A stretch of DNA of 64,000 nucleotides from Flavobacteriaceae bacterium (GTDB lineage: Bacteria > Bacteroidota > Bacteroidia > Flavobacteriales > Flavobacteriaceae). The stretch is from contig JANQMD010000003.1 of NCBI GenBank assembly GCA_028280265.1, positions 1-64,000 of the forward strand, given 5' to 3'. Position numbers and translations under genes: made by a program. Shown piece by piece: positions 1 to 64,000 of this stretch. The notes below the pieces were generated by a model. The model ran no database searches. It was not told where the DNA came from and saw only the letters and a program-made list of their open reading frames with translations. Each line of letters begins with the position of its first letter. Position 1 is the stretch's first letter.

Positions 1-88
1 TCTTTACTCTTTACTCTTTACTCTTTACTCTTTACTCTTTACTCTTTACTCTTTACTCTTTACTCTTTACTCTTTACTCTTTACTCTT
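1..88. repeat. Heptanucleotide tandem repeat (TCTTTAC)n
   Basis: Twelve perfect head-to-tail copies of TCTTTAC plus four bases of a thirteenth; the tract starts at or before the window edge. It ends 23 bases before the -33 element of the next gene. Other heptamer tracts occur at 15721-15776 and 32281-32294, so 7-bp periodic arrays recur in this genome. Confidence 0.97.
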
Positions 89-111
89 GGTTAAAACAAG
101 TCATTTACACA

Positions 112-142
112 TTGAAAAATCATGAAATATTTCGTTCCTTTG
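112..142 (+). promoter_or_regulatory. Bacteroidetes-type promoter of the cystathionine beta-synthase gene
   Basis: TTG at 112-114, a 20-nt spacer, then TTCCTTTG at 135-142, one mismatch from TAnnTTTG. The expected transcript start is about 13-15 nt before the ATG at 161. The heptamer tract lies directly upstream and could affect promoter strength. Confidence 0.6.
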
Positions 143-160
143 CACCACAATTAGAAAGAC

Positions 161-1519
161 ATGAATTACGCCAAAAATATCCTTGAAACTATTGGAAATA
201 CTCCTTTAGTGAAGTTGAATTCCGTAACCGATGAAGTTGATGCGCTGGTATTAGCAAAAGTGGAAACTTTTAACCCAGGAAACTCGGTAAAAGACCGTAT
301 GGCTTTGAAGATGATTGAAGATGCTGAAGCAGATGGACGTTTAAAACCGGGAGGAACTATTATTGAGGGTACTTCAGGGAATACAGGAATGGGATTGGCA
401 TTGGCAGCTATCGTAAAAGGGTACAAATGTGTTTTTGTGATCTCTGACAAGCAGTCGAAAGAAAAAATGGATATTTTAAGGGCTGTGGGAGCTGAGGTTG
501 TTGTTTGCCCAACCAATGTAGAACCAGATGACCCACGATCTTATTATTCTGTCTCTAAAAGATTGGGAGAAGAGACCCCCAATTCGTGGTATGTAAATCA
601 ATACGATAACCCTTCAAATGCTGTAGCACATTACGAACAGACGGGACCCGAAATATGGGAACAAACAGAAGGAAAAATCACACACTTTGTTGTGGGAGTT
701 GGAACAGGAGGGACCATTTCAGGTACAGCGAAGTATTTAAAAGAGAAAAATCCAAATATTAAAATTTGGGGAGTAGATACCTACGGATCCGTATTCAAAA
801 AATATCACGAAACTGGAATCTTTGATGAAAATGAGATCTATCCATACATCACCGAAGGCATTGGAGAAGATATCTTACCAAAGAATGTTGATTTTAGTCT
901 GATTGATGGTTTTACCAAGGTGACAGACAAAGATGCTGCAGTATACACGAGAAAGATTGCCAAAGAAGAAGGTATTTTTGTTGGAAACTCAGCTGGGTCT
1001 GCTGTCAAAGGAATTTTACAGTTGAAAGAACACTTTTCTAAAGAGGATGTCGTAGTGGTTTTATTCCACGACCATGGAAGTCGCTATGTTGGAAAGATGT
1101 TTAACGACGATTGGATGCGTGATCGTGGTTTCTTAGAAGAAGAGTTTACCACTGCAGAAGACCTCATCAAAAGCCATGCAGATAAACCATTGGTTACAGT
1201 AAAAACAGAGGAATTGGTTTCTCATGCCATCGAGAGGATGAGAAGTTTAAAAATCTCACAACTTCCCGTAGAAGATTTGGAAGGTTTTGTAGGCTCTGTG
1301 GATGAAGCTGCATTGCTAAGACACTTCATCGAAGACAAAGAAATTACAGAAAAACCTATTAGAGAAGTGATGGGGAACCCATATCCAGTGGTAGATAGGA
1401 GTACTTCTATTGAGAAAGTTTCCAAGTTAATTACCAAAGAGAACGAAGCCGTTTTGGTTGACTTAGGAGATGGGAAACATCACATTATTACCAAATACGA
1501 TATCATCAGCGCTATATAA
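161..1519 (+). CDS. cbs: Cystathionine beta-synthase-type PLP enzyme with tandem CBS domains
   Basis: A 452-residue fold-type II PLP enzyme of the cysteine synthase/cystathionine beta-synthase family, expected to condense serine (or O-acetylserine) with homocysteine or sulfide in the cytoplasm. The N-terminus has GNTPLVKLN; the PLP lysine is K44 in NSVKDR; EGTSGNTGMGLA lies near residue 70 and the phosphate-binding loop GVGTGGTISG near 180. After the catalytic domain (about 1-320) come two CBS motifs (about 335-452, ending HHIITKYDIISAI), the regulatory module of true cystathionine beta-synthases and absent from plain CysK. There is no haem-binding N-terminal extension. It has its own promoter and appears monocistronic; the next gene faces it. 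Family assignment is firm; the choice of substrate is inference. Confidence 0.9.
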   Translation: MNYAKNILETIGNTPLVKLNSVTDEVDALVLAKVETFNPGNSVKDRMALKMIEDAEADGRLKPGGTIIEGTSGNTGMGLALAAIVKGYKCVFVISDKQSKEKMDILRAVGAEVVVCPTNVEPDDPRSYYSVSKRLGEETPNSWYVNQYDNPSNAVAHYEQTGPEIWEQTEGKITHFVVGVGTGGTISGTAKYLKEKNPNIKIWGVDTYGSVFKKYHETGIFDENEIYPYITEGIGEDILPKNVDFSLIDGFTKVTDKDAAVYTRKIAKEEGIFVGNSAGSAVKGILQLKEHFSKEDVVVVLFHDHGSRYVGKMFNDDWMRDRGFLEEEFTTAEDLIKSHADKPLVTVKTEELVSHAIERMRSLKISQLPVEDLEGFVGSVDEAALLRHFIEDKEITEKPIREVMGNPYPVVDRSTSIEKVSKLITKENEAVLVDLGDGKHHIITKYDIISAI

Positions 1520-1537
1520 GGTTGAAAGATCTTATTT

Positions 1538-2038
1538 TTAGCTTCCACACCATATGCTCACAATGCTTTCGGTGTCTGCTTGCTTGATGGTATAGTAGCA
1601 GCCAGCTTCCTTATCTGTAGGACCGTACTCATTTTTGTTATACCATGTGTTTTTAATGTTTGTGGCATTCGCTTTGTATAAAAGCTCTATCCACAGCTTT
1701 AGATCCATCTGGTTTACTTTGGGGAGTATAATTCGCTCTTTTTGAGGTTGCGCTTCGCCACAGCTATAGAAAATATAGGTGATGCCAGGTGAAAACTTTT
1801 TAGTAAACCCACACTCTGCATTGTTGAAATCAGGGTCCAATTTGATGTCAAATTTTTCAGAAGCCGAAGGGTAATTTTTTTCGAAATATCTCAGCACAGT
1901 ATTCAAACTATAATTGCTATCTAAAAGCTCTTTTTTTAAAGTCTTGACATCAGGAGTTTTTAATGTAAATTTCTTTTGTGCTTGAGAGTTGAATGCCCAA
2001 AAAACAAGAAGAATTAGGAAGAGATCACGTAATTTCAT
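1538..2038 (-). CDS. Hypothetical secreted protein
   Basis: 166 residues from the ATG at 2036-2038, chosen because MKLRDLFLILLVFWAFNSQA is a classic signal peptide with a probable cut after AQA; a longer reading frame would put 14 unrelated residues before it. The mature part is lysine-rich at first, with three cysteines (AECGF, FYSCGEA, AGCYYT) and a fourth near the end (IWCGS), so disulfides in the periplasm are plausible. No family is recognised. Upstream on the minus strand lies TTG, a 21-nt spacer and TAACTTTA, a fair promoter. It converges with the cbs gene, 18 bp away. Function unknown. Confidence 0.7.
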   Translation of the reverse strand: MKLRDLFLILLVFWAFNSQAQKKFTLKTPDVKTLKKELLDSNYSLNTVLRYFEKNYPSASEKFDIKLDPDFNNAECGFTKKFSPGITYIFYSCGEAQPQKERIILPKVNQMDLKLWIELLYKANATNIKNTWYNKNEYGPTDKEAGCYYTIKQADTESIVSIWCGS

Positions 2039-2071
2039 GATTAAAGTTAAGGAAATAACTTTGTAAAAGAC

Positions 2072-2099
2072 AAAAACCATCTCGAGCGAGATGGTTTTT
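2072..2099. terminator. Bidirectional Rho-independent terminator
   Basis: Inverted repeat AAAAACCATCTCG / CGAGATGGTTTTT around a short loop, with T-runs on both strands. It lies downstream of lipA (minus strand) and just upstream of the 1538-2038 gene, so it most likely ends the lipA operon. The 234 bp between it and lipA hold no gene that I can see. Confidence 0.8.
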
Positions 2100-2333
2100 G
2101 TTAATCAACTAATTCAAATAATTTACACAATGAAACAAGATTACTTGTTCGTTTAATCTATTTTCAACTATCGTGCCAAAATCAATTATTCTTTAAGTTT
2201 TTATTAAAAAGGTGTGATTTTTTTATTTATTTAACATTTGGTGGAAAATAATTAAAGAATACATAATTATTTTAGATCCTTACTATAAGGAAATGAAAAA
2301 ATCAAATGAAAAATTAGAAGAATTGCAATCTTG

Positions 2334-3203
2334 TTAGCTTGCGTGCTTATGCGCTTTGTATGAAGAACGTACCAAAGCACCACTTTCTACATACATAAAG
2401 CCCATTTCTAAACCAAGCGTTTCGTATTTCTTGAATTGTTCTGGTGTAATGAATTCCTTAACGGGTAAATGCTTTTTGGTTGGCTGTAAATACTGACCAA
2501 TGGTAATCACATCCAAACCAACTCCGCGCAAATCCTTCATAGTTTGAATCACTTCTTCCTCAGTTTCTCCTAGGCCTAGCATGATCCCTGATTTGGTTCT
2601 CATGCCTTTTTCTTTTAAGTATTGTAAAACACCTAAGCTGCGATCGTATTTGGCTTGTATACGAACTTCGCGAGTTAGTCTTCGCACGGTTTCCATATTG
2701 TGGGAAACCACTTCTGGATGCACTTCAATAATTCGATCAATCAACTTTGTGTTTCCTTGAAAATCGGGGATGAGTGTTTCTAGAGTTGTATTAGGATTGG
2801 CTCTACGAATGGCTTCTACTGTTTCAGCCCAAATGATAGAGCCTCCATCTTTTAGATCGTCTCTATCTACAGAAGTAATTACCGCATGCTTAATGCCCAT
2901 GATTTTGATAGAACGTGCCACTTTCTCGGGTTCGTCCCATTCTACTGTTTCTGGTCTTCCCGTTTTCACACCACAGAACCCACAAGAACGTGTACAGATG
3001 TTTCCAAGAATCATGAATGTGGCAGTACCTTCTCCCCAACATTCACCCATATTCGGACAACTACCACTCGTACAAATGGTATTGAGTTTGTACTTATCTA
3101 CCAAACCTCTAAGTTCAGTATATTTCTTTCCAACAGGAAGTTTTACACGTAGCCATTCGGGTTTTTTCTTTCTTTCTGGAGCTGCAATTGTATCGTTAGC
3201 CAT
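2334..3203 (-). CDS. lipA: Lipoyl synthase
   Basis: 289 residues. A radical-SAM enzyme that inserts two sulfur atoms into protein-bound octanoyl groups, making lipoyl cofactor for pyruvate/2-oxoglutarate dehydrogenases and glycine cleavage. The auxiliary cluster cysteines are C44, C49 and C55 ([12 protein letters not shown]) and the radical-SAM cluster is C70-C74-C77 (CTRSCGFC). The C-terminal RSSYKAHK carries the conserved serine that binds the auxiliary cluster. I start at the ATG at 3201-3203; the triplet before it is a TTG and adds one residue only. It follows the Nramp-like gene by about 40 bp but has its own -7 element. Function is firm. Confidence 0.97.
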
Positions 3204-3222
3204 CAATCAATCATTTAAGAAG

Positions 3223-3230
3223 CAAAGTTA
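3223..3230 (-). promoter_or_regulatory. -7 element upstream of lipA
   Basis: TAACTTTG on the minus strand matches TAnnTTTG exactly, 20 bp before the lipA ATG. A TTG lies 24 nt further upstream (3255-3257), slightly beyond the usual spacing. This suggests lipA can be transcribed separately from the genes upstream. Confidence 0.5.
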
Positions 3231-3242
3231 CGAAGAAAAGCA

Positions 3243-4466
3243 TTATAAATTAACCAAGAACCAAACACTAAAACCGATTAAAAAAATGATACCTAACCAA
3301 CTTAGAATTTTGAGAAAAATATTAGGACGATGCTCTTCTGGTGTGTGCTTTCCTGTGATGAGAATGTAATTTAAAATGGCATAAAAAGGAGCGGTTAAAA
3401 AAGATAAGACTGTTGCAATTTTTACCATTAATCCCATGTTGTCTCTAAAATAGCGCAGGATAATATAAGTTCCCAATCCCAGTAACACAATCCAGAACCA
3501 ATAGGTCAACTTTGTTTTTTTTCCAAGTAATAAATTATTGGCAATGGTCATGGTCCTTGGAGAGGCATCTAAAGTGGTAATTGTAGTGCTAAACATGGTG
3601 GTAAACGCAGCAATGGCAATAAATATGTAAGCAAAATCACCAAGATTTTTTGTGTACAATTCAATAAGTTGCCCTGCAAAAACACCTCCAGAACTGGAAA
3701 AGCTTTCTCCAGATTTGTGCATAACCAATGCTCCTAACAAAACGAAACAAATGGCAAGGAAAATAGTACCGATATAGCCTACGTTAAAATCAAAAATAGC
3801 CTGTTTGGGTTTGATCTTTTGCAATGTTGTTTTCTCTTTCTCCAACGACCAAATCGATTGCCATACAGAAATATCCAAAGGAGCTGGCATCCAGCCTAAG
3901 AATGCAATCAAGAAAGTAATCTCTACAGTGCCTTTGGGTAAGATCTGAGTGACATCAAAGGTGTCTGTAGTTTTGAACAAAGCCACATTTACAGCAACTA
4001 TGGTGCAAATGGTCAATAGGAGAATGATGTACTTCATCATGGTGTCTAGCAATTTATACCTTCCAACAATCAAAATAACAATGCTCAAGATAGTAATGAT
4101 CAAAGACCAATTCACCATATCGATCTGCAAACCGAATAAGTTGACGGCTAGTCCGGCAGTTACGATGGTCACAGCAGCTTGCACGATAAACATGGTAATG
4201 AAGCTAACGATATAACTAGCAATGAGTACTCCTTTTCCTAGCTTTCGATATCCATCTAGCAATGTTTCTCCAGTTGCAGCAGCATATCTGGGACCAAATT
4301 GAAAAAATGGATACTTTAGAAGATTTGCTAAAAGCAAAGCCCAAAGAAGCCCAAATCCAAAATCTGCACCAGCTCTGGTGGATTGTACCAGGTGTGATAC
4401 TCCTACTGCAGCACCTGCAAAAAGAAGTCCAGGGCCTAAGGAACGTAAGATAGACTTGACTTTCAT
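3243..4466 (-). CDS. Nramp-related membrane transporter with altered metal-site motifs
   Basis: 407 residues with about eleven hydrophobic helices. It aligns by eye with MntH/Nramp: GPGLLFAGAAVGVSH matches TM1, TRAGADFGFGLLW the segment after it, and GWMPAPLDISVW TM6. The hallmark DPGN of TM1 reads GVSH here and the TM6 MPH reads MPA, so the usual Asp, Asn and His ligands are not all present. It may therefore move another cation or use a different coupling. It overlaps the upstream sigma gene by four bases (ATGA) and so belongs to the leftward operon. Fold is confident; substrate unknown. Confidence 0.75.
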   Translation of the reverse strand: MKVKSILRSLGPGLLFAGAAVGVSHLVQSTRAGADFGFGLLWALLLANLLKYPFFQFGPRYAAATGETLLDGYRKLGKGVLIASYIVSFITMFIVQAAVTIVTAGLAVNLFGLQIDMVNWSLIITILSIVILIVGRYKLLDTMMKYIILLLTICTIVAVNVALFKTTDTFDVTQILPKGTVEITFLIAFLGWMPAPLDISVWQSIWSLEKEKTTLQKIKPKQAIFDFNVGYIGTIFLAICFVLLGALVMHKSGESFSSSGGVFAGQLIELYTKNLGDFAYIFIAIAAFTTMFSTTITTLDASPRTMTIANNLLLGKKTKLTYWFWIVLLGLGTYIILRYFRDNMGLMVKIATVLSFLTAPFYAILNYILITGKHTPEEHRPNIFLKILSWLGIIFLIGFSVWFLVNL

Positions 4467-5026
4467 GTTTTCTTTATTATTTCTGCTAATAACTTTTTAG
4501 CTCTCAGCAATTTTACTTTTACATTGTTCATAGGTTCTCCAATCTGCTCAGAGATTTCTTTATAACTTAATTCCTGAAAATATCTCAGATGAATCACTTG
4601 TTGATATTTCGACTTTAACTGTTTAATGTCTCTTAACAACTTAGCCAAGTTTTGCTCGGTAATAATTTTATCTTCTGGAGTTGGGTTGTCATCAACAATT
4701 TTATAGACCTCTTCTTTATGCTCAGGTCTGGTATCAAGATTGATAGAGGATTTACTTTTACGAAGTAAGTCGATGTGTATGTTTTTTGAAATGGTAATCA
4801 GCCAAGTTTTGAACTGATATTTCTCATCGAAAGTATTTATTTTATCGAAAGCTCTTGAGAATGTCTGAATGGTAATATCTTCCGCATCGTTATCATTTTT
4901 TATTCGTTTCAATTGATACAGATACACATCACTCCAGAAATGATCAAGAAGAAAATTAAAAGAAATCTGATTTCCTTCCTTTGCCTTTTGAATATGAGCG
5001 ATAAGAGTTTCCTGTGTTACTTCCAA
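4463..5026 (-). CDS. ECF-type RNA polymerase sigma factor
   Basis: 187 residues. Region 2 is visible as the DAEDITIQTFSRAFDKINTF segment followed by FKTWLITISKNIHIDLLRK; region 4 as YQQVIHLRYFQELSYKEISE plus the helix-turn-helix around NNVKVKLLRAKKLL. The start is set at the TTG at 5024-5026, because the frame upstream of it lies inside the glycosyltransferase and no ATG precedes the conserved region. That makes a 10-nt overlap with the glycosyltransferase stop, consistent with translational coupling. No anti-sigma gene is adjacent, unlike the second sigma factor at 6450. Targets unknown. Confidence 0.85.
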   Translation of the reverse strand: MEVTQETLIAHIQKAKEGNQISFNFLLDHFWSDVYLYQLKRIKNDNDAEDITIQTFSRAFDKINTFDEKYQFKTWLITISKNIHIDLLRKSKSSINLDTRPEHKEEVYKIVDDNPTPEDKIITEQNLAKLLRDIKQLKSKYQQVIHLRYFQELSYKEISEQIGEPMNNVKVKLLRAKKLLAEIIKKT

Positions 5027-6120
5027 TGAGTAGGTTTTGAAATGGAGTTGGCAATAAATATAGTGATTTGAAATAAGATCAAAAAGATTTCTAAAAAAGG
5101 TAAAAAATAAATGATATTCGATTCCTGAAGTTTTACAGAAGAAAGACCAATTACGATCATGCTGGTCACTATATAGCCACCTATAGCTATATATACAGTA
5201 AGTTGTGGAATCCAAATAAGAACAAAAGGAACCAAAAGCCAGAAAAGAAATTTAGAGAGGAAGAATAAACTCAATAAAAATTTGTGCTTAAACTTATAGT
5301 GAGAGGCCGTGGATATATGCCTTCTTTTTTGACGAAACCATGCCGTAAAATTATTAGGAGGACTGGAAATGGTGTGACTTTCTTTACCAGAACAAATGGT
5401 CACATTTCTACTTGTAGCGGCATCTCTTACAAAAAGATCATCATCTCCAGATTTGGTATGCATGTGGTTGATAAATCCTTTTACTTTAAAAAACTCACCT
5501 CTTTTGTATGCTAAATTTCTTCCTACTCCCATGTAAGGAATTCCTAAAGTTGCATAACTAAAATACTGGATTGCAGTTAGTAATGTCTCATATCTTACGA
5601 GTAGATTTACGAGTGAAAATTTCCGAGTTTCATATTTGCCATATCCGAGGACAATTGTTTTTGTTTTAGAAAATTGTTTGCTTATTTCTTGTAACCAATA
5701 TTTAGACAGTGGAGAGCAATCAGCATCCGTAAAAACCAGATGCTCGTAGCTTGCAGCTTTAATTCCGAGTGTTAGCGCATATTTTTTATTTCCCCAAAAA
5801 GTTTCGTTGCTTTCTACATTGACAATTTTTATTCTCGGGTCTTGATCCTTGAACTTTTCCATAACCTCCAAAGTACTATCTGTAGAGGAATCGTTGATTA
5901 GCAACAGTTCAAAATTTGAATAATTTTGATCTAATAATTTGGGAACAAATTGTTTGAGATGTTTCTCTTCATTCTTGGCGCATAGAATCAAAGAAATGGC
6001 GGGTGTACTTACATTTTCTGTACAATCTTTGTGAAAGAGGAAGGAAGTAAAAAATAAATAATAGAGAATCTGTAGAACTGCAACAGCTACAAAAATGTAG
6101 AGAAGAACAGTAAAAAGCAT
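5017..6120 (-). CDS. Family 2 glycosyltransferase, membrane-anchored
   Basis: 367 residues from the ATG at 6118-6120 (a TTG two codons earlier is less likely). Order: an N-terminal membrane helix (about 1-25), then the GT2 domain with SLILCAKNEEKHL, LLINDSSTDST and the nucleotide-sugar/metal motif TDADCS, GDDDLFVRD as the acceptor-side acidic motif, RQKRRHIST in the position of the processive-type QxxRW, and three to four C-terminal helices. The layout resembles inner-membrane GT2 enzymes that use polyprenol or lipid acceptors. It sits in one operon with the small protein upstream and the sigma factor downstream. Acceptor and product cannot be told. Confidence 0.85.
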   Translation of the reverse strand: MLFTVLLYIFVAVAVLQILYYLFFTSFLFHKDCTENVSTPAISLILCAKNEEKHLKQFVPKLLDQNYSNFELLLINDSSTDSTLEVMEKFKDQDPRIKIVNVESNETFWGNKKYALTLGIKAASYEHLVFTDADCSPLSKYWLQEISKQFSKTKTIVLGYGKYETRKFSLVNLLVRYETLLTAIQYFSYATLGIPYMGVGRNLAYKRGEFFKVKGFINHMHTKSGDDDLFVRDAATSRNVTICSGKESHTISSPPNNFTAWFRQKRRHISTASHYKFKHKFLLSLFFLSKFLFWLLVPFVLIWIPQLTVYIAIGGYIVTSMIVIGLSSVKLQESNIIYFLPFLEIFLILFQITIFIANSISKPTHWK

Positions 6121-6126
6121 GTACAA

Positions 6127-6330
6127 TTATTTATGGGCTGACTCAGTACAGGAATCAAATTGATCGGGCGTTTTGCCACAAAAACCACAGGCTTCTCCAT
6201 CTTTGTTTAGCATTGGGTTCTGACTTGCACAAGTTCCAGCAAATTCACCGTCTTTTTTTGCCCATATTTTTATTGCAATACCAGCAATAGCAAGAGCTAA
6301 CAAACCTAATGTTAAGAAAAGAAGCTTCAT
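6127..6330 (-). CDS. Small Cys-rich membrane-anchored protein
   Basis: 67 residues: one N-terminal helix (LLFLTLGLLALAIAGIAIKI), then a short hydrophilic tail with four cysteines (GTCASQN, EACGFCGK, DSCTES). The CxxC suggests metal or redox chemistry. Proteins of this shape are common in Flavobacteriia but I do not know a function. It ends six bases before the glycosyltransferase ATG and is the first gene of the leftward operon. A perfect -7 element lies at 6356-6363. Confidence 0.75.
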   Translation of the reverse strand: MKLLFLTLGLLALAIAGIAIKIWAKKDGEFAGTCASQNPMLNKDGEACGFCGKTPDQFDSCTESAHK

Positions 6331-6355
6331 TTTAATAAATGATTTAAATAGGGTA

Positions 6356-6363
6356 CAAAGATA
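6356..6363 (-). promoter_or_regulatory. -7 element of the leftward operon
   Basis: TATCTTTG on the minus strand, a perfect TAnnTTTG, 25 bp before the start of the 67-residue protein. No good TTG is found at the standard distance. Confidence 0.5.
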
Positions 6364-6387
6364 ATCAATAATCTATAAAAAAGAGCT

Positions 6388-6415
6388 TTGAAACATGGCG
6401 TTCTTCATAGTTTTT
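6388..6415 (+). promoter_or_regulatory. Housekeeping-type promoter of the sigma gene at 6450
   Basis: TTG at 6388-6390, 17-nt spacer, TAGTTTTT at 6408-6415 (one mismatch to TAnnTTTG). It lacks the CAAGTTTTT/CATCTAAA motif found before the genes downstream, so the sigma factor itself seems to be made from a housekeeping promoter. Confidence 0.4.
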
Positions 6416-6449
6416 TTTACTTTAACAGCTGAGGAATTATAGACCAAGC

Positions 6450-7016
6450 TTGACAAACGACTCTCCACTCATAAAAAGACTGCAGGAAGGAAAGGAATCT
6501 GCGTACAGTGAATTGTTAGACGCTTTTCAACAAAAAGTGTTTAGCACTTGCATTTCTTTTGTGCCTAATAAAGAAGATGCAGAGGATATTGCACAAGAAG
6601 TTTTTTTAGAAGTCTATAAGTCTATCCATAAGTTCAAAGGAAATTCAAAGCTCTCCACTTGGATTTATAAGATTTGTACCAACAAATGCTTAGAGTTTAT
6701 CAGAAAAAAGAGTGCAAAAAAGCGATTTGCTTTCATGCAATCCATTACGGGTAATGAGGTTCCTCTAGATAAGACGAGTTTTTTTACGGAGTTTAACCAT
6801 CCTGGAATTGTTTTAGAGCACAAAGAAGCCACAGAGCGAATATACAAGGCAATTAACACATTACCAGAATCACAAAGAGTTATTTTTACACTGGCAAAAT
6901 TGGATGGAAAAAGTTATCAGGAGATTGTAGAAATTACGGGGAAAAGCCTGTCCTCTGTTGAATCAATCATGTTTAGAGCAAAGAAAAATCTTCTAAAGAA
7001 GTTAGATTATAAATAA
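6450..7016 (+). CDS. ECF sigma factor of a CnrH-like module
   Basis: 188 residues, TTG start. Region 2 is seen as FVPNKEDAEDIAQEVFLEVY and STWIYKICTNKCLEFIRKK; region 4 as LPESQRVIFTLAKLDGKSYQ and the recognition helix around SLSSVESIMFRAKKNL. It is followed by a short single-helix protein (probable anti-sigma) and a periplasmic CnrX/Spy-like protein, the same order of parts as in metal-responsive CnrYXH systems. Three identical promoter motifs follow within 2.2 kb, so this factor is the natural candidate to read them. Sigma-factor identity is firm; the regulon is inferred from the repeated motif. Confidence 0.88.
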   Translation: MTNDSPLIKRLQEGKESAYSELLDAFQQKVFSTCISFVPNKEDAEDIAQEVFLEVYKSIHKFKGNSKLSTWIYKICTNKCLEFIRKKSAKKRFAFMQSITGNEVPLDKTSFFTEFNHPGIVLEHKEATERIYKAINTLPESQRVIFTLAKLDGKSYQEIVEITGKSLSSVESIMFRAKKNLLKKLDYK

Positions 7017-7026
7017 AAATGAAGCG

Positions 7027-7054
7027 CAAGTTTTTAAAACACATTGCATCTAAA
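7027..7054 (+). promoter_or_regulatory. ECF promoter, copy 1 (anti-sigma gene)
   Basis: CAAGTTTTT at 7027-7035 and CATCTAAA at 7047-7054, starts 20 nt apart. The same pair with the same spacing occurs at 7872 and 9140. It lies 10 bp before the anti-sigma ATG, so the transcript would have a very short leader. Confidence 0.75.
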
Positions 7055-7064
7055 GAGTAAAGAG

Positions 7065-7385
7065 ATGAAAACATACAAAGATTTAGCCACTGAAAAAAAC
7101 AGTACTTTAGATATTTTAGACAACATTCAAGAAGTTAAGGTAAGTCCTTTCTTCAAAAACCAAGTACTGCAAAACATCAAGAGTCAGCAAGAAGAAATAA
7201 CAGATTCTTCGGGTTGGTTCAATACTTCCTTGCAGTTGGCTACCATAGCGCTAGTTGTATTACTAAATACTTTTACCATTTATTATTATGTAAACTCCAA
7301 AGGTGATTTTCATCAAGTGACCGATATCGAATCTTTTGCAAAGGAGTATCATTTAACCACAGAAAACAGTGTTGTTTTGAACTAA
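7065..7385 (+). CDS. Probable anti-sigma factor, single membrane helix
   Basis: 106 residues. I start at the ATG at 7065, since the frame upstream begins with a TTG that lies inside the ECF promoter. The first 55 or so residues are charged and would be cytoplasmic; one helix (LQLATIALVVLLNTFTIYYY) follows and about 30 residues face the periplasm. Size and layout fit short CnrY-type anti-sigma proteins rather than the long FecR family. Its place between the sigma gene and the sensor supports this. No sequence family is recognised, so the role rests on context. Confidence 0.65.
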   Translation: MKTYKDLATEKNSTLDILDNIQEVKVSPFFKNQVLQNIKSQQEEITDSSGWFNTSLQLATIALVVLLNTFTIYYYVNSKGDFHQVTDIESFAKEYHLTTENSVVLN

Positions 7386-7390
7386 GTGAA

Positions 7391-7861
7391 ATGAAGAAAA
7401 AAGGCTTATACATATTGTTAATTTTATTGCTAGCTGTGAATACTGTTTTATTAGCGTTAATTATTAAGGACGTTAATAACGATGAGAAAAAAGGTCCGCC
7501 TAAACCTCATTTTCTCTCCAAAGAATTACAATTTACTGAAAAGCAAGAAAGAGAATTTAAGCGTTTAGATTCTGAACATCGAAATCGAATGATGGCTATT
7601 GATGATGAATTGGGGAAATTGAGAAACCAATTATTTAATTCGCTTTCGGACTCTTCGGTAAGCAAGGAGTCTCTTTCGGTCAAAATAGGAGAATTGACTT
7701 CTAAAAGAGATGTAGAGTTATTTGGTTTTTTTAAGCAAGTAAGAGAAATATGTGATTCTGATCAAAAAATTAAGTTTGATCAAATCATTGAAAAAGCCAT
7801 ACAACGTGGTCCTGGACCTCCCAGAAAACCAAAGAGAAGACCACCTCCAGAAAATTTTTAA
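7391..7861 (+). CDS. CnrX/Spy-like periplasmic sensor
   Basis: 156 residues: an N-terminal membrane helix (about 6-25), then a long helical segment containing FTEKQEREFKRLDSEHRNRM, which resembles the LTxxQ-type repeats of Spy, ZraP and CnrX (heavy-metal resistance family), and a basic Pro-rich tail from about 138. Few potential metal ligands are visible: His in PKPHF and SEHRN, and one Cys (EICDSD). It starts 5 bp after the anti-sigma stop and is surely co-transcribed with it. By analogy to CnrX it would face the periplasm and relay metal or envelope stress to the anti-sigma protein. The signal is not shown by the sequence. Confidence 0.7.
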   Translation: MKKKGLYILLILLLAVNTVLLALIIKDVNNDEKKGPPKPHFLSKELQFTEKQEREFKRLDSEHRNRMMAIDDELGKLRNQLFNSLSDSSVSKESLSVKIGELTSKRDVELFGFFKQVREICDSDQKIKFDQIIEKAIQRGPGPPRKPKRRPPPENF

Positions 7862-7871
7862 AAAAGATCCG

Positions 7872-7899
7872 CAAGTTTTTTTTCTCAGCTGCATCTAAA
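7872..7899 (+). promoter_or_regulatory. ECF promoter, copy 2 (di-haem peroxidase gene)
   Basis: CAAGTTTTT at 7872-7880 and CATCTAAA at 7892-7899, again with starts 20 nt apart. About 45-50 nt of leader remain before the ATG at 7952. Confidence 0.75.
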
Positions 7900-7951
7900 A
7901 ATTAAACTATCACTCCAAAACCAATTTGTTTAATTTAAATCGAGATGCGAT

Positions 7952-9130
7952 ATGAGGACCCTAACAAAAATTGGTTTATTAATTTTAATGCTAACTTTTT
8001 CATTCTGTTCGAATGGCGAAGACTATGTAGATATTGTGAATGACGATACTACAGACGGAAATGTAACAGACGATGATGTTCTGGCAAGAACATTAAATTT
8101 GCCAACAACTTCCTTTAACTATGCAAACATTGTACTTCCCGCTTATTTTCTGAATAATGATCTAAGAAATGAAGACAATACTCCTGCAAACAACCCAATA
8201 ACTGATGCAGGAGCTACTTTAGGGAGAGTGCTTTTTTACGACAAAAACCTTTCTGCAAACAACACCATTTCTTGTGCATCTTGTCACATACAAGAAAATG
8301 GTTTTTCAGACCCAAACACCTTTAGTGTAGGGTTTGAAGGAGGTTTAACGGGAAGAAATTCAATGGGATTGGCTAATGCTAAGTTTTATGACAATGGACG
8401 TTTTTTCTGGGATGAGAGAGCTTCAAGTTTAGAAGAACAAGTACTAATGCCTATTCAAGATGCAGTAGAAATGGGGTTAACACTTGATGAATTGCAAACA
8501 AAAATAGCTTCAGAAGATTATTATCGAATTTTATTCAGAAGAGCTTTTGGTGACGAGAATGTAACTTCTGAAAGAATTTCCTTGGCTTTGGCACAGTTTA
8601 TCAGATCTATGGTTTCGTACCAATCTAAATTTGATGAAGGTCTGGCACAGACAGGAAACTCGATGCAAAACTTTCCAAATTTTACAGCTTCAGAAAATCT
8701 AGGAAAAAATTTATTCTTCAGCAACAGAACAAGATGCTCCGATTGTCATGATACCAATGCTTTTGTAGGAGACAGAGCCAGAAATAATGGGTTGGATGCT
8801 GTTCTCACTGATTTAGGAGTGGCTGGAGTTACAGGAAACAATGGAGATCGAGGGGAGTTTAAAACAGGATCATTGCGAAATATTGAATTAACAGGACCTT
8901 ACATGCATGATGGTAGGTTTGCAACCTTGGGAGAAGTGATAGATCATTATGATACTGGAGTTGTTAATAGTGGAGATTTAGATAACAGATTAAGAGTAGG
9001 AGGAGGTCAGGTAAGAAGATTGAATTTAAATGCAACAGAAAGACAAGCCTTAATTGATTTTCTCTTAACGCTTACAGATAACAATTTTATAACAGATGAG
9101 AAATATTCAAATCCATTTATTAATAATTAA
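7952..9130 (+). CDS. Di-haem cytochrome c peroxidase/MauG-family lipoprotein
   Basis: 392 residues. Lipoprotein signal with the lipobox cysteine at C19 (LTFSFC), then an acidic linker and two c-type haem sites: C108-A-S-C111-H112 and C262-S-D-C265-H266. The C-terminal GPYMHDGRFATLGEVIDHYD holds the Met/His segment typical of bacterial cytochrome c peroxidases and MauG relatives. It would sit in the periplasm on a lipid anchor and reduce peroxide or oxidise a protein substrate. It has its own ECF promoter and is followed by a YHYH protein and a SCO1-like protein, a grouping that suggests copper or redox homeostasis. Enzyme class is firm, substrate open. Confidence 0.88.
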   Translation: MRTLTKIGLLILMLTFSFCSNGEDYVDIVNDDTTDGNVTDDDVLARTLNLPTTSFNYANIVLPAYFLNNDLRNEDNTPANNPITDAGATLGRVLFYDKNLSANNTISCASCHIQENGFSDPNTFSVGFEGGLTGRNSMGLANAKFYDNGRFFWDERASSLEEQVLMPIQDAVEMGLTLDELQTKIASEDYYRILFRRAFGDENVTSERISLALAQFIRSMVSYQSKFDEGLAQTGNSMQNFPNFTASENLGKNLFFSNRTRCSDCHDTNAFVGDRARNNGLDAVLTDLGVAGVTGNNGDRGEFKTGSLRNIELTGPYMHDGRFATLGEVIDHYDTGVVNSGDLDNRLRVGGGQVRRLNLNATERQALIDFLLTLTDNNFITDEKYSNPFINN

Positions 9131-9139
9131 AACGAAGCA

Positions 9140-9167
9140 CAAGTTTTTTAATTTTTTTACATCTAAA
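9140..9167 (+). promoter_or_regulatory. ECF promoter, copy 3 (YHYH-MORN-SCO operon)
   Basis: CAAGTTTTT at 9140-9148 and CATCTAAA at 9160-9167, same 20-nt offset as the other two. It starts 10 bp after the peroxidase stop codon and about 25 nt upstream of the next ATG at 9192. Confidence 0.75.
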
Positions 9168-9191
9168 AAGATAAAACCAAAGATAACAACC

Positions 9192-9965
9192 ATGAGAACA
9201 AAATCTTTTAGACATTTATCCTTCCTGATCGTAGTTAGTGGCTTTTTATTATCGTGTAGTTCCAATAATAGTGCTAGCGATCCAGATAGTTCCATGATAA
9301 CGAATTACGATATCACCCCTATTTTATCGATGTTTGATGGAGTAGCAGCAGTATCTTATTCAGTGAATGGGAATACAGTCACTTTTACAACCACAAATCT
9401 TCCCAATCACACGAGTCCATATTGGCCTACAAACAATGCTTTGTATGAAGCTTACAATGGAACCAATTCAAATTTTAATTTGAACCCAAATCAAATAAGC
9501 ACGCAAAACATTACATTCACAATAACATTAAATCCCTCTGAGGCAACCAATAAGCAGGCGACCTCACTGGGACCTATAGGAATATCAAGAAATGGAATTG
9601 TATTTTTTAATCAATATGCAGGACCTAACAATCAGCCCTTAACGAATGAAATTAATAGTTTTGATCAATGGTTAGGCCACCCTCAAAATACAGGAATGTA
9701 CCATTATCATGTAGAGCCTACATATTTGACCAATCAGTTTGGAAATAATGTTTTCTTAGGGTTGTTAGCAGATGGTTTTCCTGTATATGGACCTGTAGAG
9801 AATGGAATCACAATTACCAATGCAGATTTGGATGAATATCATGGACATACTGGACCAACAGCAGATTTCCCGAATGGAATCTACCATTATCATATCACGC
9901 CAAATGAAGATCCTTACATCAATGGAAACGGGTTTTATGGTACACCAGGTAACATAACTCAATAA
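9192..9965 (+). CDS. YHYH-domain lipoprotein
   Basis: 257 residues from the ATG at 9192; an in-frame ATG 96 bp earlier would read through the promoter. Lipobox FLLSC. The C-terminal half carries the hallmark YHYH motif twice (GMYHYHVEP and GIYHYHITP), with FLGLLADGFPVYGP between, as in YHYH-family proteins found with multicopper or other redox proteins. Histidine clusters make metal binding likely. First gene of a three-gene operon with the MORN-like and SCO-like lipoproteins, read from ECF promoter 3. Biochemical role of the family is not established as far as I know. Confidence 0.75.
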   Translation: MRTKSFRHLSFLIVVSGFLLSCSSNNSASDPDSSMITNYDITPILSMFDGVAAVSYSVNGNTVTFTTTNLPNHTSPYWPTNNALYEAYNGTNSNFNLNPNQISTQNITFTITLNPSEATNKQATSLGPIGISRNGIVFFNQYAGPNNQPLTNEINSFDQWLGHPQNTGMYHYHVEPTYLTNQFGNNVFLGLLADGFPVYGPVENGITITNADLDEYHGHTGPTADFPNGIYHYHITPNEDPYINGNGFYGTPGNITQ

Positions 9966-9971
9966 TAAGTT

Positions 9972-10541
9972 TTGAAACAGATTCTCTCCATTTTCTTTTT
10001 TAGCTTCCTTTTCTTATCCTGTGAAAAAGAGGAAAAGGTAGTTTCTTATGAAATTGATGCTACCAATAGTGATTTAAAGCTTGAAAATGGAGTGTTGTTA
10101 TACAAGAGTAAGAGTTTTACTGGGTTTCTGAACCATTACGATAAAGTCAACCAGACTCAAAATAGAACTCACTATCTTTCTGGAAAGAAAGATGGGAAAG
10201 AGTTGAAGAAGTACAGAAATGATCAGATAGCAGAAGAGCGATTTTTTAGGAAAGGTATGAAAGTAGGAACTCACAAAAGCTTTTGGCCAAATGGAATCCC
10301 AAAGTTTGAATATCATTTCAATGACGAAGGAGTGTATCATGGAAACTTTAAAGAATGGTATACAAACGGTCAGTTAGCAAAAGAATTCCATTATGTTCAA
10401 GGAAAAGAAGATGGCCCTCAAAAAATGTGGCGCTACGATGGTAAAATCAGAGCCAACTATGTAGTAAAAAATGGAGAAAGATTTGGGTTGATTGGACTAA
10501 AGAAATGCTACGCTGTAAATACAAAGAATGAAGAAATTTAA
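9972..10541 (+). CDS. MORN-like/YwqK-type repeat lipoprotein
   Basis: 189 residues, TTG start 6 bp after the preceding stop. Lipoprotein signal ending FLFLSC. The body is made of short repeats of the form GxxxGxxKxWxxNG: SGKKDGKELKKYRN, KVGTHKSFWPNGIPK, YHGNFKEWYTNGQLAK, KEDGPQKMWRYDGKIR, which match the toxin-antitoxin YwqK/MORN-variant repeat. Such repeats form beta hairpins and usually mediate binding. Overlaps the SCO gene by 14 bp, so the two are coupled. Function unknown beyond envelope location. Confidence 0.75.
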   Translation: MKQILSIFFFSFLFLSCEKEEKVVSYEIDATNSDLKLENGVLLYKSKSFTGFLNHYDKVNQTQNRTHYLSGKKDGKELKKYRNDQIAEERFFRKGMKVGTHKSFWPNGIPKFEYHFNDEGVYHGNFKEWYTNGQLAKEFHYVQGKEDGPQKMWRYDGKIRANYVVKNGERFGLIGLKKCYAVNTKNEEI

Positions 10542-11181
10542 TTACATATTATTATTGGTTACTGTCTTTGTGAGTTGTCAAAAAGAAAAAGCAGTTGATA
10601 AAACAACGACATTGCCTTTTTTTAATTCGGCAGAATTTACACCCGAGTGGATTTCAAAAGAGTCAAAAAACTATGATAAAATTCACACAATTCCTAGCTT
10701 CTCATTTACCAATCAGAATGGAGAACAAGTGACGAATGATCATTATGAAGGGAAAATTTATGTAGCAGATTTTTTCTTCGTCACCTGTCCTGGTATTTGT
10801 CCAAGACTCACCAAGAACATGAGATTTTTACAGAAAGAATTTAAAGATGACGATAGTGTTTTATTGCTATCTCATACGGTAATGCCAGTAAGAGATTCTG
10901 TACCCGTATTAAAAGAGTATGGCATTGAAAACAAAATTGATTCGAAAAAATGGAATCTAGTGACAGGAAATAAAGAAGGAATTTATGATATCGCTAGAAC
11001 GGGATATTTTACAGATGAAGACTTTGTGAAGACACAAGATAAAGAGGCATTTATACACACAGAAAACTTTGTGCTCGTAGATACCGAAGGGAGAATAAGG
11101 GGAGTATATAATGGCACACTGGAGTTAGAAGTCAAGAGGTTAATTAAACATATTAAAATGCTAAAGAAAGAGATACGATGA
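10528..11181 (+). CDS. SCO1/SenC-family copper-chaperone lipoprotein
   Basis: 217 residues. Lipobox cysteine C17 (FVSC), then a thioredoxin fold with the SCO motif C87-P-G-I-C91 (TCPGICP) and the distal histidine H177 in FIHTENFVLVD; these three bind Cu(I)/Cu(II) in SCO proteins. SCO proteins load the CuA centre of cytochrome c oxidase or act as thiol reductants. Here it is not beside oxidase genes but in an operon controlled by the ECF promoter with a YHYH protein, pointing to a copper or thiol stress role. Family is firm, role inferred. Confidence 0.88.
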   Translation: MKKFNYILLLVTVFVSCQKEKAVDKTTTLPFFNSAEFTPEWISKESKNYDKIHTIPSFSFTNQNGEQVTNDHYEGKIYVADFFFVTCPGICPRLTKNMRFLQKEFKDDDSVLLLSHTVMPVRDSVPVLKEYGIENKIDSKKWNLVTGNKEGIYDIARTGYFTDEDFVKTQDKEAFIHTENFVLVDTEGRIRGVYNGTLELEVKRLIKHIKMLKKEIR

Positions 11182-11236
11182 CTTTGATTTAAATTAAATG
11201 TGCTTTAAAAGTGCGTTTGCAATTGGGTAAAATAAG

Positions 11237-11264
11237 AGGCTTTGTATCTGCAAAGCCTTTTTTA
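11237..11264. terminator. Bidirectional terminator between the SCO operon and murB
   Basis: AGGCTTTG-TATCTG-CAAAGCCT hairpin followed by a T-run on the plus strand. It lies between two converging genes and its T-run reaches the murB stop codon. Confidence 0.8.
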
Positions 11265-12335
11265 TATGATATTAACCTCAATTTCTAGTTCAATATCAAA
11301 GAGAGACTTTATTTCTTTTTGAATGATAGTTGCCAAATCAAAAATATCCTGCCCCTTGGCATTCCCATAATTTACTAGAACCAAAGCCTGTTTTCCATGA
11401 ACACCATGATCTCCGTATCGTTTTCCTTTGAATCCTGCTTTTTCAATCAACCAACCAGCTGGAACTTTGTAAAGGATGTCACCTTGAGCGTGGTACACTG
11501 GGCCTGCCTCGTCGGCAGACAGGCTTGTGGAATTGGAATCGAAAGGTCTTACTTCATAAAAAGGAATTTCTGGATATAGCTTTTGTAGTCTTTGAAAATG
11601 ATCAACAGCAATTACTGGGTTTTTAAAGAAACTACCACTATTTCCAATTTCCTTAGGATCAGGTAGCTTAGACTTTCTTATGGCAATAACAGCATCGGAA
11701 ATGTCTTTGATTGTAGGATTTTTGATACCTCTAGTTTGTAGTTCTGATTCAATAGCTCCATACTTTTTATGAATGATATGATTTTTTTTTGTCAATCGAA
11801 AACTCACAGAGGTAATAATGTATTTTCCTTTAGCCTTATTTTTAAAAATCGAGTTCCTGTAACCAAACTCACACTCTTCATTAGAGAATTGAACCCTTTT
11901 TGCTGTGGCGATTTCCAAGGCTTCTACCTTTGTGATTACATCTTTTACCTCAACTCCATAAGCTCCTATATTTTGAATAGGGCTGGTGCCTACATTCCCT
12001 GGAATTAATGAGAGGTTTTCTATTCCACCATAATTCTGATCAATACACCATAATACAAACTCATGCCAATCTTCACCTGAATTTACTGTGAGATAAACGC
12101 AATTCTCATCTTCTTTATCAATAGAAACCCCTTTAATATTAATATGAGTAACCAACTTATCGATGTCAGAAGTCAAAAGCATATTGCTTCCTCCACTTAA
12201 TAAAAAGAGGTCTTTTTCAGATTCAATCAACTTTTGAAGCTCATAAAAACTATCTACAGAAACAAAGCGTTTGGCCATTACATCTATACCAAACGTATTG
12301 TAATTTTTAAGCGATATGTTTTGTTGAATGTTCAA
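11262..12335 (-). CDS. murB: UDP-N-acetylenolpyruvoylglucosamine reductase with an in-frame repeat insertion
   Basis: 357 residues, TTG start. A FAD-dependent reductase that makes UDP-N-acetylmuramate for peptidoglycan. The N-terminal FAD fold is seen in LFLLSGGSNMLL and LIPGNVGTSPIQNIGAYG; the catalytic serine is in GNSGSFFKNP (about residue 235); the C-terminus has VPAGWLIEKAGFKGKRYG. It is about 20 residues longer than usual for this phylum. The excess lies at about residues 263-288, between EIPFYEV and ILYKVPAGWL, and is encoded by a palindromic repeat (see 11472-11549). Reading frame and all active-site motifs are intact, so the enzyme is probably functional. Confidence 0.93.
   Translation of the reverse strand: MNIQQNISLKNYNTFGIDVMAKRFVSVDSFYELQKLIESEKDLFLLSGGSNMLLTSDIDKLVTHINIKGVSIDKEDENCVYLTVNSGEDWHEFVLWCIDQNYGGIENLSLIPGNVGTSPIQNIGAYGVEVKDVITKVEALEIATAKRVQFSNEECEFGYRNSIFKNKAKGKYIITSVSFRLTKKNHIIHKKYGAIESELQTRGIKNPTIKDISDAVIAIRKSKLPDPKEIGNSGSFFKNPVIAVDHFQRLQKLYPEIPFYEVRPFDSNSTSLSADEAGPVYHAQGDILYKVPAGWLIEKAGFKGKRYGDHGVHGKQALVLVNYGNAKGQDIFDLATIIQKEIKSLFDIELEIEVNII
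11472..11549 (-). repeat. Dispersed palindromic repeat inserted in murB coding sequence
   Basis: The core at 11503-11524 is CCTGCCTCGTCGGCAGACAG plus GC, a near-palindrome. The complementary form, with one mismatch, occurs between genes at 12402-12423. On its flanks are GTCACCTTGAGCG and TCGAAAGGTC, resembling the halves of the GTCAC..TGAGC..GTCGAA repeat at 12351-12374. It encodes roughly 25 extra MurB residues, including SLSADEAGP. Confidence 0.7.
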
Positions 12336-12350
12336 TAAGATTAAATAATT

Positions 12351-12423
12351 GTCACACTGAGCTAGTCGAAGTGGAGTTGAAAGGTTTGAGTTCTCGCCTC
12401 CGCCTGTCTGCCGACAAGGCAGG
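12351..12423. repeat. Intergenic copy of the same dispersed repeat family
   Basis: GTCACACTGAGCTAGTCGAA at 12351-12370 is the type of short repeat seen widely between genes in Bacteroidetes genomes. It is followed, after TTGAAAGG, by the 22-bp near-palindrome at 12402-12423. The element fills most of the 100-bp gap between murB and the aminotransferase, upstream of the murB start. Confidence 0.7.
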
Positions 12424-12435
12424 ATCGAATTGACA

Positions 12436-13629
12436 TTATTGATTTTTATATTTTTCTAAAGCGAGTTTTAAAATTTGTACACAACGGATTAAATCTTTCG
12501 TGTTTAAAACATAAGCAATGCGCACTTGTTTTTTCCCCTCTCCTGCAGTAGAGTAAAACCCACTGGCAGGTGCTACCATAATTGTTTCATTATTGTCTTG
12601 GAATTTTTCCAGTAACCATTGAGCAAATTCATCAGTATCATCTACTGGCAATTCAACAACACAATAAAAAGCTCCTTTTGGGTTCGCTACTTTTACGCCT
12701 TCTATTTTTTTTAACTCAGAGATCAAAGTATTTCTTCTCTCAACATATTCTTCAATCACATCATCAAAATAACTCTGAGGGGTATCTAAAGCTGCTTCAC
12801 TTGCTAGCAGAGCATAGGTAGGTGGACTTAAACGAGCTTGCGCAAATTTAATAGCTGTACTCATGAACTCCTTATTTCTAGAGACAATACAACCTATTCT
12901 TGCTCCACACATACTATAGCGTTTCGAAACAGAGTCAATCATAATAGCATTTTGCTCCAATCCCGATTCAGACATTACAGAATGGTGTGTATTTCCATCA
13001 TAAGCAAATTCCCTGTATACCTCATCAGCGATTAAAAACAGATCGTATTTCAAAACGATTTGCTTTAATTTTTCAATTTCTTCTTTGCTATACAAATACC
13101 CTGTTGGGTTTCCTGGATTACAGATCAGTATAGCTTTTGTTTTATCGCTAATCAATTTCTCAAAATCTTCAATTTTTGGCAGTGCAAAATTGTCTTCAAT
13201 CGATGAGATAACAGGCACAACTTTTACTCCAGAAGCCGTAGAGAACCCATTATAGTTCGCATAAAAAGGCTCGGGAATGATAATTTCATCCCCAGGATCG
13301 GTGATGCTACCTATGGTAAAGAAAAGTGCTTCTGATCCACCTGTGGTCGCAATAATTTCATTTTCAGAAACTTGAATGTTGTTCTTTTGATAATAGGCAG
13401 AAAGTTTCTTTCGATATTCCTCAGATCCTTCAGAACGGGCATAAGACAGTACTTCGATAGAATTGTTCTTCACAGCATCCAATGCTACTTGAGGAGTTTT
13501 AATATCTGGTTGCCCAATATTCAAATGATATACTTTCGTTCCACTCTTTTTAGCAGCTTCTGCATAAGGAACCAATTTTCTAATTGGGGACTCAGGCATA
13601 GATAGCCCTTTTGTTGAAATAGACGGCAT
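12436..13629 (-). CDS. PLP-dependent aminotransferase, fold type I
   Basis: 397 residues, of the aspartate aminotransferase (class I/II) superfamily. Seen: YHLNIGQPDIKTP near the N-terminus, ATTGGSEALF (cofactor-phosphate loop), ICNPGNPTGYLYS with the conserved Asn, IADEVYREFAYDG with the Asp that pairs with the pyridine nitrogen, the PLP lysine in DSVSKRYSMCGARIG, and the substrate-binding Arg near KQVRIAYVLN. Enzymes with this N-terminal MPxxSxKGxxMPxSPIRKL are widespread in Bacteroidetes. Amino-acid specificity cannot be read from the sequence. Single gene, starting at an ATG. Confidence 0.88.
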   Translation of the reverse strand: MPSISTKGLSMPESPIRKLVPYAEAAKKSGTKVYHLNIGQPDIKTPQVALDAVKNNSIEVLSYARSEGSEEYRKKLSAYYQKNNIQVSENEIIATTGGSEALFFTIGSITDPGDEIIIPEPFYANYNGFSTASGVKVVPVISSIEDNFALPKIEDFEKLISDKTKAILICNPGNPTGYLYSKEEIEKLKQIVLKYDLFLIADEVYREFAYDGNTHHSVMSESGLEQNAIMIDSVSKRYSMCGARIGCIVSRNKEFMSTAIKFAQARLSPPTYALLASEAALDTPQSYFDDVIEEYVERRNTLISELKKIEGVKVANPKGAFYCVVELPVDDTDEFAQWLLEKFQDNNETIMVAPASGFYSTAGEGKKQVRIAYVLNTKDLIRCVQILKLALEKYKNQ

Positions 13630-13736
13630 TATAATAGATGTTACAGATGCAAATTTGCAAAATATATTTCAGAAAAAAAGGTGTTTTTTGAGATGATTTA
13701 AAGGTTAAAATTTTCTAAAAAAATAAATTCGAATAC

Positions 13737-15119
13737 TTGAAAAATCGTACTTTTAAAATAGAATACAAGAGAACTTTGACAAGAACAAGATGGATATTTG
13801 CTTTACTTCTAATAATTAGTAGTTTACATAATGTAGCCGCACAAAGCGGTTTTCATTTTTTTAATTCCAATGAAAAATATCAAGATGTAAAATTCAAACT
13901 GGTCAATAATTTGATGATTATACCTCTTCAAATCAATGACAGGGAACTGAATTTTATTTTAGATACTGGAGTTAACAAAACCATCGTATTCAATTCTGCA
14001 CAATTAGATTCCGTTTTTTACCAGCAAGAAGAGGTGATGCACCTAAGGGGATTGGGACAAGGAAAACCTGTAGATGCTATTATTTCCGACGGTAATAGAT
14101 TTCGTTTGGACAAACTAAAAAGTGATCAGCACAAAGTATTCATCATTTTAAAAGATGAATTTGATTTGTCGAAAAAAATGGGAATTACTGTGCATGGGGT
14201 GATTGGCTATGAAATGTTTAAGAACTTAATTTTAAGAATCAACTATAAAACAAAAAAGATTCGATTCTTCAACCCCAAACATTTCAAGTATGATAAATGT
14301 AGAAAGTGTGAAACCTTACCTTTAACTCTTTATAAAAATAAACCGTATGTTGACATACATGTTACTTTAAGTGATAGTTTAAATAGCAAGATTCCTGTAA
14401 AAATGCTAGTGGACTCTGGTGGCTCTGATGCACTCTGGTTATTTGAACATTCAAAAAATGAAATTGGGGAGCCTCAAAAATACTTCGAGGACTTTTTAGG
14501 GGTAGGCTTAAGTGGTGTGATTATGGGAAAAAGAAGTCGCCTAAAAGAGATAAAAATAGGACGTTTTAAAATACCAAGACCAACAGTATCTTTTCTAGAT
14601 ACAATCTCAACAAAGGATGCTAGACGCTATGTAGATAGAAATGGAAGTATAGGAGGGAATATTTTAAAACGTTTTAAAGTTTGGATTGATTATCCCAATA
14701 GGAAAATGGTGCTTAAGAAGAACGGGTCTTTCACTAGTGGTTTTGAGTACAATATGAGTGGGATCGATGTGGTTTATAGTGGAGAATTATTAATTCCTAT
14801 CAAAGAATTGAGTGTTAGTGATAAGTATGACATCGATAAAGGTGGGAATGTCCAGTCAATTAGTTTGGTAACAAACTATGTCTATAAATTCAAACCGAGC
14901 TTTAGTGTTTATGATGTGGTAGAAAATTCACCTGCATACATTGCAGGAGTGCGTAAGGGAGATATCATTCTTAAAATCAATGATACACCCACATATAAGA
15001 TGAGTTTGAATGCTATACAGGGGAAATTTCAATCCAAAAACAATAAATTGATAAGATTAACCTTACAGAGAGGCTATGATCGATTTAAAGTAGAATTTAG
15101 ATTGAAGAAAAGAATCTAG
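13737..15119 (+). CDS. Retropepsin-like aspartic protease with C-terminal PDZ domain
   Basis: 460 residues. After a signal sequence (cut probably after NVAAQ) come two aspartic-protease motifs: D76-T-G in FILDTGVNKTIVF and D226-S-G in MLVDSGGSDALW, each followed by its own half-fold, so the protein carries both lobes in one chain. A CxxC-containing hairpin (KCRKCETLP, about 188-196) separates the lobes. The PDZ domain is at about 375-455 (ENSPAYIAGVRKGDIILKIN). The start is uncertain: the TTG at 13737 gives a long basic leader, and a second TTG at 13776 would give a more normal signal peptide. Its stop is one base from the facing DUF1573 gene. A periplasmic or surface protease; substrate unknown. 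Confidence 0.82.
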   Translation: MKNRTFKIEYKRTLTRTRWIFALLLIISSLHNVAAQSGFHFFNSNEKYQDVKFKLVNNLMIIPLQINDRELNFILDTGVNKTIVFNSAQLDSVFYQQEEVMHLRGLGQGKPVDAIISDGNRFRLDKLKSDQHKVFIILKDEFDLSKKMGITVHGVIGYEMFKNLILRINYKTKKIRFFNPKHFKYDKCRKCETLPLTLYKNKPYVDIHVTLSDSLNSKIPVKMLVDSGGSDALWLFEHSKNEIGEPQKYFEDFLGVGLSGVIMGKRSRLKEIKIGRFKIPRPTVSFLDTISTKDARRYVDRNGSIGGNILKRFKVWIDYPNRKMVLKKNGSFTSGFEYNMSGIDVVYSGELLIPIKELSVSDKYDIDKGGNVQSISLVTNYVYKFKPSFSVYDVVENSPAYIAGVRKGDIILKINDTPTYKMSLNAIQGKFQSKNNKLIRLTLQRGYDRFKVEFRLKKRI

Positions 15120-15120
15120 T

Positions 15121-15546
15121 CTAGCTATTATCTTTTGAAGAAACAACGCTCTTTTTCTTCTCTAAACTTTCTTTTTTCTCAATGTAACCTTTTATTTTGA
15201 TCATTTTTCTAGGGTTTTGAGCATTAGAGTAGATCGTAATTGCTTTGGAGAAACCACCCAACCTTTTAGTGTCATAAGACACTTCAATTTTACCTTTCTC
15301 ACCAGGCATAATCGGTTTTTCTGGCTTTTTAGGAACTGTACATCCGCATGAAGCTTGTACTTGAGTAATTACTAATGGAGATTTACCTACATTGGTGAAT
15401 TCAAAGATACGAACGCCATTGGCCCCTTGTTTAATCTTACCATAGTCAATAATCTCTTTTTCAAATTTAAATACTGGTTTTTCATCTTGAGCAAATGAAG
15501 AAAAGCTCACAAATAAAACTAAGACGAATGTTAATACAGTTCTCAT
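15121..15546 (-). CDS. DUF1573-family secreted protein
   Basis: 141 residues from the ATG at 15544-15546, chosen because MRTVLTFVLVLFVSFSSFAQ is a signal peptide. The mature part is one Ig-like/ASPM-SPD-2-Hydin (MSP-type) beta domain typical of DUF1573: FGKIKQG-like YGKIKQGANGVRIFEF, TNVGKSPLVI, ASCGCTVP, PGEKGKIEVSYDT, KAITIYSNAQNP. The CGC motif is conserved in the family. The C-terminus is a short Lys/Ser-rich tail. Probably binds other envelope proteins; function not established. Faces the aspartic protease gene. Confidence 0.82.
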   Translation of the reverse strand: MRTVLTFVLVLFVSFSSFAQDEKPVFKFEKEIIDYGKIKQGANGVRIFEFTNVGKSPLVITQVQASCGCTVPKKPEKPIMPGEKGKIEVSYDTKRLGGFSKAITIYSNAQNPRKMIKIKGYIEKKESLEKKKSVVSSKDNS

Positions 15547-15720
15547 AATGTTTCTTTTTTGTAAAAATAGTAAATAAAGTTTGAAAGATTTTGAGTACAA
15601 AAGTTAAAAGTTTCTGAGTTACAAAGTTTCAAAGTGTTTTTTTAGTCTAAAAATCCAATAACCTTAAAAATGAGAGGGAGAGTTTTAGTTTCGTAAATAT
15701 ATTTTGAATTTTCTATATCA

Positions 15721-15776
15721 TTCATCATTCATCATTCATCATTCTTTTCTCTTTTCTCTTTTCTCTTTTCTCTTTC
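15721..15776. repeat. Two adjoining heptamer arrays upstream of valS
   Basis: Three copies of TTCATCA (15721-15741), TTC, then four copies of TTTTCTC (15745-15772) and a partial fifth. They end about 20 bp before the valS -7 element, exactly where a -33 element would be expected; no TTG is found there. Located between divergent genes. Confidence 0.93.
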
Positions 15777-15795
15777 CAAATAGTATAGATAGTTG

Positions 15796-15803
15796 TACTT
15801 TTG
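15796..15803 (+). promoter_or_regulatory. -7 element of valS
   Basis: TACTTTTG is a perfect TAnnTTTG. Its last three bases are the TTG that opens the longest reading frame, which argues that translation starts further down at the ATG at 15834. Confidence 0.6.
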
Positions 15804-15833
15804 TACGCTATATTTAAAAATGATCCCAAAGTT

Positions 15834-18467
15834 ATGAGCATTCCATCAAAATATGATGCAAGTTTAGTTGAAGATAAGTGGTATGACTATTGGATGAAAC
15901 ACAATTATTTTCATTCAGAAGTTGATGAGAGAGAACCCTATACAATCGTAATTCCACCACCAAACGTCACGGGAGTCTTACACATGGGACACATGTTAAA
16001 TAATACCATTCAAGATGTATTAATTCGCCGTGCTCGTTTGTTGGGTAAAAATGCTTGTTGGGTGCCAGGGATGGACCATGCTTCCATTGCTACAGAGGCT
16101 AAAGTAGTAGCGAAATTAAAGGAACAAGGTATCGATAAGAATAATTTAACTCGTGAAGAATTTTTGGAGCATGCTTGGGAATGGAAAAATAAGTATGGTG
16201 GAATCATTTTAGAGCAGTTGAAAAAATTAGGAGCTTCTTGTGATTGGGAACGTACTAAGTTTACCATGGATCCAGATATGTCAGAGGCTGTGATTAAAGT
16301 GTTTGTAGACCTTTATAACAAAGGACTGATTTATCGAGGGTATAGAATGGTGAATTGGGATCCAGAAGCTAAAACTACACTTTCCGATGAAGAGGTAGAA
16401 TATGTTGAAAAACAAGGAAAACTCTATTATGTAAATTATCAAGTAGAAGGAAGTGACGAAATATTAACTATTGCTACCACACGTCCTGAAACTATTTTAG
16501 GAGATACGGCTATTTGTATCAACCCAAATGATGAACGTCATCAAAACCTAAGAGGCAAAAAGGCTATCGTTCCAATTTGTAACCGTGTGATTCCAATTAT
16601 TGAAGATGAGTATGTAGATGTTGAATTTGGAACAGGATGTTTAAAGGTAACGCCTGCGCATGATGAAAACGACAAGGTTCTTGGAGATAAACATAATTTA
16701 GAGGTGATTGACATCTTTCATGAAGATGCAACGCTGAACTCTTTTGGAATGCATTACGAAGGAAAAGATCGTTTTGTAGTTCGTAAAGAGATTGTAAAAG
16801 AGCTTGAAGAAAAAGGACACATACTCAAGGTTGAAGATTACAACAATCGCGTGGGAATTTCTGAAAGAACCAAAGCTATCATAGAGCCAAGATTGTCAGA
16901 TCAATGGTTCTTAAAAATGGAAGAATTGGCGAAACCTGCTTTAGACGCTGTTTTGGAAACTGGTGAAGTAAAACTTTTCCCAAAGAAATTCGAAAATACC
17001 TACCGCCATTGGATGGAGAACATTCGCGATTGGAACATCTCTCGTCAGTTATGGTGGGGACAGCAGATTCCAGCGTATTATTACGGAGATGGAAAAGAAG
17101 ATTTTGTAGTTGCTGAAAGTAAAGAGGAAGCTCTTGAATTGGCGAAAGAGGTAACTCAAAATTCAGCATTGAAAATTGAAAGCTTAAAACAAGATCCTGA
17201 TGCTTTAGACACTTGGTTCTCTTCTTGGTTATGGCCTATATCCGTTTTTGATGGAATTCGCAACCCGGAAAATGAAGAAATTAAATATTACTATCCTACC
17301 AATGATTTGGTAACGGGTCCAGATATATTATTTTTCTGGGTAGCTCGTATGATCATTGCGGGTTATGAATATAAAGAAGAGCGTCCGTACGAAAATGTGT
17401 ATTTGACAGGTTTGGTTCGCGACAAGCAACGTCGTAAAATGTCAAAACAGCTGGGAAATTCGCCAGATGCCTTAAAATTGATTCAAGATTATGGAGCAGA
17501 TGGAGTGCGAGTTGGATTGTTGTTGAGTTCTGCAGCAGGAAACGATTTGATGTTTGATGAAGCTTTATGTCAACAAGGAAAAGGATTGGCTAACAAAGTT
17601 TGGAGTGCGTTGTATTTGACAACTTTATGGGAAACTTCAGATAGTATTGAGCAACCAGTATCAAGTAAAATTGCTATTGATTGGTACCGTTCGAAGTTCC
17701 AGAAAACACTGGCTGAAATGGAAGATCATTACAGTAAGTATAGATTGTCTGATGCGTTAATGGCGATTTATAAATTGATTTTTGATGATTTCTGCGGATT
17801 GTTCTTAGAGATTGTAAAACCTTCATATCAGCAACCAATCGACCAGAAAACTTATGATGAAATAATTGATATTTTTGAAGAAAACTTAAAGGTTTTGCAT
17901 CCGTTTATGCCTTTCTTAACGGAAGAAGTTTGGCACCAATTAAACGAGAGAAACCCTGAGAAAGCTTTGATTATTGCAAAATATCCTGAGCAGACTTCTT
18001 ATGATGAAGAGTTGATTCGCAGTTTCGATTTTGCAACAGACGTAGTTTCTGGATTGAGAACCATTCGAAAAGAAAAGAATATTGCTTTTAAAGAAGCGAT
18101 TGAGCTTTCAGTGATTAACAATGAGAGCTTTACAAATGAGTTCAATTCAGTCATTCAAAAGTTGACAAATGTATCTCAGATAACAGAGGTGAAAGAAAAA
18201 GTAGAAGGAGCCTCTTTTCGTGTAAAATCGAACGAGTACTTTGTGCCCATTTCTTTGGATAATATCAATGTAGAAGAAGAAATCGAGAAGTTAACCAAAG
18301 AGCTAAAAAGAGCTGAAGGGTTTTTAATGGGTATTCAAAAGAAGTTATCTAACGAACGTTTTGTAAACAACGCACCAGAGCAAGTAATTGCTTTGGAACG
18401 TAAAAAAGAATCCGATACTTTAGCAAAGATTGAGACCATACAATCGAGTTTAAAGAGTTTGAAGTAA
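15834..18467 (+). CDS. valS: Valyl-tRNA synthetase
   Basis: 877 residues, class Ia synthetase charging tRNA-Val. The HIGH box reads HMGH in PPNVTGVLHMGHML (about residue 50) and the KMSKS box reads KMSKQ in RRKMSKQLGNSPDAL. The editing (CP1) domain is recognisable by TIATTRPETILGDTAI and VTPAHDENDKVLG. The C-terminal tRNA-binding coiled coil is present (EEIEKLTKELKRAEGFL to the end). The start was moved to the ATG at 15834 because the TTG of the longer frame is part of the promoter and SIPSKYDASLVEDKWY is the usual N-terminus in this phylum. Confidence 0.97.
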   Translation: MSIPSKYDASLVEDKWYDYWMKHNYFHSEVDEREPYTIVIPPPNVTGVLHMGHMLNNTIQDVLIRRARLLGKNACWVPGMDHASIATEAKVVAKLKEQGIDKNNLTREEFLEHAWEWKNKYGGIILEQLKKLGASCDWERTKFTMDPDMSEAVIKVFVDLYNKGLIYRGYRMVNWDPEAKTTLSDEEVEYVEKQGKLYYVNYQVEGSDEILTIATTRPETILGDTAICINPNDERHQNLRGKKAIVPICNRVIPIIEDEYVDVEFGTGCLKVTPAHDENDKVLGDKHNLEVIDIFHEDATLNSFGMHYEGKDRFVVRKEIVKELEEKGHILKVEDYNNRVGISERTKAIIEPRLSDQWFLKMEELAKPALDAVLETGEVKLFPKKFENTYRHWMENIRDWNISRQLWWGQQIPAYYYGDGKEDFVVAESKEEALELAKEVTQNSALKIESLKQDPDALDTWFSSWLWPISVFDGIRNPENEEIKYYYPTNDLVTGPDILFFWVARMIIAGYEYKEERPYENVYLTGLVRDKQRRKMSKQLGNSPDALKLIQDYGADGVRVGLLLSSAAGNDLMFDEALCQQGKGLANKVWSALYLTTLWETSDSIEQPVSSKIAIDWYRSKFQKTLAEMEDHYSKYRLSDALMAIYKLIFDDFCGLFLEIVKPSYQQPIDQKTYDEIIDIFEENLKVLHPFMPFLTEEVWHQLNERNPEKALIIAKYPEQTSYDEELIRSFDFATDVVSGLRTIRKEKNIAFKEAIELSVINNESFTNEFNSVIQKLTNVSQITEVKEKVEGASFRVKSNEYFVPISLDNINVEEEIEKLTKELKRAEGFLMGIQKKLSNERFVNNAPEQVIALERKKESDTLAKIETIQSSLKSLK

Positions 18468-18498
18468 TAATGAAATTTGTCAGTCCTGACAGAATAAG

Positions 18499-18524
18499 CC
18501 ACACTGAAAAGTGTGGTTTTTTTT
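18499..18524 (+). terminator. Rho-independent terminator of valS
   Basis: CCACACT-GAAA-AGTGTGG stem-loop with a stable GAAA tetraloop, followed by eight T. Confidence 0.93.
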
Positions 18525-18632
18525 ATTGGCACCGCCAAAGGGTTTAATACCCCGAGGTTTGCCTCGAAATTAACATTTAGTCTTCTGTCAATATATTGGA
18601 TGCTTGCACCGATGTAATTTACTCCTGAATAC
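18525..18632. repeat. Dispersed ~100-bp repeat, copy 1
   Basis: Begins TTGGCACCGC at the end of the valS terminator and ends CTTGCACCGATGTAATTTACT. A clearly related copy lies at 56354-56454, also directly behind a terminator. The two ends of each copy resemble each other (GCACCG..TTTA), like terminal direct repeats. The rest of the gap to 18805 holds no gene I can recognise, only a weak TTTCTTTG -7 candidate at 18789-18796 before porQ. Confidence 0.75.
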
Positions 18633-18805
18633 TACTTAGGCTTAAAGAGGACGTAATAGAGGGAATTAGAGCAACTATCTAATCACCCTCCGAAACCCAA
18701 CCGCGGCAAACATATATTCTTGAGAGTAGCTTTTTCAAAAAAGAAATAAAATATCACTGAATATTTACGTTATAAATTATATTTCTAGTTTCTTTGTGAA
18801 TACTT

Positions 18806-19828
18806 ATGAAAAGAACATTCTTAAGAATTTTTATTTTACTACTTTCTAGCCCGATTTTGGGTCAAGTTGGAGGAGAGAGTGTCTTTCAATTCCTTAACTT
18901 AACTACCGCATCTAGGCAGGTAGCCCTAGGTGGAGAGGTATTAACATTGATAGATGATGTTAACCAACCTATTTGGAATCCTGCGACAATCAATGCTGAG
19001 TTAGACAGGCAGCTATCGGTAAATTATACCAACTATTTGACAGATATTAATATAGGTTCGGCATCTTATGCACATGTCATTAGTAGACGATTTGGAACTT
19101 TACATGGAAGTATTCAATATTTGGATTATGGTACTTTAATTGGGGCTGATGTAAATGGAAATGAAACAGGTACTTTTAATGCAAGTGATGTAGCCATATC
19201 TATTGGTTACGGGTTTAATCTCCCATGGACAAACGTTTATATGGGTTTTAATGTTAAGTTAATCAATTCAACGATTAGTAATTTCACTTCCAACGGAGTA
19301 GCTACAGATATTGGAATTCTTTATCACAGTCCATATAAGCCTTATTCATTTACTATAGTTGCTAGAAACATTGGAGCTCAGATTCAATCATTCGATGGAA
19401 CGAATGAACGGTTGCCTTTTAAAGTAGCTATTGGAGCTTCTTATCGATTAGAGCATGTTCCTTTGAAGTGGTACCTCACGATTGATAATTTGCAGAAATG
19501 GAATTTAGCTGTACCCAATCCTTCCAACCAAACTACAGATTTAGAAGGAAATATTGCACAAGAAAACATTTCAGTTTTTAAAAATGCCATACGTCATTTT
19601 GTTGTAGGTGCTGAATTTTTCCCAGAAAGTGCAATCAATTTAAGAGCTGGGTACAATTTTAGAAGAGCCAGTGAATTGAAATTACAAAATGCTCGATCTT
19701 TTAGTGGAATCTCTTTAGGTTTTGGGATAAAAATGAATAAATGGAAGTTAAACTATGCATTTTCAAGATATCATGCTGCTACAAATACCAGTACACTTAG
19801 TTTACAGATTGATTTAGATAAGAGGTAA
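18806..19828 (+). CDS. porQ: Type IX secretion system protein PorQ
   Basis: 340 residues with a signal peptide (cut near ILGQ) and an outer-membrane beta-barrel pattern throughout. Family markers: GGESVFQFLNLTTASRQVAL, LGGEVLTLIDDVNQPIWNPA, VGAEFFPESAINLRAGYNFR, ending in the strand TSTLSLQIDLDKR. PorQ is the outer-membrane part of the PorU/PorV/PorQ/PorZ attachment complex, which anchors T9SS cargo. Stop codon and cmk start codon are adjacent (TAAATG), a pairing typical of Flavobacteriia. The T9SS cargo protein at 54727 shows the system is used. Confidence 0.9.
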   Translation: MKRTFLRIFILLLSSPILGQVGGESVFQFLNLTTASRQVALGGEVLTLIDDVNQPIWNPATINAELDRQLSVNYTNYLTDINIGSASYAHVISRRFGTLHGSIQYLDYGTLIGADVNGNETGTFNASDVAISIGYGFNLPWTNVYMGFNVKLINSTISNFTSNGVATDIGILYHSPYKPYSFTIVARNIGAQIQSFDGTNERLPFKVAIGASYRLEHVPLKWYLTIDNLQKWNLAVPNPSNQTTDLEGNIAQENISVFKNAIRHFVVGAEFFPESAINLRAGYNFRRASELKLQNARSFSGISLGFGIKMNKWKLNYAFSRYHAATNTSTLSLQIDLDKR

Positions 19829-20524
19829 ATGAATAGAAAAATTACAATAGCTATTGATGGCTATTCTTCTACAGGAAAAAGTACCATAGCTAAACAGCTA
19901 GCAAATAAATTAGGTTATGTGTATGTAGATAGCGGTGCTATGTATAGAGCAATGACATTATTTGCTATGAATAATAAATTTGTAGGGCCTAGCTTTTTAG
20001 ACAAAGAGTCATTATTGCAAAATTTAGAGGATGCTACATTAGATTTTCAATTTAATGCATCACTTGGATTCGCAGAAATGTATTTAAATGGAAAGAATGT
20101 AGAAAAAGAGATCAGAACTCTCGATGTTTCTAATTTGGTGAGTACCATAGCAGCTATATCTGAAGTAAGAAAAAAGCTAGTTGCCATACAGAAAGAGATC
20201 GGTAAGAATAAAGGAGTTGTGATGGATGGTAGAGACATTGGAACCGTAGTTTTTACCGATGCTGAATTAAAACTATTTATGACCTCTTCTGCGGAGACTA
20301 GAGCTCAAAGACGTTATGATGAGCTTATTGAAAAAGGTCAGGATGTAAGCTATGAACAGGTTTTGAAGAATGTATTGGAACGTGATCACATCGATACAAC
20401 TCGTAAAGATTCACCGCTTATCAAAGCTGATGATGCTATTGAAATAGATAATTCAAGCCTTACAAAAGAAGAGCAATTTGCTATGATTCTTAAGTTGGTT
20501 GAGGAAAAGCTAAGGAATGTTTAA
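19829..20524 (+). CDS. cmk: Cytidylate kinase
   Basis: 231 residues. Phosphorylates CMP and dCMP with ATP. P-loop GYSSTGKST (about residues 8-16), YVDSGAMYR (CMP-binding), DGRDIGTVVF (catalytic Arg/Asp), and the lid RRYDELIEKGQDVSYEQVL followed by RDHIDTTRKDSPL. Starts immediately after the porQ stop, so the two are co-transcribed. Its last 15 bp overlap the 3' end of the opposing queE gene. Confidence 0.96.
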   Translation: MNRKITIAIDGYSSTGKSTIAKQLANKLGYVYVDSGAMYRAMTLFAMNNKFVGPSFLDKESLLQNLEDATLDFQFNASLGFAEMYLNGKNVEKEIRTLDVSNLVSTIAAISEVRKKLVAIQKEIGKNKGVVMDGRDIGTVVFTDAELKLFMTSSAETRAQRRYDELIEKGQDVSYEQVLKNVLERDHIDTTRKDSPLIKADDAIEIDNSSLTKEEQFAMILKLVEEKLRNV

Positions 20525-21139
20525 GTATTTATGCGTTTGAAGAGAAATTTTCCATTTAGGATTCTTCATTACATAATCGACAATTAAAGGAGTCATCTTT
20601 TCTCGTTTGCTCCATTCTGGCTGCAAAAAAAGAACACAGTCTTTATGAACTTTTGAAGCATGCTCTTCAGCAAATTGAAAATCACTTTTGTTGTGAATAA
20701 TCATTTTTAATTCATCTGCCTCTTTGTAGATTTCCTCTAATGGTAATTTTGTCTTTTTTGGTGAAAGACAAAACCAATCCCAAGTTCCGGAAAAAGTATA
20801 AGCTCCTGAAGTTTCAATATGAGTTTTTACCCCTTGTTTGTTGAGGGCTTGTGTTAAGTAATCCATAGACCACATCAAAGGTTCTCCCCCAGTAATCACG
20901 ACAGTATCAGAATACTTTTTAGCATTTTCTATGATTCGATCTGCTAAAGTAGGAGGGTGCAAATCTGCATTCCAACTTTCCTTCACATCACACCAATGAC
21001 ATCCAACATCACAACCGCCAATACGAATAAAATAGGCGGCTTTTCCAGTATGATAGCCTTCTCCTTGAATGGTGTAAAACTCTTCCATGAGTGGAAGCAT
21101 TTTACCCTGATCAATCAAATCTTTAACTTCTTGCGTCAT
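20510..21139 (-). CDS. queE: 7-carboxy-7-deazaguanine synthase
   Basis: 209 residues. Radical-SAM enzyme making 7-carboxy-7-deazaguanine for queuosine biosynthesis. The cluster motif is C43-x3-C47-x2-C50 (CDVGCHWC), followed by VITGGEPLMW (SAM-binding GGEP) and HIETSGAY. The N-terminal FYTIQGEGYHTGKAAYFIRI is characteristic of QueE. It lies 1 bp downstream of the RidA lipoprotein gene and overlaps cmk on the other strand by 15 bp. Other queuosine genes are not in the window. Confidence 0.93.
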   Translation of the reverse strand: MTQEVKDLIDQGKMLPLMEEFYTIQGEGYHTGKAAYFIRIGGCDVGCHWCDVKESWNADLHPPTLADRIIENAKKYSDTVVITGGEPLMWSMDYLTQALNKQGVKTHIETSGAYTFSGTWDWFCLSPKKTKLPLEEIYKEADELKMIIHNKSDFQFAEEHASKVHKDCVLFLQPEWSKREKMTPLIVDYVMKNPKWKISLQTHKYLNIP

Positions 21140-21140
21140 G

Positions 21141-21596
21141 TTACTTTTTTACAGCTACTACCTCAATCTCTATTTTGGCACCAGCTACTAAATTGGCTGC
21201 AAATGTAGTTCTTGCAGGTTTATTTTTGGTAAAAAAAGTGCGATAAACTTCATTCATTGCAGAAAAGTCATGAATGTCTGATAATATCACAGTGCATTTT
21301 AAAACATGATCCAGGTCGGAACTGTTCAATTCAAGTACATCCTTAATATTATTTAGCACTTGTCTTGTTTCTGCCTGAATACCGCCTTCTGCCATTTTAC
21401 CTGCTTTATGATCTTTCCCAATTTGCCCTGTTAAAAATAAAAGACCATTGTATTCAACGGCATCGGAAAATGGAGCATTGTGTCTACTTTCATATTCTGA
21501 TTTGATATAATTGGGTACAGGTTTATTTTTGTTAGTGCATGAAACTGTTAGGACTATCGATAAAATTAGAAGTAATTTAAGTGCAGTATTTTTCAT
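21141..21596 (-). CDS. Secreted RidA/YjgF-family lipoprotein
   Basis: 151 residues. Lipobox cysteine C20 (VLTVSC) and a short linker, then a complete RidA fold: APFSDAVEYNGLLFLTGQIG, the catalytic arginine R129 in KPARTTFAAN and Glu in AKIEIEVVAVK. RidA proteins hydrolyse reactive enamine/imine intermediates in the cytoplasm; a lipid-anchored one would act in the periplasm or at the outer membrane. It lies 13 bp downstream of a sodium symporter and is probably co-transcribed with it, so it may act on the same nitrogenous substrate. Fold is firm, role inferred. Confidence 0.85.
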   Translation of the reverse strand: MKNTALKLLLILSIVLTVSCTNKNKPVPNYIKSEYESRHNAPFSDAVEYNGLLFLTGQIGKDHKAGKMAEGGIQAETRQVLNNIKDVLELNSSDLDHVLKCTVILSDIHDFSAMNEVYRTFFTKNKPARTTFAANLVAGAKIEIEVVAVKK

Positions 21597-21609
21597 CTTA
21601 AAAGTGAAT

Positions 21610-23058
21610 TTAATTTTTAGATTTTTTGTTATTCAAGAAATATGAGTATAGAAAGATAAGTAACATATTGATAGTAAAACCAATCAAGCCAATTTGAATA
21701 TGCCCGATAGTTTTTATGTTTAAGAAAAAACAAATAAGTATGAATGTTGATGCTACAACCAATCCAAACATCATTGCTTTGGCACTTACTTTACTATTGT
21801 ATATACCCACTAGAAACAGAGGAGCAATTTGAATTAATATTTGCATTTTTAGTTCGATTAAACCCCAGAGTGTGATATGTGGATTTAAGGCGAATATGAC
21901 CATTATGATCATTATGATCCATGAAAAAAATTTGCCGTACTTCGTGAGTCTTTCTTCTGGAGCTTTTTTCAAGACAGATTTACCTAAAATATCTTTGGCA
22001 ATAATTGAGGATAAAGAAAGTAAAACAGAATCTGCTGTAGACATTATAGCTGCCAATAAGCCAATTATAACTACAATGGTCAATCCAAAAGCCAATGCTG
22101 AATGCTCGCTCCAAAAGTTCAGCATTGTGGGTAATACAGTGTCTTTAGAAACATTTTCTACATCCGTAAAATGTGGAATGCTTATGACCCCTAATAAGAA
22201 GAGAATCAAAACTGTGAAAAGTGGAACTATAATCATAGCACCTAGTGACTTTTTAAGGGTCTTTACTGATTTAGCAGCATAAATTCTCTGAATCACTTGA
22301 GGATAAATTGAAGCTCCCAATCCTACCATAAGTACTGTACTGAACCAATAGATTTGAAAAGAAGTTTCAGGAATTCCTATTTTTTTTGGTTCATTCTTTA
22401 TAAGCCATTGACTAATTTTTGATAACTCTTCTACATCTGGCATTACAATGATAAAAATTCCTATCAATCCTAATAAGATCATCACTCCTTGTATAACATC
22501 AGTCCAAGCAACTGCGCGCATTCCTCCAAGAGTTTCATAGACAATCACAACAAAACCTAAAAAAATCACACCTACCCAGTATGGAATTTTACCTCCAGTA
22601 ATTCCTTCGGTAATATGCCCCATAGCAATTAGTTGTGACAGTAGAAAATTGATGGATACAATAATTAGTAAGATATTTGCGAATAAAGTCAGCTTTGGCA
22701 TTTTGAACCGAAAATCGAACCAATCTCCTGGTGTCACAAAATCTTGTATACGAGAGACTTGAAATAACTGTGGAGCAAATAACAAGTAAAATACAACTAC
22801 GGCGGTCATGTAACCTAGTATAAGAATCATTCCCATTCCCTTGTTAACAACTTCTGCGGGAGTTACAAGTAATGTATTAGCACTATACTGAGTTGCGTAC
22901 AGTGTGAGTAGTAGTACAAAAGAATTGAGACCTTTCCCTGCTAAATAGAAATCTTTAAGAGAATTGGACTTTTTCTTTTTATTTGCTAAGACACCAAGAA
23001 AGATCAAGAGCACAAGGTAGAAGGCTATACAGTAAAGAATAGTTTCGGTAAGATGCAT
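21610..23058 (-). CDS. Sodium:solute symporter (SSS family)
   Basis: 482 residues and about thirteen hydrophobic helices. SSS markers: KDFYLAGKGLNSFVLLLTLY (TM1/TM2 region), YATQYSANTLLVTPAEV, VYETLGGMRAVAWTDVIQG (a signature of the family), and GLLAAIMSTADSVLLSLSSI, which carries the Ser residues of the second sodium site. It is preceded by a 69-residue membrane protein 10 bp upstream, as in PanF/YhdT-type pairs, and followed by a RidA lipoprotein. Substrate cannot be assigned; a small organic acid or amino acid is likely. Confidence 0.88.
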   Translation of the reverse strand: MHLTETILYCIAFYLVLLIFLGVLANKKKKSNSLKDFYLAGKGLNSFVLLLTLYATQYSANTLLVTPAEVVNKGMGMILILGYMTAVVVFYLLFAPQLFQVSRIQDFVTPGDWFDFRFKMPKLTLFANILLIIVSINFLLSQLIAMGHITEGITGGKIPYWVGVIFLGFVVIVYETLGGMRAVAWTDVIQGVMILLGLIGIFIIVMPDVEELSKISQWLIKNEPKKIGIPETSFQIYWFSTVLMVGLGASIYPQVIQRIYAAKSVKTLKKSLGAMIIVPLFTVLILFLLGVISIPHFTDVENVSKDTVLPTMLNFWSEHSALAFGLTIVVIIGLLAAIMSTADSVLLSLSSIIAKDILGKSVLKKAPEERLTKYGKFFSWIIMIIMVIFALNPHITLWGLIELKMQILIQIAPLFLVGIYNSKVSAKAMMFGLVVASTFILICFFLNIKTIGHIQIGLIGFTINMLLIFLYSYFLNNKKSKN

Positions 23059-23068
23059 ACTTAGATTT

Positions 23069-23278
23069 TTAGGATTCAGCTTTCCAATATTTATGAATCA
23101 CCAAAATGGTAAATAATGCAATGATAATGATTATTGAAATGGAAATAATCAACCACAAGGGAAGTCCTAAAAACAAATCCATTTCCATCTCTTTAGGAAA
23201 ATACCAAGGGATGGAAAATGCAAATAGTAAGATATAAACTACCCATATAAACGACGGGAATACTTTTTTAGATCGCAT
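23069..23278 (-). CDS. Small two-helix membrane protein, symporter partner
   Basis: 69 residues from the ATG at 23276-23278. Two helices (about 8-24 and 37-60) separated by PWYFPKEMEMDLFLGLPLW. The GLPLW/helix layout resembles the small DUF3311/DUF997-type proteins encoded beside SSS symporters. Ten bp upstream of the symporter start, hence co-translated. Probably a subunit or assembly factor of the transporter; family assignment is tentative. Confidence 0.6.
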   Translation of the reverse strand: MRSKKVFPSFIWVVYILLFAFSIPWYFPKEMEMDLFLGLPLWLIISISIIIIIALFTILVIHKYWKAES

Positions 23279-23365
23279 ATCAATTTTATTTAGATATAGA
23301 ATCTCATCTACAAGCAATCAAAAATAGAAATTATCTCTATAAAACAAATAAAATGAGTTAAATAA

Positions 23366-23394
23366 TTGAGAATGAATAAATTTTATTAAATTTG
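23366..23394 (+). promoter_or_regulatory. Promoter of rpsA
   Basis: TTG at 23366-23368, 18-nt spacer, TAAATTTG at 23387-23394: a full match to the Bacteroidetes consensus. It leaves a leader of about 115 nt before the rpsA ATG, long enough for autoregulation by S1, which is known in other bacteria. Confidence 0.8.
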
Positions 23395-23515
23395 CACTCC
23401 TTTTTACGAGATCAGGTTTATAAAAGGAAAACAAAATTTATTACAAAGTTTAATTTCTCTTTGAGTTATTGTCGTTAAAAACCTGGATAACAAAAAGATA
23501 CAAAGTATATTCAGC

Positions 23516-25342
23516 ATGTCTGAAGAAACAAAAAACACGGAGGCTCAAGTAGAGACTCCAGAAGTACAAGAAGTAGCAACAGAAGAAACTACAGTAGCTA
23601 CTCAATCACCAGAAGATTTTTTAAAGGATTTTGATTGGCACAAATACGAAGAAGGTATTGAAGCTGTTGATGAATCAAAATTAAAAGAGTTCGAAAAAGC
23701 GTTAGAAGGAACTGTAGGTTTTGTTAACGAGCGAGATGTTATTGAAGGTGTTGTTGTTAGAAAAACTGACAGAGACGCAATTATCGATATCAACTCAAAA
23801 TCAGAAGGTGTTATCTCTTTAAACGAATTTCGTTACAATCCTAACTTAGCAGTTGGTGATAAAGTAGAAGTTTTAGTTGATAAGAGAGAAGATAGTACAG
23901 GTCAATTGGTATTATCTCACAAGAAAGCAAGAGTAATTAAAGCTTGGGAGCGTGTAAACAATGCACACGAAACAGGTGAAGTAGTAAATGGATTCGTAAA
24001 GTGCAGAACTAGAGGAGGTATGATTGTAGATGTTTTCGGAATCGAAGCATTCTTACCAGGTTCTCAAATCGATGTGAAACCAATCCGTGACTACGACCAA
24101 TATGTAGAGAAAACAATGGAATTCAAAGTGGTAAAAATTAACCACGAGTTCAAGAATGTAGTTGTATCTCATAAAGCATTGATCGAGGCTGATATCGAAA
24201 TCCAAAAGAAAGAGATCATCGGTCAATTAGAAAAAGGACAAGTATTAGAGGGAGTTGTGAAAAACGTAACTTCTTACGGAGTGTTTGTTGATTTAGGAGG
24301 TGTAGATGGATTAATCCATATCACTGATTTATCTTGGTCTAGAATCAACCACCCGAATGAAGTTGTTGAGTTGGATCAAAAATTAAACGTTGTAATCTTA
24401 GATTTCGATGATAGCAAATCTAGAATTCAATTAGGATTGAAACAATTATCTGCTCACCCATGGGAAGCTTTGAGTTCTGAGCTTAAAGTTGGAGATAAAG
24501 TAACAGGTGAAGTGGTTGTAATTGCAGATTACGGTGCATTTGTAGAAGTTACTGAAGGAGTTGAAGGATTGATTCACGTATCTGAAATGTCTTGGTCTAC
24601 TCACTTACGTTCTGCACAAGATTTCGTTAAAGTTGGAGACAAAGTAGAAGCACAGGTTTTAACTTTAGATAGAGAAGAGCGTAAAATGTCTCTAGGGATG
24701 AAGCAATTGCATCCAGATCCTTGGACAGATATTACTACAAAATACCCTATCGGTTCTACGCATACAGGTACAGTAAGAAACTACACAAACTTTGGAGTAT
24801 TTGTTGAGTTAGAAGAAGGAATTGATGGATTGGTTTATATTTCTGATCTTTCTTGGACTAAGAAAATCAAACACCCATCCGAATTTGTTTCTGTAGGAGA
24901 TAAATTAGAGGTAAAAGTGTTAGAATTAGACGTAGATGGACGTAAGTTAAACTTAGGTCACAAGCAGACTCAAGAGAATCCATGGGATGCTCATGAAGTA
25001 ACTTATACAATTGATTCTGTACACGAAGGAACTGTAAAAGAAAAGAACGATAAAGGAGCTGTAATCTCTTTTGCTGATGGAGTAGAAGGTTTTGCACCTG
25101 GTCGTCACTTAGAAAAAGAAGACGGTTCTAAATTTACGAAAGGAGAGACTGCGAAATTTAAAGTGATCGAATTTAGTAAAGAATACAGAAGAGTAGTTGT
25201 TTCTCATACTGCAATCTTTAGAGAGCAAGAGAAGAGAAATGTAAAAGCAGCTGCTAAGAAATCTGCTGAAGCACCAAAATCTACATTAGGAGACATCGGT
25301 GGATTAGCTGAATTAAAGAAGAAAATGGAAGGAGGAAAATAA
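23516..25342 (+). CDS. rpsA: 30S ribosomal protein S1
   Basis: 608 residues. An acidic N-terminal extension (about 1-75, rich in Glu/Thr/Val) is followed by six S1 OB-fold domains; the repeats are easy to see as GVVKNVTSYGVFVDLGGVDG, GEVVVIADYGAFVEVTEGVE, GTVRNYTNFGVFVELEEGID, each followed by LIHITDLSW-like strands. The end is a Lys-rich tail (GLAELKKKMEGGK). Binds mRNA at the 30S subunit; important in a genome with few Shine-Dalgarno sites. Codon use looks biased as in highly expressed genes. Confidence 0.97.
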   Translation: MSEETKNTEAQVETPEVQEVATEETTVATQSPEDFLKDFDWHKYEEGIEAVDESKLKEFEKALEGTVGFVNERDVIEGVVVRKTDRDAIIDINSKSEGVISLNEFRYNPNLAVGDKVEVLVDKREDSTGQLVLSHKKARVIKAWERVNNAHETGEVVNGFVKCRTRGGMIVDVFGIEAFLPGSQIDVKPIRDYDQYVEKTMEFKVVKINHEFKNVVVSHKALIEADIEIQKKEIIGQLEKGQVLEGVVKNVTSYGVFVDLGGVDGLIHITDLSWSRINHPNEVVELDQKLNVVILDFDDSKSRIQLGLKQLSAHPWEALSSELKVGDKVTGEVVVIADYGAFVEVTEGVEGLIHVSEMSWSTHLRSAQDFVKVGDKVEAQVLTLDREERKMSLGMKQLHPDPWTDITTKYPIGSTHTGTVRNYTNFGVFVELEEGIDGLVYISDLSWTKKIKHPSEFVSVGDKLEVKVLELDVDGRKLNLGHKQTQENPWDAHEVTYTIDSVHEGTVKEKNDKGAVISFADGVEGFAPGRHLEKEDGSKFTKGETAKFKVIEFSKEYRRVVVSHTAIFREQEKRNVKAAAKKSAEAPKSTLGDIGGLAELKKKMEGGK

Positions 25343-25370
25343 TTCCTTAACTATTCCATAAGTGATAAAA

Positions 25371-25400
25371 AAAAGCCCTTGCATTTTGCAAGGGCTTTTT
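25371..25400 (+). terminator. Rho-independent terminator of rpsA
   Basis: AAAAGCCCTTGCA-TTT-TGCAAGGGCTTTT, a 13-bp perfect stem with T-run, 28 bp after the rpsA stop. The remaining ~185 bp to the SulP gene hold a weak TATATTCG -7 candidate near 25537 and nothing else I can see. Confidence 0.93.
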
Positions 25401-25587
25401 GCGTCTATTCATCAACTAGGATTACCTTTCGATTGAAAAAGAATGATCAGGATGAGTAAGACCTATTCTGTAAGCTTTTTCTAAATTACTTCACAGGTTC
25501 TATCTGTTCACCCCAAATTATTCCGAATATTTCCTATATTCGTCGATTAGGTATTTATCGATAATAATTATTTGGATCATTAAATAA

Positions 25588-27819
25588 ATGGAAGCTACAC
25601 CCAAAACAGGTATTCAGGGATTAATTGAAAATTGGCAAAGTGATTTAATAGCGGCAGTGAGTGTTGCACTCATAGCTTTACCACTCTCACTGGGTATTGC
25701 TTTGGCAGCAGGAGCACCAGCAATGTCAGGAATCTTTTCGGCAATAGTAGGAGGTGTGGTTACCACCCTTTACAGAGGTGGTCATATATCTGTCAATGGG
25801 CCTGCGAAAGGTGTGATTGGAGTGATACTTTTAGGCATTGCATTGATGGATGACGGTTCAGGCAAAGCTTTTAATTATGTGTTAGCCGCAGTAGTTGTTT
25901 CGGGCGCAATTCAAATGGTATTGGGAATATTAAAATTAGGTCGTTTGGCAGATATTTTCCATACTTCTGTGATTCATGGTATTTTGGCGGCTATTGGAAT
26001 TATCATATTTGCCAAGCAAATCCATGTGGCTATGGGTACACATTCCGATAGTCCGAGTATTGTACAAAACTTGATCGATGCGGTAATCAGTATTCCTAAA
26101 GCCAATCCTTTTGTATTGATGATTGCTTTGACGGGATTACTTTTATTATTGTTTCATTCCAAAATAAGCAACCGTTTTTTCCATCTTTTACCAGCACCCA
26201 TGTGGGTCATAGCTCTTTCCATTCCATTTGTTTATTTCTTCAATTTCTTTGATGCTCATACACTTTCTTTCTTTGGAAAGGCGTATAAAGTGGGTCCTGA
26301 TTTATTATTGGATATTCCAGATACAATTACGGATTCAATAATGCATCCCGATTTCAGTAAAATAAACACCATTGAATTTTGGACAACTGTATTCTCCATG
26401 CTAATCATTACAAGTATAGAATCTTTAGCTATTGCAAAAGCAGTGGATAAAATTGATCCGTACAAAAGAAAGACCGATTTGAATAAGGATTTAACGGGTA
26501 TTGGTTTAAGTACAATGGTAGCAGGTATGATAGGCGGTTTACCTATTATTGCTGTGATTATTCGAAGTACTGTCAACATCCATAATGGTGCAAAAACAAA
26601 GTGGTCTAACATGTATCAGGGGATTTTACTGCTATTATTTATTGTGGTGTTGAGTCCAATAATGACGCAAGTTCCTCTGTGTGCATTTGCCATTTTACTG
26701 GTTTATACTGGTTTTAAACTGGCTTCTCCAGCGGTATTCAAGCAAGCGTATAGCCAAGGAGTTGAACAACTCATATTCTTTATTGGAACCATGGTCTTAA
26801 CCCTTTATACAAATTTATTAATTGGACTGCTTGGTGGTTTGATCCTGGCATTAATCACACACATGCTATTGGCTAGAGTGTCCATTCCCCAATTCTTTAA
26901 AATGGTGTACAAATCACGAACAAAAGTGGTAGAGCGACCCAATGGAGGTTTTGATTTGAAGATTAGAGGGATTGCAAACTTTTTAGGTATTTTGAAAGTT
27001 GACAAATTAGTGACTCAAATTCCTGCTGGAGCAGATGTCAATATCGATTTGTCAGAAACTAGATTGGTAGGCATGACCTATATGGACTATTTGGTTGAAT
27101 ACTTGAAGATACAGAGGAATAGTGGAGGCAAAGTCTTTATCACAGGGTTGGATTCGCATGTGTCATCATCGACATATAATAGAGCTCTGAAAATTTCTCT
27201 AACTGGTTCTAAAACGAAATTGTCACAAAGACAAAAACGACTGCGAAATTTAGCAACGGAAAAAGACTATCAATATTCAAGTCAAGTAGATTGGAATACA
27301 ACCTATTTAAAGAAATTTCATTTTTTTGAAATCAGACCTATTGAGCGTAAATACAATTGCCTGAGTGGAACATTTGCAAATTTGGATGTGTCTTGGGAAA
27401 TTTCGGATGTCACGTATAACGAAGGTCAGGCTTTTACAGCTGAGACCTTTAACACAACACTTATGGTCATAAAAATGAACAAAAAGATACCTGTTTTCAC
27501 CATGGAAAAAGAAGGTGTTTTGGAAAAGATTTTTGATCGAGTGATGGCGTTTACAGGTTATAAAGACATCGATTTTGAAATGTATCCAGATTTTTCCAAA
27601 AAATTCCTACTCATGGGGAATAATGAATCCGAAATCCGATCATTTTTTACTGATGAAATCATTCGATTCTTTGAAAACCATCAAATTTATCATATTGAAA
27701 GCAATGGTGAAGCACTAATCATTTTTGACAAGATTAAATTGGCACGAACCGATGAAACCATTGCATTTATAGAGTATGGTAAAGAATTGACTAAGCTCTT
27801 AGAATCAAAAACTGTATGA
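25588..27819 (+). CDS. SulP-family anion transporter with STAS and extra C-terminal domain
   Basis: 743 residues. The first ~450 are the SulP membrane domain: DLIAAVSVALIALPLSLGIA, the GHISVNGPAKGVIGVI motif at TM3, IHGILAAIGIIIFAKQIHVA and TSIESLAIAKAVDKIDPYKR. A STAS-like domain follows (about 465-545: ADVNIDLSETRLVGMTYMDY). An unusual extra region of about 190 residues ends the protein and has no recognised family. SulP proteins of this type in marine bacteria often carry bicarbonate or sulfate; neither can be chosen here. Transcribed alone. Confidence 0.85.
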   Translation: MEATPKTGIQGLIENWQSDLIAAVSVALIALPLSLGIALAAGAPAMSGIFSAIVGGVVTTLYRGGHISVNGPAKGVIGVILLGIALMDDGSGKAFNYVLAAVVVSGAIQMVLGILKLGRLADIFHTSVIHGILAAIGIIIFAKQIHVAMGTHSDSPSIVQNLIDAVISIPKANPFVLMIALTGLLLLLFHSKISNRFFHLLPAPMWVIALSIPFVYFFNFFDAHTLSFFGKAYKVGPDLLLDIPDTITDSIMHPDFSKINTIEFWTTVFSMLIITSIESLAIAKAVDKIDPYKRKTDLNKDLTGIGLSTMVAGMIGGLPIIAVIIRSTVNIHNGAKTKWSNMYQGILLLLFIVVLSPIMTQVPLCAFAILLVYTGFKLASPAVFKQAYSQGVEQLIFFIGTMVLTLYTNLLIGLLGGLILALITHMLLARVSIPQFFKMVYKSRTKVVERPNGGFDLKIRGIANFLGILKVDKLVTQIPAGADVNIDLSETRLVGMTYMDYLVEYLKIQRNSGGKVFITGLDSHVSSSTYNRALKISLTGSKTKLSQRQKRLRNLATEKDYQYSSQVDWNTTYLKKFHFFEIRPIERKYNCLSGTFANLDVSWEISDVTYNEGQAFTAETFNTTLMVIKMNKKIPVFTMEKEGVLEKIFDRVMAFTGYKDIDFEMYPDFSKKFLLMGNNESEIRSFFTDEIIRFFENHQIYHIESNGEALIIFDKIKLARTDETIAFIEYGKELTKLLESKTV

Positions 27820-27900
27820 GATAATATTAGTGAATTGGTTGAATTAAATAAGAAAAAAGTGGAAGGGAGAAACTCTTTGTAACCTAAAAGGGATTTTTTA

Positions 27901-28653
27901 TTAAGATAATTGATTGTAATCGTAAAAGTCTATTAATAGAACTATGAGATTGTGAATAAAATGAATAATCATTCCAAACCACAAAGTTTTGTACTTCATT
28001 CTGAAATAGCCTAGAATTAAGCCAAAAGGAAAAATCCAAATCAGAGATAAAAAAGGGAAATGAACCAAAGCAAATATAAATGCAGTAGCAATGATGGTTG
28101 TTTTCTCACTTGATATTTTTTTGAGCAAATTATACAGATATCCTCTGAATGCAAGTTCTTCAAAAATTGCTGGTAAAACAGCAATAAAAACAAAAGCAAT
28201 TGATAATGAATATTTATAAGAAGCATAATCAGCATACATATTCGTGCTGATTAAAGAATCTGATAAATTTTCGACTAAATCAATAAAAAATGATACAGAA
28301 AAACTGCTAACAAATGGAATTAAAAATGCCAGAGTATATTGAATATACCTTTTTTTAGGTATCCTGTACAGTTGTATAATTTCTTTATAGTTTGATAGGC
28401 TAAATAATAATACAATAAGGATAAATATAAATTCAAAAGTAATTTCAGAATAAATACTATAATCTAATTTTTCCTGAGTAAAAACAGAAGTTATGAGGAA
28501 AATAATCATAACTACATAAAACCAAATAATTTTACTTATAGTTAATTCTTTACCTATCTCTGAATTTTTAGATATTTGATTGCCACAACTGCTACAAAAT
28601 CTAGAATTTACATCTAAATTTTTACCACAGTTTTTACAAGTAATATCAATCAA
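27901..28653 (-). CDS. CPBP-family intramembrane protease with N-terminal zinc ribbon
   Basis: 250 residues, TTG start (TTG ATT GAT ATT) three bases after the upstream stop. Residues 1-25 form a zinc ribbon (CKNCGKN...CSSCGN). Then about seven helices containing the CPBP/Abi motifs: EELAFRGYLYNLL (the Glu pair and Arg), ALVHFPFL and HFIHNLIVLL (His ligands). CPBP proteases relate to CAAX prenyl proteases; in bacteria they serve in bacteriocin self-immunity or membrane proteolysis. It forms an operon with the zinc-ribbon protein upstream. Role unknown. Confidence 0.8.
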   Translation of the reverse strand: MIDITCKNCGKNLDVNSRFCSSCGNQISKNSEIGKELTISKIIWFYVVMIIFLITSVFTQEKLDYSIYSEITFEFIFILIVLLFSLSNYKEIIQLYRIPKKRYIQYTLAFLIPFVSSFSVSFFIDLVENLSDSLISTNMYADYASYKYSLSIAFVFIAVLPAIFEELAFRGYLYNLLKKISSEKTTIIATAFIFALVHFPFLSLIWIFPFGLILGYFRMKYKTLWFGMIIHFIHNLIVLLIDFYDYNQLS

Positions 28654-28656
28654 ACC

Positions 28657-29157
28657 TTAATCTTTAATTGAAGAAGCTGAATATATTCCTTTACCGAGAT
28701 AGCCTACAATAAGAATTTTCCAGATTACCCCTTTTATCAAAGTTGTAGGTTCAAAAATAGCAGTAATTGCGATGGTAGTGATATATAGGAGCAATCCAAT
28801 TAATAAAGCCATCATTGGTTTTTTCTCTGACCAAAAAGCTAGTGTTAAATAGATAAGAGATAATAAAAAGTTTATCCCTAAGATTAGAATATCTTGGTGA
28901 GTACTGTAAGCTAATAAGCCAAATATTGCTACAATTCCAGCTAAAATAAAAAGTGTATTTCTAGCTGACTTGATTTTATCTTTGGCATCGATATTTCTAT
29001 TTTTCTTAATAGCTAGCTGCCCATAAAATTTTCCTTTTTGCTCTTTTGTACCATTTTCAGGAAACCCACAATGGTTACAAAAAATAGCTTCAGAAGATTC
29101 AATAAGATTTTTGCAATGAGAACAAGTAAGTTTCTTAGGTTCGATTAAATTTTCCAT
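28657..29157 (-). CDS. Zinc-ribbon membrane protein
   Basis: 166 residues. N-terminal zinc ribbon (CSHCKNLI, CNHCGFPE; about 12-33), a Lys-rich linker (TKEQKGKFYGQLAIKKNR), then four helices from about residue 69. It shares the architecture 'double CxxC plus membrane domain' with the CPBP protease that follows 3 bp later. Not recognised beyond that; may regulate or present substrates to the protease. Confidence 0.7.
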   Translation of the reverse strand: MENLIEPKKLTCSHCKNLIESSEAIFCNHCGFPENGTKEQKGKFYGQLAIKKNRNIDAKDKIKSARNTLFILAGIVAIFGLLAYSTHQDILILGINFLLSLIYLTLAFWSEKKPMMALLIGLLLYITTIAITAIFEPTTLIKGVIWKILIVGYLGKGIYSASSIKD

Positions 29158-29268
29158 AGAAATTTTGTTTTAGTTTTTTTGAAAACTAAAACAAAATATT
29201 AACATATACAACATTGCATTAAATAGATTTTAGCTTTAAAATCTTTTCATGATATTTTCAGAATAAAT

Positions 29269-29276
29269 TATCTTTG
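29269..29276 (+). promoter_or_regulatory. -7 element upstream of the glmM-like gene
   Basis: TATCTTTG, a perfect TAnnTTTG, 20 bp before the ATG at 29297. No TTG at the standard distance. Confidence 0.55.
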
Positions 29277-29296
29277 TTTAGCTTTTAAAAATAGAC

Positions 29297-30688
29297 ATGA
29301 CCTTAATCAAATCCATCTCGGGAATTCGAGGAACCATAGGCGGGAAAACCGCTGATAATTTAACACCTATTGATGCTGTAAAATTTGCATCTGCTTACGG
29401 AACATTTATTAAAAATAGAAACCCAAATAAGGGCAAAATCAAAGTAGTCATTGGGCGCGATGCCCGTTTGTCTGGAAAAATGATTAGCTCTTTGGTAGCC
29501 AATACACTGGTAGGGTTGGGCATTGATGTAGTCGATTTGGGACTGTCTACAACGCCTACCGTAGAGGTGGCAGTTCCTCTAGAAAAAGCAGACGGTGGTA
29601 TCATCCTAACTGCGAGTCACAATCCAAAGCAATGGAATGCTTTAAAGCTCTTAAACGAACGTGGGGAATTCTTAAATGGAGAGGATGGAAAAGTGATTTT
29701 ACAAGCAGCGGAAAATGATGATTATGAATTTGCTGAGGTAGATGATTTAGGAAGTTATTCAAGAGACAAAACATACTTAGAGAAACACATTCAAGAAGTC
29801 TTAAACTTAGAATTAGTGGATGTAGAAGCGATCCGAAATGCTGGATTTAAAGTCGTAGTAGATGGTGTGAATTCTACAGGTGGAGTTTTCATCCCAGCTT
29901 TGCTAAAAGAATTGAATGTAGAATGCGTGGAATTGTACTGTGAGCCAAACGGACATTTTCCACACAATCCAGAACCTTTAAAAGAACATCTGACAGATAT
30001 TTCTGAATTGGTTGTCAAAGAAAAAGCTGATTTTGGAATTGTAGTGGATCCAGATGTAGATCGTTTGGCATTGATCTGTGAAGACGGCTCTATGTTTGGT
30101 GAAGAATATACCTTGGTAGCTTGTGCAGATTACGTATTAGGAAGAATGGGAGGTGGAAATACAGTTTCTAACTTGTCATCTTCCAGAGCTTTGAGAGATG
30201 TTACACAAAAACATGGTGGAACCTACACTGCAAGTGCGGTGGGAGAGGTGAATGTAGTGATCGCGATGAAAGAGACAGATACAGTAATTGGAGGAGAAGG
30301 AAATGGAGGCATTATTTATCCAGCGTCACACTATGGGCGTGATAGTCTAGTAGGTGTTGCTTTGTTCTTATCGCATTTAGCCAGAACAAAAATGTCGTGT
30401 AAGGCTTTACGAGAAAGTTATCCAGCTTACTTTATGAGTAAGAATAAGATACAATTAACACCAGAAATTGACGTAGACAAAATCTTAGCAGATATGGCCA
30501 CAAAGTATGCCAATGAAGACATCAATACAATCGATGGTGTAAAAATAGACTTTGAAAAAGAATGGGTACATTTGCGTAAGTCAAATACAGAACCGATTAT
30601 CCGTATTTATACTGAAAGTGATTCTCAGAAAAACGCAGATGCATTGGCTGAGAGAATCATAGAAGAAATCAAAGAAATCATTGCCTAA
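29297..30688 (+). CDS. glmM: Phosphoglucosamine mutase/phosphomannomutase
   Basis: 463 residues of the alpha-D-phosphohexomutase family. Four domains are marked by: SGIRGTIGG at the N-terminus; the phosphoserine loop ILTASHNPKQWN; the metal loop VDPDVDRLALI; the sugar-binding loop GGEGNGGIIYP; and the phosphate-binding loop RKSNTEPIIRIYTE. It converts glucosamine-6-P to glucosamine-1-P for cell wall precursors, or acts on mannose/glucose phosphates; Bacteroidetes members of this branch are usually called GlmM. It overlaps nothing but ends one base before the next ATG, so it is co-transcribed with the class V aminotransferase. Confidence 0.88.
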   Translation: MTLIKSISGIRGTIGGKTADNLTPIDAVKFASAYGTFIKNRNPNKGKIKVVIGRDARLSGKMISSLVANTLVGLGIDVVDLGLSTTPTVEVAVPLEKADGGIILTASHNPKQWNALKLLNERGEFLNGEDGKVILQAAENDDYEFAEVDDLGSYSRDKTYLEKHIQEVLNLELVDVEAIRNAGFKVVVDGVNSTGGVFIPALLKELNVECVELYCEPNGHFPHNPEPLKEHLTDISELVVKEKADFGIVVDPDVDRLALICEDGSMFGEEYTLVACADYVLGRMGGGNTVSNLSSSRALRDVTQKHGGTYTASAVGEVNVVIAMKETDTVIGGEGNGGIIYPASHYGRDSLVGVALFLSHLARTKMSCKALRESYPAYFMSKNKIQLTPEIDVDKILADMATKYANEDINTIDGVKIDFEKEWVHLRKSNTEPIIRIYTESDSQKNADALAERIIEEIKEIIA

Positions 30689-30689
30689 T

Positions 30690-32165
30690 ATGTCTACTTC
30701 ATTAGAACAATACTTTCAACCATTCAGAGATCAAATTATAGGAATTGATCAAACTTTTGACTCACCTTTTGGAAGGCAAAAACTGATTTATACCGATTGG
30801 ACTGCTAGTGGACGTTTGTATCGTCCTATTGAAGAAAAATTAATCAATGAATTTGGTCCGTTTGTAGCGAATACACATACGGAAACATCCACTTCTGGTG
30901 CTGCTATGACCTTGGCATATCACGAAGCAAGAAACATTATTAAAAGGCATGTAAATGCAAATGTAAACGATGTCTTGATTACCGAAGGTTCAGGAATGAC
31001 AGGTGTTGTCAATAAATTTCAACGGATTCTTGGACTAAAGGTTTCAGAAAATTTAAAAGATCATACAGAAATTCCTGAAGACATCAAACCGATTGTTTTT
31101 GTCTCTCACATGGAGCACCATTCGAATCAGACTTCTTGGTTAGAAACCATCGCTGATGTTGAAGTAGTGCCCTGTAATGATGCAGGGTTGGTTTGTTTGC
31201 ACAAGTTTGAAGAATGTATTCAAAAGCATCAGCATCGAAAATTAAAGATTGCTTCTATTACTTCTTGTTCCAATGTAACGGGTATCAGAACTCAATACCA
31301 TGAAATTGCAAAGTTAATCCATAAGTACAACGGTCTTTGTTTTGTTGATTTTGCTTGTTCAGGGCCTTATGTAGATATCGATATGCATCCTGAAGATGAG
31401 GATGCTTATTTAGATGCGATCTTTCTTTCCCCTCATAAGTTTTTAGGAGGGCCAGGAAGTTCAGGCGTTTTAATTTTTAATAAAAAACTCTACAAAAATA
31501 TGATTCCTGACAACCCAGGAGGAGGTACCGTATCGTATACAAACCCTTGGGGAGATCATGATTACTTCGACGATGTAGAGACACGAGAGGATGGAGGCAC
31601 GCCTGCTTTTCTGCAAACAATCCGAATTGCACTTTCTATTCAGCTGAAAGAACAGATGAGGACTGATAAAATTCATGATAGGGAGGAAGAGTTGAATGCC
31701 AAGCTTTTTGAAACATTAGAATCCATTCCAAATGTTCACATTTTAGCACCCAACCATAAAGAAAGACTGAGTATTTTTTCTTTTTATGTTGAAAATTATC
31801 ACTTTAACTTGATTGTGAAGTTATTGAATGATCGCTACGGTATCCAGACGAGAGGAGGTTGCTCCTGTGCTGGAACCTATGGCCATTTCTTATTAAATGT
31901 AGATCAAGAAACGTCTTATAGTATTAAAGATCAAATTTTAAGTGGTTGTTCTACAGAAAAACCAGGTTGGGTTCGCCTATCGCTTCATCCTACAATGAAA
32001 GATGAAGAGCTAGATTTCATCTGTAAAGCGCTAAAAGAAGTATGTGAAAATATTGAAGCTTGGTCGAAAGATTACAGGTACGATGAACAGAAAAACGATT
32101 ACGTTCACAACTCTGCTACCCCAGCTGAAAAGAAGTTAGTTGCAAACTGGTTTGCTTCTTTATAA
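30690..32165 (+). CDS. Class V aminotransferase (cysteine desulfurase-like)
   Basis: 491 residues from the ATG at 30690. Fold-type I PLP enzyme of the SufS/NifS-like class: YTDWTASGRLYRPIEEKL, FVANTHTETSTSG, ITEGSGMTGVVNKF, VSHMEHHSNQTSW (His stacking on PLP), FVDFACSGPYVDIDMH (Asp), and the PLP lysine in FLSPHKFLGGPGSSGVL. The C-terminal part has GIQTRGGCSCAGTYGH, in which a cysteine sits in the position of the desulfurase loop. It is longer than SufS (about 400). A cysteine or selenocysteine lyase activity is possible; true substrate unknown. Co-transcribed with the glmM-like gene. Confidence 0.82.
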   Translation: MSTSLEQYFQPFRDQIIGIDQTFDSPFGRQKLIYTDWTASGRLYRPIEEKLINEFGPFVANTHTETSTSGAAMTLAYHEARNIIKRHVNANVNDVLITEGSGMTGVVNKFQRILGLKVSENLKDHTEIPEDIKPIVFVSHMEHHSNQTSWLETIADVEVVPCNDAGLVCLHKFEECIQKHQHRKLKIASITSCSNVTGIRTQYHEIAKLIHKYNGLCFVDFACSGPYVDIDMHPEDEDAYLDAIFLSPHKFLGGPGSSGVLIFNKKLYKNMIPDNPGGGTVSYTNPWGDHDYFDDVETREDGGTPAFLQTIRIALSIQLKEQMRTDKIHDREEELNAKLFETLESIPNVHILAPNHKERLSIFSFYVENYHFNLIVKLLNDRYGIQTRGGCSCAGTYGHFLLNVDQETSYSIKDQILSGCSTEKPGWVRLSLHPTMKDEELDFICKALKEVCENIEAWSKDYRYDEQKNDYVHNSATPAEKKLVANWFASL

Positions 32166-32280
32166 TGCTTCAATGAATTAATAAATCAATGATTTTAATA
32201 AGAAAAAGATGAAAAGAATAGGTTCACTGTACATCAAATTAACTGATGAAACCTTTTCATTAAAAGAGAATATTTAAATT

Positions 32281-32294
32281 TTCATCATTCATCA
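32281..32294. repeat. Short TTCATCA heptamer array
   Basis: Two tandem copies of TTCATCA, the same unit and orientation as at 15721-15741. The second copy contains the stop codon of the minus-strand acyltransferase gene. Confidence 0.75.
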
Positions 32295-33185
32295 TTGCCA
32301 CTCTTTAGGTACTTTATCCCTATGTTTAAAACGTTTGTGTGACCACAGATAGAACTCAGGTTGTTCTTTTATATTTCGTTCTGTAATTCGCAAGAATTGA
32401 TCTGTCACTTCGTAATTTTTAAGTTCTTTAGGATTCTCGGTAATGGTTTCAAATGTTGTTTGATAATATCCTCTTTTCAATTTTTTTATTGAATAATTTA
32501 CAATGGCCATATCATACTTCTTGGCCAACATTTCGGCTCCAGTATGAATAGGAACTTTAATACCCATAAATTCTGACCAATAATGAGTTTTAGGCAAAGC
32601 AGGAGTTTGATCACTCAACAATAGATACAAACCTTGTATTTTATTATCAAAATTTTCTTTAATGGCCTTTACAGTTTCTGATGTTTTATAACCTGTAAAT
32701 CCAAACTTACTTCTAGAATCTTTTACAACTTTTTCAAAATGTGGATTCTTCAATCGAGTATATGCACCGAAACATCGTATAGAAACAGATAAGGGCATAT
32801 TAATACTCCATTCCCAATTTGCTTGATGGGCTCCAACCAAAGCAATACTCTTTCCTTTTTTATGCAGATCATTAATAACCTCTGGATTTGTATAGGAGAA
32901 TCTTTTTGAAACAAATGATTTGCTTATGGTAAAAGATTTTACACTTTCGAAAAGGAGATCTAAAAAATGTCTGAAGAATTTTTTACGAATACTTTTGAGC
33001 TCTTTATCAGTTTTCTCCGGGAATGCCAGTTTTAAATTGTCAAATACAACCTTTTTTCGATAACCTATGATATAATAAAAGATTAAAAATAAAAGATCAG
33101 ATAAAAAATACAATATTCTCATTGGGAGAATGGAAAATAACCAAATGATTGGATATACTATCACAAATGTAATTCGATACGTCAT
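32292..33185 (-). CDS. Lysophospholipid/lipid A-type acyltransferase, paralogue 2
   Basis: 297 residues of the LpxL/HtrB family. N-terminal membrane anchor and YRKKVVFDNLKLAFPEKTDK, the catalytic HX4E in VGAHQANWEWS, LLLSDQTPALPKTHYW and YLWSHKRFKHRDKVP at the end. LpxL-type enzymes transfer a second fatty acid to lipid A; Bacteroidetes homologues may act on lipid A or aminolipids. It follows its paralogue (33194-34090) by 8 bp, and the two share this layout and many motifs, so they arose by tandem duplication. Confidence 0.87.
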   Translation of the reverse strand: MTYRITFVIVYPIIWLFSILPMRILYFLSDLLFLIFYYIIGYRKKVVFDNLKLAFPEKTDKELKSIRKKFFRHFLDLLFESVKSFTISKSFVSKRFSYTNPEVINDLHKKGKSIALVGAHQANWEWSINMPLSVSIRCFGAYTRLKNPHFEKVVKDSRSKFGFTGYKTSETVKAIKENFDNKIQGLYLLLSDQTPALPKTHYWSEFMGIKVPIHTGAEMLAKKYDMAIVNYSIKKLKRGYYQTTFETITENPKELKNYEVTDQFLRITERNIKEQPEFYLWSHKRFKHRDKVPKEWQ

Positions 33186-33193
33186 AGGAGTAA

Positions 33194-34090
33194 TTATCTT
33201 CTTTTTTTATAACCTTCTGGAACTTTATCCATGTGTTTAAATCGTTTGTGGGACCAAAGATAAAACTCTGGATTGTTTTTAATTTGATTTTCTAACAATT
33301 CTAGATACTTATCTGTAATATTTACCTCCTCTTTTTTTGCAGATAAAGTAATTGGGATAAACTCAGATTTGTAATACCCTCTTCTGATTTTAGTTGTATT
33401 CATGTAAACAACTGCAAAGTTAAATTTTTTGGCAATCACTTCACCTCCGTTGGCAATTGGGACCGTAATATTCATGAATTCTGACCAATAATTCATTTTC
33501 CCCACATGAGGAGATTGGTCACTGATGAGTAAATAAATCCCTTTCTCACCTAATTTTGTTTTCTCAATAATATTTTTGATGGTATTTTCAGATCGAAGAC
33601 AAACACCACCAAAACGAGTTCTTATCTTTTTAACTAGAGTATCGAAAAAGATATTTTTTAACTGGGTATAAGTAGCATAACCAGTATGTTTAGTTTTTAA
33701 AGAAAGGCTAATGATCCATTCCCAATTTCCATAATGAGAAGCAAGAAGAATCACACTCTTATTTTGATCATATAACCGATCTAATACTTGAGTATTTTTG
33801 TATGCATATCTTTTTAAAATTTCTTTTTCACTGACACTTATTGATTTAACCCCCTCAAAGATGATATCTGTAAAATGACGATAGAATTTCTTTCGAATCA
33901 CTTTCAATTCTTGCTCATCTTTTTCTGGAAACGCTATTCTTAAATTGCTTAAGACTACAGACTTTCGATAGCCTACAATATAATAGTTTAGAAAGAATAC
34001 AAAATCAGAAAAGACATAAAGAAAACGAAAAGGCAACTTAGAAATCATCCAAAGAATCGGGAAAATCAGAAGAAAAGAGATGCGTTGCAT
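33194..34090 (-). CDS. Lysophospholipid/lipid A-type acyltransferase, paralogue 1
   Basis: 298 residues, LpxL/HtrB family. YRKSVVLSNLRIAFPEKDEQ, catalytic HX4E in ASHYGNWEWI, LLISDQSPHVGKMNYWSEFM, FNFAVVYMNTTKIRRGYYKS and YLWSHKRFKHMDKVPEGYKK. First of a tandem pair; same length, anchor and motif order as paralogue 2 but clearly diverged outside the motifs, suggesting different acyl chains or acceptor positions. Divergent from the rhomboid gene, with 81 bp between starts. Confidence 0.87.
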   Translation of the reverse strand: MQRISFLLIFPILWMISKLPFRFLYVFSDFVFFLNYYIVGYRKSVVLSNLRIAFPEKDEQELKVIRKKFYRHFTDIIFEGVKSISVSEKEILKRYAYKNTQVLDRLYDQNKSVILLASHYGNWEWIISLSLKTKHTGYATYTQLKNIFFDTLVKKIRTRFGGVCLRSENTIKNIIEKTKLGEKGIYLLISDQSPHVGKMNYWSEFMNITVPIANGGEVIAKKFNFAVVYMNTTKIRRGYYKSEFIPITLSAKKEEVNITDKYLELLENQIKNNPEFYLWSHKRFKHMDKVPEGYKKRR

Positions 34091-34159
34091 TCTAGTTTAA
34101 GTTTGGACAAATATCGTATTAAAATTTGTATTTGAGTACGAAGAACAAGCTCTTTTCGT

Positions 34160-34167
34160 TATGTTTG
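34160..34167 (+). promoter_or_regulatory. -7 element of the rhomboid gene
   Basis: TATGTTTG, a perfect TAnnTTTG, ends only four bases before the ATG at 34172. A TTG lies 25 nt upstream (34132-34134). If used, the mRNA would begin at or within a few bases of the start codon. Confidence 0.5.
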
Positions 34168-34171
34168 TGAT

Positions 34172-34825
34172 ATGCTACAGGACACCAATCAAATACTCTT
34201 ATTACTGATATTAGCTACTGCATTATTCTCTATGAAAGGATTCAGCGATTATGGCTTTTTTGAGAAGTATAAGTTTCAAGTAAATAGGATTTTAAATGGA
34301 GAACAAGTCCGAATGCTGACCTCTGGATTCTTACATGCCGATTGGATTCATCTAGGATTTAATATGTACGCTTTGTATTTATTTGGAAATATTGTAATTC
34401 TGAGATTGGGAGTTTTTTCTTTCTTAGGAATTTATTTTGGAAGCCTACTTATTGGAAACCTATACTCTCTTTACTACCACAAGAAAGAACCTTATTATAG
34501 TGCTATTGGTGCATCTGGAGCTGTTTCAGGAATTGTGTATTCGTGTATTCTATTGTATCCTGAGATGGAGCTCTTTTTATTCTTCATTCCAATTCCTATC
34601 AAGGGGTACATATTTGGGGTCATTTATTTACTGTATTCCATGTATGGAATGAAGAAACAGTTGGGTAATATTGGGCATTCTGCCCACCTAGGAGGTGCCA
34701 TTGGAGGCTTTATTTTAACATTAGCCATTTATCCAGAAATATTCTTAATCAATAGGACAATGGTCATCATATTATCTGTGCCAGTATTGATACTATTGAT
34801 TTTTGGGAAAAGTTTGGAGAAATAA
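34172..34825 (+). CDS. Rhomboid-family intramembrane serine protease
   Basis: 217 residues, six to seven helices. The catalytic serine is in the GxSG motif IGASGAVSG and the catalytic histidine in GHSAHLGGAIGGF; HADWIHLGFNMYALYLFG gives the conserved His-Asn of TM2. All key residues are present, so it is likely active against membrane-anchored substrates. The start ATG is supported by a full first helix; the next Met would remove it. Transcribed alone; its 3' end runs into a terminator that also serves the tRNA side. Confidence 0.88.
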   Translation: MLQDTNQILLLLILATALFSMKGFSDYGFFEKYKFQVNRILNGEQVRMLTSGFLHADWIHLGFNMYALYLFGNIVILRLGVFSFLGIYFGSLLIGNLYSLYYHKKEPYYSAIGASGAVSGIVYSCILLYPEMELFLFFIPIPIKGYIFGVIYLLYSMYGMKKQLGNIGHSAHLGGAIGGFILTLAIYPEIFLINRTMVIILSVPVLILLIFGKSLEK

Positions 34826-34872
34826 AAAAGCTCCATTGTAATAACGAAGCTTTGTTGAGCGGGAGACCGGGT
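34825..34872 (-). pseudogene. Remnant of a second tRNA-Gly with its terminator
   Basis: 34856-34872 repeats exactly the 3' end of the tRNA-Gly gene (acceptor strand, discriminator and T-stem), and 34825-34852 is a terminator hairpin closely similar to the one behind the intact tRNA (34961-34989). The rest of the tRNA (T-loop to 5' end) is replaced by unrelated sequence up to the intact copy's terminator. It looks like a decayed tandem duplicate. The hairpin can also end the rhomboid transcript. Confidence 0.65.
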
Positions 34873-34960
34873 TTACCTCGACTTCCTTCAGTAGATTCAG
34901 TATCGTTCGGCATAAACTTCTCACCCTACAGGTAGATTTTTTCAGTAAGTCATCAGTAAT

Positions 34961-34989
34961 AAAAAAGTCCCGTTGTGATAACGAGACTT
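34961..34989 (-). terminator. Terminator of tRNA-Gly
   Basis: On the minus strand AAGTCTCGTT-ATCAC-AACGGGACTT followed by T-run; ten base pairs with one G-U. Confidence 0.85.
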
Positions 34990-34991
34990 CT

Positions 34992-35067
34992 TGGAGCGGG
35001 AGACCGGGTTCGAACCGGCGACATTCAGCTTGGAAGGCTGACGCTCTACCAACTGAGCTACTCCCGC
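34992..35067 (-). tRNA. tRNA-Gly (anticodon TCC)
   Basis: Acceptor GCGGGAG pairs with CTCCCGC; D-arm AGCTCAGTTGGTAGAGC; anticodon stem TCAGC/GCTGA with loop CTTCCAA (anticodon TCC); T-arm GCCGG-TTCGAAC-CCGGT. Discriminator T and an encoded CCA at 34992-34994. Confidence 0.97.
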
Positions 35068-35125
35068 TGATAGATGGTGCAAATATAAAATCATTTTTGG
35101 TTTAGGCAACAACAAAGTTTTAAAA

Positions 35126-35572
35126 TCAATAGAATTTTCGATCTTCTCTTAAAACTTTCAACATATGAAAGCCAAATATTTCATAGCCCTCATTGTAGTA
35201 AAACTTATGAGATTTTCTATTCTCTACATAAGTATTTAATTCAATTGCTTCACAACCTTTAGATTGGGTATACTCATGGATCCATTTGAAAAACTTCTTC
35301 CCCAATCCTTGTCCACGATATTTCTCATCAATAACCACATGATCGGGTTCTACAGTTTTCCCTATGTAATGTCTTGTTGAATACCATAAGCCAGAAATAC
35401 CTATTAAATGACTTTCAAAATACATTCCTATACATTCATAATGAGGAAGTTTTACCATCTCTTGCATGCGTTTTTTCAAAAGATCAGCAGGAGTTTTATG
35501 ATTGATCTTTCGAATTAATGGAATCGTTTGTAAGATATTATGAGGTTGTATCGACTCTATCTGGACATTCAT
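35126..35572 (-). CDS. GNAT-family N-acetyltransferase
   Basis: 148 residues. The acetyl-CoA pyrophosphate loop is RGQGLGKKFF (Q/RxxGxG/A), preceded by the VVIDEKYRG strand and followed by GCEAIELNTYVENRKSHKFY and the typical C-terminal strand GYEIFGFHML. Acceptor substrate cannot be inferred. Single gene next to tRNA-Gly. Confidence 0.88.
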   Translation of the reverse strand: MNVQIESIQPHNILQTIPLIRKINHKTPADLLKKRMQEMVKLPHYECIGMYFESHLIGISGLWYSTRHYIGKTVEPDHVVIDEKYRGQGLGKKFFKWIHEYTQSKGCEAIELNTYVENRKSHKFYYNEGYEIFGFHMLKVLREDRKFY

Positions 35573-35644
35573 ATACTTCTTATTTTCTTCAAAGATATTG
35601 TTTGTATATTGTTAAAACAATGAAATTAAATCAATTTAAATGAT

Positions 35645-36532
35645 ATGAAATCAATAAAATTCGCCTTTTTATTTTTCTTTTTAGGAGCAACACAAGCAAT
35701 CTTTTCGCAATGGGATCAGGTTAAAATTGAATCGAAAAAAATAACAGATCAGTTTTACATGTTGAAGGGTAGAGGAGGAAATATTGGTCTTTTTATTGGA
35801 GAAGATGCAGTTTTTATGATTGATGATCAATTTGCTCCTTTGAGTAAAAAAATATTGGAAGCCATTCAAAAGATTACTCCCAAAAAAGTCGATTACTTGA
35901 TCAATACCCACTGGCATGGTGATCATACAGGAGGAAATGAAAATATGGGAAAAGAAGGAGCTTTAATTGTTGCACATAACAATGTAAGAAAAAGGATGTC
36001 CGTAGAAAGTATTCGTAGAGGTCGAAAATTACCCGCTTCTCCAAAAATTGCCTTACCGGTAATTACATTTGATAGTGATTTGTCATTTCATATTAATGGC
36101 GATGACATACTCGCCACACATGTCCATAATGCACATACAGATGGCGATGCAATCATCTATTTTGCTAACAATAATGTTCTGCATACAGGAGATTCCTTTT
36201 TTGCAGGAAAATTCCCATATATAGACTTAGAATCTGGAGGTAGTATAGAAGGCTACATAGCTGGGATAGAAAAAATGATTCTAATCACAGATAGCGAAAC
36301 CAAGATCATACCTGGTCATGGAAATATAAGCTCAAAAAACGATTTGATATTGTATTTGAAAATGCTAAAAACCTTGAAAAAAAGTATCTTATCAGAGATT
36401 AAAAAAGGGGCTTCTCTTGAGGAAGTAAAAAACAATTCAAGTATCACTAAAGAATATGAATCCTACAGTGGATGGATTACTGGAGAACGAATTAGAGAAA
36501 CAATATTTAAAAGCTTATCTCAGAAGAAATAA
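35645..36532 (+). CDS. Secreted metallo-beta-lactamase-fold hydrolase
   Basis: 295 residues with a signal peptide (cut after AIFSQ). Zinc motif HWHGDH in INTHWHGDHTGGNEN, further ligands in ATHVHNAHTDGDAI, LHTGDSFF and IPGHG. The pattern matches the SoxH/quinoprotein-relay/cyclase branch rather than antibiotic-hydrolysing enzymes. Periplasmic; substrate unknown. The 124 bp to the next gene hold an inverted repeat AATAGTT...AACTATT (36601-36643) but no gene. Confidence 0.82.
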   Translation: MKSIKFAFLFFFLGATQAIFSQWDQVKIESKKITDQFYMLKGRGGNIGLFIGEDAVFMIDDQFAPLSKKILEAIQKITPKKVDYLINTHWHGDHTGGNENMGKEGALIVAHNNVRKRMSVESIRRGRKLPASPKIALPVITFDSDLSFHINGDDILATHVHNAHTDGDAIIYFANNNVLHTGDSFFAGKFPYIDLESGGSIEGYIAGIEKMILITDSETKIIPGHGNISSKNDLILYLKMLKTLKKSILSEIKKGASLEEVKNNSSITKEYESYSGWITGERIRETIFKSLSQKK

Positions 36533-36656
36533 TTTTTAACTTCCTTCTAAAGTTAGATAAAATTACTAAAAGGTTATCGTAAGTCTTATCCTTAGCAATT
36601 AATAGTTGCGGTAATAATTTGTATTATTGTAATAGTAACTATTATTTATTTTCTGT

Positions 36657-39458
36657 TTGAAACTACTTAAAAAAACCATCCTTTTTGTTTTTTGTTATGG
36701 TTTGTTTTTTGCAAATGCGCAAGAGATACCTCCTATAGAAACATTTATGCCAGAAGTATATGGTGCTGAAGATCAGAATTGGTCTATCTCACAAGGACAA
36801 GATGAAGTCATGTATTTTGCTAACAATAAAGGTTTGTTGGTGTACAATGGAGCCAAATGGCAGCTGTATGATTCACCTAATTCCTCTATAGTAAGGTCTG
36901 TTAAAGTTATTGGAGAGAAAATCTTTATAGGAAACTATATGGACTTTGGTTACTGGGTCAAAGATGATTTTGGGATTCTACAATACACGTCTATTGTTCA
37001 GAATAAAAATATCAATTTACTCGAAGATGAAGAGTTTTGGAATATTCTAGAGTTTGATCAGTGGATTCTTTTTCAATCACTAGATAGAATATACATATAC
37101 AATACTCAGAATGAGGGTATTCAACTGATTGAATCGGAAACAACCATTACTAAAATTTTTAAAGTAGGTGATAGTATCTATTTCCAAAAAATCAATCAAG
37201 GAATTTACAAGTTTGAAAACGGACAAGAAATATTAGTTACAGACAATCAGCTTCTTATCAATAAAATTGTCATTAATGTCTTTCAAGATGGTGACGGGGT
37301 TTTGCTTCAAACCAAAGAAGATGGCTTTTATATTTTTGAGAAGGGTGTCATAAAAACATGGGATACTCAACTCAATAAAAAATTATCAAATTACAGTATA
37401 TACAATACAATTAAGCTTAGAAATGGTGATTATATTTTAGGAACCGTATCTAATGGTATTATTTATGTAAATAAAGAGAAGGAAATTACGTATGAGATTA
37501 ACCAAAGTTCAGGCTTAGGAAACAATACCATTCTATCTTTATTCGAGGATATGAGAGGGAATGTATGGTTGGGTTTAGATCATGGTATCAATAATATTAA
37601 TTTTAAAGCTCCATTTCGAGTATATAAAGATAACTTAGGTATTATAGGTACGGTGTATACCACACTCATTGAGAACGATATATTTTACTTAGGAACCAAC
37701 CAAGGATTGTTCTATAAAGACCATACCAAAAATGAAACTTTCAAGTTTGTTAAAGGCACTGAAGGTCAAGTATGGCATTTAAGCAGCATACAGAATCAAA
37801 TTTTTTGTGGACATGACAAAGGTACTTTCATTATTGAAAATCAAAGAGCAAAAAAGATATCCGATATAGATGGAACATGGATTGTGAAGGAAGTTGAAAA
37901 CTCACCAAATCTCTTAATTCAAGGAAATTATAATGGCTTGTATATTCTTGAAAAACGCAGTAATAACTGGTATCTACGTAATAAAATAAAAGGCTTTGAT
38001 ATTTCTTCTAGATATATTGAATTTCTCTCTCAGAATGAATTATTGGTAAGCCATGAATACAAAGGAGTATACAGAATAGAAGTCGATAAACAGTATAGAA
38101 ATATTGTTTCTCTTGATAAAACTAAAATAGAGAAAAATGTAAAATCGAGCTTAATATCTTACAATGGGCAAGTATATTACGGCGCAAAAGATGGTGTTTT
38201 TGGCTACAACAAACTTCAAAAAGAATTTGTAAGAGATTCTATCTTAAGTCAACTATACAGTTTTCAAGATTATAGTTCAGGAAAATTAGTGCATTCAAAT
38301 GATAAATTGTTTGCTTTTTCAAACAAAGGAATCACATATGTGGAAAGAGGGAAACTCAGTGCCAATTATCAACTTTCCTTTTTACCACTTCCAAATAGTG
38401 TTAGAGAAACAAAAGATGGTTATGAAAATATCTCTTATATTGGTAAAAATCAATACCTAATTGGTACCTCTAGGGGATATATTATTTCTGAATTAACAAA
38501 TAACCTCGATCCTATAAATTATACAGTAAAGCTAAATCAGGTTACCTCTCATCGATTAAACGGTAAGTCAAGATTCCTTAATTTACTTGAGAGTAGTGAG
38601 TTGGATAATGATGAAAATTACCTTCAATTTTCATTTAGTGTTACAGATTATAATAAATACTTGCCTTCTTTTTATCAGTATAGGTTAAATGGATTTAATG
38701 ATAGTTGGACCGATTGGTCCGTTAAATCGAATGCCGTATTTGAAAACTTGCCTTACGGTGAATATACATTTGAAGTGAGAGCAAAGGTAGGAAGTACAAT
38801 AGCTAAAAATACTAGTCAATATCAATTTACAATCCTAAAACCTTGGTACATAAGCTCAACAGCAGTAATACTATATATTGTACTAAGTTTTATAGTAGTA
38901 ATTATTGTCCATTTGATTTATAGAACGTATTACAGAAATCAACGTAAAAAACTTCTTAAGCAAAAAGAAAGAGAACTAGAAATAAAGCAACTAGAGAATG
39001 AGCAACAATTGATGTATTTTAAGAATCTTGACTTACAAAAAGACATCGAGGCTAAAAATAGAGAACTTGGAATGTCTGCGATGAACCTTGTAAAAAGAAA
39101 TGAGTTATTGAGCACTATTAAAAAAGAGTTGAGTGCTGCAGTTGAAGTTGAAGATTTATCGAAAGTTGTAAAATTAATTAATAAAAATTTAGAAGGAACG
39201 AGTGATTGGGAAGTTTTTGAAGAAGCTTTTAACAACACAGATAAAGACTTCATAAAGAAATTAAAAACTCAGCATGTTAACTTAACATCCAATGATATTA
39301 GGTTGTGTACATACCTTAGATTAAATCTTTCTTCTAAAGAGATAGCACCACTATTAAATATTTCTATACGTAGTGTTGAGGTAAAACGCTATCGACTAAG
39401 AAAGAAGATGAATTTACCTCATGAAGCAAGCCTTTCAAGCTACATATTACAGCTTTAG
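36657..39458 (+). CDS. Membrane-spanning propeller/Y_Y_Y one-component regulator with LuxR-type HTH
   Basis: 933 residues, TTG start fixed by the signal peptide (LLKKTILFVFCYGLFFANAQ). Residues about 22-690 are a periplasmic sensor of propeller repeats (for example LFEDMRGNVWLGLDHGINNI), then a Y_Y_Y domain (YRLNGFNDSWTDWSVKSNAV), a single helix (STAVILYIVLSFIVVIIVHL, about 765-785), a coiled coil, and a C-terminal helix-turn-helix (LSSKEIAPLLNISIRSVEVK) with LuxR-like spacing. There is no kinase or receiver domain. The build matches hybrid two-component sensors cut short, and SusR-type transmembrane activators. It lies just upstream of the glucan operon in the same direction, so it is its probable activator. 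Confidence 0.82.
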   Translation: MKLLKKTILFVFCYGLFFANAQEIPPIETFMPEVYGAEDQNWSISQGQDEVMYFANNKGLLVYNGAKWQLYDSPNSSIVRSVKVIGEKIFIGNYMDFGYWVKDDFGILQYTSIVQNKNINLLEDEEFWNILEFDQWILFQSLDRIYIYNTQNEGIQLIESETTITKIFKVGDSIYFQKINQGIYKFENGQEILVTDNQLLINKIVINVFQDGDGVLLQTKEDGFYIFEKGVIKTWDTQLNKKLSNYSIYNTIKLRNGDYILGTVSNGIIYVNKEKEITYEINQSSGLGNNTILSLFEDMRGNVWLGLDHGINNINFKAPFRVYKDNLGIIGTVYTTLIENDIFYLGTNQGLFYKDHTKNETFKFVKGTEGQVWHLSSIQNQIFCGHDKGTFIIENQRAKKISDIDGTWIVKEVENSPNLLIQGNYNGLYILEKRSNNWYLRNKIKGFDISSRYIEFLSQNELLVSHEYKGVYRIEVDKQYRNIVSLDKTKIEKNVKSSLISYNGQVYYGAKDGVFGYNKLQKEFVRDSILSQLYSFQDYSSGKLVHSNDKLFAFSNKGITYVERGKLSANYQLSFLPLPNSVRETKDGYENISYIGKNQYLIGTSRGYIISELTNNLDPINYTVKLNQVTSHRLNGKSRFLNLLESSELDNDENYLQFSFSVTDYNKYLPSFYQYRLNGFNDSWTDWSVKSNAVFENLPYGEYTFEVRAKVGSTIAKNTSQYQFTILKPWYISSTAVILYIVLSFIVVIIVHLIYRTYYRNQRKKLLKQKERELEIKQLENEQQLMYFKNLDLQKDIEAKNRELGMSAMNLVKRNELLSTIKKELSAAVEVEDLSKVVKLINKNLEGTSDWEVFEEAFNNTDKDFIKKLKTQHVNLTSNDIRLCTYLRLNLSSKEIAPLLNISIRSVEVKRYRLRKKMNLPHEASLSSYILQL

Positions 39459-39722
39459 TTGAAAAAGAGGTGTATAACACCTATACATTACTACAACAAT
39501 CTTGTTTTTTAAAGCTTTAAGCTGTTTTTTATTAGATTATCAATAACCTATGAATAAAGGGTTTGAATTGCTAAATCCTTAAAAAATGATATTTTTTTTT
39601 GATATGTATATTTTTTATTGAGGTTTTATTTTTAAACCCAATAAATCTTAACATTAAATTTACCTTGATCGAAATAACGAACCATAATTCGATTGGACTA
39701 CTAAGCAATTAAATTATACAAT

Positions 39723-42700
39723 ATGAAAATTAAAGTCTTAACATTAGTGTTTCTTTTTTGTGCCTCGTTTTCATTTGCACAAGCAAATAAAGTAGAGGTT
39801 GTAAAGGATGCTAATGGAATGAAGCTAAAAGTAAATGGTGAAGATTTCATTATTAACGGTATCAATTGGGATTATGTTCCAATAGGTTACAACGTACTAG
39901 ATGCTAAATTCTGGGAAAAGCCAGATAATATTATCAAAGCTGGACTGGATGAAGAGATGCCTCTTTGGCAAAACATGGGAGTAAATGCTATTAGAACTTA
40001 TATAGGGATGCCTCCTAAATGGATTACCTATATATATGAAAACTTTGGAATCTACACGATGATAAACCATCAGTTTGGAGCCTATGGTTTAACTATTGAT
40101 GGTGTATGGAATCCAAAAACTAAATATGCTGACCCTAAAGTGAGAAAGCATCTGATTGATGAATCTGTAAAAATGGCTCAGATGTATAAAGATACTCCGG
40201 GTCTTTTGCTATTTATGTTAGGAAATGAAAACAATTATCACTTAACTTGGGAAGGAGCAGAAACCGATGAAGGTATAGTAATCAATGATCAAGATCAAGC
40301 GAAAAGAGCTGAGGCTAGGGCAATGTACAAGCTTTTTAACGATGCCGCTTTAGCAATGAAGAGAATTGGTACAAATCAACCTATTGGTATTTGTAACGGA
40401 GATTTACTATATCTAGATATTGTAGCTTCAGAATGTGCAGATATTGATATTTATGGTACAAACATGTACCGTGGTGTATCTTTTGTAGATGCTTTTGATA
40501 GAGTAAAAGAAGAATTTGGAAAGCCAATTCTTTTTACAGAATTTGGATCTGATGCATACAATGCTAAAGATAATAGAGAAGACCAGTTAATGCAATCATA
40601 CTATATGGTTAACAACTGGAAAGAAATTTATCAAAATGCATACGGACTAGGTAAAGCTCAAAATTCATTAGGTGGTTTTACATTTCAATCTAGTGATGGT
40701 TGGTTCAAAGCAGGATTTGATGAAAGAAAAGATGCAGATACCCACCAAACCCAAGCTAGCTGGCCAAGTAATGGTTACAGTAGAGATCAAGCGAAACCAG
40801 GAGACAAGAATATGAACGAGGAGTGGTTTGGTATTGCAGCAAAAGGTCCAACAGATATTAGAGGTTTGTATACTTTATATCCAAGAGCGGCATACTATTC
40901 TTTAAAAGAAGCACACAGTTTTAATCCATTTACTGGAACCGCGACTTCAGTTGATAATCACTTTAAGAATATCAATTTGATGGATGGCGTTCTCAGAGCA
41001 AGAGGAGATAAAGCTGCCTTAGGAGAAGGTGGTAGTGGTGGCCCAAAATTAGGAATCAGTAGATTACAAGCAAAGTTTACTACTTTCAATACTGGAGGAA
41101 GTCTTGTCACAACTCCAGATACTGATAACCCTAACGATAACACTTTCCCTAACCAAAAAGGTTTTGATCACATGCAATCTTATTTTATTGGTGTTGAAGG
41201 AAAGGCATCTAACAATATGAGAGCGAATGTGAACTTTAATATATTAGGAAACGTTGCTCAAAATCCAATCAATGAAATTTTCTATGAAAATGTAGGAAGA
41301 CCAGTAACAGTAACTGCTACTGATGGTACTGAGGTTGTAATGAACGATGTCAATAGATTACGTGTTTACAATGCAGAATTTGAATGGAATACTAAAAACC
41401 TTGATTTAAAAGGTTTCTACAGAACAGGTCATTACCACTGGGGCTACGAAGGAGATTTCTTCGGGTTATATCCAGAAGCTAATTATGGTCCAAATTTAGA
41501 CATCTATAACGGTGAGATTATGGGACTAGAAGTTCAAGGAAAAGAAGCTTTAAGCGGATTTACAGCGGCCATTGGACCACAGTTATGGTGGGGAGCAAAC
41601 CCAGCTATGCTTATGAAGTATTCAAAAGAAATAGCAAATTGGGAAGTAACGGGTATCTACCACAAAGATTTTGACAATAGTTCATTTCTTTTCTTCGGAG
41701 GTGGAGCAGAGATTCCTTTGGATCCAAATGGAAGACGTATCTTAAATCAAAACCAAATTCGAAGTGGTGTAATTCCTGCATGGCTTACAGAAAGAGCTAC
41801 TCTGGCTGCTGAAAAGACATTTGGAAAGTTTGAATTTAAACTAGGAGGTATCTGGGCTGGAAGACCACTTAATGGAATTGCATACCAAGATATTGACCAA
41901 AACGGTAATGTAGTAGTAGACAAAATTAAATCTTCTGATAACTTTGGTTGGAAAGCAAAATTAACCTATGAAGGAGGTAAATTTAATTGGTATGCCCAAG
42001 GAGGTGTTAATGGATTGGTAGCTAATGGTGGTGTAGATCAAACCCTAACATTTACAGGTTGGAAACTAAAAGATATAGGAAGCGGAAATATGTCTAACTT
42101 CTTAACTGGATTTGTAATAAATTCAGGAAGCTTTCAAATAGCACCTAACTTCTTATGGCAAAAGCCTTTGGTAGATGCCATGCCAAACAACGGAGCGGCT
42201 CCTGGTAGATTACGTAATGTAATTGATGATCCTTTTGCGGTACGTGGAAACCGAGAAACTACAGGTGCTGAGATTTTGCTTACTTTCGATCCAACACCTG
42301 CAACGTATATGTATCAGTGGGATAATGATAGAGCTGAAGACGCAAAATTTGCAATGAATTTAGGATTTGTGTTTAGACATCAGCCCACAACTACAGATGC
42401 TCATATTGGTTTCTTAGCGAATCGTAATTTCTTCGCCTTTGGAAACTCAGCACCTGCACAAGATTTATGGGAAGTACATTCTAAAATGGTTTCTAAATTG
42501 AATCCTTATCTAGGAATTATCGGTAATTTCTACTACGGAAACGGTCAAGGAAACGGTGGTGGTGCCGATGGAAGTGCTATCAATAGAACCATAACTCGTT
42601 TCGGAGCCGACTTAAGAATGATCTACAAGAATATGAAGATCACATCACATGTTAAGGTAAACGATTGGGGACCTTATGATTATCACAGAGATTTCAACCA

Positions 42701-42944
42701 AACTTTCCCGCTTCAATTAATGCTGAATGTTTCTACATCATTAGGAAAACCTGATTGGTTTATTTTACCTAATACAGAAATAGGAGTCATGGGAACTTGG
42801 AGATCATTAGATAGATTCTCTGGTGCTAGATATTCTCCTTTAGCTGCAGAGCCAAATTCTGATCCTGTTCTTAGTCCTGTAGGTTTCCCTAATGGAAGTG
42901 AGTGGGAAGTGAGAACTTACATACATATTAATATTGGAAAATAA
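39723..42944 (+). CDS. Clan GH-A glycosidase fused to a probable outer-membrane beta-barrel
   Basis: 1073 residues. Signal peptide (cut after FSFAQ). Residues about 25-430 are a TIM-barrel glycosidase of clan GH-A: GINWDYVPIG, acid/base E169 in LLFMLGNENNYH, and nucleophile E273 in PILFTEFGSD. From about 450 to the end the sequence changes to alternating polar/aromatic strands with glycine-rich turns (YFIGVEGKASNNMRANVNFN, FGWKAKLTYEGGKFNWYAQG, and the last strand WEVRTYIHINIG), the pattern of an outer-membrane barrel of about 600 residues. The CAZy family is not certain (GH2- or GH17/GH72-like core). It is the first gene of the glucan operon, where a SusC/SusD pair would be expected. An imperfect inverted repeat upstream (39668-39693) is a possible operator. 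Confidence 0.72.
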   Translation: MKIKVLTLVFLFCASFSFAQANKVEVVKDANGMKLKVNGEDFIINGINWDYVPIGYNVLDAKFWEKPDNIIKAGLDEEMPLWQNMGVNAIRTYIGMPPKWITYIYENFGIYTMINHQFGAYGLTIDGVWNPKTKYADPKVRKHLIDESVKMAQMYKDTPGLLLFMLGNENNYHLTWEGAETDEGIVINDQDQAKRAEARAMYKLFNDAALAMKRIGTNQPIGICNGDLLYLDIVASECADIDIYGTNMYRGVSFVDAFDRVKEEFGKPILFTEFGSDAYNAKDNREDQLMQSYYMVNNWKEIYQNAYGLGKAQNSLGGFTFQSSDGWFKAGFDERKDADTHQTQASWPSNGYSRDQAKPGDKNMNEEWFGIAAKGPTDIRGLYTLYPRAAYYSLKEAHSFNPFTGTATSVDNHFKNINLMDGVLRARGDKAALGEGGSGGPKLGISRLQAKFTTFNTGGSLVTTPDTDNPNDNTFPNQKGFDHMQSYFIGVEGKASNNMRANVNFNILGNVAQNPINEIFYENVGRPVTVTATDGTEVVMNDVNRLRVYNAEFEWNTKNLDLKGFYRTGHYHWGYEGDFFGLYPEANYGPNLDIYNGEIMGLEVQGKEALSGFTAAIGPQLWWGANPAMLMKYSKEIANWEVTGIYHKDFDNSSFLFFGGGAEIPLDPNGRRILNQNQIRSGVIPAWLTERATLAAEKTFGKFEFKLGGIWAGRPLNGIAYQDIDQNGNVVVDKIKSSDNFGWKAKLTYEGGKFNWYAQGGVNGLVANGGVDQTLTFTGWKLKDIGSGNMSNFLTGFVINSGSFQIAPNFLWQKPLVDAMPNNGAAPGRLRNVIDDPFAVRGNRETTGAEILLTFDPTPATYMYQWDNDRAEDAKFAMNLGFVFRHQPTTTDAHIGFLANRNFFAFGNSAPAQDLWEVHSKMVSKLNPYLGIIGNFYYGNGQGNGGGADGSAINRTITRFGADLRMIYKNMKITSHVKVNDWGPYDYHRDFNQTFPLQLMLNVSTSLGKPDWFILPNTEIGVMGTWRSLDRFSGARYSPLAAEPNSDPVLSPVGFPNGSEWEVRTYIHINIGK

Positions 42945-42955
42945 AAAAACAAGAC

Positions 42956-44902
42956 ATGAAAACATTGAAAAATATAAATTTAAAAACCACAGCTTTTATT
43001 TTAGTCTTAGCTACAGCGTTTTTAGGATGTGAAAGGAATTTGTCTGATGATATCGTTTTGGCAACTTTTCCAACAACTGCAGAGATTTTTACAGATGCTC
43101 CTGTGGGTCTGACTGATCAATTTTTTAGATCCTTTGATCCAGCACAAGGTGCTAACACCAGTGGTTTTGGTGTGGATGATAAAGTAGCTTATGCAGGAAC
43201 TTCATCTATTCGAATTGATGTTCCTGGATCTAACGACCCAGATGGAAACTTTATAGGGGGTATTTTTGAAGATCGTGGAGCAGGAAGAGACTTAAGAGGG
43301 TATGATGCTTTGACTTTTTGGGCAAAAGGTTCTACTTCTGGACCTGTATTGGTCGGATTTGGAACTGATTTTGATCGACTTCCTACAGATCCATCTTATA
43401 ATGTTTCAGCGACTATACAACTAGGTACTGGATGGAAGAAATATGTAATTCCTATGCCAGACCCTTCAAAATTAGCTCAAGAAACAGGAATGTTCTTGTT
43501 CTCGGCAGGTGGTGTTGATCCAGTTGGAGATGGACCCAACGGGAATGAGCTAGCTTGGACATTCTGGATCGATGAGTTACGATTTGAAAAATTAGGAACT
43601 GTAGCACAACCTAGACCAGCTATCTTAAATGGTAGTAGTAAATCAATACAAAGTTTTAACGGGGCAGCTGTAAAACTTGACGGACTTACGCAAACATTCA
43701 ACCTTTCAAGTGGTCAGGATATTACAACAACAGTATCTCCTAGGTATTTCACATTCAACTCGTCAAATACTGCAGTTGCAACGGTGAATTCATCTGGAGA
43801 TATTTCCGTACTTACTCAAGGAAATACTACTATTACGGCAAGTTTAAACGGAGTTAATGCAAATGGTTCATTAGCAATACAATCTCTAGGAGTTTTTACA
43901 CCTGCACCAACGCCTACAAGAAATGCTGCAAACGTAATTTCTTTGTTTAGTGATGCATATACGAATGTTCCTGTAGATTATTACAATGGGTTCTGGCAAC
44001 CATTCCAAACCACACTATCGGCTGACTTTTTGGTTAATGGAGATAACGTGTTAAATTATACGAACTTTAACTTTGTAGGGACTAGCTTTAGTAACCCTAC
44101 AGTGAATGCGTCTTCTATGACTGATGTTCACCTTGATATATTCATCCCTGGAGCATTAGATCCTGGTGCACAATTAAAAATTACAATCCGTGATTTTGGA
44201 CCTGACGGTGTTGATGGCGGAGGAGATGATACAAATTTAGTAACAACATTAACGAGTGCAAATTTAGCAGCCAATGCATGGAGCAGTATTGATATTTCTC
44301 TAGCTTTAGCAAGCAAGAGTAGACTAGGGTTAATAATCTATGAGAACAATGGAACAAACCTAAGTAACTTCTATGTTGATAATTTATATTTCTATGAAGT
44401 TCCTACTGCGCCAACAGTTGCAGCACCAGCTCCAACTTTGCCTGCAGCCAATGTAATTTCAATGTTTAGCGATCAATATACCGATGTTCCTGTAGATACA
44501 TGGAACACTGGATGGAGTAGTGCTGCTTTTCAGGATGTAACAATAGCTGGAAATGCTACAAAAGAGTATAAAAGCTTGTCATTTAACGGTATTGAAACTG
44601 TAGGTACTCCAATCAACGCTACTTCAATGACACATATTAGTATGGATGTATGGACACCTAACATTACTGCTTTTAAAGTGAAATTAGTGGATTTCTTGGG
44701 GAATGGTTTTGGAAATGGAGATACAGAAGCTGAGTTAACATTTACCCCAGCTCAAAGCCAATGGGTAACCTTAGATATTCCACTCAGTAGCTTTACAAAT
44801 GCAGGGATGACAGCATTAAATGATATTAATCAATTGGTCATCTCATGCGACCCAAGCGGAGGAGGTATCGTATATATCGATAATGTATACTTCCATAACT
44901 AA
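42956..44902 (+). CDS. Glucan-binding surface lipoprotein (SGBP-like)
   Basis: 648 residues. Lipobox AFLGC (cysteine near residue 25). Domains in order: a CBM11/CIA30-like beta-sandwich (about 75-215, GGIFEDRGAGRDLRGYDALT), a bacterial Ig-like domain (about 225-310), and two copies of a module that begins NVISLFSDAYTNVPVD / NVISMFSDQYTDVPVD and ends FYVDNLYFYE / VYIDNVYFHN (about 325-485 and 498-648). The same module occurs twice in the secreted protein at 54727. No catalytic residues are seen. Eleven bp after the hydrolase-barrel gene; probably captures beta-glucan at the cell surface. Confidence 0.8.
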   Translation: MKTLKNINLKTTAFILVLATAFLGCERNLSDDIVLATFPTTAEIFTDAPVGLTDQFFRSFDPAQGANTSGFGVDDKVAYAGTSSIRIDVPGSNDPDGNFIGGIFEDRGAGRDLRGYDALTFWAKGSTSGPVLVGFGTDFDRLPTDPSYNVSATIQLGTGWKKYVIPMPDPSKLAQETGMFLFSAGGVDPVGDGPNGNELAWTFWIDELRFEKLGTVAQPRPAILNGSSKSIQSFNGAAVKLDGLTQTFNLSSGQDITTTVSPRYFTFNSSNTAVATVNSSGDISVLTQGNTTITASLNGVNANGSLAIQSLGVFTPAPTPTRNAANVISLFSDAYTNVPVDYYNGFWQPFQTTLSADFLVNGDNVLNYTNFNFVGTSFSNPTVNASSMTDVHLDIFIPGALDPGAQLKITIRDFGPDGVDGGGDDTNLVTTLTSANLAANAWSSIDISLALASKSRLGLIIYENNGTNLSNFYVDNLYFYEVPTAPTVAAPAPTLPAANVISMFSDQYTDVPVDTWNTGWSSAAFQDVTIAGNATKEYKSLSFNGIETVGTPINATSMTHISMDVWTPNITAFKVKLVDFLGNGFGNGDTEAELTFTPAQSQWVTLDIPLSSFTNAGMTALNDINQLVISCDPSGGGIVYIDNVYFHN

Positions 44903-44930
44903 TAGAATATCAATTTTAAGATTAGAAAAG

Positions 44931-45764
44931 ATGATGAAAAAACATAAAATAGCAATAAAATTCTTGTCATTATCAGCTCTTTTGCTGACTGTCTTGGGGT
45001 GTAATCCAAATGAGACACAAACAGTGACAAATTTCACAAATCTTGTTTGGCAAGATAATTTCGATACCAATGGAGCTCCTGATCCAAATCGTTGGACCTT
45101 TGATATGGGAGACGGTACTGCTGAAGGAATTCCTGGATGGGGAAATAATGAATTGCAGTATTATACAAACAGACCAGAAAATGTAGTCGTTGAGAATGGA
45201 ATGTTAAAGATTACTGCAAGACGAGAATCATTCCAAGGATCTAATTATACAAGTGCTAGAGTATTAACTAAAGGAGGTTTGTTTCAGCAGACTTATGGGC
45301 GCTTTGAAGCAAGAATTAAATTGCCATGGGGACAAGGATTATGGCCTGCATTTTGGATGTTAGGAACAAATTCTAATACGTGGCCTCAAAGAGGTGAAAT
45401 CGATATTATGGAGAATCGTGGGTCAGAACCTACTATTATTCATGGTAGTGTACATGGACCTGGTTATTCTGGAGGACAGGCAACTACTAAAAAGTATGAA
45501 TTGACAAATGATCGTTTCGATACTGGATTCCATGTATTTGGTGTAGAGTGGGGGCCAAACTACATCAATTATTATGTAGATGATGTGTTATACAACCAAA
45601 TTACACCTAGTGATGTTACAGGGCAATGGGTATTTAATGACAATCCTTTTTACCTCATCTTAAACGTAGCCGTAGGAGGAAGCTTTGGAGGAGCTCCAAA
45701 TGCCAATACAGTATTTCCACAAACAATGTATGTAGACTACGTAAGAGTATATTCACAAAATTAA
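44931..45764 (+). CDS. GH16 endo-beta-1,3-glucanase (laminarinase) lipoprotein
   Basis: 277 residues from the ATG at 44931 (a second ATG follows at 44934). Lipobox LLTVLGC. One GH16 domain with the catalytic signature E156-I-D158-I-M-E161 (GEIDIMENRG), and the flanking substrate-cleft strands WPAFWMLG, GVEWGPNYINYYVDD and LILNVAVGGSFGG typical of the laminarinase subfamilies. Cleaves internal beta-1,3 bonds of laminarin-type glucan, here on the cell surface or in the periplasm. Third gene of the operon. GH16 identity is firm; laminarin as substrate follows from its neighbours. Confidence 0.92.
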   Translation: MMKKHKIAIKFLSLSALLLTVLGCNPNETQTVTNFTNLVWQDNFDTNGAPDPNRWTFDMGDGTAEGIPGWGNNELQYYTNRPENVVVENGMLKITARRESFQGSNYTSARVLTKGGLFQQTYGRFEARIKLPWGQGLWPAFWMLGTNSNTWPQRGEIDIMENRGSEPTIIHGSVHGPGYSGGQATTKKYELTNDRFDTGFHVFGVEWGPNYINYYVDDVLYNQITPSDVTGQWVFNDNPFYLILNVAVGGSFGGAPNANTVFPQTMYVDYVRVYSQN

Positions 45765-45779
45765 AAAGAAAAATAACAT

Positions 45780-45814
45780 CCCCTACTGGGCAACTATTCT
45801 GGTAGGGGTATTTT
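45780..45814 (+). terminator. Internal hairpin/attenuator within the glucan operon
   Basis: CCCCTAC ... GTAGGGG with a 15-nt loop followed by TATTTT, in the only long gap (96 bp) of the operon, between GH16 and the phosphorylase. It may reduce read-through, separating surface enzymes from cytoplasmic ones. Confidence 0.6.
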
Positions 45815-45860
45815 ATAACCAAACAATAAATTAAGAACGTAACGTACTAATTATAGTAAA

Positions 45861-48800
45861 ATGATTAGCGACAGGATTTTAGATAATAGTATTATGAATC
45901 AGCACAAAGAAGTTAGATTAGACTCAATACGCATCGACGGAGAACGATTTTATAAAATTTCGAATAGCGATGCAATGAGACCATTTTTTATGAGTGTAGT
46001 GAGCGATTCCGATCATTGGATGTTTATATCTAGTAACGGAGGTCTCACAGCAGGTAGAAAGAATGCAGAATATTCATTATTCCCCTATTATACAGACGAT
46101 AAAGTAACCGAATCATCAGATATTACAGGAAGTAAATCAATCTTTAGGGTCCACAAAGGAAACCAAATACATTTATGGGAACCTCTCACAGTAAGATCAC
46201 AAGGAAGATTTAATGTATCTCAGAACCTATACAAAAATAAGTATGGGAATAAAATCATATTTGAGGAAATAAACCATGACTTAGAATTAACCTTCCAATA
46301 CCAATGGAATTCTAGTGATGATTATGGTTTTGTTAAAAAATCTAAAATCATCAATTCCGGAGATGATTTAATAAACATTGAGGTTTTAGATGGAATCCAG
46401 AATATTGTGCCTGCTAGCATAGGTAGCGATGTTCAAAATCAATCTAGTAATCTTGTAGATGCTTACAAGAGAAACGAGTTACAAGAGTCTACAGGACTAG
46501 GAATTTATGCATTAAGTGCTATTTTGGTTGATAAGGCTGAAGCTAGCGAGGCATTAAAAGCCAATGTTGTTTGGTCTCTTGGAATTGAGAATCCTAAATA
46601 TTTGGTCTCTTCGCTGCAGCTAAACGATTACAGAAAATTTAAGGATATCTCTCAAGAAAATGATGTAAAAGCTGAAAAAGGAGCATACTTTATCAATGCC
46701 AACATCCAACTATCAGCAGGTTCTGAAAAAGAGTGGATGATCATCGCGAATGTAAACTTAAACCATTCGGCAATAGCCTTGCTTTCACACAAAATTAAAG
46801 AGAATAAAGGGCTTGAAGATAGCATCAATGAAAATATCGAATTAGGAACAAGAAAGCTGATTGAATTAAATGCAGCTTCAGATGCCATTCAGAGCTCATC
46901 AGATAGTTTAAGAGATGCACGTCATTTTTCAAATACTTTGTTTAACATCATGCGAGGAGGAATCTTTGATGATAATTACACTATTGAAAAGTGGGACTTT
47001 AAAAACTACTTAGCAAAAGCAAATAAAAAAGTTGCAAGAACCTCTGAAAGTATACTAGAGAACCTAGGAGATGCTTTTTCAGTAGAAGAGCTTCACAAGG
47101 TGGCTTATGAGAATGACGACAAGAACTTTAGAAGGCTAAGTTTAGAGTACATGCCTCTTAAGTTTAGTAGAAGACATGGAGATCCAAGTAGACCTTGGAA
47201 TATTTTCTCTATCAATACAAGAAATGAAGCAGATGGCTCTAAAATCTTAGACTACGAAGGAAACTGGAGAGATATTTTCCAGAATTGGGAAGCGTTAGCA
47301 CATTCATATCCCGAGTTTATCGAGAGCATGATTCATAAGTTTTTAAATGCAACAACTTTTGATGGATACAACCCGTATCGTGTTACTAAGGGTGGGTTTG
47401 ACTGGGAAATCATCGAGCCAGATGATCCTTGGTCGTATATCGGTTATTGGGGAGATCATCAAATCATTTACCTATTAAAGTTCCTCGAGTTTATTAACGA
47501 TTTTAAACCAGGGCAATTACAGAGTTTCTTTGAAAAAGAATTGTTTGTATACGCAAACGTTCCTTACAAGATAAAGTCTTATGAAGATTTATTAGTAAAC
47601 CCTAAAGACACCATCATTTTCGATGAAGATTTAGATGCTAAAATTCGCAGAGAAAGATCAGAGTTAGGAGCAGATGGAGCATTATTACGTGACGAGAATA
47701 GATTTATTGTTAAATCGAATTTCATAGAGAAAATATTAGTAACGACACTTGCTAAGCTATCTAATTTCATTCCAGAAGGAGGAATTTGGATGAATACACA
47801 GCGCCCTGAGTGGAATGATGCAAATAATGCTTTGGTAGGAAATGGTGTTTCTATGGTAACATTGTACTATTTGAGACGCTTTTTCAAATTCTTAGAAGGT
47901 TTACTTGAAAAATCGACAATAGAAGAAGTCGCTATTTCCAGAGAATTAGTTGACTTCTATAATAAAGTTTCTAACACGTTTGAAACTCACAAAAACTTAC
48001 TTTCAGGTAGCATCAATGATGTAGATAGAAAGCAAATTGTAGATGAGTTAGGTCAAGCAGGAAGTGATTACAGAGATCAGATTTATGACCACGCATTCTC
48101 TGGAAGAAAAAATAACATCTCTATAAGCGAGCTACTTAGCTTTGCAAAAACAACATTACAGTATTTAGAGCACTCCATTGATGCAAATCAAAGAGAAGAT
48201 CACTTGTATCATGCATACAACCTAATGACGGTGAATGATAATAATTCGATATCTGTCTCTTATTTAAGTGAGATGTTAGAAGGACAGGTTGCAGTATTGA
48301 GTTCAGGATATCTATCCTCACAAGAAGCATTAAATGTTCTCAATGGTTTGAAAAGTAGTAAGTTATTCAGACACGATCAGTATAGTTACCTACTTTACCC
48401 AAATAAAGAACTAAAAGGTTTCTTAGATAGGAATAACATTCCAGAAGATTCTGTTCTCTCATCAAAACTATTACAAGAGTTTTTGAAAAAAGGAAATACA
48501 CGTATTATCGAAAAAGATATAAACGGTGAATATCATTTTAATGGAAACTTTAAAAATGCTGAAGACGTTTCTGCTGAGTTAGATACCTTAATGGATACTG
48601 AATATAAAGACCTTATTCTTTCTGATAGAAAAAAAGTACTAGATGCTTTCGAGGAAGTGTTCAACCATAAAGCATTTACAGGAAGATCAGGAACCTTCTA
48701 TGGATACGAAGGTCTAGGTTCTATCTATTGGCACATGGTTTCTAAATTATTATTAGCCGTTCAAGAATGTTGTTTAAAAGCAGTTAATGATCAGGAGAGC

Positions 48801-49328
48801 GATGCTTTAGTAGGTCAGTTGCTTGAACATTATTACGAAATCAACGAAGGTATTGGGGTTCATAAATCTCCATCCTTATACGGAGCATTCCCAACAGACC
48901 CATATTCACATACGCCATTAGGAAAAGGTGCGCAACAACCGGGAATGACAGGTCAAGTAAAAGAAGATATCTTAAGTCGTTTTGGAGAGTTAGGAATTTC
49001 TGTTGAAGATGGAAAGATTCGCTTTTACCCCTGCTTGTTAAGAAAAGTAGAATTTGTAAAAGAAGAAAAGCCATTTGTTTATATCAACCTCTCTAAAGAG
49101 AAAAAAACAATTCAGTTAGAAAAAGAATCTTTAGGATTTACCTATTGTCAAGTGCCAGTTGTTTACCGATTGTCTTCTGAAGATGCTTTAGAGCTCATAT
49201 TTGAAGATGGTAGCACCCAAAACTATCAAGGTCTTACCATAGATAAAGAAAACAGTGAGCACATATTCAAGCGAACTGGAAGAATAGCTCAGGTAAGAGC
49301 GCATGTAAACGAAAGTCAACTAAAATAA
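45861..49328 (+). CDS. Beta-1,3-glucan phosphorylase, GH149-like (GH94-related)
   Basis: 1155 residues without a signal peptide, so cytoplasmic. An N-terminal beta-sandwich (RPFFMSVVSDSDHWMFISSN, GLTAGRKNAEYSLFPYYTDD) precedes an (alpha/alpha)6 barrel, as in GH94-type inverting phosphorylases. The catalytic aspartate is probably D653 in QRPEWNDANNAL, matching the GH94 DWND motif; later motifs are HKSPSLYGAFPTDPYSHTPL and QPGMTGQVKEDILSRFG. The large size (GH94 enzymes are about 800) and the context of GH16/GH17/GH30 point to GH149. It would convert imported beta-1,3-gluco-oligosaccharides and phosphate to glucose-1-phosphate, saving ATP. Starts at ATG 45861 or 45894. Confidence 0.75.
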   Translation: MISDRILDNSIMNQHKEVRLDSIRIDGERFYKISNSDAMRPFFMSVVSDSDHWMFISSNGGLTAGRKNAEYSLFPYYTDDKVTESSDITGSKSIFRVHKGNQIHLWEPLTVRSQGRFNVSQNLYKNKYGNKIIFEEINHDLELTFQYQWNSSDDYGFVKKSKIINSGDDLINIEVLDGIQNIVPASIGSDVQNQSSNLVDAYKRNELQESTGLGIYALSAILVDKAEASEALKANVVWSLGIENPKYLVSSLQLNDYRKFKDISQENDVKAEKGAYFINANIQLSAGSEKEWMIIANVNLNHSAIALLSHKIKENKGLEDSINENIELGTRKLIELNAASDAIQSSSDSLRDARHFSNTLFNIMRGGIFDDNYTIEKWDFKNYLAKANKKVARTSESILENLGDAFSVEELHKVAYENDDKNFRRLSLEYMPLKFSRRHGDPSRPWNIFSINTRNEADGSKILDYEGNWRDIFQNWEALAHSYPEFIESMIHKFLNATTFDGYNPYRVTKGGFDWEIIEPDDPWSYIGYWGDHQIIYLLKFLEFINDFKPGQLQSFFEKELFVYANVPYKIKSYEDLLVNPKDTIIFDEDLDAKIRRERSELGADGALLRDENRFIVKSNFIEKILVTTLAKLSNFIPEGGIWMNTQRPEWNDANNALVGNGVSMVTLYYLRRFFKFLEGLLEKSTIEEVAISRELVDFYNKVSNTFETHKNLLSGSINDVDRKQIVDELGQAGSDYRDQIYDHAFSGRKNNISISELLSFAKTTLQYLEHSIDANQREDHLYHAYNLMTVNDNNSISVSYLSEMLEGQVAVLSSGYLSSQEALNVLNGLKSSKLFRHDQYSYLLYPNKELKGFLDRNNIPEDSVLSSKLLQEFLKKGNTRIIEKDINGEYHFNGNFKNAEDVSAELDTLMDTEYKDLILSDRKKVLDAFEEVFNHKAFTGRSGTFYGYEGLGSIYWHMVSKLLLAVQECCLKAVNDQESDALVGQLLEHYYEINEGIGVHKSPSLYGAFPTDPYSHTPLGKGAQQPGMTGQVKEDILSRFGELGISVEDGKIRFYPCLLRKVEFVKEEKPFVYINLSKEKKTIQLEKESLGFTYCQVPVVYRLSSEDALELIFEDGSTQNYQGLTIDKENSEHIFKRTGRIAQVRAHVNESQLK

Positions 49329-49341
49329 ACACAGATTACAC

Positions 49342-50601
49342 ATGAGAACGAGCAATTATCTTTTACTATTATTTCTTTCAAGTATCATGTGTTTTTGTGA
49401 TAGTCCTAAAACTAAAGAAAAGAGTCAAATGACAGCAAAAGAGATATTAGGGAATCCATCGTATTTAGCGATTTCGTATGGAGGATACCGAAAAACTTCA
49501 AGACATATTCAGCCAACGATTAATCAATTGAAGGAAGATATGAAAATCCTTCAAGCGATGGGCATTAAAATGTTACGTACATACAATGTTCAATTAGCTC
49601 AGGCACCTAACTTATTAAAAGCTATTTCAGAATTGAAACAAGAAGATTCAAGCTTTGAAATGTATGTCATGTTAGGAGCATGGATCGATTGTAAGAATGC
49701 ATGGACAGCAAAAGCTCCAGATCATAATGTAGAAAGCGAACAAAATGAAGGTGAAATTGCCAGAGCAGTAGCTTTGGCTAACCAATATCCTGACATTGTA
49801 AAAGTAATAGCAGTAGGAAATGAAGCCATGGTAAAATGGGCTACAAGCTATTATGTCCAGCCAGATGTTATCTTGAAATGGGTGAACTATTTACAAGATC
49901 TCAAAAGCTCAGGAAAACTTTCTAAAGACTTGTGGATTACAAGTTCAGATAATTTTGCTTCATGGGGAGGTGGAGACAGTGAATATCATGTAGAAGACTT
50001 GAACAAATTGATTAAAGCTGTAGATTTTATCTCGATGCACACCTATCCAATGCATGATACGCATTACCATCCTGTATTCTGGGGGGCAAGTAAAGAGGCT
50101 TCAAAACAGGAAATGATTGATGATGCCATGTTAAAAGCAAAAGAATATGCAATCTCGCAATACGATAGTGTAAAGAGCTATATGGAAAGTTTGGGAGTGA
50201 ACAAACCAATTCACATTGGTGAAACAGGTTGGGCGTCATTTTCTAATGGTCATTATGGTGATAATGGCAGTAAAGCAACTGATGAATACAAAGAAGCTAT
50301 TTATTACAAGCACATGAGAGAGTGGACCAAAGAAGCAGGAATGTCTTGCTTTTACTTTGAAGCTTTCGATGAGCCATGGAAAGATGCACAAAACCAAGGA
50401 GGGTCAGAGAATCACTTTGGACTTATAACAGTTGATGGAAAGGCTAAGTATGCTCTTTGGGATTTAGTTGATAAAGGCATATTTAAAGGTCTTACACGTG
50501 ATGGTAATACAATTACAAAGACATACAATGGTAGTAAAGAAGACTTGCTAAAAGAAGTTCAATTACCACCTTTAAAAAAAGAAATGTCACTAGTACATTA
50601 A
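49342..50601 (+). CDS. GH17 beta-1,3-glucanase/glucanosyltransferase lipoprotein
   Basis: 419 residues. Lipoprotein signal ending near SIMCFC. The GH17 TIM barrel has acid/base E161 in AVGNEAMVKW and nucleophile E294 in IHIGETGWAS; ISYGGYR near the N-terminus and FYFEAFDEPWKD near the C-terminus are typical of the family. GH17 enzymes cleave or transfer beta-1,3-glucan chains. Lipid-anchored, so it acts outside the cytoplasm, unlike the second GH17 at 53591. Thirteen bp after the phosphorylase gene. Confidence 0.9.
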   Translation: MRTSNYLLLLFLSSIMCFCDSPKTKEKSQMTAKEILGNPSYLAISYGGYRKTSRHIQPTINQLKEDMKILQAMGIKMLRTYNVQLAQAPNLLKAISELKQEDSSFEMYVMLGAWIDCKNAWTAKAPDHNVESEQNEGEIARAVALANQYPDIVKVIAVGNEAMVKWATSYYVQPDVILKWVNYLQDLKSSGKLSKDLWITSSDNFASWGGGDSEYHVEDLNKLIKAVDFISMHTYPMHDTHYHPVFWGASKEASKQEMIDDAMLKAKEYAISQYDSVKSYMESLGVNKPIHIGETGWASFSNGHYGDNGSKATDEYKEAIYYKHMREWTKEAGMSCFYFEAFDEPWKDAQNQGGSENHFGLITVDGKAKYALWDLVDKGIFKGLTRDGNTITKTYNGSKEDLLKEVQLPPLKKEMSLVH

Positions 50602-50619
50602 AAAACGACCAAGGAACAA

Positions 50620-52110
50620 ATGAAAAGAGTTAAAAAATACAGTCTCTCAATGCTTATATTAATGGCAGTAACCTCTTGTACTTCGGAGAAGTCATCATTA
50701 AATGTAGAAGTTTTAGAAACATCTAGAAGTGGAAACAAACTAACACAGGTTTCAGAATTTAAAACTTCTGCTGATGCATCTACCATAGTAATCAATCCTG
50801 AAAAGAAATACCAGACTATTACAGGTTTTGGTGGAGCTTTTACAGAATCATCAGCTTATTTACTGAATAAATTAAGCAAGGCAAACAGAGATGAAATTTT
50901 GAAAGCTTATTTCGATAAAGATGGAGCTAACTATTCGTTAACAAGAACTCATATGAATTCATGTGATTTCTCTTTAACAAACTATTCATATACACCTGTT
51001 GAAGGAGATAAAGAGTTAAAGCATTTCACGATACAAGAAGATATGGATGATCTGATTCCTATGATCAAAGATGCAATGCAAGCTTCTCAGGATGGATTTA
51101 AAATTTTTGCTTCTCCATGGTCAGCTGCTCCTTGGATGAAAGATAATAATAATTGGGTTGGAGGGAAACTACTACCCGAATATTATGATACTTGGGCATT
51201 GTTCTTTTCAAAATATATCGATGCTTATAAAGAACAGGGAATAGAAATTTGGGGATTCACTGTAGAAAATGAACCTCATGGAAATGGAAATAATTGGGAA
51301 AGTATGCACTTTTCTCCCAAAGAAATGACAGATTTTGTAGAATTTCATTTAGGACCAAAATTAGAGGCTGATGGCTATGGAGATAAAATTATTTTGGGGT
51401 ATGACCAAAATAGAGCTGGATTAAAAGAATGGGTAGATGAAATGTATCGTAGTGAATCTTCATCAAAGTACTTCCATGGTACAGCCATACATTGGTATGA
51501 AAGCACCTATGATTTCTTTCCTGAAGCTTTACAATATGCTCATAACAAAGCTCCAAGCAAGTATTTGATAGAAACAGAAGGTTGTGTAGATTCTGAAGTG
51601 CCAAAATGGAATGACGATGATTGGTATTGGAGAAAAGAAGCAACCGATTGGGGTTGGGACTGGGCATCTGAAAAAGAAAAATACTTGCATCCAAAATATG
51701 CTCCCGTTAATCGTTATGCGAGAGATATAATCGGTTGCCTAAACAACTGGGTAGACGGTTGGGTAGATTGGAACATGGTTCTTGATACACAAGGAGGTCC
51801 AAACTGGTTTAAAAACTGGTGTGTAGCTCCTGTGATTGTAGACCCAGAAAAAGATGAGGTATACTTTACACCATTGTACTATACAATGACTCATTTCAGT
51901 AAGTATATCCGTCCTGAAGCAGAAGTTATAGATGCTCAAAACTCTGACAAAGATTTAATGGTTACCGCAGCTAAAAATCCTGATGGTTCTATCGCTGTTG
52001 TAGTTTTTAATGAAGGAGAAAGTGAAAAGACTTTTCAGCTAACATTAGGAGAAAAATCTAAGAATATATCAATCAAAGCACAAGCGATACAAACGATCGT
52101 AATCAACTAA
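50620..52110 (+). CDS. GH30 beta-glucosidase/beta-1,6-glucanase lipoprotein
   Basis: 496 residues. Lipobox cysteine C20 (MAVTSC). N-terminal beta-strand piece and TIM barrel of GH30: QTITGFGGAFTESSA, SPWSAAPWMKDN, acid/base E218 in WGFTVENEPHG, nucleophile E318 or E320 in YLIETEGC, then the C-terminal beta-sandwich (IAVVVFNEGESEKTFQLTL). GH30 members in laminarin loci remove beta-1,6-linked glucose branches; glucosylceramidase-like activity is less likely here. Eighteen bp after the GH17 gene. Confidence 0.9.
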   Translation: MKRVKKYSLSMLILMAVTSCTSEKSSLNVEVLETSRSGNKLTQVSEFKTSADASTIVINPEKKYQTITGFGGAFTESSAYLLNKLSKANRDEILKAYFDKDGANYSLTRTHMNSCDFSLTNYSYTPVEGDKELKHFTIQEDMDDLIPMIKDAMQASQDGFKIFASPWSAAPWMKDNNNWVGGKLLPEYYDTWALFFSKYIDAYKEQGIEIWGFTVENEPHGNGNNWESMHFSPKEMTDFVEFHLGPKLEADGYGDKIILGYDQNRAGLKEWVDEMYRSESSSKYFHGTAIHWYESTYDFFPEALQYAHNKAPSKYLIETEGCVDSEVPKWNDDDWYWRKEATDWGWDWASEKEKYLHPKYAPVNRYARDIIGCLNNWVDGWVDWNMVLDTQGGPNWFKNWCVAPVIVDPEKDEVYFTPLYYTMTHFSKYIRPEAEVIDAQNSDKDLMVTAAKNPDGSIAVVVFNEGESEKTFQLTLGEKSKNISIKAQAIQTIVIN

Positions 52111-52123
52111 AAACTAAATTATC

Positions 52124-53560
52124 ATGAGTAATGTAAAAACAGCTACTAAAGATAGAGTCCCAGTTGGGCAGAAAGCAGCTTTTGGAGCAGGGCATTTAAT
52201 TAATAACCTTATTCCAGGAATACTAGGTGTTTTTGTTGTAATACTTAAATCCAATGAAGGTTTTGCAATGAATACAATATTAGCAGGTTTAATTGTTGGT
52301 ATTCCAAGGCTATTTGATGCTATAACTGATCCTGTAATGGGATATGTATCCGATAATACCAGTTCCAACTATGGACGAAGACGACCATATATTTTTATAG
52401 GTGCTTTATTATCAGGTATTATTTTTACTGTTTTATGGCAAGTCCATGATACGAACCCAGAAATGTATAATTTCTGGTACTTGCTTATCTTCTCAATACT
52501 TCTAATCTTTGGAAATACTATTTTCTCAACACCATTAATAGCATTAGGCTATGAGATGACCTCCGATTATAAAGAGCGTACTCGTTTGATGAGTTTTGCA
52601 AATACAATTGGACAAATAGCCTGGATGTTAGTTCCTTTTCTATATGTACTTATTCCAGATAAAGACATTTTTGCTACGCAACCAGAGGGTGTTAGAAAAA
52701 TAGCCTTAATAGCTGGAGCTGTTATTATTATTCTTGGAGTTTTACCAGCTATTTTCTGTCGTGGTATAGATGCAAGTAAAATGGAGGGTAGAGAGGACAT
52801 TACACTTAAAAGTCTTTTCGGAAGTATGGGGAAGATTTTTAAAGGAATCAAGCAAGTTCTAAAGAACAGACCTTTTGCAAAACTTTGTCTTGCCACTTTT
52901 TTAGTCTTCAATGGTTTTCAAATTGTTGCTGAATTTGGAGTATTTATCATCAATTTTTACATGTTTGATGGAGATTGGGGGGCTTCAAAATGGTGGATAG
53001 CACTTTTCCCAGCTGTAACAGCCGCGTATACTGCATTCATTGCCATTCCTATCATTAATTGGATGGCTAATAAATGGGGAAAAAGAAAAGCTTTTGTTTA
53101 CGCTACAGCAATTTCTATCGTTGGATATGTGTTAAAATGGTGGGGATTCGACCCTGAGAATCCATTTATGATTTTCCTTCCTATTCCACTTATGGCTTTT
53201 GGTATGGGATGTTTATTTACTTTGATGATGAGTATGACGGCAGATGTTTGTGATTTGGATGAGTTAGAAAACGGAATGCCAAGAAAAGAAGGAACTTTTG
53301 GAGCTATATATTGGTGGATGATTAAAGTTGGTCAAGGATTAGCTTTGGTATTATCGGGAGTTATTCTTAGTCTTCTAGGGTACGATCCAAAAGCTTCAAC
53401 ACAGACAGCTGAGGCACTCATTGGAATGAGAATAACAGATATAGTGCTTCCTGCGTTAACTGCCGCATTGGCAATATGGGTGATGTGGAAATACAGTCTC
53501 GATGAAAAAAGAGCTAAGGAAATTAAAGTTGAATTAGTGAAAAGAAGAGGCGAACTTTAA
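52124..53560 (+). CDS. GPH-family (MFS) sugar transporter
   Basis: 478 residues, twelve helices, inner membrane. The GPH signature is RLFDAITDPVMGYVSDNT, with RRRPYIFIGA after it and the mid-protein repeat GFQIVAEFGVFIINFY. GPH carriers take up disaccharides and oligosaccharides with Na+ or H+. It is the only transporter in the glucan operon and so the probable importer of laminari-oligosaccharides for the cytoplasmic phosphorylase and GH17. Confidence 0.88.
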   Translation: MSNVKTATKDRVPVGQKAAFGAGHLINNLIPGILGVFVVILKSNEGFAMNTILAGLIVGIPRLFDAITDPVMGYVSDNTSSNYGRRRPYIFIGALLSGIIFTVLWQVHDTNPEMYNFWYLLIFSILLIFGNTIFSTPLIALGYEMTSDYKERTRLMSFANTIGQIAWMLVPFLYVLIPDKDIFATQPEGVRKIALIAGAVIIILGVLPAIFCRGIDASKMEGREDITLKSLFGSMGKIFKGIKQVLKNRPFAKLCLATFLVFNGFQIVAEFGVFIINFYMFDGDWGASKWWIALFPAVTAAYTAFIAIPIINWMANKWGKRKAFVYATAISIVGYVLKWWGFDPENPFMIFLPIPLMAFGMGCLFTLMMSMTADVCDLDELENGMPRKEGTFGAIYWWMIKVGQGLALVLSGVILSLLGYDPKASTQTAEALIGMRITDIVLPALTAALAIWVMWKYSLDEKRAKEIKVELVKRRGEL

Positions 53561-53590
53561 TCATAAAATTTTAATAACAATAAATAAGAA

Positions 53591-54481
53591 ATGTCAGTTA
53601 GAGAAGAAAAATTTTTAGCATTAGCAAATGTTGATTATGCAGATAAGTCAATTGAAGACTTGAGAGCTTTGTTTAGAAAAGTACTTAAATCTGGTATGCA
53701 TGGGTTATGTTCTAGCCCATACGAAGAAGGTCAAAAACCAGGAGATCAGTTGTCAGAAGAGCAGGTTAGAAGAAGACTAAGCATTATGCGTCCGTATACA
53801 GATTGGATTCGTTCTTTTTCTTGTACAGATGGAAACGAAATGATCCCTAAAATAGCAAAAGAGTATGGGATGAAAACCATGGTAGGTGCTTGGTTGGGAG
53901 ATGATCCAGAAATTAATCACAAAGAGCTGGAAAACCTAATTCAGTTATGTCATCAGGGACATGTTGATATTGCAGCTGTTGGAAACGAAGTTATGTACAG
54001 AGGAGATTTAAATGAAGCGGAGCTTTTGGATAAAATCTACTATGTGAAAGCATCTATTAAGGATTTAAACATTCCTGTAGGATATGTAGATGCCTACTAT
54101 GAATTCCATGACCGCCCTGCAATTACTGAAGCTTGCGATGTAATCTTAGCAAATTGCTATCCTTTTTGGGAGGGTTGTGACCAAGACTACTCATTGTTGT
54201 ATATGAAAGATATGTATAACAAAGCAAAACGAGCAGGCAATGGAAAAAAAGTTATTGTTTCTGAAACAGGCTGGCCTAGTCAAGGAACCAATTTACAAGG
54301 GGCATTTCCATCTGAAGAAAACGCCATTAAGTATTTTATCAATGCTCAAAAATGGTCTCAAGAAGAAGGCATAGAAATATTTTATTTCTCCTCTTTTGAT
54401 GAATCTTGGAAAGTTGGCTCAGAAGGTGATGTAGGTGCTTATTGGGGAATTTGGGACAAAGATGAGAATTTGAAATATTAA
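53591..54481 (+). CDS. Cytoplasmic GH17 enzyme
   Basis: 296 residues with no signal peptide or lipobox. A bare GH17 domain: acid/base E133 in AVGNEVMYRG and nucleophile E225 in VIVSETGWPS, plus DFYFSSFDESW-like FYFSSFDESWKVGSEGD at the C-terminus. It differs strongly from the lipoprotein GH17 of the same operon. Placed behind the transporter, it would trim imported beta-1,3-oligosaccharides, perhaps to the size preferred by the phosphorylase. Last gene of the operon; a strong terminator follows. Confidence 0.87.
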   Translation: MSVREEKFLALANVDYADKSIEDLRALFRKVLKSGMHGLCSSPYEEGQKPGDQLSEEQVRRRLSIMRPYTDWIRSFSCTDGNEMIPKIAKEYGMKTMVGAWLGDDPEINHKELENLIQLCHQGHVDIAAVGNEVMYRGDLNEAELLDKIYYVKASIKDLNIPVGYVDAYYEFHDRPAITEACDVILANCYPFWEGCDQDYSLLYMKDMYNKAKRAGNGKKVIVSETGWPSQGTNLQGAFPSEENAIKYFINAQKWSQEEGIEIFYFSSFDESWKVGSEGDVGAYWGIWDKDENLKY

Positions 54482-54490
54482 AACAATATT

Positions 54491-54530
54491 TGTTGTGGTA
54501 ATAAAAACACAACATTACCACAACATTTTT
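54491..54530 (+). terminator. Terminator of the glucan operon
   Basis: Perfect 12-bp stem TGTTGTGGTAAT / ATTACCACAACA around an 11-nt loop, then TTTTT, 10 bp after the stop of the cytoplasmic GH17. Confidence 0.9.
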
Positions 54531-54677
54531 ATATTTTTAAATGATGCTGTTAAAAATAATATACTGAAAATTAGATTTTTAATATAAAATAGCTTTTTTA
54601 AAGAGCCAATACGTAATGTATGTTTTTTGTAGGGGTTAATTTTTTCAATTCTCAAAAAAAGTGCTTAAATTTAGCTA

Positions 54678-54699
54678 ATTGTTAAAAAACGATAACAAT
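54678..54699. promoter_or_regulatory. Inverted repeat upstream of the secreted binding protein
   Basis: ATTGTTA-N8-TAACAAT, perfect arms of 7, 28 bp before the ATG at 54727 and just downstream of a TAAATTTA -7 candidate. A possible operator; a chance repeat in AT-rich DNA cannot be excluded. Confidence 0.35.
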
Positions 54700-54726
54700 C
54701 TTTAATTCAATTAAATACACAATCAT

Positions 54727-56286
54727 ATGAAAAAAATTACTTTACTATTTTTATTGATGACCACTGTTTTGGCATTTGGTCAAGCACCAACAACTGATCC
54801 TCCAACACCACCTACTAGAAATGCAAGTGATGTTATTTCTATTTTTAGTGGTGCATATACAGATGTATCTGGAACAAATTTTAACCCTAACTGGAATCAG
54901 GCAGGTTTTGGTAATGCTAATACTTCACTTAATACTGGTTCTGGGAATATCGTTTTGGCATATCCTAATTTTAACTACCAAGGAAATGAGTTTGGAAGTT
55001 CTCAAGATATTTCTACAATGGAGAAATTACATGTTGATATTTGGATAAATGGTACTTTTAATCCTAGAGTATTTGTCATTAGTTCAGGAACTGAGATACC
55101 TCATGTAATAACTAATACTGGTTCTGGGGCATGGATTAGTGTAGATATTAACGTTGCCGGCATTACGGGAGATCTTACTAAAGCTATTCAGTTTAAATTT
55201 GATGGAGGTAACGGTACTACTGATGCTATTTATGTTGACAATTTATATTTCTGGAAGAACCCAACTACAACTAGTAACGATGCTACTCTAAGTGATTTAA
55301 AGGTTAATGGTACAACAATTTCTGGTTTTGCATCAACAAAAATATCATATACATACACTGTAGCTTCTGGTGCAGCAATCCCAACGGTATCTGCTACAAC
55401 AACTCAATCAGGAGCTAATGCAAATATTACGCAAGCTACAGCCGTTCCAGGTAATGCAACAGTGGTAGTAACTGCTCAAGATGGTACTACAATGAAAACG
55501 TATACTGTTTCATATGTTAATCCACCTCTTGTACCTACAACAGCTCCAACTGCACCAACAGCAAGTTCAGGAAATGTAACCTCGCTATACAGTGATGCAT
55601 ATACAGATGTAGCAAGTAGCACAACTCCTGGTTGGAGTGAAGTAGTTGCTCAGGAAATGCATGCAAGCAATAACGTTTATAAGACAACAAACTTTTTACC
55701 ATTTGCACTGACAAATCCAATTGACATTACATCACGTACGACACTACACGTGGATGTTTGGTTACCAACATTACCAAGTGCTGGTGCTGGTCTATTGATT
55801 AAGCTTCTAGATACATCAGGTACGCCTGATAATGAGGCCCACTATACTCATTCTAAAGCGAACATGACAGCTGGTTCTTGGAACAGTATAGACATTCCAA
55901 TAAGCTCTTTTACTCAGGTAAAAGGTACGTGGGATGCCGCAGCAAGAGGTAAAATAAATCAAGTATTGGTAGACATTGTAGATGATGCTACGATGTATGT
56001 AGATAATGTTTACTTCTACACAGGATCTACTGCTAGCACAAACACAGAAGATTTAATCCAAACAAGAATCTTCCCAAACCCATCAGGTTCAGTTTGGAAT
56101 GTTTCTACGCCAAATGCAATTATAAAATCAGTAGAAGTATATAATGTATTAGGAAGAAGAGTAATGGTACAAGATGCTAATAGCGATCAAGTAAGCATCT
56201 CTGCTGAAGGATTGGCTTCTGGATTGTACTTAACAAAAATTACAACAGATAAAGGAACAAAAACTGTTCGATTAGTAAGAGAATAG
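54727..56286 (+). CDS. Secreted glucan-binding protein with T9SS sorting domain
   Basis: 519 residues. Signal peptide (cut after LAFGQ); binding module 1 (about 37-177, starting DVISIFSGAYTDVSG and ending IYVDNLYFW); a cadherin-like/Ig-type domain (about 183-265, NDATLSDLKVNGTTISGF); binding module 2 (about 285-425, NVTSLYSDAYTDVAS to MYVDNVYFY); and a type A T9SS sorting domain (about 440-519, RIFPNPSGSVWNV, LASGLYLTKITTDKGTKTV). The two modules are related to the two in the operon lipoprotein at 42956. No catalytic domain. Released or surface-bound, it may hold glucan near the cell. It has its own terminator and probably its own promoter. Confidence 0.82.
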   Translation: MKKITLLFLLMTTVLAFGQAPTTDPPTPPTRNASDVISIFSGAYTDVSGTNFNPNWNQAGFGNANTSLNTGSGNIVLAYPNFNYQGNEFGSSQDISTMEKLHVDIWINGTFNPRVFVISSGTEIPHVITNTGSGAWISVDINVAGITGDLTKAIQFKFDGGNGTTDAIYVDNLYFWKNPTTTSNDATLSDLKVNGTTISGFASTKISYTYTVASGAAIPTVSATTTQSGANANITQATAVPGNATVVVTAQDGTTMKTYTVSYVNPPLVPTTAPTAPTASSGNVTSLYSDAYTDVASSTTPGWSEVVAQEMHASNNVYKTTNFLPFALTNPIDITSRTTLHVDVWLPTLPSAGAGLLIKLLDTSGTPDNEAHYTHSKANMTAGSWNSIDIPISSFTQVKGTWDAAARGKINQVLVDIVDDATMYVDNVYFYTGSTASTNTEDLIQTRIFPNPSGSVWNVSTPNAIIKSVEVYNVLGRRVMVQDANSDQVSISAEGLASGLYLTKITTDKGTKTVRLVRE

Positions 56287-56312
56287 TGAACTAGAGTTCA
56301 ATTATTGATATG

Positions 56313-56347
56313 AAAAACCGAGATGCTAAAACATCTCGGTTTTTTTG
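56313..56347 (+). terminator. Terminator of the secreted binding-protein gene
   Basis: AAAAACCGAGATG-CTAAAA-CATCTCGGTTTTT with T-run, 27 bp after the stop. Confidence 0.93.
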
Positions 56348-56353
56348 TGAAAT

Positions 56354-56454
56354 TTATTGGCACCGCTAAAGAGTTTACTACTTCAAGCTTGCCTAAAAAT
56401 TAAAATTTAGCCTTCCTGTAAATGCATCGTGTACTTGCACCGATGTAGTTTACT
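56354..56454. repeat. Dispersed ~100-bp repeat, copy 2
   Basis: Starts TTATTGGCACCGC right behind the terminator and ends CTTGCACCGATGTAGTTTACT at the stop codon of the AraC gene. It aligns over its whole length with copy 1 at 18525-18632, best at both ends. Confidence 0.75.
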
Positions 56455-57388
56455 AATTCAAAGAATACTCTTTAATATATTGCTTCGGACTCATACCAAC
56501 TTTCTTTTTAAATACCCTTGTAAAGTATTGAGGATATTCGAAACCTAGTTTGTATGCCGTTTCTGATATTGAAAAATTTGGATTCAATAATAAACTTTTT
56601 GCTTCCTCAACTAAAAATAAATTGATTTGATCTATTGCAGTTCGTCCTGTTTCAGATTTTATAGTATCACTCATATAACGATGACTAACATTTAATTGAG
56701 CAGCCATCCAATCAACTGTAGGAATTCCTTCCTTAGCAAATAGATTTTGATCAAAATAAACGTTTAAGATATCTGTAAACTTGGTCATTAAAACTTTGTT
56801 GTCATCAGTTCTGTTAAGAAATTGTCTTTTATAGAATCTGTCTGCGTACTTCAATAAAGTTTCTAATTGAGATATGATAATCTCTTTACTAAACTCATCT
56901 TGGTTATTGTGATACTCGGCCTTAATATTCTTAAAAATATCTTTTACAATTTGTTCCTCTTTTGGCGATAAATGGAGTGCCTCGTTTACATTATAGTTAA
57001 AGAAGTTGTACTTTTTAATTTTTTCGTATAAATCTAAATTACGTATGTAATCTTTGTGAAATGACACGCTATAGCTTTCTGAACTAAACACCATATCTTT
57101 AAAAGATAACGTCTGATTTGGAGCTGTAAACAACATGGTTCCTTTAGTACAATCGTATTGAGTACGTCCATAGGAAAGCTCACCTGAAATAATATTCTTA
57201 AAGCTTATTGTATAGAAATCACACGAGATAGTAACTGGCCCTTCAAAAGCATATGTCTCACAACTTGCTTGCTCGTCTTCATCTAATTCTTTATGGATAA
57301 TGCTGAATAAAGGATTCTCTGGTTCCCCGATTCCAAAATATTCATGAAACTTGGATATATGATCAAATTTTAAGTCTAACATTTTCAT
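56453..57388 (-). CDS. AraC-family transcriptional regulator
   Basis: 311 residues. The N-terminal ~180 residues form a cupin-like sensing region (GPVTISCDFYTISFKNIISG, TKGTMLFTAPNQTLSF); the C-terminal ~100 residues are the AraC double helix-turn-helix (WMAAQLNVSHRYMSDTIKSE; ISETAYKLGFEYPQYFTRVF; KKVGMSPKQYIKEY). It is convergent with the binding-protein gene and upstream of, and in line with, nothing else of the glucan locus, so it more likely controls the hydrolase/MBL genes nearby, which is inference. Confidence 0.9.
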   Translation of the reverse strand: MKMLDLKFDHISKFHEYFGIGEPENPLFSIIHKELDEDEQASCETYAFEGPVTISCDFYTISFKNIISGELSYGRTQYDCTKGTMLFTAPNQTLSFKDMVFSSESYSVSFHKDYIRNLDLYEKIKKYNFFNYNVNEALHLSPKEEQIVKDIFKNIKAEYHNNQDEFSKEIIISQLETLLKYADRFYKRQFLNRTDDNKVLMTKFTDILNVYFDQNLFAKEGIPTVDWMAAQLNVSHRYMSDTIKSETGRTAIDQINLFLVEEAKSLLLNPNFSISETAYKLGFEYPQYFTRVFKKKVGMSPKQYIKEYSLN

Positions 57389-57418
57389 ATTTTCTGCCCT
57401 TTAAAATTATGATTTCTT

Positions 57419-58564
57419 TTAGTATTTAGTCCACCACTCTTTGGTGGCTAAGTTATTTTCTTTTACAAGTATAGGTGTTCCTATTTGAGGAGCTATGAGG
57501 TTTAGATTGAGTTCTTTGGCTTTTTTACTTACTCGCTCTATGGGATCTGTCCAAGAATGCATTGCTAGTTTTAACGCTCCCCAGTGTATGGGCATAATCA
57601 TTTTAGCCTGTAAATCTAACCCCGCTTGAGCAGTTTCTTCAGGCATCATGTGTATATCTTTCCACATTTCATTGTATTGTCCACATTCTAACATGGCAAA
57701 GTCAAACGGACCGTATTTCTCTCCAATTTCAGTAAAATGTTCTCCATAACCGCTATCTCCACTAAAGTAGATATTATCGGTAGATGTTTTTATAATCCAA
57801 GAACTCCACAAAGTACTTTGGCGATTGTTCATTTTTCTTCCTGAAAAATGCTGAGATGGCGTACAAACTAATTTCAATCCTTCATATTCCGTTTCCTGCC
57901 ACCAGTCCATTTCACTTATTTTGTTTGTTGGAACTCCCCATGCTTCTAGATGCACACCAACACCTAAAGGAGTAAAAAAATGTTTAGTTTTTTCTTTTAG
58001 TTTTTGAATTGATTCATAATCTAAATGATCATAATGGTCATGAGAAATAATAACAGCATCAATCATTGGAAGTTTCTCTATTTCCAAAGGCATTTCACTA
58101 TTAAAACGTTTACTTCCCAGCCAATTATGAGGTGCTGCAACTTTGCCAAACATCGGGTCTAATAAAATGTTTTTACCTTGTGTTTGCATTAAAAAAGCTG
58201 AGTGACCGTACCAGATAAGTCTTGTTGCTCCCTTGTAATTCGCTACATTGGCCGAATCTATTTTTTGAACTTCTAAATCGGCTTTAGGAGTAGCATTTTC
58301 TACTTTGGTAAAAAAGAATTTACGAGACATACTCAACATTTCACCGAAACTAAAATCTTTGGGAGCATTTCTGTCTTCGTTATGAAAAGTGCCATTTTCA
58401 AATTGCTTTGACGTTACATATAATTTTTGACGTTCTTTAGTGACATCACCTCCAAAAGTAGGGTAGAACTTGACAAACAAAAAGTAGGTGACTAGTATGA
58501 ATGCAATAAAGGATAATAGAGTAATCAACATTTTCTTTAATATTTTAAATATTCTTTTCTTCAT
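57419..58564 (-). CDS. Metallo-beta-lactamase-fold protein, NAPE-PLD/UlaG-like
   Basis: 381 residues. N-terminal membrane helix (LITLLSFIAFILVTYFLFV) then a zinc hydrolase fold: RLIWYGHSAFLMQTQGKNIL, ISHDHYDHLDYESIQKL (HxHxDH), STLWSSWIIKTSTDNIYFSGDSGYGEHF and IMPIHWGALKLAMHSW. The motif set matches the branch containing NAPE-hydrolysing phospholipase D and bacterial YfiQ-like proteins. Anchored to the inner membrane with the active site in the periplasm. A phospholipid or N-acyl compound substrate is possible. Confidence 0.82.
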   Translation of the reverse strand: MKKRIFKILKKMLITLLSFIAFILVTYFLFVKFYPTFGGDVTKERQKLYVTSKQFENGTFHNEDRNAPKDFSFGEMLSMSRKFFFTKVENATPKADLEVQKIDSANVANYKGATRLIWYGHSAFLMQTQGKNILLDPMFGKVAAPHNWLGSKRFNSEMPLEIEKLPMIDAVIISHDHYDHLDYESIQKLKEKTKHFFTPLGVGVHLEAWGVPTNKISEMDWWQETEYEGLKLVCTPSQHFSGRKMNNRQSTLWSSWIIKTSTDNIYFSGDSGYGEHFTEIGEKYGPFDFAMLECGQYNEMWKDIHMMPEETAQAGLDLQAKMIMPIHWGALKLAMHSWTDPIERVSKKAKELNLNLIAPQIGTPILVKENNLATKEWWTKY

Positions 58565-58625
58565 AAATATGTAAGGTTTGTTCTAAGTTCGTGATCAAAA
58601 ACAATCCCTAACTTGTAATTAATTT

Positions 58626-59567
58626 TTATTTATTGAAGAATTCTGCAACAGCATCTGTAGATACTTTTACGGCCTCTGGCTTGTAGTAAAAATCTACGTG
58701 GCTAAATTCGTTTACTGCTAAAACTTCTGGATTATTGGTTAACTTGTCAATAAATACAGTTGAACATGGGGCCGTAGAAGCCGATGTACCATAAACAACC
58801 AAAGTAGGTTGTATAATTTTATCTGCATATGCTTCTCCAATAGAAATCAAAGACTGCATGGCTTGGTCAGCGATGTGAATGTTTGAAGCGTTTTTAACTT
58901 TTCCTGGGCCTTTCACACCATCTTTTCCGTAGTAACTATACGTTTCTTCTGCCATTGGTGGAAACGCAGCAGCTGAAACAAATTCTTCTTTCGTCATTTC
59001 ATCATCCAATCCAAATGGAGCATTATAATCGGGTTCTCCTGTTTCATATTGCTTTTGCATAGAAGCATTAGCGGCTGCAATCATTGGATCTGTGACTTCT
59101 CTACCTAACCATTGGAAACCATCTGCGGCCATCATTCCTGAAACCGTGGCAATTTTCTTTATTCTGTGGTCAGTAACTGATGCTGAAGCAATAATAGAGC
59201 CACCTTGACATACTCCCATTCCGTATATTTCTTCAACAAAGGGAAGGCTTCCTAAATACGAAACGGCATCCCATGTATTCTCGATCAGTCTAAACATATA
59301 TCGAGACTGTTTAAATTCTCCTGGCAAAGCTGGAGAATCTCCCATCCCCAAATAATCAAAGCCTAAAAAGACAAATCCTCTTTTGGCCATCTCTGGACCA
59401 TAGGTTGCTAAAACTTGTCCTTTAACTTGTGGAAATGGACTTGCACCAACAATCGCTTTGTACTTTTTACTTGAATCAAACCCCTCTGGAAGATATAAGT
59501 CACCTGCCAATTCTACTCCAAAAGACTTAAAGCCTACTCTGTTTTTTCCTGCTTGTAATTTCATCAT
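58626..59567 (-). CDS. Alpha/beta hydrolase, dienelactone-hydrolase-like, Cys nucleophile
   Basis: 313 residues from the ATG at 59565-59567; an earlier ATG at 59591 would leave almost no leader behind the -7 element. Alpha/beta hydrolase fold with ELAGDLYLPEGFD, the oxyanion region ASPFPQVKGQ and the nucleophile elbow GMGVCQGGSI, where cysteine replaces the usual serine as in dienelactone hydrolase. A likely His is in VNEFSHVDFYYKP near the C-terminus and an acid in FVVYG-like strand PTLVVYGTSAS region. Some relatives in this family degrade plant or microbial esters. Substrate unknown. It may share regulation with the MBL gene, 61 bp downstream. Confidence 0.8.
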   Translation of the reverse strand: MMKLQAGKNRVGFKSFGVELAGDLYLPEGFDSSKKYKAIVGASPFPQVKGQVLATYGPEMAKRGFVFLGFDYLGMGDSPALPGEFKQSRYMFRLIENTWDAVSYLGSLPFVEEIYGMGVCQGGSIIASASVTDHRIKKIATVSGMMAADGFQWLGREVTDPMIAAANASMQKQYETGEPDYNAPFGLDDEMTKEEFVSAAAFPPMAEETYSYYGKDGVKGPGKVKNASNIHIADQAMQSLISIGEAYADKIIQPTLVVYGTSASTAPCSTVFIDKLTNNPEVLAVNEFSHVDFYYKPEAVKVSTDAVAEFFNK

Positions 59568-59602
59568 ATAAATGTTTAACCCTGTGGTCATTAATTTGAT
59601 TA

Positions 59603-59610
59603 CAAAGTTA
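59603..59610 (-). promoter_or_regulatory. -7 element of the hydrolase gene
   Basis: TAACTTTG on the minus strand, a perfect TAnnTTTG. Transcription would start near 59597, supporting the ATG at 59567 rather than the one at 59591. Confidence 0.5.
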
Positions 59611-59714
59611 TTTCAGTTAGCAGGCTTAGAATTTAAACATTTTGGTAAGAGACTTATACATTTTGGAATTTGTAAAAATGTGAAAAAGCTTCTGATAGCT
59701 CTCATTACTATTTC

Positions 59715-60749
59715 TTACATTAAAATTCCATTTTTAGCCTCTACTGAAGGAGGTAAGTCTGTTTCTCCTAACATTTCACGTAAATCTATTTCTATAACTC
59801 TACACAACGATAACATAGGAATATCATTTGCCATACCTTGAAATGGGTTTTCTGAGTAATCTCCTACAATTTCCATCATTACATATACCCATCCAATTAA
59901 CGCAGAAATAGGAATTGACATCCAAATTCCCCAGTCTTCTAGTTTCATTAACTCAGGAATCATGCTAAAAGGTAACAGCATGATAAAAATTCCAACGAAG
60001 TAACGACTCATATTAGCATACTGTCTTGGTAATGGAAATTTTTTAATGCGTTCATTCTTTCCTTGCAATGTGTAGAAACTTTTGAGGACATTTCCCATTT
60101 CCATATGACGGAAATCATCAATCAAACCTTTTTCTCTGAGTTCTTTCAGGTCTCTAGATTGTTCATTAATAATTTGTGTCGCGGTATTCACATTGTTAAT
60201 TAATCTCTCAAGTTCATCTTTGGGTAAAAATTGGGACAGCTCAGTTCTTGTGCGTTCATCATCCAACAATCCGATTCCAAATTTATTTTGATAATATTTG
60301 GCTTTCTTCGCTACATGACCTCGTTGGCTAACGTGTTCCCAGGGTGTTGGAATTAGCAACTGACTACGATGTGCATAAAGCCAACCAATATGTCTGTAAA
60401 TCAAACGTTCTTTGATTGCTCTAATTTCTTCTTTTGAGACTGATTTTTCTACAAACAAATTGCTTATGTAGTTATCTACAAACATTCCCCAAGTTCGACT
60501 ATCATTGACAATTCCGCCCCATATTTTACGGGCTTCCCACATGCGATCATAAGATTGATTGTTTTTGAAACCAACATAAAAAGCTACTGCAGTACCGATA
60601 ACAGATAAAGGCAACCATGGGATTGAAAAATTTATGATTTTAAACTGATATAAGAGCGCAACTGAACTCATTAGTAGTAAAAGCCAAATAATGTGTCCTC
60701 CTGTCCACTTAATAATTTTTACTGGACTGACGCTTTTTGAAATTTGCAT
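59715..60749 (-). CDS. Bestrophin-family anion channel
   Basis: 344 residues, UPF0187/bestrophin family. GTAVAFYVGFKNNQSYDRMW (the conserved NxxxYxRxWE region of the pore neck), EARKIWGGIVNDSRTWG, and the C-terminal AIGWVYVMMEIVGDYSENPF plus PMLSLCRVIEIDLREMLGE are all characteristic. Bacterial members form pentameric channels for anions or cations in the inner membrane. Transcribed alone from a recognisable promoter at 60773-60803. Confidence 0.9.
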   Translation of the reverse strand: MQISKSVSPVKIIKWTGGHIIWLLLLMSSVALLYQFKIINFSIPWLPLSVIGTAVAFYVGFKNNQSYDRMWEARKIWGGIVNDSRTWGMFVDNYISNLFVEKSVSKEEIRAIKERLIYRHIGWLYAHRSQLLIPTPWEHVSQRGHVAKKAKYYQNKFGIGLLDDERTRTELSQFLPKDELERLINNVNTATQIINEQSRDLKELREKGLIDDFRHMEMGNVLKSFYTLQGKNERIKKFPLPRQYANMSRYFVGIFIMLLPFSMIPELMKLEDWGIWMSIPISALIGWVYVMMEIVGDYSENPFQGMANDIPMLSLCRVIEIDLREMLGETDLPPSVEAKNGILM

Positions 60750-60772
60750 TATATATCATTTAATATGAACTT

Positions 60773-60803
60773 TAAAAGTAAATGATATTCATGTGTTTGT
60801 CAA
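60773..60803 (-). promoter_or_regulatory. Promoter of the bestrophin gene
   Basis: On the minus strand TTG, 20-nt spacer, TACTTTTA (one mismatch to TAnnTTTG). Predicted leader of about 18 nt. Confidence 0.6.
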
Positions 60804-60887
60804 CTCTTAATTTTCTGGTAGCTAATTACAAGTGCTGGTGAATTGTGATATGTTTTTTTGCAATTTTAATCTTGTGTCCAAACGAAA

Positions 60888-60915
60888 AAAGCAGCTTCTA
60901 AAAAAGCTGCTTTTC
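60888..60915 (-). terminator. Terminator of the interrupted tRNA gene
   Basis: AAAAGCAGCTT-CTAAAA-AAGCTGCTTTT, perfect 11-bp stem, immediately downstream (minus strand) of the tRNA 3' end. Confidence 0.85.
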
Positions 60916-60919
60916 TTTG

Positions 60920-60960
60920 TAGCGAAGGGGGGACTTGAACCCCCGACCTCAGGGTTATGA
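60920..60960 (-). pseudogene. 3' half of a tRNA (anticodon CAT; tRNA-Met or tRNA-Ile2) at an integration boundary
   Basis: On the minus strand: TCATAA (anticodon loop with CAT), CCCTG (anticodon stem 3' strand), variable loop, GGGGG-TTCAAGT-CCCCC T-arm and CTTCGCT-A acceptor end. The 5' half is absent: upstream of the anticodon loop the sequence no longer pairs. No CCA is encoded. This is what is left on one side when an element inserts in a tRNA gene. Confidence 0.8.
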
Positions 60961-60974
60961 AAGAAACGGTAATT

Positions 60975-61050
60975 GACTCTGTATGAAGTTAAATAACTTT
61001 AAATAAGTGATTTATGAAAAATAGAATCTCAAAAAACTTCATACAAAGTC
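60975..61050. repeat. Inverted repeat pair in the att region
   Basis: GACTCTGTATGAAGTT (60975-60990) and AACTTCATACAAAGTC (61035-61050) are inverted copies with one mismatch, 44 bp apart, between the tRNA fragment and the recombinase. Probable recombinase or excisionase binding arms. Direct repeats GTTGTCCA follow at about 61069-61087. Confidence 0.65.
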
Positions 61051-61068
61051 ATATAAAACCACCATTTG

Positions 61069-61102
61069 TTGTCCAATAGTTGTCCAGTAATTTGTATCTT
61101 TG
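61069..61102 (+). promoter_or_regulatory. Promoter of the recombinase gene
   Basis: TTG at 61069-61071, 23-nt spacer, TATCTTTG at 61095-61102 (perfect -7). The TTG closing this element opens the longest reading frame, so translation must start downstream, at the ATG at 61142. Confidence 0.6.
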
Positions 61103-61141
61103 AAAAAAAAGGAAAAGCGCCCCCCAAAGAAACACAAAATT

Positions 61142-62353
61142 ATGGTCACTCTCAAAGCTACCCTGAAAAAGAGCCCAGACAAAGCTGGGCACTATCCACT
61201 GGTGATTCGCATTACTAAGGATCGGAAATCAGTTTTTATCACAACTAATCAACGCATTGATGCCAAACATTGGGACAATACCAATCACCGCGTCAGGAAA
61301 TCACACCCAACCAGTCAACGGCTCAATAACTATCTCAATCGTCAGGTTGCCGAAGTCCACGATTACGCCTTATCCGTACTCCAAACCAACCCGCACATCA
61401 CGGCGCTACAGATTAAGCATCAGTACCAAGCCCAAACCCAAGCGACGGACTTTTTTACCTTTGCCGAGCAACATTTACAACGTCTAAAAGACCGCAAGCA
61501 AATCAATCAGTACAACATTGTCCAAGGGGGACTCAAAATTTGGAGAAATTTTGTACAACAAGATTTCTTACCCCTCACGACCATAACTGTTCCGTATCTC
61601 GAACACTTTGAAGCCCATCTCAAACAACAGCGCAACGCTTCGCCGAGAACCGTGATGAATTATTTTATCCTGATACGAACCATCTATAACCGAGCCATTA
61701 ATCAAGGCCACATTGATCGCCAACACTATCCATTTGGCAAAGGGAAAATCCAAATTAAACTCCCCGAATCAGAAAAAGTTGGCCTCAATAAAGCTGAAGT
61801 AGAAAAATTAGAACACATAGACACGCTGACCCCCGCCCAAAACCATGCTAGGCGCGTCTGGTTGCTCAGTTTTTATCTGGCTGGAGTCAGAGTAGGGGAT
61901 TTACTCCAGATGCAGTGGCAGGACGTCAGAGACGGACGATTGTATTATCGGATGAACAAAAACCAGAAACTCGTGTCCTTAAAAATTCCCCAAAAAGCCC
62001 AAGCCATTTTAGATCACTACGAAGCCGACAAGCAGAGCCCACAAGATTTTGTCCTCCCGAACCTGAAAGGCACCAACCGCCACAATCCGACAGAACTTGC
62101 GACCAGAATCAAAACCATTACCAGAAATCTCAATCGCCATCTCGAGAAAATCAGAGAAAAAACGGGTATAGACAAGAATCTGTCTATGCATATTGCCCGT
62201 CATACGTTTGGGAGTTTGGCAGGGGGAAGTATCCCGATCCAAGTCCTCCAAAAGCTCTATCGCCATTCCTCGATCACGACCACCGTCAATTATCAACGCA
62301 ATTTTATCCACGAGGAAACCGATGAAGCGCTCGAAAAGGTGGTGAATTTTTAG
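61142..62353 (+). CDS. Tyrosine recombinase/integrase
   Basis: 403 residues from the ATG at 61142. N-terminal arm-binding domain (VTLKATLKKSPDKAGHYPLV, as in phage-type and CTnDOT-like Bacteroidetes integrases), SAM-like core-binding domain (about 100-190) and catalytic domain. Catalytic residues: Arg in YLAGVRVGDLLQMQW, the HxxR in MHIARHTFGS, the second His in YRHSSITTTVNY and the nucleophile Tyr in that same segment. Codon use is richer in C/G than its neighbours (many CCC, ACC, CAC), consistent with transfer. Drives integration and excision at the adjacent tRNA gene. Confidence 0.93.
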   Translation: MVTLKATLKKSPDKAGHYPLVIRITKDRKSVFITTNQRIDAKHWDNTNHRVRKSHPTSQRLNNYLNRQVAEVHDYALSVLQTNPHITALQIKHQYQAQTQATDFFTFAEQHLQRLKDRKQINQYNIVQGGLKIWRNFVQQDFLPLTTITVPYLEHFEAHLKQQRNASPRTVMNYFILIRTIYNRAINQGHIDRQHYPFGKGKIQIKLPESEKVGLNKAEVEKLEHIDTLTPAQNHARRVWLLSFYLAGVRVGDLLQMQWQDVRDGRLYYRMNKNQKLVSLKIPQKAQAILDHYEADKQSPQDFVLPNLKGTNRHNPTELATRIKTITRNLNRHLEKIREKTGIDKNLSMHIARHTFGSLAGGSIPIQVLQKLYRHSSITTTVNYQRNFIHEETDEALEKVVNF

Positions 62354-62360
62354 AACGGAC

Positions 62361-62402
62361 TCCCCAGAAAGAGGGAGAAGAAAATTTCCTTTATTCTGGG
62401 GA
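62361..62402 (+). terminator. Inverted repeat after the integrase, possible terminator
   Basis: TCCCCAGAA ... TTCTGGGGA with a loop of about 24 nt, eight bp after the integrase stop. No clean T-run, so it may be a structural repeat. The further 210 bp up to the next ATG show no other gene. Confidence 0.45.
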
Positions 62403-62614
62403 TTGTTTCGCGCTGTATGAATGTCTACATTTATTGAAAAAAGAGTTGTAGAGACGAAAGAGGGCTAGTCACCCGAAGTCAAAAGCATGTGAAACACTGT
62501 TTGCAAGACACGAAAAATAGAACAGTCGCGGAACCGAAAAGTGAATGAGTAGGAAATTGTTTAATCAAGAAGAAGTCGAAAAAGAAAGTGACTTTTTTCC
62601 AAAATTTTAGAACT

Positions 62615-63301
62615 ATGAAAATTTTATCATCATTACGAAAGCCATATTTAGCCAGTTTTTTAGCAGGGGTAGTGCTCTTTGTTTCGTGTAAGCAAGAAGC
62701 CCTTATTGAGAGTCCTGAAATGAGTTTTCATTACGAAATATTTGAAACATATAGAGGGGCAAGATTCAAAGTTGATGTTCCAAAAAATATTTTCGATATG
62801 CCAGAAGAACAAGAAAAATATCAAAGGATTATCAATATTATTAATCAAGATTTGGGATCAGATATTTCACTCACAGAACTTGATAAAAATCGTATTCAAA
62901 GCGTTGTATTAAAAAATAGGAAAGCTATTTCTCTCGATGACCTTTTAAATAATACTGACAAAAACCTCATTGCTGAGTTTGAGAATAACCTTAGACAAGG
63001 AGATTTTGATTCAGCTCTTAAAAAATTTGAGCAAAACGTACTTGCGCTCAAGGTCGATGAAGTTGATTTTGAGCGATATAATGAATTTGCCAACATTATT
63101 CGTTTGGTAGAGAGTCAAGAGCCAGGATTTTTTACAAAAGGACTGTTTTCACGAGACCCGTGTGGAGATGCGATTTTATCATATACCCTTGCGACTCTAG
63201 CCTTAGGTTCTTGTGGATTTGTGCCAATTCTTTGCTACATAGCCATCGCAAATAAAGTAAGGACTTTTAAAAATATGATTGATGCTTGTGGAAACGCTTA
63301 A
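62615..63301 (+). CDS. Lipoprotein with Cys-containing hydrophobic tail
   Basis: 228 residues from the ATG at 62615, set by the lipoprotein signal (lipobox VVLFVSC). The body (about 30-175) is charged and helical (DMPEEQEKYQRIINIINQDL, LNNTDKNLIAEFENNLRQGD). The last 50 residues change character: DPCGDAILSYTLATLALGSC, GFVPILCYIAIANK and MIDACGNA, with four cysteines around a hydrophobic stretch. This resembles the C-terminal core of Cys-rich peptide bacteriocins, but no family is recognised. It sits in element cargo 12 bp before a membrane protein gene. Codon use is AT-rich, unlike the integrase. Confidence 0.6.
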   Translation: MKILSSLRKPYLASFLAGVVLFVSCKQEALIESPEMSFHYEIFETYRGARFKVDVPKNIFDMPEEQEKYQRIINIINQDLGSDISLTELDKNRIQSVVLKNRKAISLDDLLNNTDKNLIAEFENNLRQGDFDSALKKFEQNVLALKVDEVDFERYNEFANIIRLVESQEPGFFTKGLFSRDPCGDAILSYTLATLALGSCGFVPILCYIAIANKVRTFKNMIDACGNA

Positions 63302-63313
63302 AATTACAGAGAT

Positions 63314-63739
63314 ATGAAAAATTCCTTAAAAATTATTTTACCAATAGCGACTGGAGTTGGGATTATTGTTTCTATACGTTTTTTGATACGATCAATTCAG
63401 CAAATAGATTTGAATAATGGAGACTTTGTGAGTAGTACTGCTCTTTTTGTGTCTACACTTACTTCAATAGTGATAATGATATACACGCTTCGGCAGATTT
63501 ATCTGAAGGAAAACCAGCGGCCAAAATTGTTTTTTGCTCAATTTCCGATGATTCTGATGTTGATATACGTCACAACTGCCTTGGATGTTGTGTTATTCCA
63601 TGTTTTTTCTTTTGGAATAAGAAATGTTTCCCATATTTGGGAACATATTACGACCGTTTTATTCGCCCTTTTTTGTACCGTTTGTGTTATTGTTATGCTC
63701 AGGCAGAATAATAGATACAAACAATTAGGAGAAGAGTGA
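63314..63739 (+). CDS. Four-helix membrane protein
   Basis: 141 residues, four predicted helices (about 7-26, 41-63, 74-96, 108-130) with short loops, YTLRQIYLKENQRPKLFFAQ between helices 2 and 3, and a basic C-terminus. No family recognised. It starts 12 bp after the lipoprotein gene and so is co-transcribed. Size and shape suit an immunity or accessory protein for its neighbour, which is a guess from context. Confidence 0.6.
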   Translation: MKNSLKIILPIATGVGIIVSIRFLIRSIQQIDLNNGDFVSSTALFVSTLTSIVIMIYTLRQIYLKENQRPKLFFAQFPMILMLIYVTTALDVVLFHVFSFGIRNVSHIWEHITTVLFALFCTVCVIVMLRQNNRYKQLGEE

Positions 63740-63794
63740 TTTGTCTAGCCGTCTCATAAAAATATTTTTTGATGTACGTATCGAAAAATTGAGA

Positions 63795-63824
63795 AAGAGT
63801 TGCTTCACAAGCAGCTCTTTTTTT
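63795..63824 (+). terminator. Terminator after the cargo gene pair
   Basis: AAGAGTTGCTT-CAC-AAGCAGCTCTT (one G-U) then TTTTT; about 55 bp after the stop of the four-helix protein. Confidence 0.9.
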
Positions 63825-63851
63825 GAGTATATAATACTGAAATAGGGGGTG

Positions 63852-63925
63852 CCAGTTTGCATCTTTTCCGGGAAACATTCGTTTCTGAGAAAAGATACTC
63901 GCACTGGTCTAAGGGGCTCCCTTAG
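63852..63925 (+). ncRNA. Strongly structured non-coding region
   Basis: Nested stem-loop at 63852-63907: outer CCAGT/ACTGG, middle ATCTTTTC/GAAAAGAT, inner GAAAC-ATTC-GTTTC. It is followed directly by CTAAGGG-GCT-CCCTTAG at 63909-63925. It lies between a terminator and the promoter of a gene beyond the window. It could be a small RNA, a retron/reverse-transcriptase-type RNA or the hairpin end of an IS200/IS605-like element. Confidence 0.4.
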
Positions 63926-63968
63926 AAAACCCGTAAACGACGCGCATAAAAAGTGGTTTAATTTTTGC

Positions 63969-63976
63969 TATCTTTG
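63969..63976 (+). promoter_or_regulatory. -7 element at the right edge
   Basis: TATCTTTG, a perfect TAnnTTTG, 18 bp before an ATG at 63995 whose reading frame leaves the window after two codons. A further cargo gene therefore probably starts here. Confidence 0.5.
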
Positions 63977-64000
63977 ATCTATACTCGAAACACTATGACG

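What the first reader, a model, noticed from the sequence alone, without database searches (positions are those of the whole stretch)
39723..42944. Glycosidase fused to an outer-membrane beta-barrel
A clan GH-A catalytic domain (E169, E273) is followed by about 600 residues with barrel-like strand pattern. An enzyme tethered to its own possible pore would couple cleavage and import, or could build or remodel surface glucan. I know no characterised enzyme of this layout.
Basis: partly seen in the sequence, partly recalled or inferred. Interest (0 to 1): 0.8.

Follow-up and report, generated by a model that had tools for sequence, protein, structure and literature searches.

The report
Laminarin-cutting enzyme built onto a pore
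In a marine bacterium's gene cluster for digesting the algal sugar laminarin, one gene joins a likely laminarin-cutting enzyme to what is predicted to be a large outer-membrane pore, almost always next to one particular predicted surface lipoprotein, so the cell would cut and take in this abundant ocean sugar with one machine that lacks the usual uptake parts.

Summary
Confirmed and extended. ORF 39723-42944 (1073 aa) has a signal peptide (by eye), a GH-A (β/α)8 domain (res ~24-432; N168/E169 and E273 line up with GH158 catalytic residues) and a C-terminal domain that AlphaFold2 folds twice as a 24-strand β-barrel (barrel alone pTM 0.79). All 50 listed structural matches of the barrel are outer-membrane barrels; the enzyme's best matches are GH158 endo-laminarinases. 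The gene opens a laminarin cluster (GH16, GH149 phosphorylase, GH17, GH30, GPH symporter) without SusC/SusD. In 395 Bacteroidota-phylum genomes the barrel (34) and the N-domain of the next gene, a surface-type lipoprotein (34), occur together in 33; nine genomes have the enzyme alone, none of them with barrel or lipoprotein. I read barrel plus lipoprotein as a SusC/SusD-like pair without TonB plug, whose enzyme would sit at the periplasmic mouth, cut incoming glucan and pull import forward. Barrel fold and laminarin context are well supported; pore function, orientation and TonB independence are untested. It is not simply a SusCD replacement: 23 of 58 well-covered loci also carry SusC/D. Papers I could read seem to call this gene "GH2 β-glycosidase" or (probably) "GH0".

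The parts
39723..42944 (+). GH158-like glycosidase fused to a predicted 24-strand outer-membrane beta-barrel (1073 aa)
39723..39782 (+). signal peptide, read by eye as type I (MKIKVLTLVFLFCASFSFAQ)
   Evidence: sequence; no predictor run
39792..41018 (+). GH-A (beta/alpha)8 catalytic domain, residues 24-432
40227..40229 (+). E169, likely acid/base (after N168)
   Evidence: invariant; aligned with GH158 GNE; BuGH158 N136/E137 in PMC7157763 passages
40539..40541 (+). E273, likely nucleophile
   Evidence: invariant; aligned with GH158 TEFG; BuGH158 E220
41049..42935 (+). C-terminal beta-barrel, residues 443-1071, 24 predicted strands
41427..41513 (+). conserved outward loop S5-S6 (res 569-597), 15 invariant positions of 29
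41583..41603 (+). conserved outward loop S7-S8 (res 621-627, LWWGANP), 6 invariant of 7
42009..42089 (+). conserved outward loop S13-S14 (res 763-789), 13 invariant of 27
42669..42701 (+). conserved outward loop S21-S22 (res 983-993, GPYDYHRDFNQ), 8 invariant of 11
42956..44902 (+). partner lipoprotein (lipobox FLGC by eye; Big_2 match, sub-threshold CBM11 match; two repeated domains)
43028..43870 (+). N-terminal part of the partner lipoprotein (res 25-305) that co-occurs with the barrel
44931..45764 (+). GH16 beta-glucanase, lipoprotein signal (LTVLGC, by eye)
45861..49328 (+). GH149 beta-1,3-glucan phosphorylase, no signal peptide seen
   Evidence: 1805 bits, cut-off 1150
49342..50601 (+). 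GH17
50620..52110 (+). GH30 (nearest NCBIfam model endo-1,6-beta-glucanase, below its cut-off)
52124..53560 (+). GPH-type sugar symporter (inner membrane)
53591..54481 (+). second GH17, no signal peptide seen
54727..56286 (+). T9SS-sorted protein with domains like those of the lipoprotein's C-terminal half
36657..39458 (+). Y_Y_Y/LuxR-type regulator directly upstream

Best explanation
The gene encodes an enzyme of the GH-A clan, likely a laminarinase, whose C-terminal half is predicted to form a 24-strand outer-membrane pore that would pair with the lipoprotein of the next gene to take up laminarin. Inferred order of events: the surface lipoprotein captures beta-1,3-glucan; the surface GH16 lipoprotein shortens it; chains enter the barrel, where conserved aromatic and charged loops would line a constriction; the GH158-like domain at the periplasmic mouth cuts what comes through, which stops it sliding back and so pulls import forward without TonB; GH17 and GH30 trim it further, the GPH symporter imports it and GH149 phosphorolyses it in the cytoplasm. 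Because a 24-strand pore would leak, I propose that the enzyme below and the lipoprotein above also help to close it. Shown by calls: domain order, catalytic residues, cluster content, missing TonB plug match, co-occurrence of barrel and lipoprotein. Predicted: barrel fold and strand count. Inferred: pore function, side of the enzyme, TonB independence, gating.
Against: SusC/SusD lie in or near the cluster in 23 of 58 well-covered loci, and this genome has a separate SusC/SusD pair on contig 7, 55%/71% identical to the pair in a laminarin-type cluster of another genome: another entry route probably exists. Enzyme-only relatives show that the enzyme is kept without the barrel. By mean column identity the outward loops (0.655) are less conserved than strands (0.72) and the GH domain (0.715); only some loops are fixed. 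Full-length pTM is 0.53, so the side of the enzyme rests on topology rules; query-normalised TM-scores to solved barrels are low (0.24-0.36 in the 50 listed rows). Two inward turns are long (856-876, 1006-1018). No conductance, binding or localisation data.
Confidence: 0.52

Rival explanations
1. The barrel is only an anchor or self-secretion domain: it displays the enzyme on the cell surface, as autotransporters do, and carries no sugar.
For: By eye, 6 of the 11 enzyme-only rows used in the tree carry a lipobox (L151, L154, L155, L015; P0347, P0337; L152 is ambiguous), so a lipid anchor seems able to stand in for the barrel. Surface endo-glucanases are usual in Bacteroides beta-1,3-glucan loci (BuGH16).
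Against: 24 predicted strands; ~10-residue linker; no autotransporter Pfam match in 21 members; several outward loops nearly invariant; the lipoprotein gene disappears with the barrel while GH149 often stays.
Confidence: 0.24
2. The barrel is the pore of the same import system, but the enzyme is on the outer face and feeds the pore from outside.
For: Endo-glucanases act outside in the Bacteroides beta-1,3-glucan locus; the model does not fix the domain arrangement (pTM 0.53).
Against: Even strand count with both termini at the short-turn side, and a short linker.
Confidence: 0.14
3. The protein exports or remodels a self-made beta-glucan, like alginate export through AlgE.
For: AlgE is the top VIA match of the barrel; weak GH72 (glucanosyltransferase) matches in 3 of 21 members.
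Confidence: 0.05
4. The C-terminal half is not membrane-inserted, or the predicted barrel is wrong in strand number or closure.
For: No solved relative by sequence up to E=1; TM-scores to solved barrels of 0.24-0.36; mean pLDDT 78; closure could not be measured because no coordinates were returned.
Against: Two agreeing models, alternation of short turns and long loops, no cysteine, outer-membrane barrels throughout the listed VIA matches.
Confidence: 0.05

Closest known systems
GH158 endo-beta-1,3-glucanases (BuGH158 6pal; GH158(Pro) 9oro)
   Same: (beta/alpha)8 fold, aligned N/E and E catalytic residues, beta-1,3-glucan locus beside GH16 and glycan-binding lipoproteins
   Different: ~18% identity; BuGH158 is a type II-signal protein in a locus with a separate TonB-dependent transporter, here the enzyme is one chain with a barrel
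SusC/SusD glycan importers
   Same: one outer-membrane barrel with one surface-type lipoprotein encoded next to it, in a glycan locus
   Different: no plug match (PF07715) and no SusD match; 24 predicted strands; enzyme domain in the N-terminal place where SusC has its plug (recalled)
MFS-GH17 fusion of Formosa and other marine Flavobacteriia (PMC6246565, passages read)
   Same: enzyme and transporter in one chain, laminarin
   Different: inner membrane, alpha-helical transporter, GH17; ours is predicted at the outer membrane
24-strand ushers PapC/FimD
   Same: same strand count (theirs recalled); align along the whole barrel model
   Different: ushers secrete pili and carry an inserted plug (recalled); no sequence relation found
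AlgE, OprD/Occ porins, maltoporin
   Same: outer-membrane barrels that pass sugars or small acids; best structural matches
   Different: 16-18 strands (recalled), no enzyme
Laminarin clusters of Muricauda (PMC13188888, passages read)
   Same: same kind of gene set; my L058 carries the accession of one strain listed there, and L042 is of a species named there
   Different: there an upstream gene is called a GH2 beta-glycosidase; no outer-membrane barrel is mentioned in the passages I saw

Membership tests
GH158 | sequence similarity to the family | tested here: inconclusive
   profile E=7e-4 over 135-274, ~18% identity; no CAZy models available
GH158 | clan GH-A fold with catalytic Asn-Glu and Glu | tested here: met
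[quoted passage not shown]
   context only
SusC / TonB-dependent transporter | N-terminal plug domain (PF07715) | tested here: not met
   no plug among the Pfam matches of 21 members at E<=0.1; the own-genome plug search lists 33 places, none in the window
SusC / TonB-dependent transporter | 22-strand barrel (number recalled) | tested here: not met
   24 strands in two predictions
SusC / TonB-dependent transporter | SusD-family partner | tested here: not met
   neighbouring lipoprotein has no SusD match; none of four SusD places in the genome lies in the window
SusC/SusD (works-like test only) | surface lipoprotein partner encoded next door | tested here: met
   33 of 34 genomes with barrel also have the lipoprotein N-domain, 32 within 400 bp
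Type V autotransporter | Autotransporter domain / 12-strand barrel (number recalled) | tested here: not met
   no such Pfam match in 21 members; 24 strands
Fimbrial usher | 24-strand barrel | tested here: met
Fimbrial usher | usher Pfam domain and chaperone/pilus genes | tested here: not met
   no usher match; no pilus or chaperone gene among the ten cluster genes scanned
AlgE/OprD-type porins | family sequence similarity | tested here: inconclusive
   good fold matches, no sequence match to solved chains
Polysaccharide utilization locus for laminarin | co-located beta-1,3-glucan enzymes, regulator, sugar importer | tested here: met
Polysaccharide utilization locus for laminarin | SusC/SusD pair in the locus | tested here: not met
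   for this window; 35 of 58 well-covered relatives also lack one by blastp

The most novel reading that the evidence does not exclude
Bacteroidota have a second, TonB-independent paradigm for taking polysaccharide across the outer membrane: a 24-strand sugar pore with its own endo-glucanase as periplasmic gate and ratchet and a dedicated surface lipoprotein as lid, so that import is driven by cleavage of the incoming chain. It handles laminarin, one of the great sugar pools of the sea, in hundreds of sequenced Bacteroidota genomes.
Probability: 0.38. Interest if true: 0.92.

Novelty: new variant of a known kind. Interest (0 to 1): 0.77.

Why it matters
Glycan uptake in Bacteroidota is explained mostly by SusC/SusD, and SusC/D expression has been used to read what marine bacteria eat (PMC6298971, passages). 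This family suggests that many laminarin clusters have another door: 35 of 58 well-covered relatives show no SusC/D. [quoted passage not shown] that this GH0 is our protein is my inference). If the pore works as proposed, it would explain how SusCD-less laminarin clusters import sugar and would be an enzyme-gated outer-membrane importer, for which I found no precedent in my searches; it is directly testable in cultured, harmless marine strains.

Tried and rejected
Strict SusCD replacement: rejected, since 23 of 58 well-covered loci have SusC/D too and enzyme-only loci do not consistently have SusC/D (SusC and SusD before the enzyme in L151 and L153; a SusC only, ~12 kb away, in L154; none found in L152 and L155; L015, L016, L020 have little flank).

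Free-standing barrels: the search with residues 491-1073 listed 120 of 951 hits; 40 of these 120 begin after query residue 400, i.e. lack the enzyme. All but four of the 40 start directly at an internal residue of the family sequence, often M420, and no signal peptide is seen at the starts shown (seven sequences fetched, of which one, P0131, is among the 40), as cut or broken gene calls would give. P0131 lies on a long contig, so a true stand-alone barrel is not excluded outside the 395 genomes.

Profile search of the barrel against solved chains: nothing up to E=1. Literature: searches listed no paper whose title or shown abstract describes a glycosidase fused to an outer-membrane barrel; of the listed papers I read passages of ten; subscription papers are not held.

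Rows dropped: G332 (L019, cut at its contig end) left out of the tree, where L011 and L028 are the same gene; G235 (broken or cut frame) counted as barrel without lipoprotein. The tree is rooted at the midpoint only, so 'barrel lost several times' is the simpler reading of 7 forced changes; for one case, G119 (L020), a 47-residue barrel-like stretch (34% identity, E=1.5e-7) stands right behind the enzyme's stop, which points to loss there; no such stretch was found behind the other eight enzyme-only genes (best E 0.5).

Full report
What is there. The ORF at 39723-42944 (+) encodes 1073 residues. The own sequence has only weak Pfam and NCBIfam matches to glycosidases, but at E<=0.1 17 of 21 aligned relatives match GH2_C and 10 of 21 Glyco_hydro_cc. 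A profile of these 21 sequences finds GH158 in the PDB (9oro, E=7e-4), with GNE and TEFG aligned to N168/E169 and E273. BuGH158 loses activity when N136, E137 or E220 is changed (PMC7157763, passages read). N168, E169 and E273 are invariant in the 21 sequences.

The barrel. The C-terminal part has no cysteine and a higher mean alternation of hydrophobicity than the GH part (1.82 against 1.20). Both the full-length model and the barrel-only model (residues 432-1073, 113 sequences, pLDDT 78.1, pTM 0.79) show 24 long strands. Inward turns are mostly 2-6 residues, with two longer ones (13 and 21), and outward loops 7-40. The 50 listed VIA rows are all outer-membrane barrels; those that reach the end of the model are ushers (PapC, FimD) and the TonB-dependent transporters FrpB (to 642) and OprC (to 639). 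Query-normalised TM-scores are low (0.24-0.36), and no solved chain matches by sequence up to E=1: outer-membrane barrel fold yes, known barrel family no.

Not a passive anchor, I think. In the 21-sequence alignment outward loops hold 26% invariant positions, strands 22%, the GH domain 23.5%, inward turns 15.5%. By mean column identity, though, loops (0.655) lie below strands (0.72) and the GH domain (0.715), because they fall into two kinds: 569-597, 621-627, 763-789 and 983-993 are nearly fixed (0.85-0.99), while 650-689 and 943-955 vary freely (0.25, 0.41). Fixed aromatic and charged loops are what a sugar constriction would need; this is inference.

Topology. With an even number of strands, a first strand that starts and a last strand that ends on the short-turn side, and a linker of about ten residues (433-442), the enzyme should be periplasmic. 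The full-length model does not fix the domain arrangement.

The cluster. Downstream on the same strand lie a lipoprotein with a Big_2 and a sub-threshold CBM11 match, GH16 (lipobox), GH149 β-1,3-glucan phosphorylase (1805 bits against a cut-off of 1150), GH17, GH30, a GPH symporter, a second GH17 without signal peptide and a T9SS-sorted protein; upstream is a Y_Y_Y/LuxR-type regulator. GH149 'CAZyme clusters' without susCD in Bacteroidetes are on record (PMC5827456, passages). No SusD or plug match lies in the window. The genome has four SusD places elsewhere; the pair on contig 7 is 55% (SusC) and 71% (SusD) identical to the pair in a laminarin-type cluster of genome G304, so this bacterium probably has a second laminarin route.

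Relatives with names. The next gene is the lipoprotein in 78 of 80, the other two ending at the stretch end; GH16 is in 76, GH149 in 62. Of 58 loci with at least 9 kb on both sides, 35 have no SusC/SusD by blastp (E<=1e-6 to own-genome and two fetched reference pairs), and in 33 of these the regulator directly precedes the fusion gene; 23 have SusC/D.

The pairing test. In the same 395 genomes of the phylum: the whole-protein search gave 43 genomes, the barrel 34, the lipoprotein N-domain 34, barrel and lipoprotein together 33, in 32 of them within 400 bp downstream; Fisher p about 1e-45 over 395 genomes and 2e-8 within enzyme-bearing genomes (genomes are related, so these are descriptive). 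The exceptions are G235 (broken or cut barrel frame) and G126 (lipoprotein-like, no barrel). Nine genomes have the enzyme alone; none has a barrel or lipoprotein match. In eight such loci GH149 is the next gene in five and GH30 in one. The lipoprotein thus goes with the barrel and not with the enzyme or the cluster. The barrel is in frames of at least 1028 aa in 33 of 34 genomes. In the protein database 40 of 120 listed barrel hits lack the enzyme, but 36 of these 40 start right inside the family sequence and no signal peptide is seen at the starts shown, as with cut or broken genes.

History. On a tree of the GH domain (39 fused, 11 enzyme-only rows, 49 different) the enzyme-only rows are scattered among fused ones; well-supported branches force 7 label changes. 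Repeated loss of barrel plus lipoprotein is the simplest reading, and in G119 a 47-residue remnant of the barrel's start still stands behind the enzyme's stop (E=1.5e-7); the other eight enzyme-only genes show none. Six of the eleven enzyme-only rows carry a lipobox by eye.

What others called it. PMC13188888 (2026, passages) describes Muricauda laminarin loci, one of them in the strain of my L058, and calls an upstream gene a GH2 β-glycosidase; a word-start search found no 'outer membrane', whole-word searches no 'TonB' or 'SusD' in its main text. That this GH2 gene is our family follows from gene order and strain, not from a sequence comparison. [quoted passage not shown] that GH0 is this protein is likely but unproved. 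PMC6246565 (passages) describes the inner-membrane MFS-GH17 fusion, the nearest precedent for coupling.

Mechanism. Barrel plus lipoprotein resembles SusC plus SusD in arrangement but has no plug, so no TonB handle is visible. Cutting at the inner mouth would keep the concentration of long chains low there and prevent return, a passive ratchet. That intact barrels in the 395 genomes were always fused to the enzyme, while the enzyme also occurs without the barrel, fits an enzyme needed to gate or drive the pore. These last steps are inference and need the bench tests listed.

Noticed in passing
52124-54481: The GPH symporter and the signal-less GH17 are separate neighbouring genes 30 bp apart; in Formosa and other marine Flavobacteriia a GH17 is fused to the MFS transporter (PMC6246565, PMC10108472 passages). 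This looks like an unfused form.
   Followed up: partly
54727-56286: T9SS-sorted protein with domains homologous to the C-terminal repeats of the lipoprotein and no catalytic domain matched: possibly a secreted laminarin-binding protein.
   Followed up: partly
L148 (G000 contig 7, 68000-87000): Separate SusC/SusD pair plus a 686-aa protein sharing the same binding-type domain, without laminarin enzymes of the window's kinds in the 19 kb looked at: possible second laminarin entry route of this genome.
   Followed up: partly
L020 (G119), just behind 3464: Enzyme-only gene followed by a 47-residue remnant of the barrel's start: a barrel apparently being lost.
   Followed up: partly
L155 (G242): Very diverged enzyme-only relative with lipobox beside gyrase-type genes (from recall), GH149 and GPH nearby; longest branch of the tree (1.45).
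   Followed up: no
L027 / G144 contig 41: The one fused barrel whose lipoprotein gene is not next to it: its N-domain match lies about 10 kb upstream of the fusion gene on the same contig.
   Followed up: partly
32292-34090: Two tandem genes that look like lipid A acyltransferases (LpxL/HtrB type, from recall).
   Followed up: no
61100-62353: Tyrosine-recombinase-like gene (from recall), possible mobile element downstream of the cluster.
   Followed up: no
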